Shown piece by piece: positions 1 through 36,110 of a DNA stretch of 36,110 nt (within the stretch, counting starts at the first letter, position 1; each line of letters starts with the position of its first letter). The notes beneath the pieces are model-generated. The model saw nothing but the letters and a program-made list of their open reading frames with translations. It was not told the DNA's origin and searched no databases. The position numbers and the translations under genes are program-made. The stretch covers positions 1 to 36,110 of IMG/VR virus record IMGVR_UViG_3300017768_002628; one strand, given 5' to 3'. This DNA comes from a virus.

Positions 1-17
1 AGTTGGGGTAGGCAATT

Positions 18-29
18 CATAAATAAATA
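18..29 (+). promoter_or_regulatory. Candidate T4-type late promoter
   Basis: CATAAATA followed by an overlapping AATAAATA lies about 30 bases before the first start codon. T4-like late promoters carry TATAAATA, and cyanophage versions vary at the first base. No other gene is visible in bases 1-58. Confidence 0.45.
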
Positions 30-58
30 TAAGAAAAAGTAAAAGTATTTGTCTTCAG

Positions 59-1474
59 ATGGATAAACCTGCACAACAGGCACCTGGTGCTAATGATAAA
101 GTAAGAAAGGCTGCTAGACAGTTGGCATATGATGTTCGATATAAAGTAAAAGGTCAGTTCAAGGACGGGCAAAAAACTGATCCTGCCTCATTAAAGCGTG
201 CATACATGCAGCAGTTGGGTAAGTCTCCTGCTCCTGGTCCTGTTAAGGCACTTGCCAAAAAGATGCTCATTGGTGAAGAGTATGATTTCGTTAATCTTGA
301 TGGTGCTGCCAGTGATGCTATTCTAAGTGTCTTTGAAAAAATATTTGAGGCAGCAGAGGGATCTAAGTATACTGTAAGGGTTAAAGATAAGAAGACTGGT
401 AAGTCTTACCTCAGAAAAGCAGATCGTGCTAAGATTGCAGAACTGAGAAAGAATCCTAATATTTCTTCTGTGGAAATTGCCGGTAAGAGTTCCGGAGAAC
501 CTGATACTTACGACAAGACTGGTAAGGGAAAGAAAGCTGCTAAAGATTATGATGGTGATGGAAAAGTAGAAAGTGGTTCCAAGGAACATGCCGGTGCAGT
601 ACATAACGCCATACAACGTAAGAAGGGTGGGAAACCAGACGGACAAGATACTAGAACTGAAGAGTTTATTGTTGCCGAGGGTGAAGAGAAAGAAAAGAAA
701 CTTGATGTAATGAAGGGTAAGAATAAGGTTGTTGTGAATCCACCAATGAATGAGCAACAATCTACGATGGATAAACCTAAGACTGGTCCTTCACCAGAAG
801 AAAAGAGGCAACTTGATAATAAGAAAAAGATGCTTCAGAAAAAAATGATGATGCAAAGGCAGGCAATGCAAATGCAAAGACAGGGAAGATTGCCTTTGAA
901 TTATAGTGAAGAGAATGAAGGTTCCAAATCTAAAGAATCAAAGGAGACTCTAGATCCTAGAGGAAACTATGCTATGATGAATATGATTAAGAATAAGTTG
1001 AGAGTGAGAGGACTCAAGATGACTTATGATATGGAAGGTGAAATGGTTGATGAGAAGTATCAGGGGATGTATCAGTCTCCTGCTTCTACTTATAATAGGT
1101 TAAAGAGTAGTGACGAAAAGGCACGCATGTCCCCTGGTCGTCGTGCGATGGCAAAGTCTGATGAATTAGAAAAGTCTGAACCTGGTTCTAAGAGAGCAAA
1201 GGCACAAAAGAAAGCAGCAGGTCAAATGGCACGTAATTTTCAGTCTGCTCGTATGACTAAAGAGGAAACTGAAGATTCTCTGAGAGATCGTCGCATGGAA
1301 CGTGGTGGTGTTGATGGAAACACCAGATATGATAGACCTGCTAGAAATGTAGCAACCGGTCCAGTTGATAAAAAGAAAGCAGAAGAATCCAGAAAAAGAG
1401 CAATGGATGCCGTAAGAGCATCTATTACTGCTAAGTATGGCAAAGGTGCCATTATGGATACTAAGAAAAAATAA
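59..1474 (+). CDS. Conserved cyanophage protein, probable virion component, 471 aa
   Basis: A highly charged, low-complexity protein. A calcium-loop-like DxDGDG motif begins at D163 (DYDGDGK), the first half of an EF-hand or dockerin loop; the usual acidic twelfth position is not present. A Met/Lys/Gln-rich stretch near residues 255-285 should form a coiled coil, and the C-terminal third is rich in Lys, Arg and Glu. No signal peptide or membrane segment is seen. It sits behind a late-promoter-like motif and is followed with TAATG overlap by a DUF3008-like gene. Position and style match hypothetical or structural genes of T4-like cyanophages, but I cannot name an enzymatic role. The start is the first ATG; there is no strong ribosome binding site. 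Confidence 0.75.
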   Translation: MDKPAQQAPGANDKVRKAARQLAYDVRYKVKGQFKDGQKTDPASLKRAYMQQLGKSPAPGPVKALAKKMLIGEEYDFVNLDGAASDAILSVFEKIFEAAEGSKYTVRVKDKKTGKSYLRKADRAKIAELRKNPNISSVEIAGKSSGEPDTYDKTGKGKKAAKDYDGDGKVESGSKEHAGAVHNAIQRKKGGKPDGQDTRTEEFIVAEGEEKEKKLDVMKGKNKVVVNPPMNEQQSTMDKPKTGPSPEEKRQLDNKKKMLQKKMMMQRQAMQMQRQGRLPLNYSEENEGSKSKESKETLDPRGNYAMMNMIKNKLRVRGLKMTYDMEGEMVDEKYQGMYQSPASTYNRLKSSDEKARMSPGRRAMAKSDELEKSEPGSKRAKAQKKAAGQMARNFQSARMTKEETEDSLRDRRMERGGVDGNTRYDRPARNVATGPVDKKKAEESRKRAMDAVRASITAKYGKGAIMDTKKK

Positions 1475-1830
1475 TGCCTGCTGTATCAAAAGCACAGCAG
1501 AGATTTATGGGTATGGTGTATGCCACCAAAAAAGGTGACATGCCCAACCCATCTCCTGAAGTTGCTGCAGCAGCTGCATCCATGAAAAAGAAAGATGCAA
1601 AAGATTTTGCATCAACTAAGCATAAAGGTCTTCCTGAAAAGAAAGTAGCAAAGGAAGAAACTAAGTATGATAGATATGATAGAGAGAAGAAAAAATTTGA
1701 GAAGGCAGATAAAAGAATGAAGTTTGGCAAATTTTATGCCAAGGCAAAAGAGGCAAGAGATCGTCTTCGTCCAGGTGAAGTAAAGAAATGGGACAAAGAA
1801 AAGGGAAGATTCGTATCAAATAAAGAGTGA
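1474..1830 (+). CDS. DUF3008-like small basic protein, 118 aa
   Basis: The N-terminus MPAVSKAQQRFMGMV and the later block KKDAKDFASTKHKGLPEKK are hallmarks of the DUF3008 family of small basic proteins in phages and bacteria. Its molecular function is not known. The family part covers roughly residues 1-57; the rest is a Lys/Glu-rich, probably helical tail. The ATG overlaps the stop of the preceding gene (TAATG), so translation is probably coupled. Lys-rich composition and late-promoter context fit a virion-associated or nucleic-acid-binding protein, which is inference. Confidence 0.85.
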   Translation: MPAVSKAQQRFMGMVYATKKGDMPNPSPEVAAAAASMKKKDAKDFASTKHKGLPEKKVAKEETKYDRYDREKKKFEKADKRMKFGKFYAKAKEARDRLRPGEVKKWDKEKGRFVSNKE

Positions 1831-1863
1831 ATAGCTATATAGTGTAGATGTTGGTATCAAACT

Positions 1864-2067
1864 ATGTTAGCATTTTTACTCCCACTTGCCTCAAAAATTA
1901 TTAAAGATGCAGTTGCCAAGATTCCGGAGAATGAAGAACTTGGTGAGAAGATGGTTGAGATCTGTCTTGTTATTCTTTCTAAGGCAGTTAAGTTAACTAA
2001 AACTGAAATGGACGATCAATTGCTTGAAGTAGTGGCAAAGGCAATTAAAACCAGAGAAGAGGAATAA
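1864..2067 (+). CDS. Small conserved phage protein, 67 aa
   Basis: Short protein with a hydrophobic N-terminus (MLAFLLPLASKII) followed by amphipathic helices alternating acidic and hydrophobic residues. It could be a peripheral membrane or oligomeric helical protein. No family recognised. It lies between the DUF3008-like gene and a late promoter, so it probably belongs to the upstream late transcript. Reading frame, composition and position support a real gene; function unknown. Confidence 0.6.
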   Translation: MLAFLLPLASKIIKDAVAKIPENEELGEKMVEICLVILSKAVKLTKTEMDDQLLEVVAKAIKTREEE

Positions 2068-2069
2068 AT

Positions 2070-2077
2070 TATAAATA
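2070..2077 (+). promoter_or_regulatory. T4-type late promoter, perfect TATAAATA
   Basis: Exact TATAAATA, 31 bases before the ATG at 2108 and just after the preceding stop codon. This is the T4 late promoter consensus recognised with gp55-type sigma and gp33/gp45. Confidence 0.7.
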
Positions 2078-2107
2078 TCTGTATAAAGAATTATAGGGTA
2101 AGGAAAC

Positions 2108-2617
2108 ATGTCTCTTTGGGGCAATAAAGATGCCGTCTATTCTGACGGAACAATTGCAATTAGTGGTGTAACTGTAACTGGAACCGGAACAACTTTTAAT
2201 ACAGCAGGATTAATTAGTGCTGGTGATGTACTCACTGTAGGCACTGGTTCTACTCAAGGTGAAGCAGTTATTGCTAGTGTAACTAATGGAACTACTCTAG
2301 TTTTAGAAGCAGGTCCAAGCACATTAGATACTGGTACGATTTCTGGTGCAGCATATGTAATCAGTCAGAGACCTATATCCACAATTTTTGACACTAATTA
2401 TGACGCTGCAGAAATTTATGGTGTAGATACTACCGAACAAAGTGTTGCAAATGCTGCTTCAGGTGAGGCACGTCAATATGCACCTGCTCATGCCGGTTGG
2501 GTTGGTATCACGACATATGTTGATAATCACGGAAATCTGAGAGTAAAAACTGAAACTCTTGTTGCGGGAAGCACAATTACTGGTGATGCGGAAGATACTA
2601 AGTTCCCAGATAGCTAA
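2108..2617 (+). CDS. Predicted virion structural protein, beta-rich, 169 aa
   Basis: Begins MSLWGNKD and continues with Thr/Gly/Val-rich alternating sequence (SGVTVTGTGTTFNTAG, then a second beta block near residues 45-65), typical of beta-sandwich phage surface or tail proteins. No signal peptide, membrane segment or catalytic motif. An AGGA ribosome site precedes the ATG, and a perfect late promoter lies 31 bases upstream, so high late expression is likely. Proteins with this MSLWGN-type start recur in T4-like cyanophages as hypothetical or structural proteins. A decoration or tail role is inference. Confidence 0.7.
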   Translation: MSLWGNKDAVYSDGTIAISGVTVTGTGTTFNTAGLISAGDVLTVGTGSTQGEAVIASVTNGTTLVLEAGPSTLDTGTISGAAYVISQRPISTIFDTNYDAAEIYGVDTTEQSVANAASGEARQYAPAHAGWVGITTYVDNHGNLRVKTETLVAGSTITGDAEDTKFPDS

Positions 2618-2633
2618 TAAAATGAGATAAGAT

Positions 2634-3005
2634 ATGAGATTTGATGAATTGAACGAGGGTAATTATCTACTCTTTGCTATAAAATTTTATGATAATCCTC
2701 AGGCAGTAACCAAGGATGATTTTGAGGACGATTTAAAACGTATCAAATATATCAAAAGGTTACTGAAAAGATATAAAAATTCTGGGCAATTAAAAACACA
2801 TCTCATACTTAATCATTTAACGGTTCTGTTCAACGTCTTCAGTGACGCTGCAGTGCCGTTATTGTTTTACAATATGGAACGTGAACTTTGGCCATGTATA
2901 AAAAGTTTTCTAATATTTTTGGATCGTATTCCAGAATATCCGAAGACAAAAATATCTGATATTGAAGAAGATTACTATTGTTTAGCACAACTAAGGGCAC
3001 TCTAA
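2634..3005 (+). CDS. Conserved T4-like marine phage protein, 123 aa
   Basis: Starts MRFDELNEGNYLLFAIKFYDNPQ, a pattern I associate with a conserved family of unknown function in marine T4-like phages. Predicted all-helical, with a basic patch at residues 35-50 (KRIKYIKRLLKRYK) and hydrophobic helices later (LNHLTVLFNVF, SFLIFLDRIP). It shows no resemblance I can see to T4 gp33 or other named small regulators. Its stop overlaps the next start (taATG), so the two are likely co-translated. Function unknown. Confidence 0.75.
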   Translation: MRFDELNEGNYLLFAIKFYDNPQAVTKDDFEDDLKRIKYIKRLLKRYKNSGQLKTHLILNHLTVLFNVFSDAAVPLLFYNMERELWPCIKSFLIFLDRIPEYPKTKISDIEEDYYCLAQLRAL

Positions 3006-3196
3006 TGAATATAGATAAAATTCTAAATATTATTAGAAATCTTAATGAAGAGGGAATCCCAACAAATAATGCTAGTGGTGGTGCAATAGCAGGATTGCCC
3101 CCCGATGAACCTCCTGTGAAGAAAAAAAGAAAACAAACTCCTGTAGGAAGATATGGTTCGAGAAGAATGTGGATACAGAATTTAAAAAATGGATAA
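3005..3196 (+). CDS. Small conserved cyanophage protein, 63 aa
   Basis: ATG at 3005 is chosen over an upstream TTG because it overlaps the preceding TAA. N-terminal amphipathic helix (MNIDKILNIIRNLNEEG), a Gly/Ala linker, a Pro-Pro turn and a basic stretch (KKKRKQTPVGRYGSRRMW). Asn/Gly-rich linker plus KKKRK and GSRRMW motifs recur in small cyanophage proteins of unknown role. The basic C-terminus could contact nucleic acid. Overlaps the next gene by 8 bases. Confidence 0.65.
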   Translation: MNIDKILNIIRNLNEEGIPTNNASGGAIAGLPPDEPPVKKKRKQTPVGRYGSRRMWIQNLKNG

Positions 3197-3590
3197 CGAT
3201 AACGATAACAGTAGTAATAATGTTAATTCGGCAATCTTAGAAAGACTAGAACGTGTGGTTGAGTCTTTGCAGGATAACTCTGTAAAGATGGGACAACTGC
3301 TTGCTGTTCATAATGAAAAATTAGAGAAACAAGATAGAATTGATGCAGTTCTATTTGAAAAAGTAGAAAGTGTTCATCGTGAAGTCAATAGAAGAGCAGA
3401 TGAAATAAAAAAAGGATGTGAAAGAGATATAAGAAAAATTGATGAACGTCTTCGTATTATGGAAAAGAAGATGTGGACTATTGCCGGTTCCCTAATTGTG
3501 ATATCATTTATAGTTAGTATGCCAGGTCAAAAACTGCTACAAATCTTCTTGACTCCACAGGCACAGCAGGTTATAATGGAAAGACAGTAG
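3189..3590 (+). CDS. Coiled-coil protein with C-terminal membrane anchor, 133 aa
   Basis: After an Asn/Asp-rich start, residues 15-95 form a long charged coiled coil (ILERLERVVESL..., EKLEKQDRIDAVLFEKVE). One hydrophobic segment (WTIAGSLIVISFIVSM, about 97-112) and a short tail follow. This layout resembles small XhlA-type or other C-tail-anchored phage proteins, which are sometimes linked to lysis, but no specific residues prove it. It lies directly upstream of the primase gene. Function unknown; the topology is clear. Confidence 0.7.
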   Translation: MDNDNDNSSNNVNSAILERLERVVESLQDNSVKMGQLLAVHNEKLEKQDRIDAVLFEKVESVHREVNRRADEIKKGCERDIRKIDERLRIMEKKMWTIAGSLIVISFIVSMPGQKLLQIFLTPQAQQVIMERQ

Positions 3591-3602
3591 AAGTCTCTTG
3601 TA

Positions 3603-4574
3603 ATGGATCTGGTTGACTCCAAGTATATTGGTCTAATATCATCACGTCTCCAGAAATTTAAAAAAGTAAAAAATAATCTTTATAATTTCAGGTGTCCTAT
3701 CTGTGGAGACTCACAGAAGAATAAAAACAAGACAAGGGGATATCTTTACCAGGTCAAGAATAATACTAACTTCAAGTGCCATAATTGTGGTGCCAGTATG
3801 TCATTGAATAATTTTATCAAGACTCTTGACGGCACATTGCACAAGCAATATACAATGGAAAAATTTAAGGAGGGGCACACAGGTAAAAATTTTGTTGTTG
3901 AAGAACCAAAGTTAGAGTTTAAAAAACCAGTATTTAAAAAATCAATTAATCTTCCAAAGGCATCTTCAAATCCTGTTGCCAAACGATATCTTGAGAATAG
4001 AAAAATTAATCCTGATAAGTTTTATTATGCTGACAGATTTAAATCGTGGACAAATACACAGAAAAAAACATTTGACACTATAGGTAGGGATGAACCTAGA
4101 ATTGTCATACCAATGTATGATGAAACAAAAAATTTAATAGGATTTCAGGGAAGAGCACTAGATAAATCTCCTAATAAATATATCACCATTATGATTCAGG
4201 ACGAGGCACCAAAAGCATATGGAATTGAAACAATTGACAAAACCTCTACCGTCTATATTACAGAAGGTCCTTTTGACTCGACATTCATACGCAACTCGAT
4301 TGCTATGTGCGGAGCTGATGCTGATGTGCATAGTTGGGGGATTAGCAATCCTGTTTGGGTTTATGATAACGAACCCAGGAACAGAGAGATTGTCGAACGA
4401 ATCTCTAGAACAATCGATAGTGGCGACTCCGTAATTATTTGGCCGACAAATATAACGGAGAAAGATATCAATGATATGATTCTTGCTGGACATGAAGTTA
4501 TGTCCATGTTAAAATCAAATACATATCAAGGCTTAGAAGCAAAAATTAAATTTAACAATTGGAAAAAAATATGA
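3603..4574 (+). CDS. 61: DNA primase, T4 gp61 type
   Basis: DnaG-related primase that lays down RNA primers for lagging-strand synthesis with the gp41-type helicase. Residues 31-62 hold a CPIC...CHNC zinc ribbon (C31, C34, C59, C62) followed by GASMSLNNFI, as in T4 gp61. A TOPRIM domain follows, with the acidic motif TEGPFDS at 220-226 (E221, D225) and a second acidic patch around WVYDNEPRN. Length of 323 aa is near T4 gp61 (about 342). The stop overlaps the nrdA start (ATGA), tying primer synthesis to dNTP supply in one transcript. No truncation seen. Confidence 0.9.
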   Translation: MDLVDSKYIGLISSRLQKFKKVKNNLYNFRCPICGDSQKNKNKTRGYLYQVKNNTNFKCHNCGASMSLNNFIKTLDGTLHKQYTMEKFKEGHTGKNFVVEEPKLEFKKPVFKKSINLPKASSNPVAKRYLENRKINPDKFYYADRFKSWTNTQKKTFDTIGRDEPRIVIPMYDETKNLIGFQGRALDKSPNKYITIMIQDEAPKAYGIETIDKTSTVYITEGPFDSTFIRNSIAMCGADADVHSWGISNPVWVYDNEPRNREIVERISRTIDSGDSVIIWPTNITEKDINDMILAGHEVMSMLKSNTYQGLEAKIKFNNWKKI

Positions 4575-6868
4575 CCAACGGCACAAAAGTAGTCAAGAGA
4601 AACGGCACAACAGAACCTCTTGATTTGAATAAACTTCATAAGATGGTTGATGAGGCATGTAAGGATCTTGCCGGAGTTTCTGCAAGTCAGGTTGAAATTC
4701 AATCTGGTATTCAGTTTTATGATGGTGTTTCTACAGAAGAAATTCAAGAGATTCTGATTCGATCGGCAAGTGATCTTATTGATCTGGATCATCCCAATTA
4801 TCAATTTGTTGCTGCACGTCTGCTTTTGTTTGCCCTTCGTAAGCAATTGTATGGACGTATGCATCAAGCACCGACTGTTAAAAATCATGTGAATGATTGT
4901 ATCAAAAAAGGTGTCTATGATGCCGAAATTATGAATCTGTATGATGCTGAAGAATTTGATAAACTTCAATCTTTCATAGATCATGACCGTGATTATTTGT
5001 TTACATATGCCGGATTACGGCAAGTTGTGGATAAATATCTTGTACAGGATAGGAGCACTGGAGCACTCTATGAAACTCCACAGTTCATGTACTTGCTGAT
5101 TGCAGCAACCATTTTTTCCAAATATCCTAAGGACACAAGGTTGGATTATGTCAAAAGATACTACGACGCAATCTCCAAACACAAAATCAACATTCCCACA
5201 CCTATCATGGCAGGAGTGCGAACTCCACTTCGACAATATGCTAGCTGTGTTCTTGTTGATGTTGATGACTCCCTCGATAGCATCTTTAGCTCTGATATGG
5301 CTATTGGCAGATACGTTGCACAAAGGGCGGGCATCGGTATCAACGCAGGCAGAATCCGTGGCGTCAACAGTAAAATCAGAGGCGGAGAAGTTCAACACAC
5401 AGGTGTTGTACCTTTCCTTAAAAAGTTTGAATCAACTGTCCGCTGCTGTACACAGAATGGAATTCGTGGTGGGTCAGCGACTGTCCACTTCCCAATCTGG
5501 CACCAAGAAATAGAAGATATTATTGTTCTTAAGAACAATAAAGGCACAGAAGATAACAGGGTAAGAAAACTTGATTACTCCATCCAGATTTCAAAACTTT
5601 TCTATGAGCGTTTCATCCAGAATGGAGAAATTAGCTTATTCTCACCGCATGACGTACCAGGTCTCAATGATGCTTTTGGTACTGATTCATTTGACTCTCT
5701 CTATGTGGGTTATGAACAGGATGAGTCTGTTCCAAGAAAGACTATCAGAGCACAAGAACTTTTTCTGGACATCTTGAAAGAAAGAGCAGAAACTGGTAGA
5801 CTGTACATCATGAATATTGATCACTGTAACAGTCATTCATCTTTCCTTGATAAAGTTGAGATGAGTAATTTGTGTCAAGAGATCACTCTTCCTACCAAAC
5901 CACTGAACCACATTGACGATGAATCTGGGGAAATTGCTCTCTGTATCCTTTCTGCTATTAATATTGGTAAAATTAGGGGCACTGAGGATCTTGAAAGCCT
6001 CTGTGATCTTGCTGTTAGGAGTCTTGATGAACTTATTGATTTTCAAGGATACCCCATCAGAGCAGCAGAAACTGCCACAAAGGCAAGGAGATCCCTTGGT
6101 ATTGGTTACATTGGACTAGCACACTATCTTGCTAAGCACGGGGTGTCCTATAATGATTCTGAGGCATGGAAACTTGTGCATGATCTCACTGAGGCATTTC
6201 AATATTATCTTATTCGTGCTACAGTAGATCTTGCCAAGGAGAAAGGTGCCTGTGAATATAGTTACAGAACAAAGTATGGAAGTGGAATTCTTCCCATTGA
6301 TACATATAAGAGTGATGTCGATGAGATAGTCCCAAATGAGCTTCACTATGATTGGGAGAATCTTAGAGACGACGTTATTCTATACGGAATACGGAACTCA
6401 ACACTGTCGGCACAAATGCCTTCAGAGAGCAGTTCCGTTGTGTCAAATGCCACGAATGGAATCGAACCACCTAGAGCGTACTTGTCCACTAAAAAGAGCA
6501 AGAAGGGAACCCTTAAACAGGTTGTTCCACAATACACAACTCTTAAAAACAATTATACGCTTCTTTGGGATATGGAGTCCAATAATGGTTATATTAATAT
6601 TGTTGCTGTAATGCAAAAATTCTTTGACCAGGCAATTTCTGGAAACTGGAGTTACAATCCACAACAATATGAGAACAATGAAGTTCCTGTTTCAGTGATG
6701 GCACAGGATCTACTTAAAACATATAAGTATGGATGGAAGACTTCTTATTATCAGAACACATATGATAATAAGAATGATGAACTTGAGGAAACAAAGTCCG
6801 AATTAGAAAGTTTAATTAGTCAATTAGAAACCGCCGAGGAGGAAGACTGTGAGTCTTGTAAAATTTAA
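4571..6868 (+). CDS. nrdA: Class I ribonucleoside-diphosphate reductase, alpha subunit
   Basis: Large subunit that reduces ribonucleoside diphosphates to deoxy forms with NrdB. The ATG at 4571 overlaps the primase stop; a TTG twelve bases earlier is less likely. An ATP-cone lies at about residues 5-90 (VVKRNG...), so the activity-control site is present. Catalytic residues are visible: C226 (YASC), N433/C435/E437 (SNLCQEI), C458 (IALC), Y726-Y727 (SYYQ), and a C-terminal CESCKI redox pair for thioredoxin or glutaredoxin. At 765 aa it is full length, with no intein or intron seen. Confidence 0.96.
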   Translation: MTNGTKVVKRNGTTEPLDLNKLHKMVDEACKDLAGVSASQVEIQSGIQFYDGVSTEEIQEILIRSASDLIDLDHPNYQFVAARLLLFALRKQLYGRMHQAPTVKNHVNDCIKKGVYDAEIMNLYDAEEFDKLQSFIDHDRDYLFTYAGLRQVVDKYLVQDRSTGALYETPQFMYLLIAATIFSKYPKDTRLDYVKRYYDAISKHKINIPTPIMAGVRTPLRQYASCVLVDVDDSLDSIFSSDMAIGRYVAQRAGIGINAGRIRGVNSKIRGGEVQHTGVVPFLKKFESTVRCCTQNGIRGGSATVHFPIWHQEIEDIIVLKNNKGTEDNRVRKLDYSIQISKLFYERFIQNGEISLFSPHDVPGLNDAFGTDSFDSLYVGYEQDESVPRKTIRAQELFLDILKERAETGRLYIMNIDHCNSHSSFLDKVEMSNLCQEITLPTKPLNHIDDESGEIALCILSAINIGKIRGTEDLESLCDLAVRSLDELIDFQGYPIRAAETATKARRSLGIGYIGLAHYLAKHGVSYNDSEAWKLVHDLTEAFQYYLIRATVDLAKEKGACEYSYRTKYGSGILPIDTYKSDVDEIVPNELHYDWENLRDDVILYGIRNSTLSAQMPSESSSVVSNATNGIEPPRAYLSTKKSKKGTLKQVVPQYTTLKNNYTLLWDMESNNGYINIVAVMQKFFDQAISGNWSYNPQQYENNEVPVSVMAQDLLKTYKYGWKTSYYQNTYDNKNDELEETKSELESLISQLETAEEEDCESCKI

Positions 6869-8039
6869 AACAGATTCTGTGGACAACAAAAATACACCGG
6901 TCACTGAAATGACCGTCTTTAATTCTGAACAGGTTGATAGAAAAAAGCAACCAATGTTTTTTGGAAAACCTTTGGGTATTCAAAGGTATGACTCTTATAA
7001 GTATCCGGTTTTTGATAAACTGACTACTCAACAACTTGGATACTTCTGGAGACCTGAAGAAGTTTCATTACAAAAAGATCGTGCAGACTATCAGACACTA
7101 CGACCTGAACAAAAGCACATTTTTACCAGCAATCTTAAATATCAGATTATGCTGGATTCTGTACAAGGGCGTGGTCCTGGGATGGCTTTTATCCCTTACT
7201 GTTCACTACCTGAATTAGAAGCATGTATGGAAGTCTGGGGATTCATGGAAATGATCCACAGTCGTTCATATACATATCTCATTAAGAATGTTTATTCGGA
7301 TCCTTCAGAAGTATTTGATACTATTCTAAATGATGATCGTATTCTTGAACGTGCCACTAGTGTGACTGAGGCATATAATGACTTCATTAATTCTGCACAT
7401 CATTATGACAGTAGTAATGATTGGAAGTACGCATTAGAAGAAGTTACCTATGCACAAGAATCAAGATATGAACTCAAACGCAAACTCTATAGAGCAATTG
7501 CAAACGTTAATATTCTTGAAGGTATTCGCTTTTATGTCAGTTTCGCTTGTAGTTTTGCATTTGGCGAACTCAAACTTATGGAGGGAAGTGCAAAAATCAT
7601 CTCCTTAATTGCAAGAGATGAAAATCAGCACTTGGTAATTACTCAGAACATTCTAAATAAGTGGAGAAACGGTGACGACCCAGATATGCAAAAAATTGCC
7701 AAGGAGGAAGAACCTTGGTTAATTCGCACATTTGAAAATGCAGTGAATCAAGAAAAACTTTGGGCAGAGTATTTGTTTAAAGATGGTTCTATGATTGGTT
7801 TAAATGATAAACTATTGCAGCAATATGTTGAATGGATTGCCAACCGTCGAATGAAGACAATTGGATTAAAACCGATCTATGACATTGCCGCAAAGAATAA
7901 TCCACTTCCTTGGACAGAGCACTGGATATCTTCAAAAGGTCTTCAGGTTGCCCCACAAGAAACCGAAGTCGAGTCCTACATTGTTGGAGGAATTAAACAA
8001 GATGTCAAAGGAGATACCTTCGCAGGATTTAGTCTCTGA
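6849..8039 (+). CDS. nrdB: Class I ribonucleoside-diphosphate reductase, beta subunit
   Basis: Radical-bearing small subunit partner of NrdA. Start is GTG at 6849, supported by a strong GAGGAGG ribosome site at about 6836-6842; it overlaps nrdA by 20 bases. Metal and radical residues are visible: E134, H137 and Y141 in EMIHSRSY (Y141 corresponds to the E. coli radical Tyr122), and the later ARDENQH motif supplies another Glu and His. Upstream DRADYQ supplies the first Asp. At 396 aa it is near normal length and ends FAGFSL, a hydrophobic tail suited to docking on NrdA. Confidence 0.95.
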   Translation: MSLVKFKTDSVDNKNTPVTEMTVFNSEQVDRKKQPMFFGKPLGIQRYDSYKYPVFDKLTTQQLGYFWRPEEVSLQKDRADYQTLRPEQKHIFTSNLKYQIMLDSVQGRGPGMAFIPYCSLPELEACMEVWGFMEMIHSRSYTYLIKNVYSDPSEVFDTILNDDRILERATSVTEAYNDFINSAHHYDSSNDWKYALEEVTYAQESRYELKRKLYRAIANVNILEGIRFYVSFACSFAFGELKLMEGSAKIISLIARDENQHLVITQNILNKWRNGDDPDMQKIAKEEEPWLIRTFENAVNQEKLWAEYLFKDGSMIGLNDKLLQQYVEWIANRRMKTIGLKPIYDIAAKNNPLPWTEHWISSKGLQVAPQETEVESYIVGGIKQDVKGDTFAGFSL

Positions 8040-8130
8040 TAGTATGAGAGCATATAGAGAGGCAGCATTATCTGATTCCTATATGTTCGGTGAATATGAT
8101 GGATATCAAGCATACAAGGGGGACGAGTAG
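8002..8130 (+). CDS. Short ORF overlapping the nrdB 3' end, 42 aa
   Basis: Starts ATG at 8002 with GGAGG at 7986-7990, 11 bases upstream, and runs out of frame through the last 38 bases of nrdB. Sequence MSKEIPSQDLVSDSMRAY, then a Tyr/Gly/Asp-rich end; no cysteines or membrane segment. A shorter version could start at 8044. Its stop lies inside the first terminator arm region, as expected for the last gene of the transcript. Function unknown. Confidence 0.5.
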   Translation: MSKEIPSQDLVSDSMRAYREAALSDSYMFGEYDGYQAYKGDE

Positions 8131-8143
8131 TCCCTCTTTTTTT
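8117..8143 (+). terminator. Rho-independent terminator after nrdB unit
   Basis: Stem AGGGGGAC / GTCCCTCT (8 pairs, one G-U) with loop GAGTA, then a run of seven T at 8137-8143. It closes the primase-nrdA-nrdB transcript. Confidence 0.85.
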
Positions 8144-8150
8144 ATAAATA
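8143..8150 (+). promoter_or_regulatory. T4-type late promoter, perfect TATAAATA
   Basis: Exact TATAAATA sharing its first T with the last T of the preceding terminator, 28 bases before the ATG at 8178. Terminator and late promoter are fused end to end. Confidence 0.75.
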
Positions 8151-8177
8151 TTTTCATATGGATACAGAATAAGAAAA

Positions 8178-9023
8178 ATGTCCTTGTCTCAAAAACAATT
8201 CTCCGAATTTAAAAAAGTTTGTGAAGAATTTAATCAGGTAGAAGAAGTTATTGAAGAAGAACTCGTACATGAGATCTGCGATGAACTAGTTGAAGAATTA
8301 GTTACAGAAGGATATTCTGAAGAAGATGCTATCGTCATTGTTGAAGATGCTGCCAATGATTACATTGACGAAGCAAAAGTAACTTTTGGTAGTGACACTG
8401 CTCCTATGAGAAAGTCTGGTGCTCCTGTAGGCGCCAGAAGAAGATTTGCAATGAGAAAGGCAGGAGAAGCTCTTAAAGGTGCTGCCAGTAAAGCAGGAAC
8501 TGCTGCTAAAGGTGCAATGGCAAAGGCAAAGAGTAAAGCAGCAGGTGCTGCTGTTGATGCTTCTCTTGCTGCTAGTTCTGCCAAGAAAGCAGTATCTGGT
8601 GCTGCCAGCACAGTAAAGAGTGCTCCTGGAAAGGCAGCAAAAGCAGCAGCGAGAGGCACTGAAAGAGTAGAGAAGAAGGTCAAGAGTGGTATCAAGGGAA
8701 TGATTGGTAGAGCAGCAAAGAAAGTTGCTTCCAAGGCAGCTGGTGTTGCTAAGAGAATGAGTGAAGATGTAGAGGTACTCAAGGCAACTGGTAAGTTCTC
8801 TGAGAAGGAAATTGCTGCCATAGAAGAGGCAATGAGTTCTTATGATCGTAATCGTAAGAGAGCGGCACAGAGAGCAGCAGACAGAAATGCTGCCAGATCT
8901 GCTGGTAAGACTGGTGTAGTTCCTGGAGTTGGTTATGTATCTCCTAGAAAGGAGAGAGAAACATATGTTGATTCTGCAGGCACTACTAGACATAAGTCTG
9001 GGGCAAAGATGCCAAAGGACTGA
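8178..9023 (+). CDS. Lys/Ala-rich histone-H1-like phage protein, 281 aa
   Basis: The N-terminal 70 residues are acidic and helical (VEEVIEEELVHEICDELVEELV). Residues about 85-195 are an Ala/Lys/Gly/Ser repeat region (KGAASKAGTAAKGAMAKAK, KKAVSGAAS), closely resembling histone H1 and bacterial HC1-like tails. The C-terminus is basic (RNRKRAAQRAADRNAARSAG). No signal peptide. It is alone in a transcription unit, with a perfect late promoter in front and a strong terminator behind. A DNA-condensing or packaged virion role is inferred from composition and late expression; homologous enzymes are not recognised. Confidence 0.75.
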   Translation: MSLSQKQFSEFKKVCEEFNQVEEVIEEELVHEICDELVEELVTEGYSEEDAIVIVEDAANDYIDEAKVTFGSDTAPMRKSGAPVGARRRFAMRKAGEALKGAASKAGTAAKGAMAKAKSKAAGAAVDASLAASSAKKAVSGAASTVKSAPGKAAKAAARGTERVEKKVKSGIKGMIGRAAKKVASKAAGVAKRMSEDVEVLKATGKFSEKEIAAIEEAMSSYDRNRKRAAQRAADRNAARSAGKTGVVPGVGYVSPRKERETYVDSAGTTRHKSGAKMPKD

Positions 9024-9033
9024 CATAATTCTT

Positions 9034-9061
9034 GAGAGGGCTTGACACCCTCTCTTTTTTT
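9034..9061 (+). terminator. Rho-independent terminator
   Basis: Perfect stem GAGAGGG (9034-9040) / CCCTCTC (9048-9054), loop CTTGACA, followed by about eight T. Ends the histone-like gene transcript. Confidence 0.9.
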
Positions 9062-9093
9062 GTCTAGAATATCTTTGTTAGGGTTGATGGATA

Positions 9094-9099
9094 TATAAT
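9094..9099 (+). promoter_or_regulatory. Possible sigma70-type -10 element
   Basis: TATAAT 20 bases before the ATG at 9119, just after a terminator. No good -35 at 17 bases (ATCTTT), so only the position and the -10 match support it. Confidence 0.35.
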
Positions 9100-9118
9100 A
9101 AGAGCTTGAATAACATGA

Positions 9119-9571
9119 ATGGATTCATATGAAAACCCATGGATATATTTGGAGAGACCTTTTACTGGGGACGATGTTCGGGACTTTTTTGGTTTTGTGT
9201 ATCTCATTACCAATAAGTCGAACAAACGACAGTACATTGGGAGAAAGTATTTTTGGTCTTTTAGAAAACCTCCTGGAAAGAAAAGAAAAGTAAAACAAGA
9301 ATCAGATTGGAAAAAGTATTATGGTTCTTGTCCTGAATTAAAAGACGATATCAAAAAATATGGAAAAGAGAACTTCAGTAGAGAAATATTGAGTCTACAT
9401 AAAACAAAGGGAACTTGTAATTATGAAGAGACTAAACAATTATTTTTAAATAATGTTTTATCTGAATCTCTTGACAATGGTGCCCCAGCGTACTATAATA
9501 GCAATATTCTTGGACGCTACATGCGAAAAGACTATGGTAACTTTAGAGGACACTCTGCAGAAAGTACATGA
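9119..9571 (+). CDS. GIY-YIG-like putative endonuclease, 150 aa
   Basis: Residues 25-41 contain GFVY...YIG followed by R42, a degenerate GIY-YIG nuclease core (Y28, Y39, G41, R42). The downstream SDWKKYYGSCPELKDDIKKYGKENFSREIL matches the family pattern in phage Seg-like or homing endonucleases, including a Glu-containing C-terminal helix. It is small and has no separate DNA-binding domain, so it may be a free-standing nuclease acting on host or competing phage DNA. First gene after a terminator and a possible promoter. Fold call is good; activity unproven. Confidence 0.7.
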   Translation: MDSYENPWIYLERPFTGDDVRDFFGFVYLITNKSNKRQYIGRKYFWSFRKPPGKKRKVKQESDWKKYYGSCPELKDDIKKYGKENFSREILSLHKTKGTCNYEETKQLFLNNVLSESLDNGAPAYYNSNILGRYMRKDYGNFRGHSAEST

Positions 9572-9734
9572 ATGGACAGTTGATAGACTGCACGTTCTCT
9601 GTGATAGTGAGACTGATGACGTGTTAAAATCAGTTGAAGATGCACATTCCCTTAGAATGGAGTTTGATGAATGGTTAGATCCGGATGTCAAAGACCATGA
9701 AATTTTTTCACTAGAATATCTTGGAGAAGATTGA
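9534..9734 (+). CDS. Small acidic conserved protein, 66 aa
   Basis: Start at 9534 (MVTLEDTLQKVHEW) is preferred to an upstream ATG at 9453, because the extra 27 residues lie wholly inside the nuclease gene and look like frame shadow. The protein is acidic and helical (SETDDVLKSVEDAHSLRMEFDEW, DPDVKDHEIF). It overlaps the nuclease 3' end by 38 bases and ends just before the hydrolase gene. No family recognised. Confidence 0.55.
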   Translation: MVTLEDTLQKVHEWTVDRLHVLCDSETDDVLKSVEDAHSLRMEFDEWLDPDVKDHEIFSLEYLGED

Positions 9735-9737
9735 TTT

Positions 9738-10133
9738 ATGTTAGAACTTCTTGCCGCACTTACACTTGTTGATTACAAAAATTTGGCAATGGTAGTTCAG
9801 GTAGAAGCACATCCAAACTCTGCTGATGAATATTGTGTAGCTGCTTCTGTTTTGAATCGTGTTTTGTCTGATAGATTTCCGAATACTATTTCTGGAGTAG
9901 TATTTGCTCCGGGACAATATCAAGGATTTGATTTTAATTCATACATAGTTCCAGATCCTAGATTAATCAACAAACTAAGTTCTCCAAATGGTAATAACAG
10001 TATTGCCTATTGGTCAAGAGTTCTAAATGGAAGAACAGATTTTAAAGGACAATCTATGTTGGGATATCGAATACCATCCGAAGATCCCATGTGTCACCCC
10101 AAAGGAAACTTCTATCACTATCACTGGCAATGA
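9738..10133 (+). CDS. SleB-type cell wall hydrolase, 131 aa
   Basis: Hydrolase_2 (SleB/CwlJ-like) fold: catalytic Glu in VQVEAHPNS (E23), then SADEYCVAASVLNRVLSDRFPNTISGVVFAPGQYQ and a C-terminal NFYHYHW, all characteristic of the family that cleaves peptidoglycan glycan strands. The protein is only the catalytic domain and has no signal peptide, so it would need a holin or virion delivery to reach the wall. Its stop overlaps the next start (ATGA). It could serve as endolysin or virion lysozyme; neighbours include secreted and membrane proteins, which supports an envelope role. Confidence 0.85.
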   Translation: MLELLAALTLVDYKNLAMVVQVEAHPNSADEYCVAASVLNRVLSDRFPNTISGVVFAPGQYQGFDFNSYIVPDPRLINKLSSPNGNNSIAYWSRVLNGRTDFKGQSMLGYRIPSEDPMCHPKGNFYHYHWQ

Positions 10134-10576
10134 TTATTCAAAAACTTAAAGAATCAATGGGTATTTTTAGAAGAAAACAAGCAACTAGTATCAATTGGCC
10201 TGATGTTATCGATAAAAAAGATATTGAGTGTGCCATCGATAAAAATATAGTTGACTGTGCAGGTGAGGCATTTAAACAAGATGCACTGAATTATTATACG
10301 GGAACTCCGGCACCTGTATATCTTAAAGATGATGAATGGTTTGGACCAGCACCACCAAGAACACAAAAACAAATTGATTATATGGAACAAGAAATTAAAA
10401 TGAAACGTCAAGAGTTTGAAAATAATTTTTTCGTTGAATCGGAAGATATTCATCAAAAAATGTATGAAATTGCAACTCAAAATCATGATGTAACTTTAGA
10501 TTATGATTATTCTGGAGGTTCAGAAAATTTTCATTCAGGACCTGGTGGTTGGAATTCGGGAAATGGAAGGGGGTAG
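10130..10576 (+). CDS. Conserved hypothetical protein, 148 aa
   Basis: ATG at 10130 overlaps the hydrolase stop; an upstream GTG is less likely. Sequence is hydrophilic: basic N-terminus (MIIQKLKESMGIFRRKQ), a central Cys pair (IECAIDKNIVDCAGEAF), a charged helical part (QIDYMEQEIKMKRQEFENNFF) and a Gly-rich C-terminus. No membrane segment or recognised domain. Tight coupling to the wall hydrolase suggests the same expression unit. Confidence 0.6.
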   Translation: MIIQKLKESMGIFRRKQATSINWPDVIDKKDIECAIDKNIVDCAGEAFKQDALNYYTGTPAPVYLKDDEWFGPAPPRTQKQIDYMEQEIKMKRQEFENNFFVESEDIHQKMYEIATQNHDVTLDYDYSGGSENFHSGPGGWNSGNGRG

Positions 10577-10581
10577 TTTGT

Positions 10582-11253
10582 ATGAAAAAAATTATTGCGT
10601 CCCTGGTTGCTGCGGCAGCGGTTGCCCTACCTGTCCATTCAGACCCTCTCCAAGAAAATGAATATAATACTCATCATTCTATGGGGTGTATGTTACTAAA
10701 GGAATGTGCAGATGGAGTCAAACAAGTTACTAATCTTTTGGATATTTCTAGTGAGTATTCCAATACTGACGATTTTTATCCTGTTGCTAATGAATTCAAC
10801 AATATGCTTGTCTCTCTTAGGCAAGTCGGAGTTGGGGTGTTTTTAGCAGACTCCAAGTATTTTCCTGTTGGTCATCGTGGTGTTTATCATACGGTGGGAA
10901 ATAATTTCTTTTTAAATCGAGAATACATGGATCGTCCTAATATTCTTATGCAAGTGATGCGACATGAAGGATGGCACGCCGCACAGGATTGTATGGCAGG
11001 AACTATTGATAATAGTCTTATTGCTATCATCAAACCTGAAGAAGATGTGCCTATGATTTGGCGTGTATTGGCAGAAAGAACATATCCCGAACATGCAGTT
11101 CCTTGGGAAGCAGAAGCAGGTTGGGCAGGACGCACTGAGGGTATGACTAAAGATGCACTTGCTGCCTGTGCAAAGGGAAAGATGTGGGAAGTTTATGAAC
11201 CAACACCACTGACTCGAAAGTACCTTATTGACGAGGGTTATATTACTAAATAA
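10582..11253 (+). CDS. Secreted HExxH putative zinc metallopeptidase, 223 aa
   Basis: ATG at 10582 follows an AAGGGGG ribosome site. Residues 1-21 are a clear signal peptide (MKKIIASLVAAAAVALPVHS). H128-E129-G-W-H132 forms a HExxH zinc motif within a MRHEGWHAAQDC context; a Glu in WEAEAGWAGR near residue 178 is a candidate third ligand. Several cysteines (GCMLLKEC, QDC, AAC) could form disulfides outside the cytoplasm. It may digest envelope protein during lysis or act in the periplasm. Family not named with certainty. Confidence 0.75.
   Translation: MKKIIASLVAAAAVALPVHSDPLQENEYNTHHSMGCMLLKECADGVKQVTNLLDISSEYSNTDDFYPVANEFNNMLVSLRQVGVGVFLADSKYFPVGHRGVYHTVGNNFFLNREYMDRPNILMQVMRHEGWHAAQDCMAGTIDNSLIAIIKPEEDVPMIWRVLAERTYPEHAVPWEAEAGWAGRTEGMTKDALAACAKGKMWEVYEPTPLTRKYLIDEGYITK
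11246..11252 (+). promoter_or_regulatory. Candidate late promoter CTAAATA
   Basis: CTAAATA overlaps the stop codon of the HExxH gene, 21 bases before the ATG at 11274. Matches the cyanophage late motif; weak because it lies in coding sequence. Confidence 0.35.
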
Positions 11254-11273
11254 TTCTGCCTTACTCTCTACAT

Positions 11274-11576
11274 ATGGCTGATACTAAACCAGCAGTAGAG
11301 AAGGCAGACGATGATGATAAATCTGAAGTTCTTGGTAATTTGGTGAAAGTCGTAGTGCTTATTTGGTCTGCCTCTCTTCTCACATTCAGTTACGTTCGAC
11401 TTCCAAATGGTCAAAAGATTTTAGATTTTGATCCAACATTTATTGCATCTGTATTTTCTGGATCTTTAGCTGCGTTCGGACTTTCTCCTGCTAAAAATGG
11501 TGGTAATGGTAAACCAAATAATACTTCTAAGAAAGAAGAATTACCGGTAGTATCTGCTATCGAACCCAAAAAGTAA
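11274..11576 (+). CDS. Small membrane protein, holin-like layout, 100 aa
   Basis: Acidic N-terminus, then two hydrophobic stretches: about residues 20-42 (VLGNLVKVVVLIWSASLLTF) and 55-73 (FIASVFSGSLAAFGLS), and a hydrophilic Lys/Asn-rich tail. Two-segment small membrane proteins beside a wall hydrolase are often holins, but no conserved holin motif is visible. It follows the HExxH gene closely and precedes another membrane protein. Confidence 0.65.
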   Translation: MADTKPAVEKADDDDKSEVLGNLVKVVVLIWSASLLTFSYVRLPNGQKILDFDPTFIASVFSGSLAAFGLSPAKNGGNGKPNNTSKKEELPVVSAIEPKK

Positions 11577-11579
11577 GCA

Positions 11580-12209
11580 ATGTCTTGGACTCCTGATCAC
11601 ATGAAAGACCAAAAAATAGAAACACCTACATCAACTAAGAATCCATTTAAGTGGGTTCTTCTTGGTGTGGGTGGTTTGGTTGCAATTGCACATATTGGTG
11701 CTCTTGGTCATTTGATGAAGATGACTGAAAAATATGCTGATCGTCCACAATATCCTGCAATTAATCTTCCTACCGGGCAGTACTCTTCTTATGATGTAAA
11801 AGTTGGGAAAGATGGATATGAAGTTAGATATAATGCTAATGATCCCAAGGTATTAGTTACTGAAAAGAATTTAGATCTAGAAAGTCATAAAAAAGGATTT
11901 TTTGGTGGAACTCAGAGTGTAGATAAAACTGAGTCTACCCGAAAAGAATATACAATGTTTAATGAATCAAATGGAGGACCAGACTCTGAGGGAAAGTTGA
12001 CTGCCGAAAAGTTAGCGTGTATCAAGTCGGAAGGTTCTGGAGAGTCAACCGGTGCGATCGTGGGAGCTAGTATGACTGGTGGTCTTGCTCCAGTGTTGAG
12101 TGGTATACCTTATATTGGATGGTTAGCTGCCGGTTGGGCAACTATGTTAGGTTCTAAAGTTGGAGGTGATCTTGGTGGAGAGGTCGCAAAATCTGTCAGT
12201 GGTTGCTAA
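11580..12209 (+). CDS. Membrane protein with C-terminal glycine zipper, 209 aa
   Basis: One N-terminal membrane segment (about residues 24-48, WVLLGVGGLVAIAHIGALGHLM) and a soluble middle (KVGKDGYEVRYNANDPKVLV). The C-terminal part (about 150-205) is rich in spaced Gly (GAIVGASMTGGL, GSKVGGDLGGEVA), like glycine-zipper domains that pack or insert into membranes. Starts 3 bases after the previous stop. Envelope or lysis function is inference from neighbours; no family identified. Confidence 0.65.
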   Translation: MSWTPDHMKDQKIETPTSTKNPFKWVLLGVGGLVAIAHIGALGHLMKMTEKYADRPQYPAINLPTGQYSSYDVKVGKDGYEVRYNANDPKVLVTEKNLDLESHKKGFFGGTQSVDKTESTRKEYTMFNESNGGPDSEGKLTAEKLACIKSEGSGESTGAIVGASMTGGLAPVLSGIPYIGWLAAGWATMLGSKVGGDLGGEVAKSVSGC

Positions 12210-12223
12210 CAAATAGGAAGTTA

Positions 12224-12247
12224 TATCTAGTAAAAAGTAACTAGATA
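12224..12247 (+). repeat. Inverted repeat upstream of petE
   Basis: Perfect 8-base arms TATCTAGT (12224-12231) and ACTAGATA (12240-12247) separated by 8 bases, 20 bases before the plastocyanin start. No T-run follows, so it is not an ordinary terminator. It could be an operator or an mRNA 5' hairpin. Confidence 0.6.
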
Positions 12248-12267
12248 GTGTAGTCGAGTTAACGAAT

Positions 12268-12591
12268 ATGAAGTTCTTTTTTGCACTTCTCGCTACATTA
12301 TTTCTTGCTGCTCCGGCATGGGCAGTCGATGTAACCATGGGATCTGGGGGTAATCTTGTATTTGATCCTGCCGAAGTAACTATTAACGTCGGTGAATCAG
12401 TTCATTTTGTAAATGGTATGCTTCCTCCACATAATGTTATTGTTGAAGGTCGTCCCGATTTAGGTCACGAATCCCTGGCAATGTTACCTGGTGAAGAGTT
12501 TGATATTGCATTTTCTGATCCTGGTGACTATACTTATTGGTGTGCCCCTCATAAAGGTGCGGGCATGATTGGAACAGTACACGTTAATTGA
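12268..12591 (+). CDS. petE: Plastocyanin
   Basis: Blue copper protein carrying electrons from cytochrome b6f to photosystem I or cytochrome oxidase in the thylakoid lumen. Signal peptide at 1-19 (MKFFFALLATLFLAAPAWA). Copper ligands H55 (PPHNV), C92, H95 and M100 (YWCAPHKGAGM) are all present. The mature form of about 88 residues is clearly shorter than host plastocyanins (about 97-105), mainly between H55 and C92, and Trp91 replaces the usual aromatic Tyr or Phe before the Cys. First gene of the petE-petF-PTOX-gnd-zwf run, spaced 8 bases from petF. Confidence 0.95.
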   Translation: MKFFFALLATLFLAAPAWAVDVTMGSGGNLVFDPAEVTINVGESVHFVNGMLPPHNVIVEGRPDLGHESLAMLPGEEFDIAFSDPGDYTYWCAPHKGAGMIGTVHVN

Positions 12592-12599
12592 GGTAATAA

Positions 12600-12893
12600 A
12601 TGGATTATACAATTACATGGAAATCATCTGACGGCACAGAAACCACTTTTCAATGTGCGGATGATCAATATCTTTTAGAAGCTGCCGAAGATGCTGATAT
12701 TGATGCACCGTCTTCATGCAAGGCAGGTGCTTGTTCTACATGTGCCGGTAAACTTGAAAGTGGAACGGTGGATCAGGAGGAGCAATCTTTTCTTGATGAT
12801 GATCAAATAGAAGAGGGATTTATCTTAACATGTGTATCATATCCAACAAGTGATTGTGTAGTGTTGGCAGAACAGGAGGAACATCTTTACTGA
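12600..12893 (+). CDS. petF: [2Fe-2S] ferredoxin, plant type
   Basis: Soluble electron carrier that takes electrons from photosystem I to reductases. C40, C45, C48 and C78 form the CX4CX2C...C cluster motif ([20 protein letters not shown]). At 97 aa, acidic, with the C-terminal EEHLY typical of plant-type ferredoxins. A GAGGTAAT ribosome site precedes the ATG, as it does for PTOX. Likely host-derived auxiliary metabolic gene; phage ferredoxins may feed bilin reductases or other host reductases, but none is seen here. Confidence 0.96.
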
Positions 12894-12903
12894 GGTAATT
12901 AAA

Positions 12904-13407
12904 ATGAAAAGTTTTAATTCAATTATTTTAGATATCACTGTTTCAATTATAGATTTTCTTTATAAAGGAAGAGACTTTCAACGTTTTTGGGTTCTTGAAG
13001 AAATAGCAAGAGCTCCTTATTTTGCATTTTTAAGTGTCTTACATTTAAGAGAATCTCTAGGATTACGTGGACCAGAACACATCTATCTAATGGAGGAACA
13101 TTTTGCTCAAACACTTAACGAGACAGAACATCTGGAGTATATGGAATCTAGGGGTGGCAATTCTTATTGGGTGGATCGTTTTTTTGCCCGACACCTTGTA
13201 CTTATCTACTATTGGGTCAACGTGGTTTATTATTGGGTGGATCCTCGCTCTGCTTACCATCTCTCCTATGAAGTAGAGATTCATGCAGCAGAAACATATG
13301 GAAAATATTTGGCACTCAATGGTCATGATGACAAGATCCTTGAGATCTTAAATGATGAACTTGAGCATTCAAGAGAACTACATAAAGCAATGGAAATTAT
13401 TAAATGA
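12904..13407 (+). CDS. Plastoquinol terminal oxidase (PTOX/AOX family)
   Basis: Di-iron membrane-bound quinol oxidase that passes electrons from plastoquinol to oxygen and acts as an electron safety valve. Ligand motifs appear in the family order: LEEIARAPYF (E32), NETEH (E73, H76), EVEIHAAETY (Glu near 125-130) and DELEH (E152, H155). At 167 aa it is compact relative to plant PTOX and lacks a long N-terminal extension, as expected in a cyanobacterial or phage form. Overlaps gnd (ATGA), so the two are translated together. Confidence 0.9.
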   Translation: MKSFNSIILDITVSIIDFLYKGRDFQRFWVLEEIARAPYFAFLSVLHLRESLGLRGPEHIYLMEEHFAQTLNETEHLEYMESRGGNSYWVDRFFARHLVLIYYWVNVVYYWVDPRSAYHLSYEVEIHAAETYGKYLALNGHDDKILEILNDELEHSRELHKAMEIIK

Positions 13408-14441
13408 AAGTAGGAATTATAGGACTTGGTAGAATGGGTGAGGGCATGTCTCGCCGCATGATGAAAGCAGGTATTGAAACTTGGGGATATAGGAGAAACT
13501 ATGAAAAAGCTCAAGAAGCATATGAAAAGGGTTATGTCAGTGGAGTTGCCACTTCTTTGGAAAACCTTGTTCAAGTAGTTCATAATCAGGAAGGTATTAT
13601 TGGTAAAGCACCAGGTATCTTTCAACTTGTTATTCCAGCAGAATTAGTAGAGGACACACTTAATGAGTTACTACCATTACTTGGCGACGGGGATATTATT
13701 ATTGACCATGGCAATAGCAACTTTAAAGATTCTCGACGGAGAGCAGAAAGGTTGGAAAAGTTGGGCATCCAATATATTGACTGTGGTACTAGTGGTGGAG
13801 TTTACGGTTTGGAGCGTGGATACTGTCTTATGGTTGGTGGTGCAAGTGGCGCAGTATCTGTCTGTGCCCCCATTTTCAGGGCACTGGCACCTGGCATTGC
13901 CTCTGCACCCCGCACTGACCCTTACACAAACGCAACATCTGCTGAGTATGGTTGGTTACACTGTGGTGGACCAGGTGCAGGCCATTTTGTAAAAATGGTT
14001 CATAATGGAGTTGAATATGGAATCATGCAAGCGTATGCCGAAGGGTTTAATATTCTCCATCATGGTGATCTTGGTTCCAAATATGTTAAGGAAGGGGATG
14101 CTGAGATTGCTCCGATGGAAAACCCGGCAGATTATCAATATGATATTGATGTTGTTGAGGTGGCTGAGCTTTGGCGTCGCGGTTCTGTTGTTGGCAGTTG
14201 GTTACTTGATCTTACCGCTGATGTATTACGGCACGATAATCACCTTAGCAAATTCGATGGAGGAGTATCAGATAGTGGTGAAGGTCGTTGGACTCTTCAC
14301 GCTGCTGTGGATCTCGGTGTACCAACCCCTGTTATATCTGCTGCCCTATTTGAAAGATTCAATTCAAGGAGACTTGGAGAATTTGGAAATAAAATCTTAA
14401 ACGGAATGCGATATATGTTTGGAGGTCACAATGTCCGATAA
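13404..14441 (+). CDS. gnd: 6-phosphogluconate dehydrogenase, decarboxylating
   Basis: Oxidative pentose phosphate enzyme that oxidises 6-phosphogluconate to ribulose 5-phosphate, making NADPH. Dinucleotide site GLGRMG at residues 7-12; substrate motif DCGTSGGVYGLERG near 127; catalytic GHFVKMVHNGVEYG with K197 and nearby H200/N201. At 345 aa it is the short form, not the 470-residue E. coli type. The gene is followed by two tiny ORFs and zwf. Together with zwf it would supply NADPH and pentose for nucleotide synthesis during infection. Confidence 0.95.
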   Translation: MKVGIIGLGRMGEGMSRRMMKAGIETWGYRRNYEKAQEAYEKGYVSGVATSLENLVQVVHNQEGIIGKAPGIFQLVIPAELVEDTLNELLPLLGDGDIIIDHGNSNFKDSRRRAERLEKLGIQYIDCGTSGGVYGLERGYCLMVGGASGAVSVCAPIFRALAPGIASAPRTDPYTNATSAEYGWLHCGGPGAGHFVKMVHNGVEYGIMQAYAEGFNILHHGDLGSKYVKEGDAEIAPMENPADYQYDIDVVEVAELWRRGSVVGSWLLDLTADVLRHDNHLSKFDGGVSDSGEGRWTLHAAVDLGVPTPVISAALFERFNSRRLGEFGNKILNGMRYMFGGHNVR

Positions 14442-14517
14442 AATCTATTGGATCTGCCGCAAATGTGGTGGTAAAGGATGTCAACACTGTAATAAAGGTT
14501 GGGAAAATGTTTGGTGA
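14431..14517 (+). CDS. Mini zinc-finger protein, DnaJ-like CxxCGGxGCxxC, 28 aa
   Basis: ATG at 14431 with GGAGG at 14421-14425. The translation MSDKIYWICRKCGGKGCQHC carries one complete CXXCGGXGCXXC unit, half of a DnaJ-type zinc centre. Overlaps the gnd stop by 11 bases and the next small ORF by 11. A real gene is supported by the ribosome site and the perfect four-Cys motif. A single finger cannot form the full DnaJ site alone, so it may dimerise or bind a partner. Confidence 0.6.
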   Translation: MSDKIYWICRKCGGKGCQHCNKGWENVW

Positions 14518-14635
14518 AGCACTTAAATGGTTGGCCATCCCGTTTGTATTATCCACTATATATTTCGGGTTACGAAAAGGTGAAAATGTCTATTATGAAT
14601 CCGACAAATACGATGGAAATGGAACAGCACATTAG
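14507..14635 (+). CDS. Small membrane protein, 42 aa
   Basis: MFGEALKWLAIPFVLSTIYF gives one membrane-spanning helix, followed by RKGENVYYESDKYDGNGTAH. It starts within the mini zinc-finger ORF and overlaps the beginning of zwf in another frame. The compact membrane-plus-charged-tail design matches the other tiny ORFs after zwf. Coding is plausible, not proven. Confidence 0.45.
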   Translation: MFGEALKWLAIPFVLSTIYFGLRKGENVYYESDKYDGNGTAH

Positions 14636-15959
14636 TAAACGCATAGTTATATTTGGAGCGGCAGGAGATCTTTGTAAAAGAAAACTTATTCCTTCACTCT
14701 ATGAGTTATGGAAAAAAAATTTACTTCCTGAAGGATTATTGATCGTTGGTTCTTCTCGCAGAGAAATTTCTAGAGATGAATGGTTACGTCATTTAGGTGA
14801 ATACCCACAAGATTTTTGCCATTGGTTGGATTTTGTATCTTGTGATTTGGAATGTGAAGAAAGTCTAATGAAATTGCATGATCAGAGTGCTGACACCACA
14901 TATTTCTTATCTGTACCACCAAATACTTATGCTAGTGCAATCACTCACCTTAAGTCAGCAGGATTTTTAGATGACCCAGAAAGATCGCGTGTGGTTATTG
15001 AAAAACCCTTTGGGTACGATTATGAATCTGCTGATAATTTACAGTCAGTGGTGGAGCGACATTTACGCGAGAAACAAGTCTATCGCATTGATCATTATCT
15101 CGGTAAAGATACTGTTAATAATATCCTTGCCACTCGTTTTAGCAATACATTACTTGAACCACTCTGGAACCGGCAGTACATAGAAGAGGTTCAGATCTAT
15201 GCGACAGAAACAATTGGTTGTGAAGGTCGTTCACAATACTATGATGGTTCTGGTGTTGTCAGAGATATGCTTCAGAACCATATGCTTCAGGTTCTGGCAT
15301 TAATTGCCATGGAAGCACCATGTAAAATGAATGCCACTGAGATCCGTAGAGAGAAGACGAAGGTACTTGCGGCAACTAAACTAGGACATAAAGTTATTTT
15401 TGGTCAATATGAATCTTATAAATCTGAAGACGGTGTTGATTCTTTCAGTGACACTGCTACCTATATTGCTGGTGATTTATATATCGATAACTGGCGTTGG
15501 GAGGGAGTTCCTTTTCACTTCATGAGTGGAAAGAAAATGCCATATCAATGTGTCGAAGTTGTCGTCAAACTTAAGGCACCACCTCAACAATTGTTTGATG
15601 GACATGAATATAATGATCGTATCGTAATGCGTCTTCAACCACATCCACACTTTGATATCAGAATTGATATGAAGGCACCGGGATTCAAAAATGATGTGGA
15701 GACAGCAACTCTGACTCATCGTTATCCTGATTGGTTAGGTGTTGATGGTTATGAAAAACTTTTATTTGATGCTCTTCATAACGATCAATCTCATTTTGTT
15801 CATTCCGAAGAGGTTTTAGAATCTTGGAGAATTGTTGATGATTTATTGTGTGTGGGTGATAAGTGTCCTATCAGGACAGCACCATACATTTATCATGAAG
15901 GGCAATGGGGTCCAGTACATAAAACAAACTTCATAACAAATTGGGATTATCCGGCATGA
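14586..15959 (+). CDS. zwf: Glucose-6-phosphate 1-dehydrogenase
   Basis: First enzyme of the oxidative pentose phosphate pathway; oxidises glucose 6-phosphate to 6-phosphogluconolactone with NADP. Start ATG at 14586 has AAAGG just upstream; later ATGs at 14595, 14613 and 14619 are possible. Coenzyme motif GAAGDLCKRKLIPSLYE begins at G24; EKPFG at 139-143; catalytic RIDHYLGK at 167-174 (D169, H170, K174). At 457 aa it is slightly shorter than bacterial Zwf (about 490-510). Ends with ATGA overlap into a chain of small ORFs. Confidence 0.95.
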   Translation: MSIMNPTNTMEMEQHISKRIVIFGAAGDLCKRKLIPSLYELWKKNLLPEGLLIVGSSRREISRDEWLRHLGEYPQDFCHWLDFVSCDLECEESLMKLHDQSADTTYFLSVPPNTYASAITHLKSAGFLDDPERSRVVIEKPFGYDYESADNLQSVVERHLREKQVYRIDHYLGKDTVNNILATRFSNTLLEPLWNRQYIEEVQIYATETIGCEGRSQYYDGSGVVRDMLQNHMLQVLALIAMEAPCKMNATEIRREKTKVLAATKLGHKVIFGQYESYKSEDGVDSFSDTATYIAGDLYIDNWRWEGVPFHFMSGKKMPYQCVEVVVKLKAPPQQLFDGHEYNDRIVMRLQPHPHFDIRIDMKAPGFKNDVETATLTHRYPDWLGVDGYEKLLFDALHNDQSHFVHSEEVLESWRIVDDLLCVGDKCPIRTAPYIYHEGQWGPVHKTNFITNWDYPA

Positions 15960-16039
15960 CATTATTGTTTGTAGTAACTTTTATTACAGTACTAATTGCT
16001 GGAATGCAGTTAACATGGCCAGGTAGATACCGAGGATAA
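15956..16039 (+). CDS. Single-pass membrane micropeptide, 27 aa
   Basis: ATG overlaps the zwf stop (ATGA). The sequence MTLLFVVTFITVLIAGMQ is a membrane helix followed by LTWPGRYRG, a basic end. Membrane topology and the overlap pattern repeated throughout this stretch argue for translation, but the length makes it uncertain. Resembles small photosystem-type subunits only in size and topology. Confidence 0.4.
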   Translation: MTLLFVVTFITVLIAGMQLTWPGRYRG

Positions 16040-16040
16040 C

Positions 16041-16199
16041 ATGCACTATGTACAGTTATTCGTAAGACATACAATGGAAAATCCTTTGGCATTAGGGTTT
16101 ATGTCCTTTTGCCTTGTGTTTGTTCCTATCATAGGAATTTGGGCTATACATAATTATGGTTGGGAATACTGGGAACCATTCACCAAAAGTCACAAATGA
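16041..16199 (+). CDS. Small membrane protein, 52 aa
   Basis: Starts one base after the previous stop. A hydrophilic N-terminus, one hydrophobic helix at about 15-36 (PLALGFMSFCLVFVPIIGIW), then an aromatic tail HNYGWEYWEPFTKSHK. No family recognised. Its stop overlaps the next start (ATGA). Confidence 0.5.
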   Translation: MHYVQLFVRHTMENPLALGFMSFCLVFVPIIGIWAIHNYGWEYWEPFTKSHK

Positions 16200-16351
16200 A
16201 AGATGACGAAAAGAGAGAATTTTATAAATCCCTCAGGGAAAGAATCAAACAACTTAGAATGGAACACTTGTTTGAAGAACCATGTCCTCTTTATGAACCA
16301 GACTGGGATGATGAAGAAGAACCTGATAATTTCATAGGTGAGAACATATGA
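16196..16351 (+). CDS. Small charged soluble protein, 51 aa
   Basis: ATG at 16196 overlaps the previous stop; a TTG farther upstream is rejected. Highly charged helix (KDDEKREFYKSLRERIKQLRME) followed by an acidic tail (PDWDDEEEPDNF). Single Cys. No known domain. The stop again overlaps the next ATG. Confidence 0.55.
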   Translation: MKDDEKREFYKSLRERIKQLRMEHLFEEPCPLYEPDWDDEEEPDNFIGENI

Positions 16352-16560
16352 ACTATCAATTAACACTACTACTATGCTTTACACCACTTGTCGTTATCTA
16401 CATAGTGTTAAAAATTGCAGTTTGGATTTCTGCCGTAAATGCTGAATCGGATTATGTCAGAAAAGAACCTTTACGGAAACGAGGACCCTACCTGGAAAAC
16501 CCGTATGCAGACGTTGATGAGGAGGAAGAGGAATATGGAGACAGCACAGATTATCGATAA
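16348..16560 (+). CDS. Small membrane protein with acidic tail, 70 aa
   Basis: N-terminal membrane helix (about residues 4-30, LTLLLCFTPLVVIYIVLKIAVW) and a charged, acidic C-terminus (ADVDEEEEEYGDS). N-in or N-out topology cannot be settled. Overlaps both neighbours. No family recognised. Confidence 0.55.
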   Translation: MNYQLTLLLCFTPLVVIYIVLKIAVWISAVNAESDYVRKEPLRKRGPYLENPYADVDEEEEEYGDSTDYR

Positions 16561-16684
16561 TGCTTTATATGAGTATTATTCTGAGAAGGGACTGGATGTT
16601 CCACATTGGAAGTGTAAAAAAAATCCTGATTGGTGGACGGAATATTTAATTTCTTTGGGATTAGATCCGAATAATAAATTATGA
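16535..16684 (+). CDS. Small Trp-rich conserved protein, 49 aa
   Basis: ATG at 16535 is preceded by GGAGGAAGAGG. Sequence METAQIIDNALYEYYSEKG, then DVPHWKCKKNPDWWTEYL; the aromatic HWKCKKNPDWW motif looks conserved among cyanophage small proteins. Soluble and helical. Preferred over a longer upstream start at 16439, which only adds frame shadow. Ends with ATGA overlap. Confidence 0.6.
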   Translation: METAQIIDNALYEYYSEKGLDVPHWKCKKNPDWWTEYLISLGLDPNNKL

Positions 16685-16902
16685 ATTTAATTCTTAGATC
16701 TCATGAAAATATAAATGACCCTGTTTGGAGTGTAATAATTTCTATAATTATACTTTTAATGGGAGTTGCATATATTATCGTCTATATATTGAGTATAGAT
16801 GATAAAGAAGACCATGGGAGCAATGACACCCCCAAGTCGGAAGAGTTGTTACAACTTCCGAGTAGTGGAGATCAACAGAGTTCTGGACGGGGACACGATT
16901 GA
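16681..16902 (+). CDS. Small membrane protein, 73 aa
   Basis: One strong membrane helix at about residues 15-38 (VWSVIISIIILLMGVAYIIVYIL) followed by a polar Ser/Gln/Asp tail. Its 3' part is read in another frame by the nuclease gene starting at 16814, an overlap of 89 bases. No family recognised; real translation is likely because the start overlaps the previous stop. Confidence 0.5.
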   Translation: MNLILRSHENINDPVWSVIISIIILLMGVAYIIVYILSIDDKEDHGSNDTPKSEELLQLPSSGDQQSSGRGHD

Positions 16903-17275
16903 TGTTACTATCGATCTTGGATTTGACCTTTACAAGAAAGAGAGAGTTAGAATTGCAGGAGTGGATACTCCAGAGAAGAGGACCAGAGATCTTGAGGAAA
17001 AGAAACTTGGAATTGACGCAACGAACTGGCTCAAAGAAAAATTGGAGGGTGCTATATCTGGTGATGATGAGTTGTCTGTTAGGACTGAACTTGTTGGTGG
17101 CGTCGGCAAGTATGGTCGTCTTCTTGGCTGGCTTTACATCGGGGACGAGGAGTTGTCCCTCAATGAACAAATGATCACCGAAGGATATGCCTGGGCATAT
17201 GATGGTGGAACAAAACAGAAAGATTTTGAAGAACTACGTGAAATTCGTAGATCATATGGAACTTTAACGGAGTAA
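16814..17275 (+). CDS. Staphylococcal-nuclease-type (TNase) endonuclease, 153 aa
   Basis: SNase fold that hydrolyses DNA or RNA with calcium. Key residues: D25 in VLDGDT, R46 in RVRIAGVDTPE, D51, E54, and the later GKYGRLLGWLY holding the second Arg, matching S. aureus D21, R35, D40, E43 and R87. Start at 16814 (MGAMTPP) has GAAG just upstream; an ATG at 16799 is also possible. No signal peptide, so it would act in the cell, perhaps in host nucleic acid breakdown feeding the phage nucleotide pathway. Confidence 0.88.
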   Translation: MGAMTPPSRKSCYNFRVVEINRVLDGDTIDVTIDLGFDLYKKERVRIAGVDTPEKRTRDLEEKKLGIDATNWLKEKLEGAISGDDELSVRTELVGGVGKYGRLLGWLYIGDEELSLNEQMITEGYAWAYDGGTKQKDFEELREIRRSYGTLTE

Positions 17276-17279
17276 AACA

Positions 17280-17531
17280 ATGCAAAAAGTAATCAATGTT
17301 CTCGCAGTTTTATCATTTGTTGGTGTGGCAGGTATCATCGGTGGTGGTACATATGTTTACACTCAACGTGATACACTGATTGAAAATGCAAAAGAAAAAA
17401 TTGCATCGGCAGCAACAGAAGCAATTGCAGGAGCACTTCCTGGTATGCTAGAATCTGCCATGCCTGAACTTCCTGGCACAACTGGTGGTGCAATTCCAGG
17501 AGCAACAGGAGGAGGTATTCCTGGTTTCTGA
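17280..17531 (+). CDS. Membrane-anchored Gly/Pro-tailed conserved protein, 83 aa
   Basis: Good CGGAG ribosome site. N-terminal membrane helix or uncleaved signal (residues 4-26, VINVLAVLSFVGVAGIIGGGTYV), an Ala-rich helix (ENAKEKIASAATEAIAGALPGM), then Gly/Pro-rich tail with GAIPGATGGGIPGF. The stop and next start share TGATG. This pairing with a Pro-rich protein recurs in my memory of cyanophage genomes, but its function is unknown. Confidence 0.6.
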   Translation: MQKVINVLAVLSFVGVAGIIGGGTYVYTQRDTLIENAKEKIASAATEAIAGALPGMLESAMPELPGTTGGAIPGATGGGIPGF

Positions 17532-18310
17532 TGCCGATCCCTGATATTAGAATTAATATAGGGGATATTGGTATTAGAGAAATTTATATTCCCCGCAGTT
17601 TGACATCTGAGTCACCTTTAGCAGTACCAATATATCCCCCGGTAACAACAGAGATAGGAACTCCTATTGTCAATATTCCTGGATGTGTTGAAACGCATAC
17701 AGATAGTGATAGAAATACTAATTTAAAAAATGAGGATGATAAAGGCACAATGACTCTGTGTGATGCAGGGACACCAAGTTATTATCCGATAGATTATGAT
17801 GCAAATAAGATTAAATTAGAGCAAGAGGCACCACCTCCACCTGCATATAAACCACCACCGAAACCTGAAGTTCCAGAGGCACCGGCACCTAGAGTTCCTA
17901 AGACAGAGGCACCCATGCCTGAGTGTCCAACTAGAGCACAGCAATTAAAAGATCCTGTCGGAAAAATTGTAGAAGGAAATAAAAAATTAGTCGCATATGA
18001 AATGGTCGGGAAAGAATGTCTTCCCGTATTTGAGGATTTATCCATTCCCGATCAGATTATTCAGAACATACCATCACCAGGTATGGTGATTACTACTGCT
18101 TCAATTGCTGTGGTAGCGACGAGTTCTGCACTGCTCGCAAAACCTCTTGCTGATCTTTTGTTAAGAGTGGTGAAACCGACTGTGAAGAAGGTGATAAAGA
18201 AGATTGCTGCCTTACGGGGTAAGAAGACCCTGCAGGAATCTGTTTTTGAGAGGAGGCAGGAGCAGAAGGTGCGGAATCACGCGATCCGGAAACTGAAGGG
18301 GAAGGAATAG
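17531..18310 (+). CDS. Pro-rich membrane-associated conserved protein, 259 aa
   Basis: N-terminal beta-rich segment with repeated I-G-D-I/P patterns, a Pro-rich linker at about 95-130 (APPPPAYKPPPKPEVPEAPAP), a hydrophobic segment near 185-205 (MVITTASIAVVATSSALLA) and a strongly basic C-terminus. Four Cys are scattered. It looks like a virion or envelope-spanning protein. Its last 218 bases lie opposite the convergent minus-strand gene, so the basic tail is read from sequence that also codes on the other strand. No family named. Confidence 0.65.
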   Translation: MPIPDIRINIGDIGIREIYIPRSLTSESPLAVPIYPPVTTEIGTPIVNIPGCVETHTDSDRNTNLKNEDDKGTMTLCDAGTPSYYPIDYDANKIKLEQEAPPPPAYKPPPKPEVPEAPAPRVPKTEAPMPECPTRAQQLKDPVGKIVEGNKKLVAYEMVGKECLPVFEDLSIPDQIIQNIPSPGMVITTASIAVVATSSALLAKPLADLLLRVVKPTVKKVIKKIAALRGKKTLQESVFERRQEQKVRNHAIRKLKGKE

Positions 18311-19079
18311 AATGAACGTGTGGTGCAATAGCATTCTTATTCATCACTATCACATCGGCACATACTCTCGCATATGGGCTCTTGGGATGAAAACGAATTC
18401 CTTTTTGTAATAATTCCCCACAATTCTTGAGTCTGGCTAATTCAAAGTCTAATCTTTTATTGGCAAGCATCTGACCTTGTAGTGCAATCTGAGTTTCTGC
18501 TGCTTGTTTACATCTTTCTTGTAATCCACCATCGAGTGGTATGGAAAGTGTTGCAGATAAACCAATACTTGTACTACTGTTTCTTGTCATTCCGGTTCTG
18601 ACTGGTTTCTGCCAGAGTTGTGAACCTGGATTATCAGGAACACCATCACCTTGCATTTCCATGACAGTAATTGTCATGTCTGCACCATCTTCATATGCTC
18701 TTACAGTTTCACCATCAGCATTTGTATAAGTTCTATTATCATAATGATCTTCCCAAGGCCAGTTCTTGACATTTTTTTGTACTTCTACCATGCGACCTTC
18801 AAAGTCTCTAGCATCATATTGAGGTTCCATGTAGAAAGTTTCAAATGGATCCTTATCATTTTTTGCATGAGTAATATACGGAGTGAAATTGGCAGTTGGA
18901 CCTTGACAACTGATTCCATTTCCGTATGTGTTAGTGATATATGGGCCTTGTAAAACCTGGATGGCTTGGTTGGTCACCGAGCCTGAACTATTAGCGATTG
19001 GATTTGCTGTTGCACTCACACCCCCTACATCTGCCGCCAGTGTGGCAGGGACAGTCGCAAGATTTGTTAGACATAAGAT
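18093..19079 (-). CDS. Exported protein of minus-strand trio, noncanonical start, 328 aa
   Basis: The frame is open and protein-like but has no ATG, GTG or TTG near its true beginning. An ATC at 19079 overlaps the preceding TAA (TAATC), mirroring the TAATG junction of the two upstream genes. Just upstream in frame lies KYLYPVILCLTNLATVPATLA, a good signal peptide, so translation may begin even earlier. The middle is Gly/Asn-rich; about residues 200-270 hold a helical Cys-containing block (ERCKQAAETQIALQGQ, FELARLKNCGELL). The C-terminus is Ser/Pro/Gln-rich and overlaps the convergent gene. No function known. Confidence 0.6.
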   Translation of the reverse strand: MLCLTNLATVPATLAADVGGVSATANPIANSSGSVTNQAIQVLQGPYITNTYGNGISCQGPTANFTPYITHAKNDKDPFETFYMEPQYDARDFEGRMVEVQKNVKNWPWEDHYDNRTYTNADGETVRAYEDGADMTITVMEMQGDGVPDNPGSQLWQKPVRTGMTRNSSTSIGLSATLSIPLDGGLQERCKQAAETQIALQGQMLANKRLDFELARLKNCGELLQKGIRFHPKSPYARVCADVIVMNKNAIAPHVHSIPSPSVSGSRDSAPSAPASSQKQIPAGSSYPVRQQSSLSPSSQSVSPLLTKDQQEVLRAVQNSSLPQQLKQ

Positions 19080-19549
19080 TACTGGGTAAAGATACTTGTA
19101 GTGTCGGTTACGCTGATAACTTCCGTTGTTCTTTGAATCACAGTCTGGTTTGTTATACCAGGACCTTGATAGGTCGTCGTGAACTGAAATGATTTTCCGG
19201 GATCTGTTATTGTGAAGTTTGAATTGTTGAAGTTCAATCCAGTTGCGGAACTTGTAACTGTTCCTTCTATTCCTCCCATGGGAGTCACCACCACATTGTT
19301 GGTTGTCGTTGGAGGCAGAAGTGCTGCTCCGTTGTTGGAAACATTTGTTCCAGATACTGTATATTGCCATCCTGTAGCATAGTCTATGGAGTTGATTGTC
19401 TCAGTTTGTTTTGAAGTCGTTTCAGTGTGGCTGGTCATGGATCCCTGAGTAAAGTTGGGAACCACGGGTACGGAATAAGCAGGTTGTACTAATCCGTGAA
19501 TAACCCCAAGAATCAATCCGAGACCGATTGCTTCTTGTAGTTTTGTCAT
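19079..19549 (-). CDS. Exported beta-rich protein, paralogue of neighbour, 156 aa
   Basis: N-terminal hydrophobic signal-like segment (EAIGLGLILGVIHGLVQPAYS). The rest is Thr/Asn/Val/Gly-rich alternating sequence typical of beta-sandwich or fibre proteins. YTVSGTNVSNN and KSFQFTTTYQG mirror YSISGSNVNTT and EAFSFSASYIQG in the preceding gene, so the two look like paralogues. Start overlaps the preceding stop (TAATG). Exported or virion-surface role is inferred. Confidence 0.7.
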   Translation of the reverse strand: MTKLQEAIGLGLILGVIHGLVQPAYSVPVVPNFTQGSMTSHTETTSKQTETINSIDYATGWQYTVSGTNVSNNGAALLPPTTTNNVVVTPMGGIEGTVTSSATGLNFNNSNFTITDPGKSFQFTTTYQGPGITNQTVIQRTTEVISVTDTTSIFTQ

Positions 19550-20046
19550 TAATCTATCACCGTGATCTCACTTACAAATTGTCCTATCGCACTTGTACCA
19601 GCTCCGCCAGCAGTCATTGTAATACCACCGTCTGTTGCAATAGTACCTGCTAAGGTGTCTTTTGTTCCAGCAGCATAAGAAACTTGACTGGAGAAGTTGC
19701 CGACTGCACCTACTGAAGCAGCTGAAGTTGGAACTGCATCACCTTGTATATATGAAGCACTGAAAGAGAATGCTTCACCATCAGTTGCTTGTGTCGCAGA
19801 AATGTTGCTAGGACTATAGATTCCACTAGATAAAGTTCCAGTGGTGATAGTTCCGGCAGTTGTGCCATCTGTAGTATTTACATTAGACCCTGATATACTG
19901 TACTGAGAACCCAGTCGAGTCGCAGTGGTTCTTGCAGTATCTACGGTAAGTTGGACACTAGATGACATTTTATGAACTAATCCGCCAGCATTTGCTGCAC
20001 CTGCGGTCATCAATATCATACCAAAAGCAATAAATGCCTTTCTCAT
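19549..20046 (-). CDS. Exported beta-rich protein, first gene of minus-strand trio, 165 aa
   Basis: Clear cleavable signal peptide (MRKAFIAFGMILMTAGAANA). Mature part begins GGLVHKMSSSVQLTVDTARTT and is rich in Ser, Thr, Gly and Ala with alternating hydrophobics, as in secreted beta proteins. No cysteine. A CTAAATA late motif on the minus strand lies about 31 bases upstream of the ATG. First member of a three-gene late unit transcribed against nearly every other gene in the window. I do not recognise an enzymatic domain. Confidence 0.75.
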   Translation of the reverse strand: MRKAFIAFGMILMTAGAANAGGLVHKMSSSVQLTVDTARTTATRLGSQYSISGSNVNTTDGTTAGTITTGTLSSGIYSPSNISATQATDGEAFSFSASYIQGDAVPTSAASVGAVGNFSSQVSYAAGTKDTLAGTIATDGGITMTAGGAGTSAIGQFVSEITVID

Positions 20047-20076
20047 CGGTATAGTTTTTTGAAGAGGATGTGGAAT

Positions 20077-20083
20077 TATTTAG
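20077..20083 (-). promoter_or_regulatory. Late promoter CTAAATA, minus strand
   Basis: CTAAATA on the minus strand, about 31 bases before the ATG at 20046. It pairs with an oppositely oriented copy 15 bases away. Confidence 0.6.
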
Positions 20084-20097
20084 TTTTATAAAATGTC

Positions 20098-20104
20098 TAA
20101 ATAG
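20098..20104 (+). promoter_or_regulatory. Late promoter CTAAATA, plus strand
   Basis: CTAAATA 33 bases before the ATG at 20138, divergent from the minus-strand copy at 20077-20083. Confidence 0.6.
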
Positions 20105-20137
20105 TGCGAATCATGTAATTAGAACTTTATTACTATC

Positions 20138-20374
20138 ATGACTGAACAACAACAACATCTTGCAAATCTTTTGGAACAGAGAGATGCACTGAGAAGTGAT
20201 CTTGAAAAACTTCAAGAAACGACCGGAAATAGAAGAGAATTATTTTTTAAAGTACAAGGTGCTATCGAATATTTGACACAAATTGGAGTAGAACTTCCAG
20301 AACCTGAACCCGAAGCAGAAGTGGCAGAAACGGAAGTGGTAGAAGAATCTGCTCCAAAAAAGAAAAAGGGTTGA
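20138..20374 (+). CDS. Small coiled-coil conserved cyanophage protein, 78 aa
   Basis: Residues 1-45 form a charged coiled coil (QQQHLANLLEQRDALRSDLEKLQ, then RRELFFKVQGAIEYLTQIGVELPE). The C-terminal third is Glu/Pro/Val-rich and ends in KKKKG. I associate this helix-plus-acidic-tail pattern with a small conserved protein of T4-like cyanophages. It has a late motif in front, while the end of the gene carries the -35 of the next promoter. Function unknown. Confidence 0.7.
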   Translation: MTEQQQHLANLLEQRDALRSDLEKLQETTGNRRELFFKVQGAIEYLTQIGVELPEPEPEAEVAETEVVEESAPKKKKG

Positions 20375-20399
20375 CTCCCTGACCTGGATACCCTATAAT
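20371..20399 (+). promoter_or_regulatory. Strong sigma70-type promoter
   Basis: TTGACT (20371-20376), 17-base spacer, TATAAT (20394-20399). The -35 overlaps the stop of the upstream gene. Drives the tRNA-Arg and probably talC region with host polymerase. Confidence 0.85.
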
Positions 20400-20407
20400 A
20401 ACTGAGT

Positions 20408-20455
20408 TGAGAGGCAAACACGATAAGAGGAACGGCAGACTGTTCCCGCCTCTCA
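20408..20455 (+). other. Nested hairpin leader before tRNA-Arg
   Basis: Outer stem TGAGAGGC / GCCTCTCA (8 pairs), inner stem GGAAC / GTTCC. It begins within about ten bases of the predicted transcription start and ends 3 bases before the tRNA, so it may guide tRNA 5' processing. Confidence 0.55.
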
Positions 20456-20458
20456 CAT

Positions 20459-20532
20459 GACTCAGTAGCTCAGCTGGATAGAGCAACTGCCTTCTAAGCA
20501 GTCGGTCGTAGGTTCAAATCCTACCTGAGTCG
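20459..20532 (+). tRNA. tRNA-Arg (anticodon TCT)
   Basis: Acceptor GACTCAG / CTGAGTC, D arm GCTC...GAGC, anticodon arm ACTGC-CTTCTAA-GCAGT, T arm GTAGG-TTCAAAT-CCTAC; CCA is not encoded. Reads AGA/AGG, codons frequent in this AT-rich phage. Confidence 0.96.
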
Positions 20533-20533
20533 T

Positions 20534-20553
20534 TGGGAATCGACGGATTCCCA
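20534..20553 (+). other. Hairpin right after tRNA-Arg
   Basis: TGGGAATC / GATTCCCA stem of 8 pairs with GACG loop, beginning two bases after the tRNA. No T-run, so it is more likely a processing or stability hairpin than a terminator. Confidence 0.5.
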
Positions 20554-20574
20554 TAGGGTGTGACAGAACAACGC

Positions 20575-20760
20575 TTGTGGAGGCACGGCGTAATGTATAA
20601 TAGGACAGGGGTGGTGCCCGCTGTGTTCGCACAGAACTCTTACCAGGAGGTCCGAAAGTCTGAGTGACCTATTATCACATCAGTGATTCCCACTCGGTGA
20701 AGGTATAATGTATTCCTTCCGCCCACCACAACACAACCATGGGTAGACATCTCCCCAAAA
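20575..20760 (+). ncRNA. Candidate structured noncoding RNA or leader upstream of talC
   Basis: No convincing protein gene lies between the tRNA and talC. TATAAT at 20596-20601 with a weak TTGTGG 15 bases upstream may start it. Within it are CTGTG-TTCG-CACAG (a UUCG-type hairpin), AGGTC/GACCT, and ATAATAGG (20598-20605) complementary to CCTATTAT (20668-20675). The string TCGGTGAAGGT at 20694 also occurs at 24494, each followed by a complementary CCTTC. A terminator follows at 20763. Either a small RNA or an attenuating 5' leader of talC. Confidence 0.4.
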
Positions 20761-20762
20761 TT

Positions 20763-20786
20763 GCAGGTTGGTTCACCTGCTCTTTT
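20763..20786 (+). terminator. Terminator-like hairpin before talC
   Basis: GCAGGT / ACCTGC stem, loop TGGTTC, followed by TCTTTT, 17 bases before the talC ATG. It could end the noncoding RNA or act as an attenuator. Confidence 0.6.
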
Positions 20787-20802
20787 CCATATTTTTATTA
20801 AA

Positions 20803-21447
20803 ATGAAAATTTTTCTGGATACTGCTGATACTGACGTAATTAAAAAACATTTTGAAACCGGATTAATTGATGGTATCACCACCAATCCTACTCTGATTAT
20901 GAAGAGTGGTAAAAATCCTGATGATGTATATCAAGAACTGAAAGATCTTGGAGTTAATGATCTGAGTATGGAAGTTGTTGGTACTGCAGATGAAATGATT
21001 AAAGAGGGACTCAGACTTCGGGAAAAGTTTGGTTTCTGTACGACTGTTAAAGTACCAATGACCAAAGATGGTCTTGCTGCTTGTCGAGAACTATCATATC
21101 AAAATATTCGAGTCAATGTAACTCTGATTTTCTCTGCCGCACAAGCAGTTCTTGCTGCTCGAGCCGGTGCATATTATGTGTCCCCTTTTGTGGGACGACT
21201 TGATGATCAGTCTGTTGCAGGACTTGAAGTGATACGTTCTATTTCTGAACTGTATCGCATTCATGGATGTCCGACTCAGGTTCTTTCTGCTTCTATCCGA
21301 AGTGTACAAAGAGCAGTGAGGTCATGGTATAATGGAGCACAAGTGGTAACCATGCCACCAAAAGTCTTTGAAGATATGTACAATCATATTCTTACAGATA
21401 AAGGATTGGAAATCTTTGACAAAGACTGGCAATCTGTTGTACAATAG
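20803..21447 (+). CDS. talC: Transaldolase, short TalC/fructose-6-P aldolase-like type
   Basis: Moves a dihydroxyacetone unit between sugar phosphates in the pentose phosphate pathway; a frequent cyanophage auxiliary gene. Schiff-base Lys K83 in CTTVKVPMT; N-terminal FLDTAD and GITTNPTLI are family motifs. At 214 aa it matches the small TalC form rather than the host 330-390 aa enzymes. Start ATG at 20803 has no obvious ribosome site and follows a terminator-like hairpin. It is followed by tRNA-Gly. Confidence 0.94.
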   Translation: MKIFLDTADTDVIKKHFETGLIDGITTNPTLIMKSGKNPDDVYQELKDLGVNDLSMEVVGTADEMIKEGLRLREKFGFCTTVKVPMTKDGLAACRELSYQNIRVNVTLIFSAAQAVLAARAGAYYVSPFVGRLDDQSVAGLEVIRSISELYRIHGCPTQVLSASIRSVQRAVRSWYNGAQVVTMPPKVFEDMYNHILTDKGLEIFDKDWQSVVQ

Positions 21448-21462
21448 GCATCTGCCTTTTCT

Positions 21463-21533
21463 GCGAGTGTGGTGTAGCGGTAACATCCCATCCTTCCAAG
21501 TTGGTGTCACGAGTTCGATCCTCGTCACTCGCT
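21463..21533 (+). tRNA. tRNA-Gly (anticodon TCC)
   Basis: Acceptor GCGAGTG / CACTCGC, D stem GTGT/ACAT, anticodon loop CTTCCAA, T arm ACGAG-TTCGATC-CTCGT. The anticodon stem CCATC/GTTGG has a T-T mismatch at the fourth pair (30-40). No encoded CCA. Reads GGA and GGG. Confidence 0.92.
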
Positions 21534-21560
21534 TTCGGATTGCCGAATAATCCGAATTTA
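21534..21560 (+). terminator. Hairpin terminator after tRNA-Gly
   Basis: TTCGGATT (21534-21541) / AATCCGAA (21549-21556), 8 perfect pairs, loop GCCGAAT, followed by a short TTTA. The T-tract is weak. Confidence 0.6.
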
Positions 21561-21567
21561 TACCTAG

Positions 21568-21575
21568 TATAAATA
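21568..21575 (+). promoter_or_regulatory. T4-type late promoter, perfect TATAAATA
   Basis: Exact TATAAATA directly after the hairpin terminator and about 105 bases before the next ATG, leaving a long 5' leader. Confidence 0.75.
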
Positions 21576-21580
21576 ATACA

Positions 21581-21657
21581 CCTTTTGTCAAATTGTATCA
21601 AAAGGCAACAAACGGGACAAGTCGAGTCCCTATTCATCTGCGGGTAATCACTCCGCA
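21581..21657 (+). promoter_or_regulatory. Three-hairpin 5' leader of barrel-like gene
   Basis: Three consecutive perfect stems: CCTTTTG/CAAAAGG (21581-21605), GGGAC/GTCCC (21614-21630), and TGCGG/CCGCA (21639-21657). An AGAGG ribosome site follows before the ATG at 21681. Such leaders can stabilise or control an mRNA. Confidence 0.6.
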
Positions 21658-21680
21658 AGTAACTAAAGAGGTTTTAAAAA

Positions 21681-22046
21681 ATGATCAAATCTGTATTCGC
21701 AGCAACTGCTGCTCTGTCTATGTCCGCAGGCGCTGCCCTTGCAGGTCCCTACGTCAACGTGGAAACCAATGCTGGTTGGACGGGAGATGACTACACCGGG
21801 GCAACTACAGACATTCACGTTGGCTATGAGGGCACTGTTGGTGCTACTGGATATTACGTCCAAGCGGGTCCTGCCGTGATTGCTGTGGATGGTGTCGAGA
21901 CCGAAACTCAGTTCTCTGGTAAAGCAGGAGTTGGCGTGCCCGTTACCGATGCTCTCGGAGTCTATGGTGAGGTTTCCTTCTTGACTGCCGATGACGAGGA
22001 TGACTTTGGTCTGGGTGGTAAACTGGGTGTGAAGTATTCCTTCTGA
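21681..22046 (+). CDS. Small outer-membrane beta-barrel-like protein, 121 aa
   Basis: Signal peptide MIKSVFAATAALSMSAGAALA. The mature part alternates polar and hydrophobic residues in several strands (PYVNVETNAGW, TDIHVGYEG, GYYVQAGPAVIAV, LGVYGEVSF) and ends LGVKYSF, with the terminal Phe characteristic of outer-membrane barrel proteins. Too small for a general porin; it might be a four- to eight-strand barrel. GC-ending codons (CCC TAC GTC AAC GTG) stand out from neighbours, suggesting high expression or host origin. Alone in a late unit with terminators on both sides. Confidence 0.75.
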   Translation: MIKSVFAATAALSMSAGAALAGPYVNVETNAGWTGDDYTGATTDIHVGYEGTVGATGYYVQAGPAVIAVDGVETETQFSGKAGVGVPVTDALGVYGEVSFLTADDEDDFGLGGKLGVKYSF

Positions 22047-22047
22047 G

Positions 22048-22076
22048 TTTACAACTAAACATCTAGGTGTTATAAT
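22048..22076 (+). promoter_or_regulatory. Sigma70-type promoter overlapping a terminator
   Basis: TTTACA (22048-22053), 17-base spacer, TATAAT (22071-22076). The transcription start would fall inside the terminator stem that begins at 22077. Confidence 0.7.
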
Positions 22077-22101
22077 GGGGTGCGACGGCACCCCCTTTTT
22101 T
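22077..22101 (+). terminator. Strong rho-independent terminator
   Basis: GGGGTGC / GCACCCC stem (7 pairs), GACG loop, then CTTTTTT. Ends the barrel-like gene transcript; the following promoter is nested on it. Confidence 0.9.
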
Positions 22102-22284
22102 ATGCGTTACCTTTTTCACCCTCTCACTGTCCTAAACTTAACGATCTGTGGATCTCTTGGGGTGATTGAATTTGTCCACACTAAAGCACATCACACATTG
22201 GAACAGGATGTTCACAGTCACGTCAGTCAAGCACTGAAAAAGAATCCAGAGTTAGCACGAGAAGCTTGTTGGGAGTTAGAATAA
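22102..22284 (+). CDS. Small membrane-type protein, 60 aa
   Basis: ATG at 22102 comes right after the terminator T-run, with no Shine-Dalgarno; from the nested promoter the leader would be about 20 bases. MRYLFHPLTVLNLTICGSLGVIEFVHT is a membrane segment or uncleaved signal, followed by a charged helical domain. His-rich (HTKAHHTLEQDVHSHV). No family recognised. Its stop overlaps the next start. Confidence 0.6.
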   Translation: MRYLFHPLTVLNLTICGSLGVIEFVHTKAHHTLEQDVHSHVSQALKKNPELAREACWELE

Positions 22285-22445
22285 TGAAAAAACAATATAA
22301 AGAAACTGCAGAATGTAAGAATCTCTATGATATGATTCTTGAGTTACATAAACGTATCGATGATCTTGAGTCTAATAATTCGGCAATGATTCGTCTTCTT
22401 GGGAACATAGATACTAAGTTAGGAAACCTTTCTAATGAAGATTAA
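22284..22445 (+). CDS. Small coiled-coil protein, 53 aa
   Basis: Starts in TAATG with the previous stop. MKKQYKETAECKNLYDMILE, then LHKRIDDLESNNSAMIRLLGN, shows heptad-like spacing of Leu and Ile. No signal or membrane segment. Overlaps the following gene by 11 bases. Function unknown. Confidence 0.5.
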   Translation: MKKQYKETAECKNLYDMILELHKRIDDLESNNSAMIRLLGNIDTKLGNLSNED

Positions 22446-22611
22446 TCTCTGGTATTCAAAGAGTATGCAGCAGTGGCGTTGGACTCTATCTGAAGAGTTC
22501 AAAAATGGTATCACAAAACTAGAACAACATTCTGGTCAAAGAATCTATCTACGTGATGCCATGGAAGATGTTGCTGATACCGTTGAATACATTCTTGATA
22601 AGAAAAAATGA
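22435..22611 (+). CDS. Small conserved protein, 58 aa
   Basis: MKINLWYSKSMQQWRWTLSE, then charged helices ending in EYILDKKK. The aromatic start and the length suggest a compact helical protein. Overlaps the next start (ATGA). Not recognised. Confidence 0.5.
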   Translation: MKINLWYSKSMQQWRWTLSEEFKNGITKLEQHSGQRIYLRDAMEDVADTVEYILDKKK

Positions 22612-22811
22612 ATCCATTGTCTCAATATAAAGAAGGTGGACTTCCAGTTGAACAAACTAATCTTCTGAGATTAATTAGTGAACTGGAAGGTTCTTCTCAA
22701 TTATGTAAATGGATGGGATTTATAGATGACATGGAAACCCTTGACAAAATAAAAAGGAAGTATTATACTATGTACTTCAAACTCAAAAAAGAACAACGCA
22801 TTCCTCAGTAG
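22608..22811 (+). CDS. Small conserved protein ending inside tRNA-Asn, 67 aa
   Basis: MNPLSQYKEGGLPVEQTNLL, followed by helical sequence and a basic C-terminus (KKEQRIPQ). Its last ten bases, including the TAG stop, are the 5' part of the tRNA-Asn acceptor and D region, so tRNA processing from this transcript would cut the mRNA. Function unknown. Confidence 0.55.
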   Translation: MNPLSQYKEGGLPVEQTNLLRLISELEGSSQLCKWMGFIDDMETLDKIKRKYYTMYFKLKKEQRIPQ

Positions 22812-22873
22812 CTCAGCGGCAGAGCCGACGACTGTTAATCGTCTGGTCGTAGGTTCAAATCCTACCTGGGGAG
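22802..22873 (+). tRNA. tRNA-Asn (anticodon GTT)
   Basis: Acceptor TCCTCAG / CTGGGGA with one G-T pair, D arm GCTC...GAGC, anticodon arm GACGA-CTGTTAA-TCGTC, T arm GTAGG-TTCAAAT-CCTAC. No encoded CCA. Reads AAC/AAT. Overlaps the 3' end of the preceding gene. Confidence 0.95.
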
Positions 22874-22876
22874 TTT

Positions 22877-22948
22877 GGGAGATTAGCTCAGAGGTAGAGC
22901 AACTCGTTTACACCGAGTGGGTCACTGGTTCGATCCCGGTATCTCCCA
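22877..22948 (+). tRNA. tRNA-Val (anticodon TAC)
   Basis: Acceptor GGGAGAT / ATCTCCC, D arm GCTC...GAGC, anticodon arm ACTCG-TTTACAC-CGAGT, T arm ACTGG-TTCGATC-CCGGT. Lies three bases after tRNA-Asn, so the two are one transcript. Reads GTA. Confidence 0.95.
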
Positions 22949-22956
22949 TATAAATA
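22949..22956 (+). promoter_or_regulatory. Late promoter TATAAATA right after tRNA-Val
   Basis: Exact TATAAATA beginning at the first base after the tRNA-Val discriminator, 31 bases before the ATG at 22987. Confidence 0.65.
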
Positions 22957-22986
22957 AGTGAAAACTGACGAAGTAATCACTATACA

Positions 22987-23244
22987 ATGGATAATATCCG
23001 AGTAAGATGTCGTTCCTGTGGAAAGGAAATAGAGGGACACCTTAATAAAACTGTTTCTTGTGGTTGTCCAAATATGACGACCATTCGTGGAGATAAGATT
23101 TCTGCTGTTGACTTATCTCTTGTTATGATGTTAAACTCTAAGCAACCAAAGACTAAAAAAAGTGTCTTGTCACAGGAAGATATCCTTTGGCAGGAGCAAA
23201 GAAGGCAACGCAAAGTTCGTAAGTTGGACTTTGAAGTTCGGTGA
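22987..23244 (+). CDS. Zinc-ribbon-like conserved cyanophage protein, 85 aa
   Basis: CRSCGK at residues 8-13 and CGCPN at 25-29 form a CxxC...CxC metal-binding pair. The following TTIRGDKISAVDLS and C-terminal WQEQRRQRKVRKLDFEVR complete a pattern I associate with a conserved cyanophage family. May bind nucleic acid. Late promoter 31 bases upstream; no good ribosome site. Ends with GTGA overlap into the next gene. Confidence 0.75.
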   Translation: MDNIRVRCRSCGKEIEGHLNKTVSCGCPNMTTIRGDKISAVDLSLVMMLNSKQPKTKKSVLSQEDILWQEQRRQRKVRKLDFEVR

Positions 23245-23462
23245 AAAAACTTTGGGAAATTTGGAAGTACTCATTAGGAAGTTTCAGTGACACAAAAACA
23301 GAAAATTATGATGATTGGGTTGCTATCGTTCGCACCTGTATATTTGTTAGTTACATGGTCACTAATATTTTTATTGTATCTGGAGTCATAAGACACTGGA
23401 ACAATTCGTCAGAGAATGAACACACACTTGACAACAGTGTAGCAGATTGCTACATTAAATAG
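23241..23462 (+). CDS. Small membrane protein, GTG start, 73 aa
   Basis: GTG at 23241 overlaps the previous stop. Charged N-terminus (KKLWEIWKYSLG), one membrane helix at about 27-49 (VAIVRTCIFVSYMVTNIFIVSGVI) and a polar tail. No family recognised. Confidence 0.5.
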   Translation: MKKLWEIWKYSLGSFSDTKTENYDDWVAIVRTCIFVSYMVTNIFIVSGVIRHWNNSSENEHTLDNSVADCYIK

Positions 23463-23487
23463 TATTGTAGACAATCTTTCTACCATT

Positions 23488-23643
23488 ATGCATCCCGACG
23501 ACTTACAGAACTGGAAAATTATTAAGGAAAAATTTGAGGAAAACGGCACAACAGACAACTTCTACTATAAAAGAGCTTGTGCTATTGTAAGAGGAGAACC
23601 TGATCCCATGGATAATTTGAAGAATGTCTCACAGGATGGATGA
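23488..23643 (+). CDS. Small conserved cyanophage protein, 51 aa
   Basis: MHPDDLQNWKIIKEKFEENG, then TTDNFYYKRACAIVRGEPDPM, a pattern I have seen in small cyanophage proteins. A TTAAATA, a poor late-promoter match, lies upstream. Soluble and mixed charge; one Cys. Function unknown. Confidence 0.6.
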   Translation: MHPDDLQNWKIIKEKFEENGTTDNFYYKRACAIVRGEPDPMDNLKNVSQDG

Positions 23644-23806
23644 AATAAAACCAGAGCACTACGTCACAGAAAAACAGTGCCAGGAAATGATCGATAAAGC
23701 TATTGACAAACATAATAAAACTGCTACAATTATAAGTGCCATCCTCGGATGTATCCTCCTTGGATTTTACTCTCATGGAGTTTTAGCCTTGGTAGGTCGC
23801 ACATGA
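23624..23806 (+). CDS. Small C-tail-anchored membrane protein, 60 aa
   Basis: Charged N-terminal helix (MDEIKPEHYVTEKQCQEMIDKAIDK), then a membrane segment at about 35-55 (TATIISAILGCILLGFYSHGVLA). ATG at 23624, or at 23636 within a GGATGGATGA overlap. Last gene before the terminator. Confidence 0.55.
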   Translation: MSHRMDEIKPEHYVTEKQCQEMIDKAIDKHNKTATIISAILGCILLGFYSHGVLALVGRT

Positions 23807-23828
23807 TGGCTGCGGTAACTTCCTTTGG

Positions 23829-23864
23829 TAGGTTCAGAGTTAGCGGCGATAGGAACCTATTTTT
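23829..23864 (+). terminator. Probable terminator before tRNA-Pro
   Basis: TAGGTTC (23829-23835) / GAACCTA (23853-23859), 7 pairs with a 17-base loop, followed by TTTTT. The long loop lowers confidence. Confidence 0.6.
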
Positions 23865-23941
23865 CGGGACGTAGCTCAGTTTGGTAGAGCACTCGCTTTG
23901 GGAGCGAGTGGCCGTAGGTTCAAATCCTATCGTCCCGACCA
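23865..23941 (+). tRNA. tRNA-Pro (anticodon TGG) with encoded CCA
   Basis: Acceptor CGGGACG / CGTCCCG then A-CCA, D arm GCTC...GAGC, anticodon arm CTCGC-TTTGGGA-GCGAG, T arm GTAGG-TTCAAAT-CCTAT. The only tRNA of the five with an encoded CCA. Reads CCA. Confidence 0.96.
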
Positions 23942-23942
23942 C

Positions 23943-23971
23943 TTGACTACATAGTCACAATACCTTATAAT
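23943..23971 (+). promoter_or_regulatory. Strong sigma70-type promoter
   Basis: TTGACT (23943-23948), 17-base spacer, TATAAT (23966-23971), beginning two bases after the tRNA CCA. The spacer ends ATACC-T, like the promoter at 20371. Confidence 0.85.
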
Positions 23972-23993
23972 ATACAGGCAATCAAAACAGACA

Positions 23994-24212
23994 ATGGCAC
24001 TGACCGAAAAATTTAAGTCTAAAGACATTGGCACTCTTCGTGCTGCAGCAAATGGAGAAATTTTTCTGGATGTAAAAAATCCAAAGTTGTTCAAAAAAGT
24101 CCGTCGTTTTTATGAATCCACAGGAGTAATTTTTTCTGGTGATCCTGGTGATGATTATGAAATGTTGATGGATTATCTTTACTCTGATCTTGAGGTTGTT
24201 GAGGTTATTTGA
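23994..24212 (+). CDS. Small soluble conserved protein, 72 aa
   Basis: Starts 22 bases after the promoter -10, so the leader is short. MALTEKFKSKDIGTLRAAAN with mixed charge, ending DYLYSDLEVVEVI. No known domain or membrane segment. The stop and next ATG share TGATG. Early expression is inferred from the host-type promoter. Confidence 0.6.
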   Translation: MALTEKFKSKDIGTLRAAANGEIFLDVKNPKLFKKVRRFYESTGVIFSGDPGDDYEMLMDYLYSDLEVVEVI

Positions 24213-24466
24213 TGAAAGTCGTGAAAAAACCAACCGTTCTTCTTGAACGGTTTCCCTATCGTTATATTCAAGTTGGCATCCTAGAAATCAATGGTATGCC
24301 AGATTATCGTATTCAAAAAGTAGATTCATATACTGGACGATACCGTGATATGTATCTTTGTGATAATGAAATGCAGATAATGACTGCCATGGAAGATCAT
24401 GATTATACTTGTTGGTTAGATCCTGATGGTGTTCCTGCCTATCGAAAAGATTGTGTGAAGGCTTGA
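24212..24466 (+). CDS. Small conserved protein, 84 aa
   Basis: ATG at 24212 shares TGATG with the previous stop; a TTG just upstream is disregarded. MKVVKKPTVLLERFPYRYIQ, a beta-rich middle with paired charged residues, and ending in DGVPAYRKDCVKA. No recognised fold. Same early operon as the previous gene. Confidence 0.6.
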   Translation: MKVVKKPTVLLERFPYRYIQVGILEINGMPDYRIQKVDSYTGRYRDMYLCDNEMQIMTAMEDHDYTCWLDPDGVPAYRKDCVKA

Positions 24467-24488
24467 GTCACGGATGGACTATAACAGC

Positions 24489-24526
24489 ACTGGTCGGTGA
24501 AGGTCAACCCCTTCAATCCCGTCAGT
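24489..24526 (+). ncRNA. Candidate structured RNA upstream of the sugar operon
   Basis: ACTG / CAGT closes a stem continued by CGG/CCG and TGAAGG/CCTTCA, with loop TCAACC. It contains TCGGTGAAGGT, also present at 20694. It sits between the early operon and the terminator-promoter of the sugar cluster. The wcaG RNA family is known from cyanophages upstream of exopolysaccharide genes and is a natural candidate, but I cannot check the match. Confidence 0.4.
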
Positions 24527-24571
24527 TTCTTGCTTCTGATTAAAAAGTAAGTGGCGTGCATGGAAAAGTTT

Positions 24572-24600
24572 AAGGAGGGTTGTCATAACCCTCCTTTTTT
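24572..24600 (+). terminator. Strong rho-independent terminator before the sugar operon
   Basis: AAGGAGGGTT / AACCCTCCTT, 10 perfect pairs with GTCAT loop, followed by more T. Ends the early operon or attenuates the sugar operon. Confidence 0.9.
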
Positions 24601-24608
24601 AGTATAAT
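24580..24608 (+). promoter_or_regulatory. Sigma70-type promoter with -35 inside terminator loop
   Basis: TTGTCA (24580-24585), exactly 17 bases, TATAAT (24603-24608). The -35 is the last two stem bases plus the loop of the terminator. Leader to the ATG is about 18 bases. Confidence 0.75.
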
Positions 24609-24632
24609 ACATAATGTAGATTAAAAATTAAA

Positions 24633-25673
24633 ATGTCCGAGTATAAGAAGACAGCACTTGTTCTCGGTGCTGGTGGATTTATTGGTAGTCATATGGTAAA
24701 ACGACTCAGGTCTGAGGGATACTGGGTAAGAGGTATTGATTTAAAGTATCCAGAATATGGAGAGACCGAAGCAAATGAATTTGTTCAAGGTGATTTAACA
24801 GATCGTAATTTTGTAGATAGGGTAATTAGATTCAAGGGATATCTTGGAAATTTTTATGCAAGTGTACCTGAAAAATATCATTGTCCATTTGATGAGATCT
24901 ATCAGTTTGCTGCTGATATGGGTGGAGCAGGTTTTGTTTTTACGGGTGATAATGATTCAGACATCATGCACAACTCTGTCACCATTAATCTGAATGTTCT
25001 TAATGAACAAAGGAAGTTCAATGAAACTGTTGGAAATAAGACTAAGATTTTCTATTCTGGATCAGCATGTATGTATCCAGAGCATAACCAATTAGACCCC
25101 GATAATCCAGATTGCCGTGAAGAATCAGCATACCCAGCAAACCCAGACTCAGAATATGGATGGGAGAAACTCTTTAGTGAACGACTTTATCTTGCGTATA
25201 ATCGTAATCATGGCATTCCTATTAGGATTGCTAGATATCACAACATTTTTGGTCCCGAAGGAACCTGGGACGGTGGAAGAGAGAAGGCACCAGCTGCAAT
25301 CTGCCGTAAGGTCGCTTTCCTCCCGAAGGAGGGTGGAGCAATCGAGGTGTGGGGAGATGGCTTACAGACTCGTTCCTTCCTGTTCATTGACGAATGCATT
25401 GAAGCAACTCGAAGACTGATGGACAGTGACTTTATGGGTCCTGTAAACATTGGTTCTGAAGAAATGGTTACTATCAATCAACTGGTTGATATTGCTGCTA
25501 AGGTAGCATCTAAAGATGTTCAGAAGATTCATATTGATGGTCCTCTTGGTGTTCGTGGTCGTAACTCAAACAATGATCTCATCCGTGAGAAACTTGGTTG
25601 GGATTATTCTCAAACTCTTGAAGAAGGTATTCGTAAAACATATACTTGGATTCAATCTCAAATAAATTTATGA
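24633..25673 (+). CDS. GDP-mannose 3,5-epimerase-like SDR enzyme, 346 aa
   Basis: Extended SDR enzyme. Nucleotide site GAGGFIG at 12-18. [23 protein letters not shown] (Y175, K179), [20 protein letters not shown] and [18 protein letters not shown] match plant GDP-mannose 3,5-epimerase almost motif for motif. In plants this enzyme makes GDP-L-galactose and GDP-L-gulose from GDP-D-mannose. First gene of the sugar operon, overlapping gmd by ATGA. A related C3/C5 epimerase on another nucleotide sugar is possible, but motif conservation and gmd neighbours favour GDP-mannose. Confidence 0.85.
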
Positions 25674-26680
25674 AAAAGGCATTTATAACTGGAGTTACAG
25701 GTCAGGATGGATCCTACCTGGCAGAATTTTTGTTGAGTAAGGGTTACAGGGTATGTGGTATCAAGAGGAGAAGTTCCTCTTTCAATACTACAAGAATTGA
25801 TGAGGTATTTGAATCTAATAAAAATTTTGAATTATACTATGGAGATCTTACAGATTCTACAAATCTCATTAGTTTAATTCAGAAAATTCAACCTGATGAA
25901 ATTTACAATTTAGGAGCACAGAGTCATGTAAAAGTATCATTTGAAACTCCAGAGTATACAGCAAATAGTGATGCTATGGGAACTCTTCGTATTTTGGAGG
26001 CAATACGTATTCTTAAAATGGAGAATACAGTTAAATTTTATCAAGCATCCACTTCTGAAATGTTTGGTAAAGTTCAACAAATTCCACAGACTGAATTGAC
26101 TCCTTTCTATCCAAGATCACCTTATGGCGTGGCAAAATTATATGCACACTGGATTACGAAAAACTACAGAGAAGCATATGGAATTCATGCAAATTCTGGA
26201 ATCTTATTTAATCATGAAAGTCCAAGAAGAGGTGAAACTTTTGTGACTAAAAAAATCACAATGGGATTAAATAAAATTAAAAATGGAAAAGATAATTGTT
26301 TACATCTTGGAAATTTAGATGCTAAAAGAGACTGGGGTCATGCTAAAGATTATGTTGAAGCAATGTGGCTGATGTTACAGCAGGAAAACCCAGATGATTA
26401 TGTTATTGCAACAGGTGAACAATATTCAGTTAGAGATTTTGTTGAGGAAGCAGCACTTCATTTTGGTATGCAAATTACCTGGAGAGGTGAAGGATTAAAT
26501 GAAATTGGATATGATATCTTTACTGGAAAAGAGATTATTAAAGTTAACTCTAAATATTTCAGACCTGCTGAAGTTGAAACTTTATTAGGTGATGCCACCA
26601 AGGCAAGGGAAAAATTAGGTTGGATACCTAAAACTTCTTTTAAAAAATTAGTTGAGGAAATGTGTACTCATGAACAGTAA
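25670..26680 (+). CDS. gmd: GDP-mannose 4,6-dehydratase
   Basis: Converts GDP-D-mannose to GDP-4-keto-6-deoxy-D-mannose, the branch point to GDP-fucose, GDP-rhamnose and GDP-perosamine. ATG at 25670 overlaps the preceding stop. [11 protein letters not shown] at residues 7-17, [28 protein letters not shown] (Y152, K156) and [14 protein letters not shown] are diagnostic of Gmd. 336 aa, slightly shorter than E. coli Gmd (373). Followed directly by fcl with an 11-base overlap, so GDP-fucose is the clear product. Confidence 0.96.
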
Positions 26681-27635
26681 GAGTCGAGTTTATGTTGCTG
26701 GTAATACTGGATTAGTAGGATCAGCATTAGTTCGTATGCTCCATAGAAAGGGGTATACTAATATTCTCTCCTCCCCATCCTCTCATTGGGATTTGCGTAG
26801 GCAAGAGGATGTTGAGAGATTTTTTAAATTAAATGAACCAGAATATGTTTATCTTGCTGCTGCCAAGGTTGGTGGAATTGGTGCTAACAGTGATTATCCT
26901 GCACACTTCATCTATGATAATTTGATGATTCAATCAAACATCATTCATGCTGCTCGCAAGTTTGGAGTTAAAAAACTCTTGTTTCTTGGATCTTCTTGCA
27001 TCTATCCAAAGATGTGTGAGCAACCTATTAAGGAAGAATATTTGATGACAGGTTCTTTAGAACCAACGAATGATGCCTATGCGATTGCAAAGATTGCTGG
27101 GATTAAGACGTGCCAGGCATATCGTAAGCAATATGGGTTTAATGCAATCTCTTTGATGCCTACGAATTTGTATGGTCCTAATGATAATTTTGATTTAGAG
27201 TCATCTCATGTTCTTCCTGCAATGATTGCCAAGTATCACTATGCAACTGTTGACGGATATACTATTGATATGGGTGGTCCTTGGTGGCCAGATGTAAAAC
27301 TTTGGGGTGACGGTTCGGCACGGAGAGAGTTTCTTCATGTTGATGATCTTGCCGAAGCTTGTTTTACATGTATGAGAGATTACGACTCCTCAGAACCAAT
27401 TAATGTTGGAACAGGAGAAGACATTACTATTAAAGAACTTGCGAGTATTGTTTCTGATGTGGTTGGGCATCCAGGTCAAACAACATGGGACACTTCTAAA
27501 CCTAATGGGACACCAAGAAAAGTTCTTAATGTTGATAAGATTAAATCTCTTGGTTGGAAACCAAAAATTGAATTAAAAAATGGAATTAAAAATACTTATG
27601 ATTGGTATAAAGAAATCTTAATGGAGAAAGAATAA
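26670..27635 (+). CDS. fcl: GDP-L-fucose synthase (epimerase/reductase)
   Basis: Uses GDP-4-keto-6-deoxymannose and NADPH to make GDP-L-fucose. ATG at 26670 ([20 protein letters not shown]). GSSCIYPK supplies Ser and Cys; YAIAK gives Y137 and K141, next to the E. coli numbering 136/140; [11 protein letters not shown] and SHVLPA (His) complete the site. 321 aa, same size as WcaG. TAATG overlap with the next glycosyltransferase gene. Confidence 0.96.
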
Positions 27636-28567
27636 TGGAATTAAGTGTAGTTTTGGGTGGAAGAGATGATAACTATGGAGAACAATTTATCGAAAGATTA
27701 GAACAAGCAGTATCACATAATCTTAAACTGCTTGATAGTTCGGGCATTGATTATGAAATGATCGTGGTTGACTTCAATCCGATTAATGAGCAGTATCTCC
27801 ATGTCAATTCTCTGATGGAGGAAGTTCTTCAACATCCAAGAGTGAAGAATTTGATTGTCGATCCCTCAGTGTCTGTTGCTGAAGACTTAACACCTTCAAC
27901 TTACTATGAGTATTTTGCAAAAAATGCTGGTTGTAGAATTTCAACAGGAGATATGATCTTCATTACTAACTCTGACATTATGCTGACAGAAAAGTTAATT
28001 GAAGAAATTAAAAAAGAATTTGATAGTGATGAGAAGAATGATGTTTTTTATAGAGTTAGATATAGAGGCGATATTTCATTAGGAGATTCTCCTTCACTAT
28101 CTCCTAGACTAATTCCTAATGGTGATGTTTTAACTGGACCATTAAATGGATGGGGGGATCCTGAACAAGTTTTGGATTTGTATGAAAATCTAAAATATCA
28201 TAATCTTCTTGGTGAAGATCCAGTTATTGGTTTGTGGTCTGGAGATGCATGTATGTTCTCAAGAGAAGTATTCTTCAATGTTGCCACAGCATATAATGAA
28301 GGTGATTTTAGTCATAGGACTAACAAAAATCAATCAAATATGGATACAGAAATTCTATGGAATTTAAAACTTAAAGGTAAAGAACTTAAATTGATAAATG
28401 CTCCTTATTATCACATTTATCATGGACACCCCCTCCCTAGAGATAATAGTAGTTATACTAAATTAAGGTATGAAAATAAATCTGACTGGGGATTTATTAA
28501 GTATAATAAGGTAAGAGTTAATGATAATACTGAAATTATTGTCGATGGAGAAATAGAATGGGATTAA
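27635..28567 (+). CDS. GT-A (GT2-like) glycosyltransferase, 310 aa
   Basis: N-terminal VVLGGRDDNYGEQFIERLEQAV resembles the donor-binding strand and helix of GT2 enzymes. ITNSDIM (D114) is the likely variant DXD motif, and later GLWSGDACMFSREVF and NMDTEILWNLK match acceptor-side motifs of GT-A folds. Soluble, no membrane segment. Donor sugar cannot be read from sequence; the setting suggests a GDP- or UDP-sugar. Confidence 0.75.
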   Translation: MELSVVLGGRDDNYGEQFIERLEQAVSHNLKLLDSSGIDYEMIVVDFNPINEQYLHVNSLMEEVLQHPRVKNLIVDPSVSVAEDLTPSTYYEYFAKNAGCRISTGDMIFITNSDIMLTEKLIEEIKKEFDSDEKNDVFYRVRYRGDISLGDSPSLSPRLIPNGDVLTGPLNGWGDPEQVLDLYENLKYHNLLGEDPVIGLWSGDACMFSREVFFNVATAYNEGDFSHRTNKNQSNMDTEILWNLKLKGKELKLINAPYYHIYHGHPLPRDNSSYTKLRYENKSDWGFIKYNKVRVNDNTEIIVDGEIEWD

Positions 28568-29472
28568 AAAAGTTTATTGTTACAACGACCATCAATAGTC
28601 CAACTTTAGCAACAAGAAAGTTTGCTGCGATGGAAGATTGGACTCTCATCGTGGTGGGTGACACAAAAACTCCACATTTGGAGTATGAGGAACTAGATTG
28701 TATTTACCTCTCTCCAGAGATTCAACAAACCATTGATAGTGATTTGTCTGATTCAATTGGATGGAAGAGTATTCAAAGAAGAAATATTGGATTTCTTTAT
28801 GCATACAAGCAAGGTGCAGACATTGTTGCCACAGTTGATGATGATAATATTCCCTATGATGATTGGGGTAAAAATCTTTTAGTTGGTCAGACAATTGAAT
28901 GTGATTTGTATGAACCATCTCAGAATGTATTTGATCCATTGTCTGTAACAAATACTCCAGATATTTGGCACAGAGGTTTTCCAATTGATTTGTTGGGAAA
29001 AAGACATGAAGTTGAGTACAAAGGTAAAGTAAAACGTAAGGTATTAGTTCAGGCAGATCTATGGGATGGTGATCCTGATATTGATGCTATGGCTAGACTT
29101 ACAATGAAACCCATAGTAAAATACAATGTAGAGAAACCATATTGTTCAAATAAGATCGCACCATTTAATAGTCAGAATACTTTCTTAGCAAGAGAAGTAT
29201 TGCCATACTATGCTGTGCTTCCTCATGTAGGAAGAATGGATGATATCTGGGGGTCATATATTCTGCAATATTATTTCCCTAACTCGGTGATCTATAATAA
29301 AGCATCGGTGTATCAGGATAGAAACGTACAAGATTTGGTGACTAATCTTGAAAAAGAAGTAATTGGTTATCGTAATACTTACGATTTTATCAATAACCTT
29401 AAAAAGTATATGGACAATCTTCCTGAAGATGCAAGACACTTCTATAAAACTTACATGAAAGCATACAAGTGA
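28558..29472 (+). CDS. STELLO/DUF288-like glycosyltransferase, 304 aa
   Basis: VDDDNIPYDDW (D94-D96) is a metal-binding triple Asp. DIWHRGFPIDLLGK and later RMDDIWGSYILQ are characteristic of the STELLO (DUF288) family, in which they follow the same order. No membrane anchor, unlike plant STELLO proteins. Overlaps the previous gene by 10 bases. Activity and sugar unknown. Confidence 0.7.
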   Translation: MGLKKFIVTTTINSPTLATRKFAAMEDWTLIVVGDTKTPHLEYEELDCIYLSPEIQQTIDSDLSDSIGWKSIQRRNIGFLYAYKQGADIVATVDDDNIPYDDWGKNLLVGQTIECDLYEPSQNVFDPLSVTNTPDIWHRGFPIDLLGKRHEVEYKGKVKRKVLVQADLWDGDPDIDAMARLTMKPIVKYNVEKPYCSNKIAPFNSQNTFLAREVLPYYAVLPHVGRMDDIWGSYILQYYFPNSVIYNKASVYQDRNVQDLVTNLEKEVIGYRNTYDFINNLKKYMDNLPEDARHFYKTYMKAYK

Positions 29473-30167
29473 AAAACTTAGCGATTGGATTTTCATCTCT
29501 CAGACCCAAACAATATTCTGAAGAGGTGTGTGATTTTAGAGAGAAAGAGTATTTTGTTTGTATTAGACAGATACTAAAGATTTTACCACAGTCATTTGAT
29601 TTCATTTTATGTGAGAATACTATTGACTCTGAATCTGAGATTAAAAACAATGATTTGAAAAGTCTCATTAAAGATGTTGATCTATGTGCTATGGGCAGTG
29701 AATCAAACATTGGTTCTAATAATAAAGGAGTCGGTGAGTTGTTACAACTTAAGACTGCACTTAAACAAGTTAATTCATCTGAGTATGAAAATATCTCATA
29801 TATTACAACAAGAGGTATTTTGACTTGTCCATATGTATTTGAGAAGACCGAGCAACTTGAAAAGCAAGCTTTACTTGGAAATCCAGATTTTATTTGGATG
29901 AATGGAAGAGTTGCTCCAGCAACGTCTAATCTTTTCAATGATCAATTTTTCTCCATGAAATCAAATGTCATGGTAGATTTTTCCAATTTTAGTTTCAATA
30001 GATTTGATTACCTCATCAGTAATCATATTGGCTCTGAATACAATCTTTATGATTTTGTTGTTCAAAATAACATTGATTATGAAGAACTAAATTATCTTGG
30101 TAGAATTCGTAATGACTGGAGTGCAAATGGAGTTCCATTTGATGCTAATAATTTTCATTTTTGTTAG
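29469..30167 (+). CDS. Hypothetical protein in the sugar operon, 232 aa
   Basis: GTG at 29469 overlaps the previous stop (GTGA). Mixed alpha/beta sequence with NIGSNNKGVGELLQLKTALKQV in the middle, a pattern like surface-glycan enzymes that sense a polymer or carry a GT-like fold. No clear DXD or nucleotide motif and no signal peptide. Its position between glycosyltransferase and methyltransferase genes indicates a role in glycan assembly. Not identified. Confidence 0.5.
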   Translation: MKNLAIGFSSLRPKQYSEEVCDFREKEYFVCIRQILKILPQSFDFILCENTIDSESEIKNNDLKSLIKDVDLCAMGSESNIGSNNKGVGELLQLKTALKQVNSSEYENISYITTRGILTCPYVFEKTEQLEKQALLGNPDFIWMNGRVAPATSNLFNDQFFSMKSNVMVDFSNFSFNRFDYLISNHIGSEYNLYDFVVQNNIDYEELNYLGRIRNDWSANGVPFDANNFHFC

Positions 30168-30175
30168 AGGTAACT

Positions 30176-30949
30176 ATGATTGAAGGATGGAGTAATTTAG
30201 ATAAGGACGAGACTAGTTTTCCTTATGCTGACATTTGTAATGAAGCAGTGTCTGATGATGAAGTATTTGATAAATTTAAAAACGATCCAAGGTACAATGC
30301 CATTCTTGAGCATGTATCTCCAGAGCAAGGATTGAAGTACATTGAAGGAATTCAACAGTATGAGTTGGATCAAGATCTCATTGAGGCATTTAAAGAAAAT
30401 GATTTGTATGGTGGATCGTCAAAAGTTGGATATGATTTACCATTTGGTCTAATCTCACCATCTACACTAAGATATATCCAAAATGCATTGGACATTTCAT
30501 ATTTTTACGGCGAGGGAGATCTCAATAGAATTGTCGAAATTGGTGGAGGATATGGTGGATTATGTAAAACCATTAGTTGTCTTTGCGATTTTGAAGAGTA
30601 TCACATTTATGATATTGAACCAGCATCAAAATTGCAAGAAAAATATCTCTCTAAGTTTAATATCACCGGAAAAACAATTCACCATTCAACCATTAATAAG
30701 TTGGAGGACATTGATCTAGTTGTTAGTAACTATGCTTATTCTGAATTGAATGAGGAATTGCAATCTCTTTATTATGAAAATATTATTGCCAATAGTAAAA
30801 AAGTTTATATGATTCTAAACAGGGGACAAGTGAGCAGACAAGTTTTCCTTGACAGAGCAGAGAAGGATTTTGACATCAATGTTGAAAAGGTTCTTGACTT
30901 TTGGCCACCAAACGGTTATCTTTACTATACAACAATGACAAGAAAATGA
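30176..30949 (+). CDS. Putative sugar O-methyltransferase, 257 aa
   Basis: SAM-binding motif VEIGGGYGGLCKT at 120-132 and acidic IYDIEP after it. ATG at 30176 follows a good AGAGG site; an upstream TTG is ignored. GYDLPFGLISPSTLRYIQ before motif I is typical of the putative sugar O-methyltransferase family that caps or modifies O-antigen. Overlaps the aminotransferase start (ATGA). Confidence 0.75.
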   Translation: MIEGWSNLDKDETSFPYADICNEAVSDDEVFDKFKNDPRYNAILEHVSPEQGLKYIEGIQQYELDQDLIEAFKENDLYGGSSKVGYDLPFGLISPSTLRYIQNALDISYFYGEGDLNRIVEIGGGYGGLCKTISCLCDFEEYHIYDIEPASKLQEKYLSKFNITGKTIHHSTINKLEDIDLVVSNYAYSELNEELQSLYYENIIANSKKVYMILNRGQVSRQVFLDRAEKDFDINVEKVLDFWPPNGYLYYTTMTRK

Positions 30950-32109
30950 AAATCCGAGATACCGTATTACCAGTCCTTCAACCTGTTGGTGGTGATGAAG
31001 AGATCAAAAACTTGTCTGAATCTATCACTAATGGGTGGTGGGGAAAAGGTCCAAAAGTTGCTGAGTTTGAAAAACAATTCGCAAAAATGGTTGGTGCAAA
31101 GTATGCAGTAGCAGTGACTAGCAACACCGCAGGACAAGATCTTGTTATCAAAGCACTTGGTCTTAAGGGGTGTGACATCATTAGTCCAACTATGTCTTTT
31201 ATGACTACTGCGGTGGTTCCCTTGTGGAATGATTGCACATCTACGATTGTAGATGTTTTGGATGATACCTTGTGTATCGATCCAGAAGATGTTCGTAGAA
31301 AATTGAAACCAGATACAAAGGCAATCATTGCAGTCAATCTTGCAGGAGTTCCTGCCCCCATTGATGAAATTCGTAAATTCTATGATGGGTTTATTTTGGA
31401 AGATTGTGCCCACAGTTGCTATACATCTGGGGCTGGATCAAAAGGAGATGCTGCTGTATGGTCCTTTCAGGCAGTTAAAACAATGCCTTGTGGTGATGGA
31501 GGCATGATCACCACCAATGACAAAGAACTCTATGAAAAACTTGTCCCTATGACTTGGATGGGAATTACAAGCACGTTTTCTCGCACAAATGGTTTGGGTG
31601 GTACTCCTGGGTATTCTTGGGATTATGATGTTGATACTTTAGGGTACAAATGTTATATGATAGATCTTCAAGCAGCAATTGCATTGGAGCAAATGAAAAA
31701 GTTGTCAAAACATCTTGAGTGGAGGAGACACATTCAAAAGTGTTATAATGAAGGATTGTCTGGTTTGATCAGAACTCCTGCATGGTCTGAAACAGTTCAG
31801 CACTATGGTGCTCGCGTTCCTTCTTTGGAACGTAATGAACTGATTAATTATCTTGCTGATAAAAAAATCCATACTAGTGTCCATTACAAACCACTTCATA
31901 AACATAAAATCGTAAATCAGAATCGGGAATATGATGTTGCTGATAAAGAATGGAAAAAATTGATTAGTCTTCCTTGCCATCCAGGTATGACACAGGAGGA
32001 CATTGATTATGTGATCTATTGGATTAAACAATATTATCATAAGAAATCGATTGTATCGTATGATGGTAAAACTACCATCTATCATGGCACCATAGTAGTA
32101 GAGGATTGA
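30946..32109 (+). CDS. DegT/DnrJ/EryC1/StrS-type sugar aminotransferase, 387 aa
   Basis: PLP enzyme that adds an amino group to a keto sugar nucleotide. K178 in AVKTMPCGDGGM is the Schiff-base Lys, and EDCAHS (E152, D153, H156) is the cofactor-binding motif. NGWWGKGPKVAEFE at the start is the family signature. Because Gmd makes GDP-4-keto-6-deoxymannose nearby, a perosamine-synthase role is plausible but unproven. The intact Lys argues against a ColD-like dehydratase. Confidence 0.85.
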   Translation: MKIRDTVLPVLQPVGGDEEIKNLSESITNGWWGKGPKVAEFEKQFAKMVGAKYAVAVTSNTAGQDLVIKALGLKGCDIISPTMSFMTTAVVPLWNDCTSTIVDVLDDTLCIDPEDVRRKLKPDTKAIIAVNLAGVPAPIDEIRKFYDGFILEDCAHSCYTSGAGSKGDAAVWSFQAVKTMPCGDGGMITTNDKELYEKLVPMTWMGITSTFSRTNGLGGTPGYSWDYDVDTLGYKCYMIDLQAAIALEQMKKLSKHLEWRRHIQKCYNEGLSGLIRTPAWSETVQHYGARVPSLERNELINYLADKKIHTSVHYKPLHKHKIVNQNREYDVADKEWKKLISLPCHPGMTQEDIDYVIYWIKQYYHKKSIVSYDGKTTIYHGTIVVED

Positions 32110-32110
32110 T

Positions 32111-32974
32111 ATGTATTTGGATCTTTACAAAATTGATGGCACTAAAAACTTAGATGCCAATCCATGTTTTGGTATCGATGAAACATACCCAAACTTTCAA
32201 GAGAAGTTAAGTGAGTTCAAAGAACTCTTGGTCGATCTAGTTGATAAAAATGAATCAAAAACCTTTTACAAGTTTGGTGATGGGGATTATTTCTTTTTAA
32301 GAGGTGAGTCTATTGGGAGTGCAACGCCAGGAAGACGTGCCTTAAGTAAACCATATAGTCAGATTGATCACCAGGCATTCAAGGATGGTGCTAGAGAGTG
32401 TGATTATTACACTTGTGAGATTTACCCCGATAATCGTCAAAAGTTTAGTGAGGTTCTTCCTGGAGTGAGTATTGATTATCCAGCAGAGTTTGGGTATGGG
32501 TTAGTTACTAACAAGTGGTTGCTTCAAACCTTTGCTGGAAAGATTGGTTTGATTGGTGCAGATATGAAAATGAATATCATTCGCAATGTTATTGAAGCAC
32601 CTCAGTATCAAGACTATCTTGGACTTGAGCAGTTTGAGGATTACGTATCTCTTCCTCAGAAATTTGCTTGTGATGATTTAGATGCAACTGAAAGACTGGT
32701 TGGAGAGCAACTTAAAAATTCAAGTTCTAAGATCTTTCTTATGGGAATGGGTCACGTTAAATCTGGTCTTATACATAGACTTAAGAAGTATACTGATGCT
32801 GTATTTCTTGATGTCGGAGCTTCAATTGATGCTCTCGCAGGCATCATTGATGTCGAACGACCATATGCTGGTGATTGGGTTAACTACCAGATTGATGAAC
32901 CAGAATTATATGGTGGTGTAGATTATCTTGCTTATAATGGTAAGGGTAGTCATATCCTTTTAGAAAGAAACTAA
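32111..32974 (+). CDS. GT-D-fold (DUF1792-like) glycosyltransferase, 287 aa
   Basis: YKFGDGDYFFLRG (F55-G-D57-G-D59) corresponds to the RFGDGE metal/UDP-binding motif of GT-D enzymes. Later KIFLMGMGHVKSGLIH and VFLDVGASIDALAG match the conserved C-terminal strand and DxG region. In streptococci these transfer glucose in glycan chains. Variation from E to D in the motif is visible. Soluble; donor unknown. Confidence 0.65.
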   Translation: MYLDLYKIDGTKNLDANPCFGIDETYPNFQEKLSEFKELLVDLVDKNESKTFYKFGDGDYFFLRGESIGSATPGRRALSKPYSQIDHQAFKDGARECDYYTCEIYPDNRQKFSEVLPGVSIDYPAEFGYGLVTNKWLLQTFAGKIGLIGADMKMNIIRNVIEAPQYQDYLGLEQFEDYVSLPQKFACDDLDATERLVGEQLKNSSSKIFLMGMGHVKSGLIHRLKKYTDAVFLDVGASIDALAGIIDVERPYAGDWVNYQIDEPELYGGVDYLAYNGKGSHILLERN

Positions 32975-32976
32975 TA

Positions 32977-33747
32977 ATGATTTTATACGTCTATCTCCAA
33001 GGTGGTTTGGGAAACCAAATGTTTCAATATGCAGCAGGAGTTTCTGCACTGAAAGAATATCCACAGTTTACAGAACTCCGTCTTGATTCTTCCTTCTATC
33101 AGAATCAGGAAAGAAAGATTATTGTAAATGGTTTAACTGGACGTGGTTATGATCTTGATATTTTAAATATCAAACATAATATCGCAGAAGATGCACCAGA
33201 AGGTGCGACATTACTTCAAGGATGGTTTCAAAATTTAAAAGAGTTTGAAAATGTTGTTGATGAGATCAGAAAACAATTTACTTTCTCTGTAGAATTTTCG
33301 GAAGCAACCAAGAATGTCGAAGAACAAATTTCTAATGTAGAAACTTCAGTTGCCATTCATGTTAGAAGGGGCGACTATGTTACCAATCCAACAGCACTTG
33401 CACATCATGGTGTTCTTGATAAGGCATACTATGATCGTGCGATCAAACTGATGGAATCTAAGTATCCTGATCCTCACTATTTTGTATTCTCTGAGGATGT
33501 TGAATGGTGTGTGGAAAATATCAAAACAGATAAACAAATTACTTTTGTTGGATCTGAATGTAATGATATTAAGGATAGCGGGCATCTTTACTTGATGACT
33601 AAGTGTAAGAACCATATCATCGCAAACTCATCATATTCTTGGTGGGGTGCATTTTTAGGAAACAGTGAGTTCACTATTGGACCAGAGAGATGGAATCGTG
33701 AGGCATCTGGATCTGATCATATGTTAGAGGAATGGGTTAAGTTATGA
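32977..33747 (+). CDS. GT11-type alpha-1,2-fucosyltransferase-like enzyme, 256 aa
   Basis: N-terminal QGGLGNQMFQYAAG and H128-V-R-R-G-D-Y134 are diagnostic of GT11 and related fucosyltransferases; RRGDY binds GDP-fucose. ANSSYSWWGAFLG and GPERWN near the end also match the family. In bacteria such enzymes add alpha-1,2-linked fucose to galactose. Its donor would be the product of the neighbouring gmd and fcl genes. Confidence 0.9.
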   Translation: MILYVYLQGGLGNQMFQYAAGVSALKEYPQFTELRLDSSFYQNQERKIIVNGLTGRGYDLDILNIKHNIAEDAPEGATLLQGWFQNLKEFENVVDEIRKQFTFSVEFSEATKNVEEQISNVETSVAIHVRRGDYVTNPTALAHHGVLDKAYYDRAIKLMESKYPDPHYFVFSEDVEWCVENIKTDKQITFVGSECNDIKDSGHLYLMTKCKNHIIANSSYSWWGAFLGNSEFTIGPERWNREASGSDHMLEEWVKL

Positions 33748-34601
33748 TCAATCTTTATTATTCAGAAGCATATTGGGGTCACTCCGCAACGATGAACGGA
33801 CCTCACAAGGTTGTAGATAATCTAATCAAAAGTCTTATTCAAGAAAAAATAGATTATGCAATTAACGAAGAGAAGTATAATCATAATTTTCTGATACAAT
33901 ATGATGCGATAGCACACGAAAAACATTCTAAGATTGAACAGGAGACTACAATCATTGGACCACAGGTTTGGTTATTTGATGGGTATGGTCAATTTTTGAT
34001 TGAAAATCAAAATTACTATAAGAAATTAATCGCACCATCACAATGGGTAAAAAATAAATTTATCGACAAGTTTAATTTACCAGAGGAAAAGATTGCTATT
34101 TGGCCAGTGGGTATTGAAGAGTTTAATAATGTAAGAGAACCAAGTTATGATTGTCTAATTTATTTTAAGAGAAGAGATGTGAGTGAATTGTCAGCAGTCA
34201 AAAAATTTCTGCTTGGTAGAGGGTTATCATATCGAATGGTAGAGTATGGTGGATATGATGAAGTTGGTTTCCGTAATCTTGTGAATCAGGCAAAATTCTG
34301 TTTTCTCATCAATGGAACAGAAAGTCAAGGTATTGCAGTTCAAGAAATAATGTCGATGGGTGTACCTATTATCACATGGGACCTCAAAGAATGGTTGGAT
34401 CAAGGAGAAGCATATCGTGTTCCTGCTACTTCAGTTCCTTTTTGGGATGAGAGGTGTGGAGAAAGATTTTATTCAATTGATAAATTAGAGGAGACATTTG
34501 ACAATTTTTATGCTAGGATAAATGATTATGACCCAAAAGCATATATTAAGGATAATTTATCTTTTGAGATGTCAGTTAAAACATTATTAGATATACTATG
34601 A
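33744..34601 (+). CDS. GT-B (GT4-like) glycosyltransferase, 285 aa
   Basis: GTESQGIAVQEIMSMGVP carries an EX7E motif (E193, E201), typical of retaining GT4 enzymes. PQVWLFDGYGQF and IAPSQWVKNKFIDKFNLPEEKIAIWPVGI fit the domain linker of GT-B folds. A compact enzyme missing part of the usual N-domain. Overlaps both neighbours by ATGA. Donor unknown. Confidence 0.75.
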   Translation: MINLYYSEAYWGHSATMNGPHKVVDNLIKSLIQEKIDYAINEEKYNHNFLIQYDAIAHEKHSKIEQETTIIGPQVWLFDGYGQFLIENQNYYKKLIAPSQWVKNKFIDKFNLPEEKIAIWPVGIEEFNNVREPSYDCLIYFKRRDVSELSAVKKFLLGRGLSYRMVEYGGYDEVGFRNLVNQAKFCFLINGTESQGIAVQEIMSMGVPIITWDLKEWLDQGEAYRVPATSVPFWDERCGERFYSIDKLEETFDNFYARINDYDPKAYIKDNLSFEMSVKTLLDIL

Positions 34602-35299
34602 AAATCTGTATTCTGACTATTGCTACTAATAAGTATCTGCAGTTTGTAGAAAAACTGTATGAGGATATTTCTGAAAAGTTCTGCCCTGGAGCAGAAATTA
34701 ATTGTCTTCTATTCACTGATCACGAAATTGAAGAGTGTGGTGATAATGTTAGAGTTCACTATATTGATCATGAACCTTGGCCAATGCCTACTCTGAAGCG
34801 TTATAACTATTTTGTTAAGGAGAAGGACTTTATCTTTGATCATGATTATTGCTTCTACTTTGATGCAGATATGCGTATTGATGGTTTAGTAGAGGCAGAA
34901 GAAGTTTGTGGTGATCTTGTTGCAACACGTCATGGATATCAATCATTGATCGATTCATCATCACAATCTTTTGATAGGAATCCAAAGTCACTTGCTTATG
35001 TCCCTTTTGATCAGAAGACCATTAGTTACTATGCTGGTGGTTTTAATGGTGGTAAAACTGAAAGTTTTATGAAGATGGCAGAAATTATTGCCAATAATGT
35101 GAATAAAGATCTTAAGAAAGGTGTTATTGCACTCTGGCACGATGAAAGTCACATGAATAGGTATCTGATTGATAATCCACCTACCTTAGATCTTGATCCG
35201 ACCTATTGCTATGCTGAAGAATTTATAGGAACTGATTATCCTTACAAACCCGGAAAAATTATTGCTTTGAAGAAAAATCATGCTGCACTTAGATCTTAG
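34598..35299 (+). CDS. GT6 (ABO-family) glycosyltransferase, 233 aa
   Basis: The motif order is that of GT6: KRYNYFVKEKDF, then CFYFDADMRI with D89-A-D91, YYAGGFNGGKTESFMKMAEII, ALWHDESHMNRYL and LDPTYCYAEE. GT6 enzymes add alpha-1,3 galactose or N-acetylgalactosamine to galactose. Most bacterial members have NXN in place of DXD, but this one keeps an acidic DXD, as vertebrate enzymes do. No membrane anchor, as usual in bacteria. Three genes downstream of the GT11 fucosyltransferase-like gene's start. Confidence 0.88.
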   Translation: MKICILTIATNKYLQFVEKLYEDISEKFCPGAEINCLLFTDHEIEECGDNVRVHYIDHEPWPMPTLKRYNYFVKEKDFIFDHDYCFYFDADMRIDGLVEAEEVCGDLVATRHGYQSLIDSSSQSFDRNPKSLAYVPFDQKTISYYAGGFNGGKTESFMKMAEIIANNVNKDLKKGVIALWHDESHMNRYLIDNPPTLDLDPTYCYAEEFIGTDYPYKPGKIIALKKNHAALRS

Positions 35300-35927
35300 A
35301 GAAATCCCTGCAGTTTATCTGAATCTTGCTGAGCATACTGAGAAAAATAAAAGTATGCAAAAACTGATTAAAGACTGTGGATTTAAAAATTCAATTCGTG
35401 TTGAAGGTGTATCTCGTCCAGATAATCCATTGATTGGATGTTCATTGGCACACCTTAGAGGATTGGAGGAGATTGATCCTCCTTTTATTCTTTTTGAAGA
35501 TGATTGTGAAATCAAAAACTTTGAACCAGAAATTGAAGTTCCCAAAAATGCTGATGCAGTTTATCTTGGAGTTTCATCATGGGGAAGAATGAACGGACAC
35601 TCTGGTCCTTTTGTTCAATATGAAAAGATAAGTGATAATTTTCATCGTGTTTATAATATGCTTGGGGCACATGCCATATTGTATCTGACAGAAGATTATG
35701 TTAGAATGTGTCAAAGAATAAGTTTTCATGCTGGCAATGTGATCGGTAGTTATCAGGATATTGGATTTGCTGAGATACAACGTTGGTTCAATGTATATAC
35801 ATTTGATGATCCAATGTTCTATCAAAACAGTTCTTATCAAGCAACTGTAAATCCACTTACAAGTTATCCAACACAGGAGTGTTTTAACTTTAATAAAAAT
35901 TATTTTTTACCTGAGAGAGTTTTATGA
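35280..35927 (+). CDS. GT25-like glycosyltransferase, 215 aa
   Basis: [21 protein letters not shown], then [23 protein letters not shown] and [10 protein letters not shown] (E73-D74-D75) are the GT25 pattern used by LPS glycosyltransferases. Overlaps the GT6 gene by 20 bases and the next start by ATGA. Donor commonly UDP-galactose in the family. No signal peptide. Confidence 0.78.
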
Positions 35928-36110
35928 AATCATTAGTTACTGGAGGATGTGGATTTATTGGATCTCATCTAGTAGATAGATTGGTAAAATTAGGACATGA
36001 AGTTGTAGTTTTGGATAGAGTAAAGCATCACGATCCAAATCCAAAAGCAACATATTATCTTTATGATTTATCTGAAAAATATACAAAATATATTCATCTT
36101 TTTGAAAGTG
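35924..36110 (+). CDS. NAD-dependent sugar epimerase/dehydratase, 3' end beyond window
   Basis: Reads [20 protein letters not shown], an SDR Rossmann signature (GGCGFIG), then [10 protein letters not shown]. Only the first 62 residues are present; the rest lies outside. Starts with ATGA overlap on the GT25-like gene. Likely another nucleotide-sugar enzyme of the same operon; substrate cannot be judged from this fragment. Confidence 0.75.

Follow-up and report, generated by a model that had tools for sequence, protein, structure and literature searches.

The window, i.e. the whole stretch of 36,110 nt analysed here (virus record IMGVR_UViG_3300017768_002628), carries on its + strand an operon that starts at position 24633 with a GDP-mannose 3,5-epimerase (GME) gene and whose 3′ part runs past the window end. 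From 24633 to the window end, 14 genes are joined by 13 junctions, the extremes being an overlap of 20 bases and a gap of 8. A sequence-only reading had placed Gmd, Fcl, GT11 and GT6 genes in one operon at 25670-35299, and family HMMs bore out the four assignments (for Fcl as best match, below the curated cut-off). Precisely, the span does hold these genes in one uninterrupted + strand gene string, but the operon begins at GME, and seven genes had been omitted, six of them lying after fcl and before GT11 and the seventh separating GT11 from GT6. With GME and these seven interspersed genes, the description of the four as the "minimal set" for a histo-blood-group-like trisaccharide is oversimplified. 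The other members include GT25-like, GT4-like, GT2-like, aminotransferase and O-methyltransferase genes, and five tRNAs lie nearby, at 20458-23941. All the features described below are on the + strand.

GME (24633..25673) was assigned from PDB sequence matches: the five PDB sequences with E ≤ 1e-20 were all GDP-mannose 3,5-epimerases (best E 9.4e-85), and the protein carries Cys, YxxxK and Lys motifs, which we take to be catalytic. Its product would be GDP-L-galactose. The gmd gene, for GDP-mannose 4,6-dehydratase (25670..26680), matched TIGR01472 with 558.2 bits (cut-off 415). For fcl, GDP-L-fucose synthase (26670..27635), the top match was NF047922 with 453.6 bits, slightly below the cut-off of 500, a value reached by none of 12 related phage records; the protein contains GSSCIYP and YAIAK, presumably the motifs of GDP-L-fucose synthase. 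These assignments support the prediction of two rare GDP sugars made from GDP-mannose, GDP-L-fucose through Gmd and Fcl and GDP-L-galactose through GME. At the other end of the operon, the 5′ part of a nucleotide-sugar epimerase gene, cut at the window end (35924..36110; PF01370, 36.1 bits, cut-off 20.9), corresponds in position to PSSM2_270 of phage P-SSM2.

Between fcl and GT11 lie a weakly matching GT2-like glycosyltransferase (27635..28567; PF00535, 22.2 bits, cut-off 23.3), two genes (28558..29472 and 29469..30167) for each of which we found no Pfam or NCBIfam family at E 0.01 and no PHROG at 0.001, a putative sugar O-methyltransferase (30176..30949; TIGR04371, 54.5 bits, cut-off 44), a DegT/DnrJ/EryC1 sugar aminotransferase (30946..32109; PF01041, 265.9 bits, cut-off 19.8) and a possible glycosyltransferase (32111..32974; PF03808 WecG/TagA, 18.1 bits, cut-off 27.4). 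The closest PDB match of the aminotransferase was ArnB (E 3.9e-48), and none of its seven NCBIfam matches reached the cut-off. A weakly matching GT4-like glycosyltransferase (33744..34601; PF13439, 21.7 bits, cut-off 28.5; PF13692, 20.1 bits, cut-off 27) separates GT11 from GT6.

The gene following GT6 (35280..35927; phrog_24091, 274.9 bits) was named GT25-like because it is only fold and profile comparison that support GT25. Its AlphaFold2 model (pLDDT 88.4) resembled COLGALT1, a GT25 enzyme (Z 15.1, rmsd 2.6, 168 aligned), and hhalign gave a probability of 97.4 against the P-SSM2 GT25. The protein itself had no Pfam match at E ≤ 1, the GT25 family profile included; weak PF01755 matches were present in 12 of the 28 members of its alignment, with a best E of 0.0011.

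We considered as GT11 (alpha-1,2-fucosyltransferase family) the gene at 32977..33747, which matched PF01531 with 113.3 bits (cut-off 23.9, E 1.7e-32), and as GT6 (ABO-transferase family) the gene at 34598..35299, which matched PF03414 with 95.2 bits (cut-off 25, E 4.2e-27), so that both family assignments of the earlier reading passed the HMM search. GT11 has the HxRRxD motif in the form HVRRGDY; in an alignment of 31 sequences R130, R131 and D133 were invariant and H128 almost so, and H-x-R-[RK]-x-D was present in 266 of the 307 reading frames scoring >100 bits with the GT11 profile and missing from 41. Structure prediction agreed with the assignment: the AlphaFold2 model (pLDDT 93.4) resembled fucosyltransferases in VIA-align, with NodZ first (Z 13.4, rmsd 3.6, 210 aligned) and POFUT1 (Z 12.9), AtFUT1 (Z 12.2) and FUT8 among the next matches, and the predicted fold is that of a GT-B fucosyltransferase.

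In the PDB, GT6 matched BoGT6a (4ayj, E 6.5e-29) and the human ABO transferase (best E 2.2e-24). Its metal-binding DXD is DAD, at BoGT6a positions 95-97, and it carries WHDES, including the catalytic Glu, and at the donor site an AGG triplet equal to that of the GalNAc-transferring BoGT6a. Residues H122 and E216 of BoGT6a, which have an acceptor role, are also conserved in phage GT6. Among 88 phage GT6 sequences (the window counted), DXD was found in 87 (one gap), WHDES in 88, H122 in 88, E216 in 87 and AGG in 80, the first AGG position being Q in seven sequences and I in one. These residues support an intact active site, and since DXD is kept the enzyme is presumably metal-dependent.

Upstream of GME, at 24463..24565, there is a match to the wcaG RNA (RF01761), a published candidate regulator for exopolysaccharide genes, which would here be a candidate cis-regulatory RNA heading the cassette. 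Its score of 35.6 bits falls short of the gathering score (42), with an E of 0.0015, or 2.8e-5 when only a short stretch was searched. The RNA was above gathering 5′ of the epimerase gene in five of nine relatives, hand-picked in part for similar upstream sequence, and also in two of six phage stretches, those of Bellamy and SynMITS9220M01. Next to it, at 24572..24608, a terminator-like hairpin (24572-24596) holds a -35 box in its loop, with TATAAT 17 bases further. Of 76 loci (the window counted), 25 show this arrangement 5′ of the epimerase; it is likely an operon boundary and promoter.

The gene combination is already known in cyanophages, e.g. P-SSM2. P-SSM2 and P-SSM5 share one gene order with the window: gmd, fcl, GT11, GT6, GT25-like, epimerase. 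In the hli03-side LPS cluster of P-SSM2 (PSSM2_257-271; T4-GC 252-266) this series reads gmd, a nucleotide-sugar epimerase (462 bits with the Fcl profile), GT11, GT4-like, GT6 (63.7% identity to ours), an adjacent GT25-like gene and then the epimerase. The window cassette thus has in common with this cluster type a set of genes and their order, the nearby tRNAs and a T4-like cyanophage background; the hli03 side falls outside the window. Unlike the window, the P-SSM2 stretch yielded no GME and no DegT aminotransferase and has an extra FkbM-type methyltransferase gene between GT11 and GT6, while a counterpart of its closing GT25 would fall past the window end. Another phage, S-SCSM1, combines gmd, GDP-L-fucose synthase, GDP-mannose 3,5-epimerase and an alpha-1,2-fucosyltransferase, but the portion of its account at hand (PMC9602691) mentions no GT6. 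Bellamy, S-CAM9, S-PRM1, SynMITS9220M01 and S-8S56 keep the order epimerase, GT11, GT6, but lack a gmd above cut-off, and reach 80-109 bits with the Fcl profile against 421-467 in gmd-bearing records. Their GT6 is 31-35% identical to ours, with QGC as donor triplet in the two displayed and another gene 3′ of GT6 in the three scanned.

Outside phages, BoGT6a of Bacteroides ovatus, which transfers GalNAc to 2′-fucosyllactose, belongs to GT6 and shares WHDES, H122 and AGG with the window enzyme, but has NXN where the phage enzymes have DXD. WbnI of E. coli O86 is likened by family only. Human FUT1/FUT2 and the ABO transferase follow the same GT11-then-GT6 logic, in an acceptor and a cell biology unrelated to the phage case; the likeness is at family level for ABO and through the Pfam family for FUT1/FUT2.

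Among 50,697 phage records, 71 matched GT6. In the presumed host family, for which 251 genomes were searched, gmd scored above cut-off in 165, GT11 was present in 26 and GT6 in one; GT6 would therefore add what these hosts mostly cannot make. GT11 lay upstream of GT6 in 50 of the 53 loci having at least 9.3 kb upstream, and the GT25-like gene lay ≤5 kb downstream of GT6 in 71 of 77 loci (as immediate neighbour in 48). Nevertheless, many of these cassettes hold a GT11 in any case (for GME as anchor, 31 of 46 had one ≤10 kb downstream; for gmd, 20 of 33), and its association with GT6 was not significant within the GME-anchored (p 1.0) and gmd-anchored sets (p 0.077), nor after de-duplication (p 1.0 and 0.26, respectively), so the pairing alone is no proof of one pathway.

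We read the locus, with a probability of about 0.5, as a P-SSM2-type cyanomyovirus cassette that remodels a host surface glycan by adding a predicted branched group of L-fucose or L-galactose and GalNAc or Gal; the probabilities given to this and to the alternative explanations are not mutually exclusive. The GT25-like enzyme or the host would provide a terminal galactose, to which GT11 would attach alpha-L-fucose or alpha-L-galactose, probably 1,2-linked; GT6 would next attach alpha-1,3 GalNAc (its AGG is as in BoGT6a) or Gal. The glycan is thus probably a branched alpha-1,2-L-fucose-or-L-galactose / alpha-1,3-GalNAc-or-Gal structure, with linkages and acceptor that we infer. In the visible part of the cassette, which is cut by the window end, we saw no evident gene for a membrane transporter, a polymerase or a lipid primer (the top 19-residue hydropathy, a crude membrane-protein test, was 1.66, in gene 32111-32974, and all other genes had ≤1.22). 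The enzymes would therefore act in the cytoplasm, on host lipid-linked or LPS precursors. The altered surface of the infected cell would most likely block superinfection by rival phages. An H/ABO-like trisaccharide as joint product of Gmd, Fcl, GT11 and GT6 is plausible.

GT11 and GT6 could instead act on different residues of one large O-antigen-like repeat, so that the ABO-like branch is not formed. The many further glycosyltransferases of the operon favour this, as do the spacing and intervening genes, which differ among relatives (one GT4-like gene here, as much as 8.3 kb elsewhere), and the GT11 family contains other linkages, HhFT2 being listed as alpha-1,3 (PMC4202792). On the other hand, GT6 without an upstream GT11 is rare (3 of 53 loci), the two genes adjoin with ends overlapping by four bases in six isolates, and Fuc-alpha-1,2-Gal is the listed acceptor of the bacterial enzymes BoGT6a and WbnI (PMC3961637, PMC4202792). 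We hold this arrangement possible, at odds clearly below even.

The donor of GT11 may be GDP-L-galactose instead of GDP-L-fucose, because GME is the first gene of the operon and accompanies this GT11 more often than gmd does. In this case the H-like unit would be L-Gal-alpha-1,2-Gal, and gmd and fcl would feed another fucosyl or amino-sugar step. Among 13 contigs with near GT11 relatives, which are fragments, GME was present in 11 (without gmd in five), gmd in eight (without GME in two), and both were missing in none. Complete searches of 12 GT6 phage records gave six without gmd above cut-off, five of these with GME, GT11 and GT6 adjacent; gmd of the host family, however, could serve such phages. 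On the GT11 tree we counted 8 donor-route changes against 24.2 (sd 2.2) when shuffled (0 of 500 shuffles), but cassettes are co-inherited, the signal may reflect shared ancestry, and it was weaker after de-duplication at 60% (8 against 13.1, sd 1.7; 4 of 500). Acceptance of GDP-L-galactose is reported for fucosyltransferases, one of them an alpha-1,2 enzyme of Arabidopsis (PMC8787198). Against this, the present operon itself holds gmd and fcl. GDP-L-fucose is also the usual GT11 donor, and we regard the L-galactose donor as a rather doubtful choice here. A still more speculative extension is that phage-specific donors, GDP-L-fucose from gmd/fcl or GDP-L-galactose from GME, are interchangeable in feeding GT11, with GT6 as cap, and that some phages would display an L-galactose H/A antigen on cells or virions.

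In a reading that we hold unlikely, the soluble enzymes would, in the cytoplasm, glycosylate proteins of the phage capsid or tail instead of host LPS. The absence of an evident export gene in the visible cassette is consistent with this, as are annotated tail-fibre genes downstream of the cassette (about 1 kb in ACG-2014f and 9 kb in P-SSM2) and the likeness of the GT25-like model to mimivirus R655 and, with Z 10.9, to the PBCV-1 capsid glycosyltransferase; however, fold likeness is uninformative on the target, and published clusters are interpreted as LPS genes (PMC3037559, PMC2984593). Finally, the idea of Sullivan et al. 2010 that such clusters, discussed since at least that year, may be stuffer DNA, functionless passenger genes filling the head (left as an open possibility in the relevant part of PMC3037559), is very improbable here, given dN/dS values of 0.065-0.154 in eight pairwise comparisons over five genes (GT6 three, GT11 two, gmd, epimerase and GT25-like), which therefore indicate purifying selection on these genes, GT6 catalytic residues kept in 87-88 of 88 sequences, a gene order that recurs across many contigs, and a cassette front with wcaG RNA and a promoter-like element.

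If the cassette makes a defined capped glycan, fucose or L-galactose together with terminal GalNAc or Gal could be sought on infected picocyanobacteria or on virions. Since the presumed hosts nearly lack GT6, finding this product would point cleanly to phage activity and would directly test whether, in the ocean, such a cassette serves superinfection exclusion, protection from grazing or glycosylation of virions.

The left part of the window, a viral record of 36,110 bases, matches T4-like cyanophages; it encodes ribonucleotide reductase, gnd, zwf, transaldolase and ferredoxin, along with five tRNAs. A manA RNA (RF01745, 20534-20729, 102.9 bits) is flanked by tRNA-Arg and the transaldolase gene. 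Starting at 24633, 14 genes form one string on the + strand, here called the cassette, which reaches the window end and is cut there in its last gene; at its 13 junctions, neighbouring genes overlap by up to 20 bases or are separated by up to 8. The sequence-only reading had seen in this string gmd and fcl (the GDP-L-fucose route), a fucosyltransferase-family gene (GT11) and an ABO-family gene (GT6), taken together as the set for an H/ABO-like fucosylated trisaccharide. All four genes are present on the + strand where it had placed them. Precisely, gmd (25670-26680), GT11 (32977-33747) and GT6 (34598-35299) were above the curated profile cut-offs, whereas fcl (26670-27635) was below its own (453.6 vs 500). 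Since none of 12 related phage records passed the cut-off of 500 either, the phage Fcl is probably a divergent branch.

Several genes had been missed by that reading, among them the first of the cassette, an epimerase gene (24633-25673) that overlaps gmd by four bases. At E <= 1e-20 it matched five solved sequences, all of them GDP-mannose 3,5-epimerases (GME), an enzyme described as converting GDP-mannose to GDP-L-galactose (PMC8787198). The phage records listed label this gene as UDP-glucose 4-epimerase, NAD-dependent epimerase or dehydratase, or nucleotide-sugar epimerase. On the contig carrying the GT11 closest to that of the window (L170, G582), the match to the epimerase at 31468-32494 is split over different frames, its two parts (query 1-52 and 48-345) overlapping, owing either to a broken gene or to a sequencing error. 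Also missed were, between fcl and GT11, a weak GT2-like gene, two genes without family, a putative sugar O-methyltransferase, a DegT-type aminotransferase and a weak glycosyltransferase candidate and, between GT11 and GT6, one weak GT4-like gene. The two genes at 28558-29472 and 29469-30167 matched no family in Pfam, NCBIfam or PHROGs; matches to them were present in three and four of 84 loci, respectively. The best match of the DegT gene among PDB sequences was ArnB (E 3.9e-48), and none of the eight PDB sequences at E <= 1e-30 was a perosamine synthase by name, so GDP-perosamine was rejected as the fate of the Gmd product.

For GT11, an AlphaFold2 model built on an alignment of 31 phage sequences (mean pLDDT 93.4) had NodZ as its best structural match (Z 13.4, rmsd 3.6, 210 aligned), followed by POFUT1, Arabidopsis FUT1 and FUT8 and then by GT9 and heptosyltransferases at Z about 10-11. 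The predicted structure thus supports membership of the fucosyltransferase superfamily, a fold that fixes neither linkage nor donor. No solved GT11 was in the Foldseek and VIA-align lists, which is evidence neither way. The motif H-x-R-[RK]-x-D was found in 266 of the 307 GT11-profile reading frames over 100 bits.

The window carries both donor routes, GME and gmd/fcl, and the donor of GT11 may therefore be GDP-L-fucose or GDP-L-galactose, the latter being reported as accepted by fucosyltransferases (PMC8787198). We searched for gmd and fcl the whole records of 12 phages, chosen by us among the 71 with a GT6 and including the near-duplicates P-SSM2 and P-SSM5: gmd was over the cut-off in six and below it in the other six. 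Five of the latter (Bellamy, S-CAM9, S-PRM1, SynMITS9220M01 and S-8S56) have GME, GT11 and GT6 as neighbours; the sixth, B23, has no such string. We also hand-picked 13 contigs, all fragments, whose GT11 was among the nearest matches (at 54% identity and above in one search, or at 88% in another), leaving out the near-twin contig L073. GME was present in 11 and gmd in eight, with GME alone in five, gmd alone in two and neither in none. For a GT11 tree, loci with an ambiguous donor context were dropped, giving 110 sequences, of which 79 were kept at 80% and 43 at 60%. The donor route changed 8 times along the tree, vs 24.2 (sd 2.2) with shuffled labels (0/500); the signal was weaker after 60% de-duplication (8 vs 13.1, 4/500), and an earlier, looser labelling had given 12 changes vs 36.3.

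The nearest solved structures to the GT6 are the blood-group-A-type BoGT6a of Bacteroides ovatus and the human ABO transferases. BoGT6a is described as transferring GalNAc to 2'-fucosyllactose and as metal-independent, with an NXN motif (PMC3961637). When 88 phage GT6s, that of the window included, were aligned with it, they differed in having the metal-binding DXD (87/88, with one gap); W-H-D-E-S was found in all 88, H122 in 88 and E216 in 87 (BoGT6a numbering), and the donor-site triplet begins with A in 80, all of them AGG. On this comparison of residues, the phage GT6s look catalytically intact, with a presumed dependence on metal, and for the AGG group GalNAc can fairly be guessed as the donor. 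Eighteen bacterial GT6 loci were aligned, some being duplicates of one another; NXN occurs in 16 and DXD in two (L327, L345), and W replaces H122 in 10. The NXN GT6s of L322-L326 and L336-L344 come from Gastranaerophilales and from other members of its phylum; among these 14 loci, 10 combine W for H122 with P at position 134, which suggests a different acceptor. Two GT6-profile reading frames per cassette were seen in L037 and L038 (9989 and 10690) and in L046 (3901 and 6027).

Directly after GT6 comes a gene (35280-35927) that corresponds to phrog_24091, with no function on record. Its model (pLDDT 88.4) matched human COLGALT1, a GT25, at Z 15.1 (rmsd 2.6, 168 aligned), with other GT-A folds close behind, such as a beta-1,4-galactosyltransferase (8xlz, Z 12.5) and B4GALNT1 (Z 12.4), and hhalign against the annotated GT25 of P-SSM2 gave 97.4%. 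We call it GT25-like and not GT25 because the protein did not match Pfam GT25. In 71 of 77 loci it follows GT6 at a distance of 5 kb or less, and in 48 it directly adjoins GT6. A galactosyltransferase at this place would suit a module whose products also include the Gal acceptor.

To count the pairing of GT11 with GT6 we used 79 GT6 loci from the best 80 of 117 relatives, leaving out 26 with short flanks and keeping 53 with at least 9.3 kb upstream. GT11 was upstream of GT6 in 50 of these 53, vs 31 of 46 GME-anchored and 20 of 33 gmd-anchored loci with GT11 at most 10 kb downstream (Fisher p 0.0006 and 0.00015, respectively, between loci that are related). When each 95% cluster was reduced to a single locus, with limits of 8 kb upstream for the GT6 set and 10 kb downstream for the baselines, the values became 37/42 vs 32/44 (GME) and 13/21 (gmd). 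Inside the anchored sets, GT6 loci had a GT11 in 2/2 (GME) and 6/6 (gmd) cases, an association that was not significant (p 1.0 and 0.077; de-duplicated, 1.0 and 0.26). The excess over GME- and gmd-anchored loci is only modest, and we rejected the idea that the pairing proves a pathway. GT6 is seldom found without GT11 and GT11 often without GT6, as expected if GT6 acts after GT11, for which this is weak evidence.

Among 50,697 phage records, tblastn matched GT6 in 71, of which 64 carry the name of Synechococcus, Prochlorococcus or cyanophage, and GT11 in 102, of which 90 do. P-SSM2 shares the gene order, with gmd, epimerase, GT11, GT6, GT25-like, another epimerase and GT25; its GT11 and GT6 are already so named in GenBank, and P-SSM5 is arranged like P-SSM2. 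Seven LPS genes shared by three phages, including T4-GC 260, 265 and 266, were described as possibly functionally linked (Sullivan et al. 2010, PMC3037559); according to the GenBank notes these three are the GT11, epimerase and GT25 of P-SSM2. By 2014 a paper had mentioned GT6 in two cyanophages (PMC3961637), and gmd, GDP-fucose synthase, GME and an alpha-1,2-fucosyltransferase have been reported for S-SCSM1 (PMC9602691). Our literature searches, limited to listings of open-licence papers, found no published H/ABO-like product in a cyanophage.

As host genomes we considered 251, drawn from a larger group reached via a CsoS2-bearing genome of the cyanobacterial phylum and presumed to be the picocyanobacterial host family. 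GT6 was present in one, GT11 in 26, and gmd was over the cut-off in 165, so that the host may be a source of GDP-fucose for the gmd-less phages. Given the single GT6 among the 251, a host-derived GT6 was rejected for now, and the gene looks like a phage gene and not one borrowed from the host. The single case, L345, has QNC instead of AGG at the donor triplet and, in a tree of phage and bacterial sequences, is placed on a long branch next to the phage GT6s of the window type; it may thus itself be phage-derived. It stands just after a reading frame that we take to resemble the end of SecA.

At the front of the cassette, a wcaG RNA (24463-24565) scored 35.6 bits, below the gathering value of 42. 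The same RNA was above gathering upstream of the same epimerase in five of nine relative loci, chosen partly by similar upstream sequence, and in two of six phage stretches (Bellamy and SynMITS9220M01). Cyanophage wcaG RNAs were described as appearing to regulate exopolysaccharide or high-light genes (Weinberg et al. 2010, PMC2864571). Six bases past the RNA begins a terminator-promoter chimera (24572-24608), in which a terminator-like hairpin carries a -35 box within the loop and TATAAT follows as -10 box 17 bases downstream. Since the promoter-like site thus comes after the RNA, the latter could either work as an attenuator or mark where the preceding transcript ends. Such a chimera, with differing stems, precedes the epimerase in 25 of 76 loci. 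Our scan found two in the window (this one and one near 9042) vs none in 10 shuffles, one in the ACG-2014f stretch, and none in those of P-SSM2, Bellamy and SynMITS9220M01, the last two of which do have the epimerase; promoter-like sites overall were at chance level (57 found vs 53.5 expected). The positions of the RNA and the chimera suggest an operon start just ahead of the epimerase.

The five cassette genes tested are under purifying selection (dN/dS 0.065-0.154), which disfavours stuffer DNA. In hydropathy profiles of the part within the window, no cassette protein showed a clear membrane segment (19-residue maximum 1.66 in 32111-32974, <=1.22 in all others), and hence the cassette seems to encode neither a flippase nor a polymerase there. 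The enzymes would then work in the cytoplasm, with host precursors or virion proteins as substrates. The cassette is real, well conserved and of a kind already known, and the H/ABO-like glycan is a fair hypothesis for part of its product. We favour remodelling of the host surface as its putative role, as already proposed for P-SSM2 (PMC2984593).
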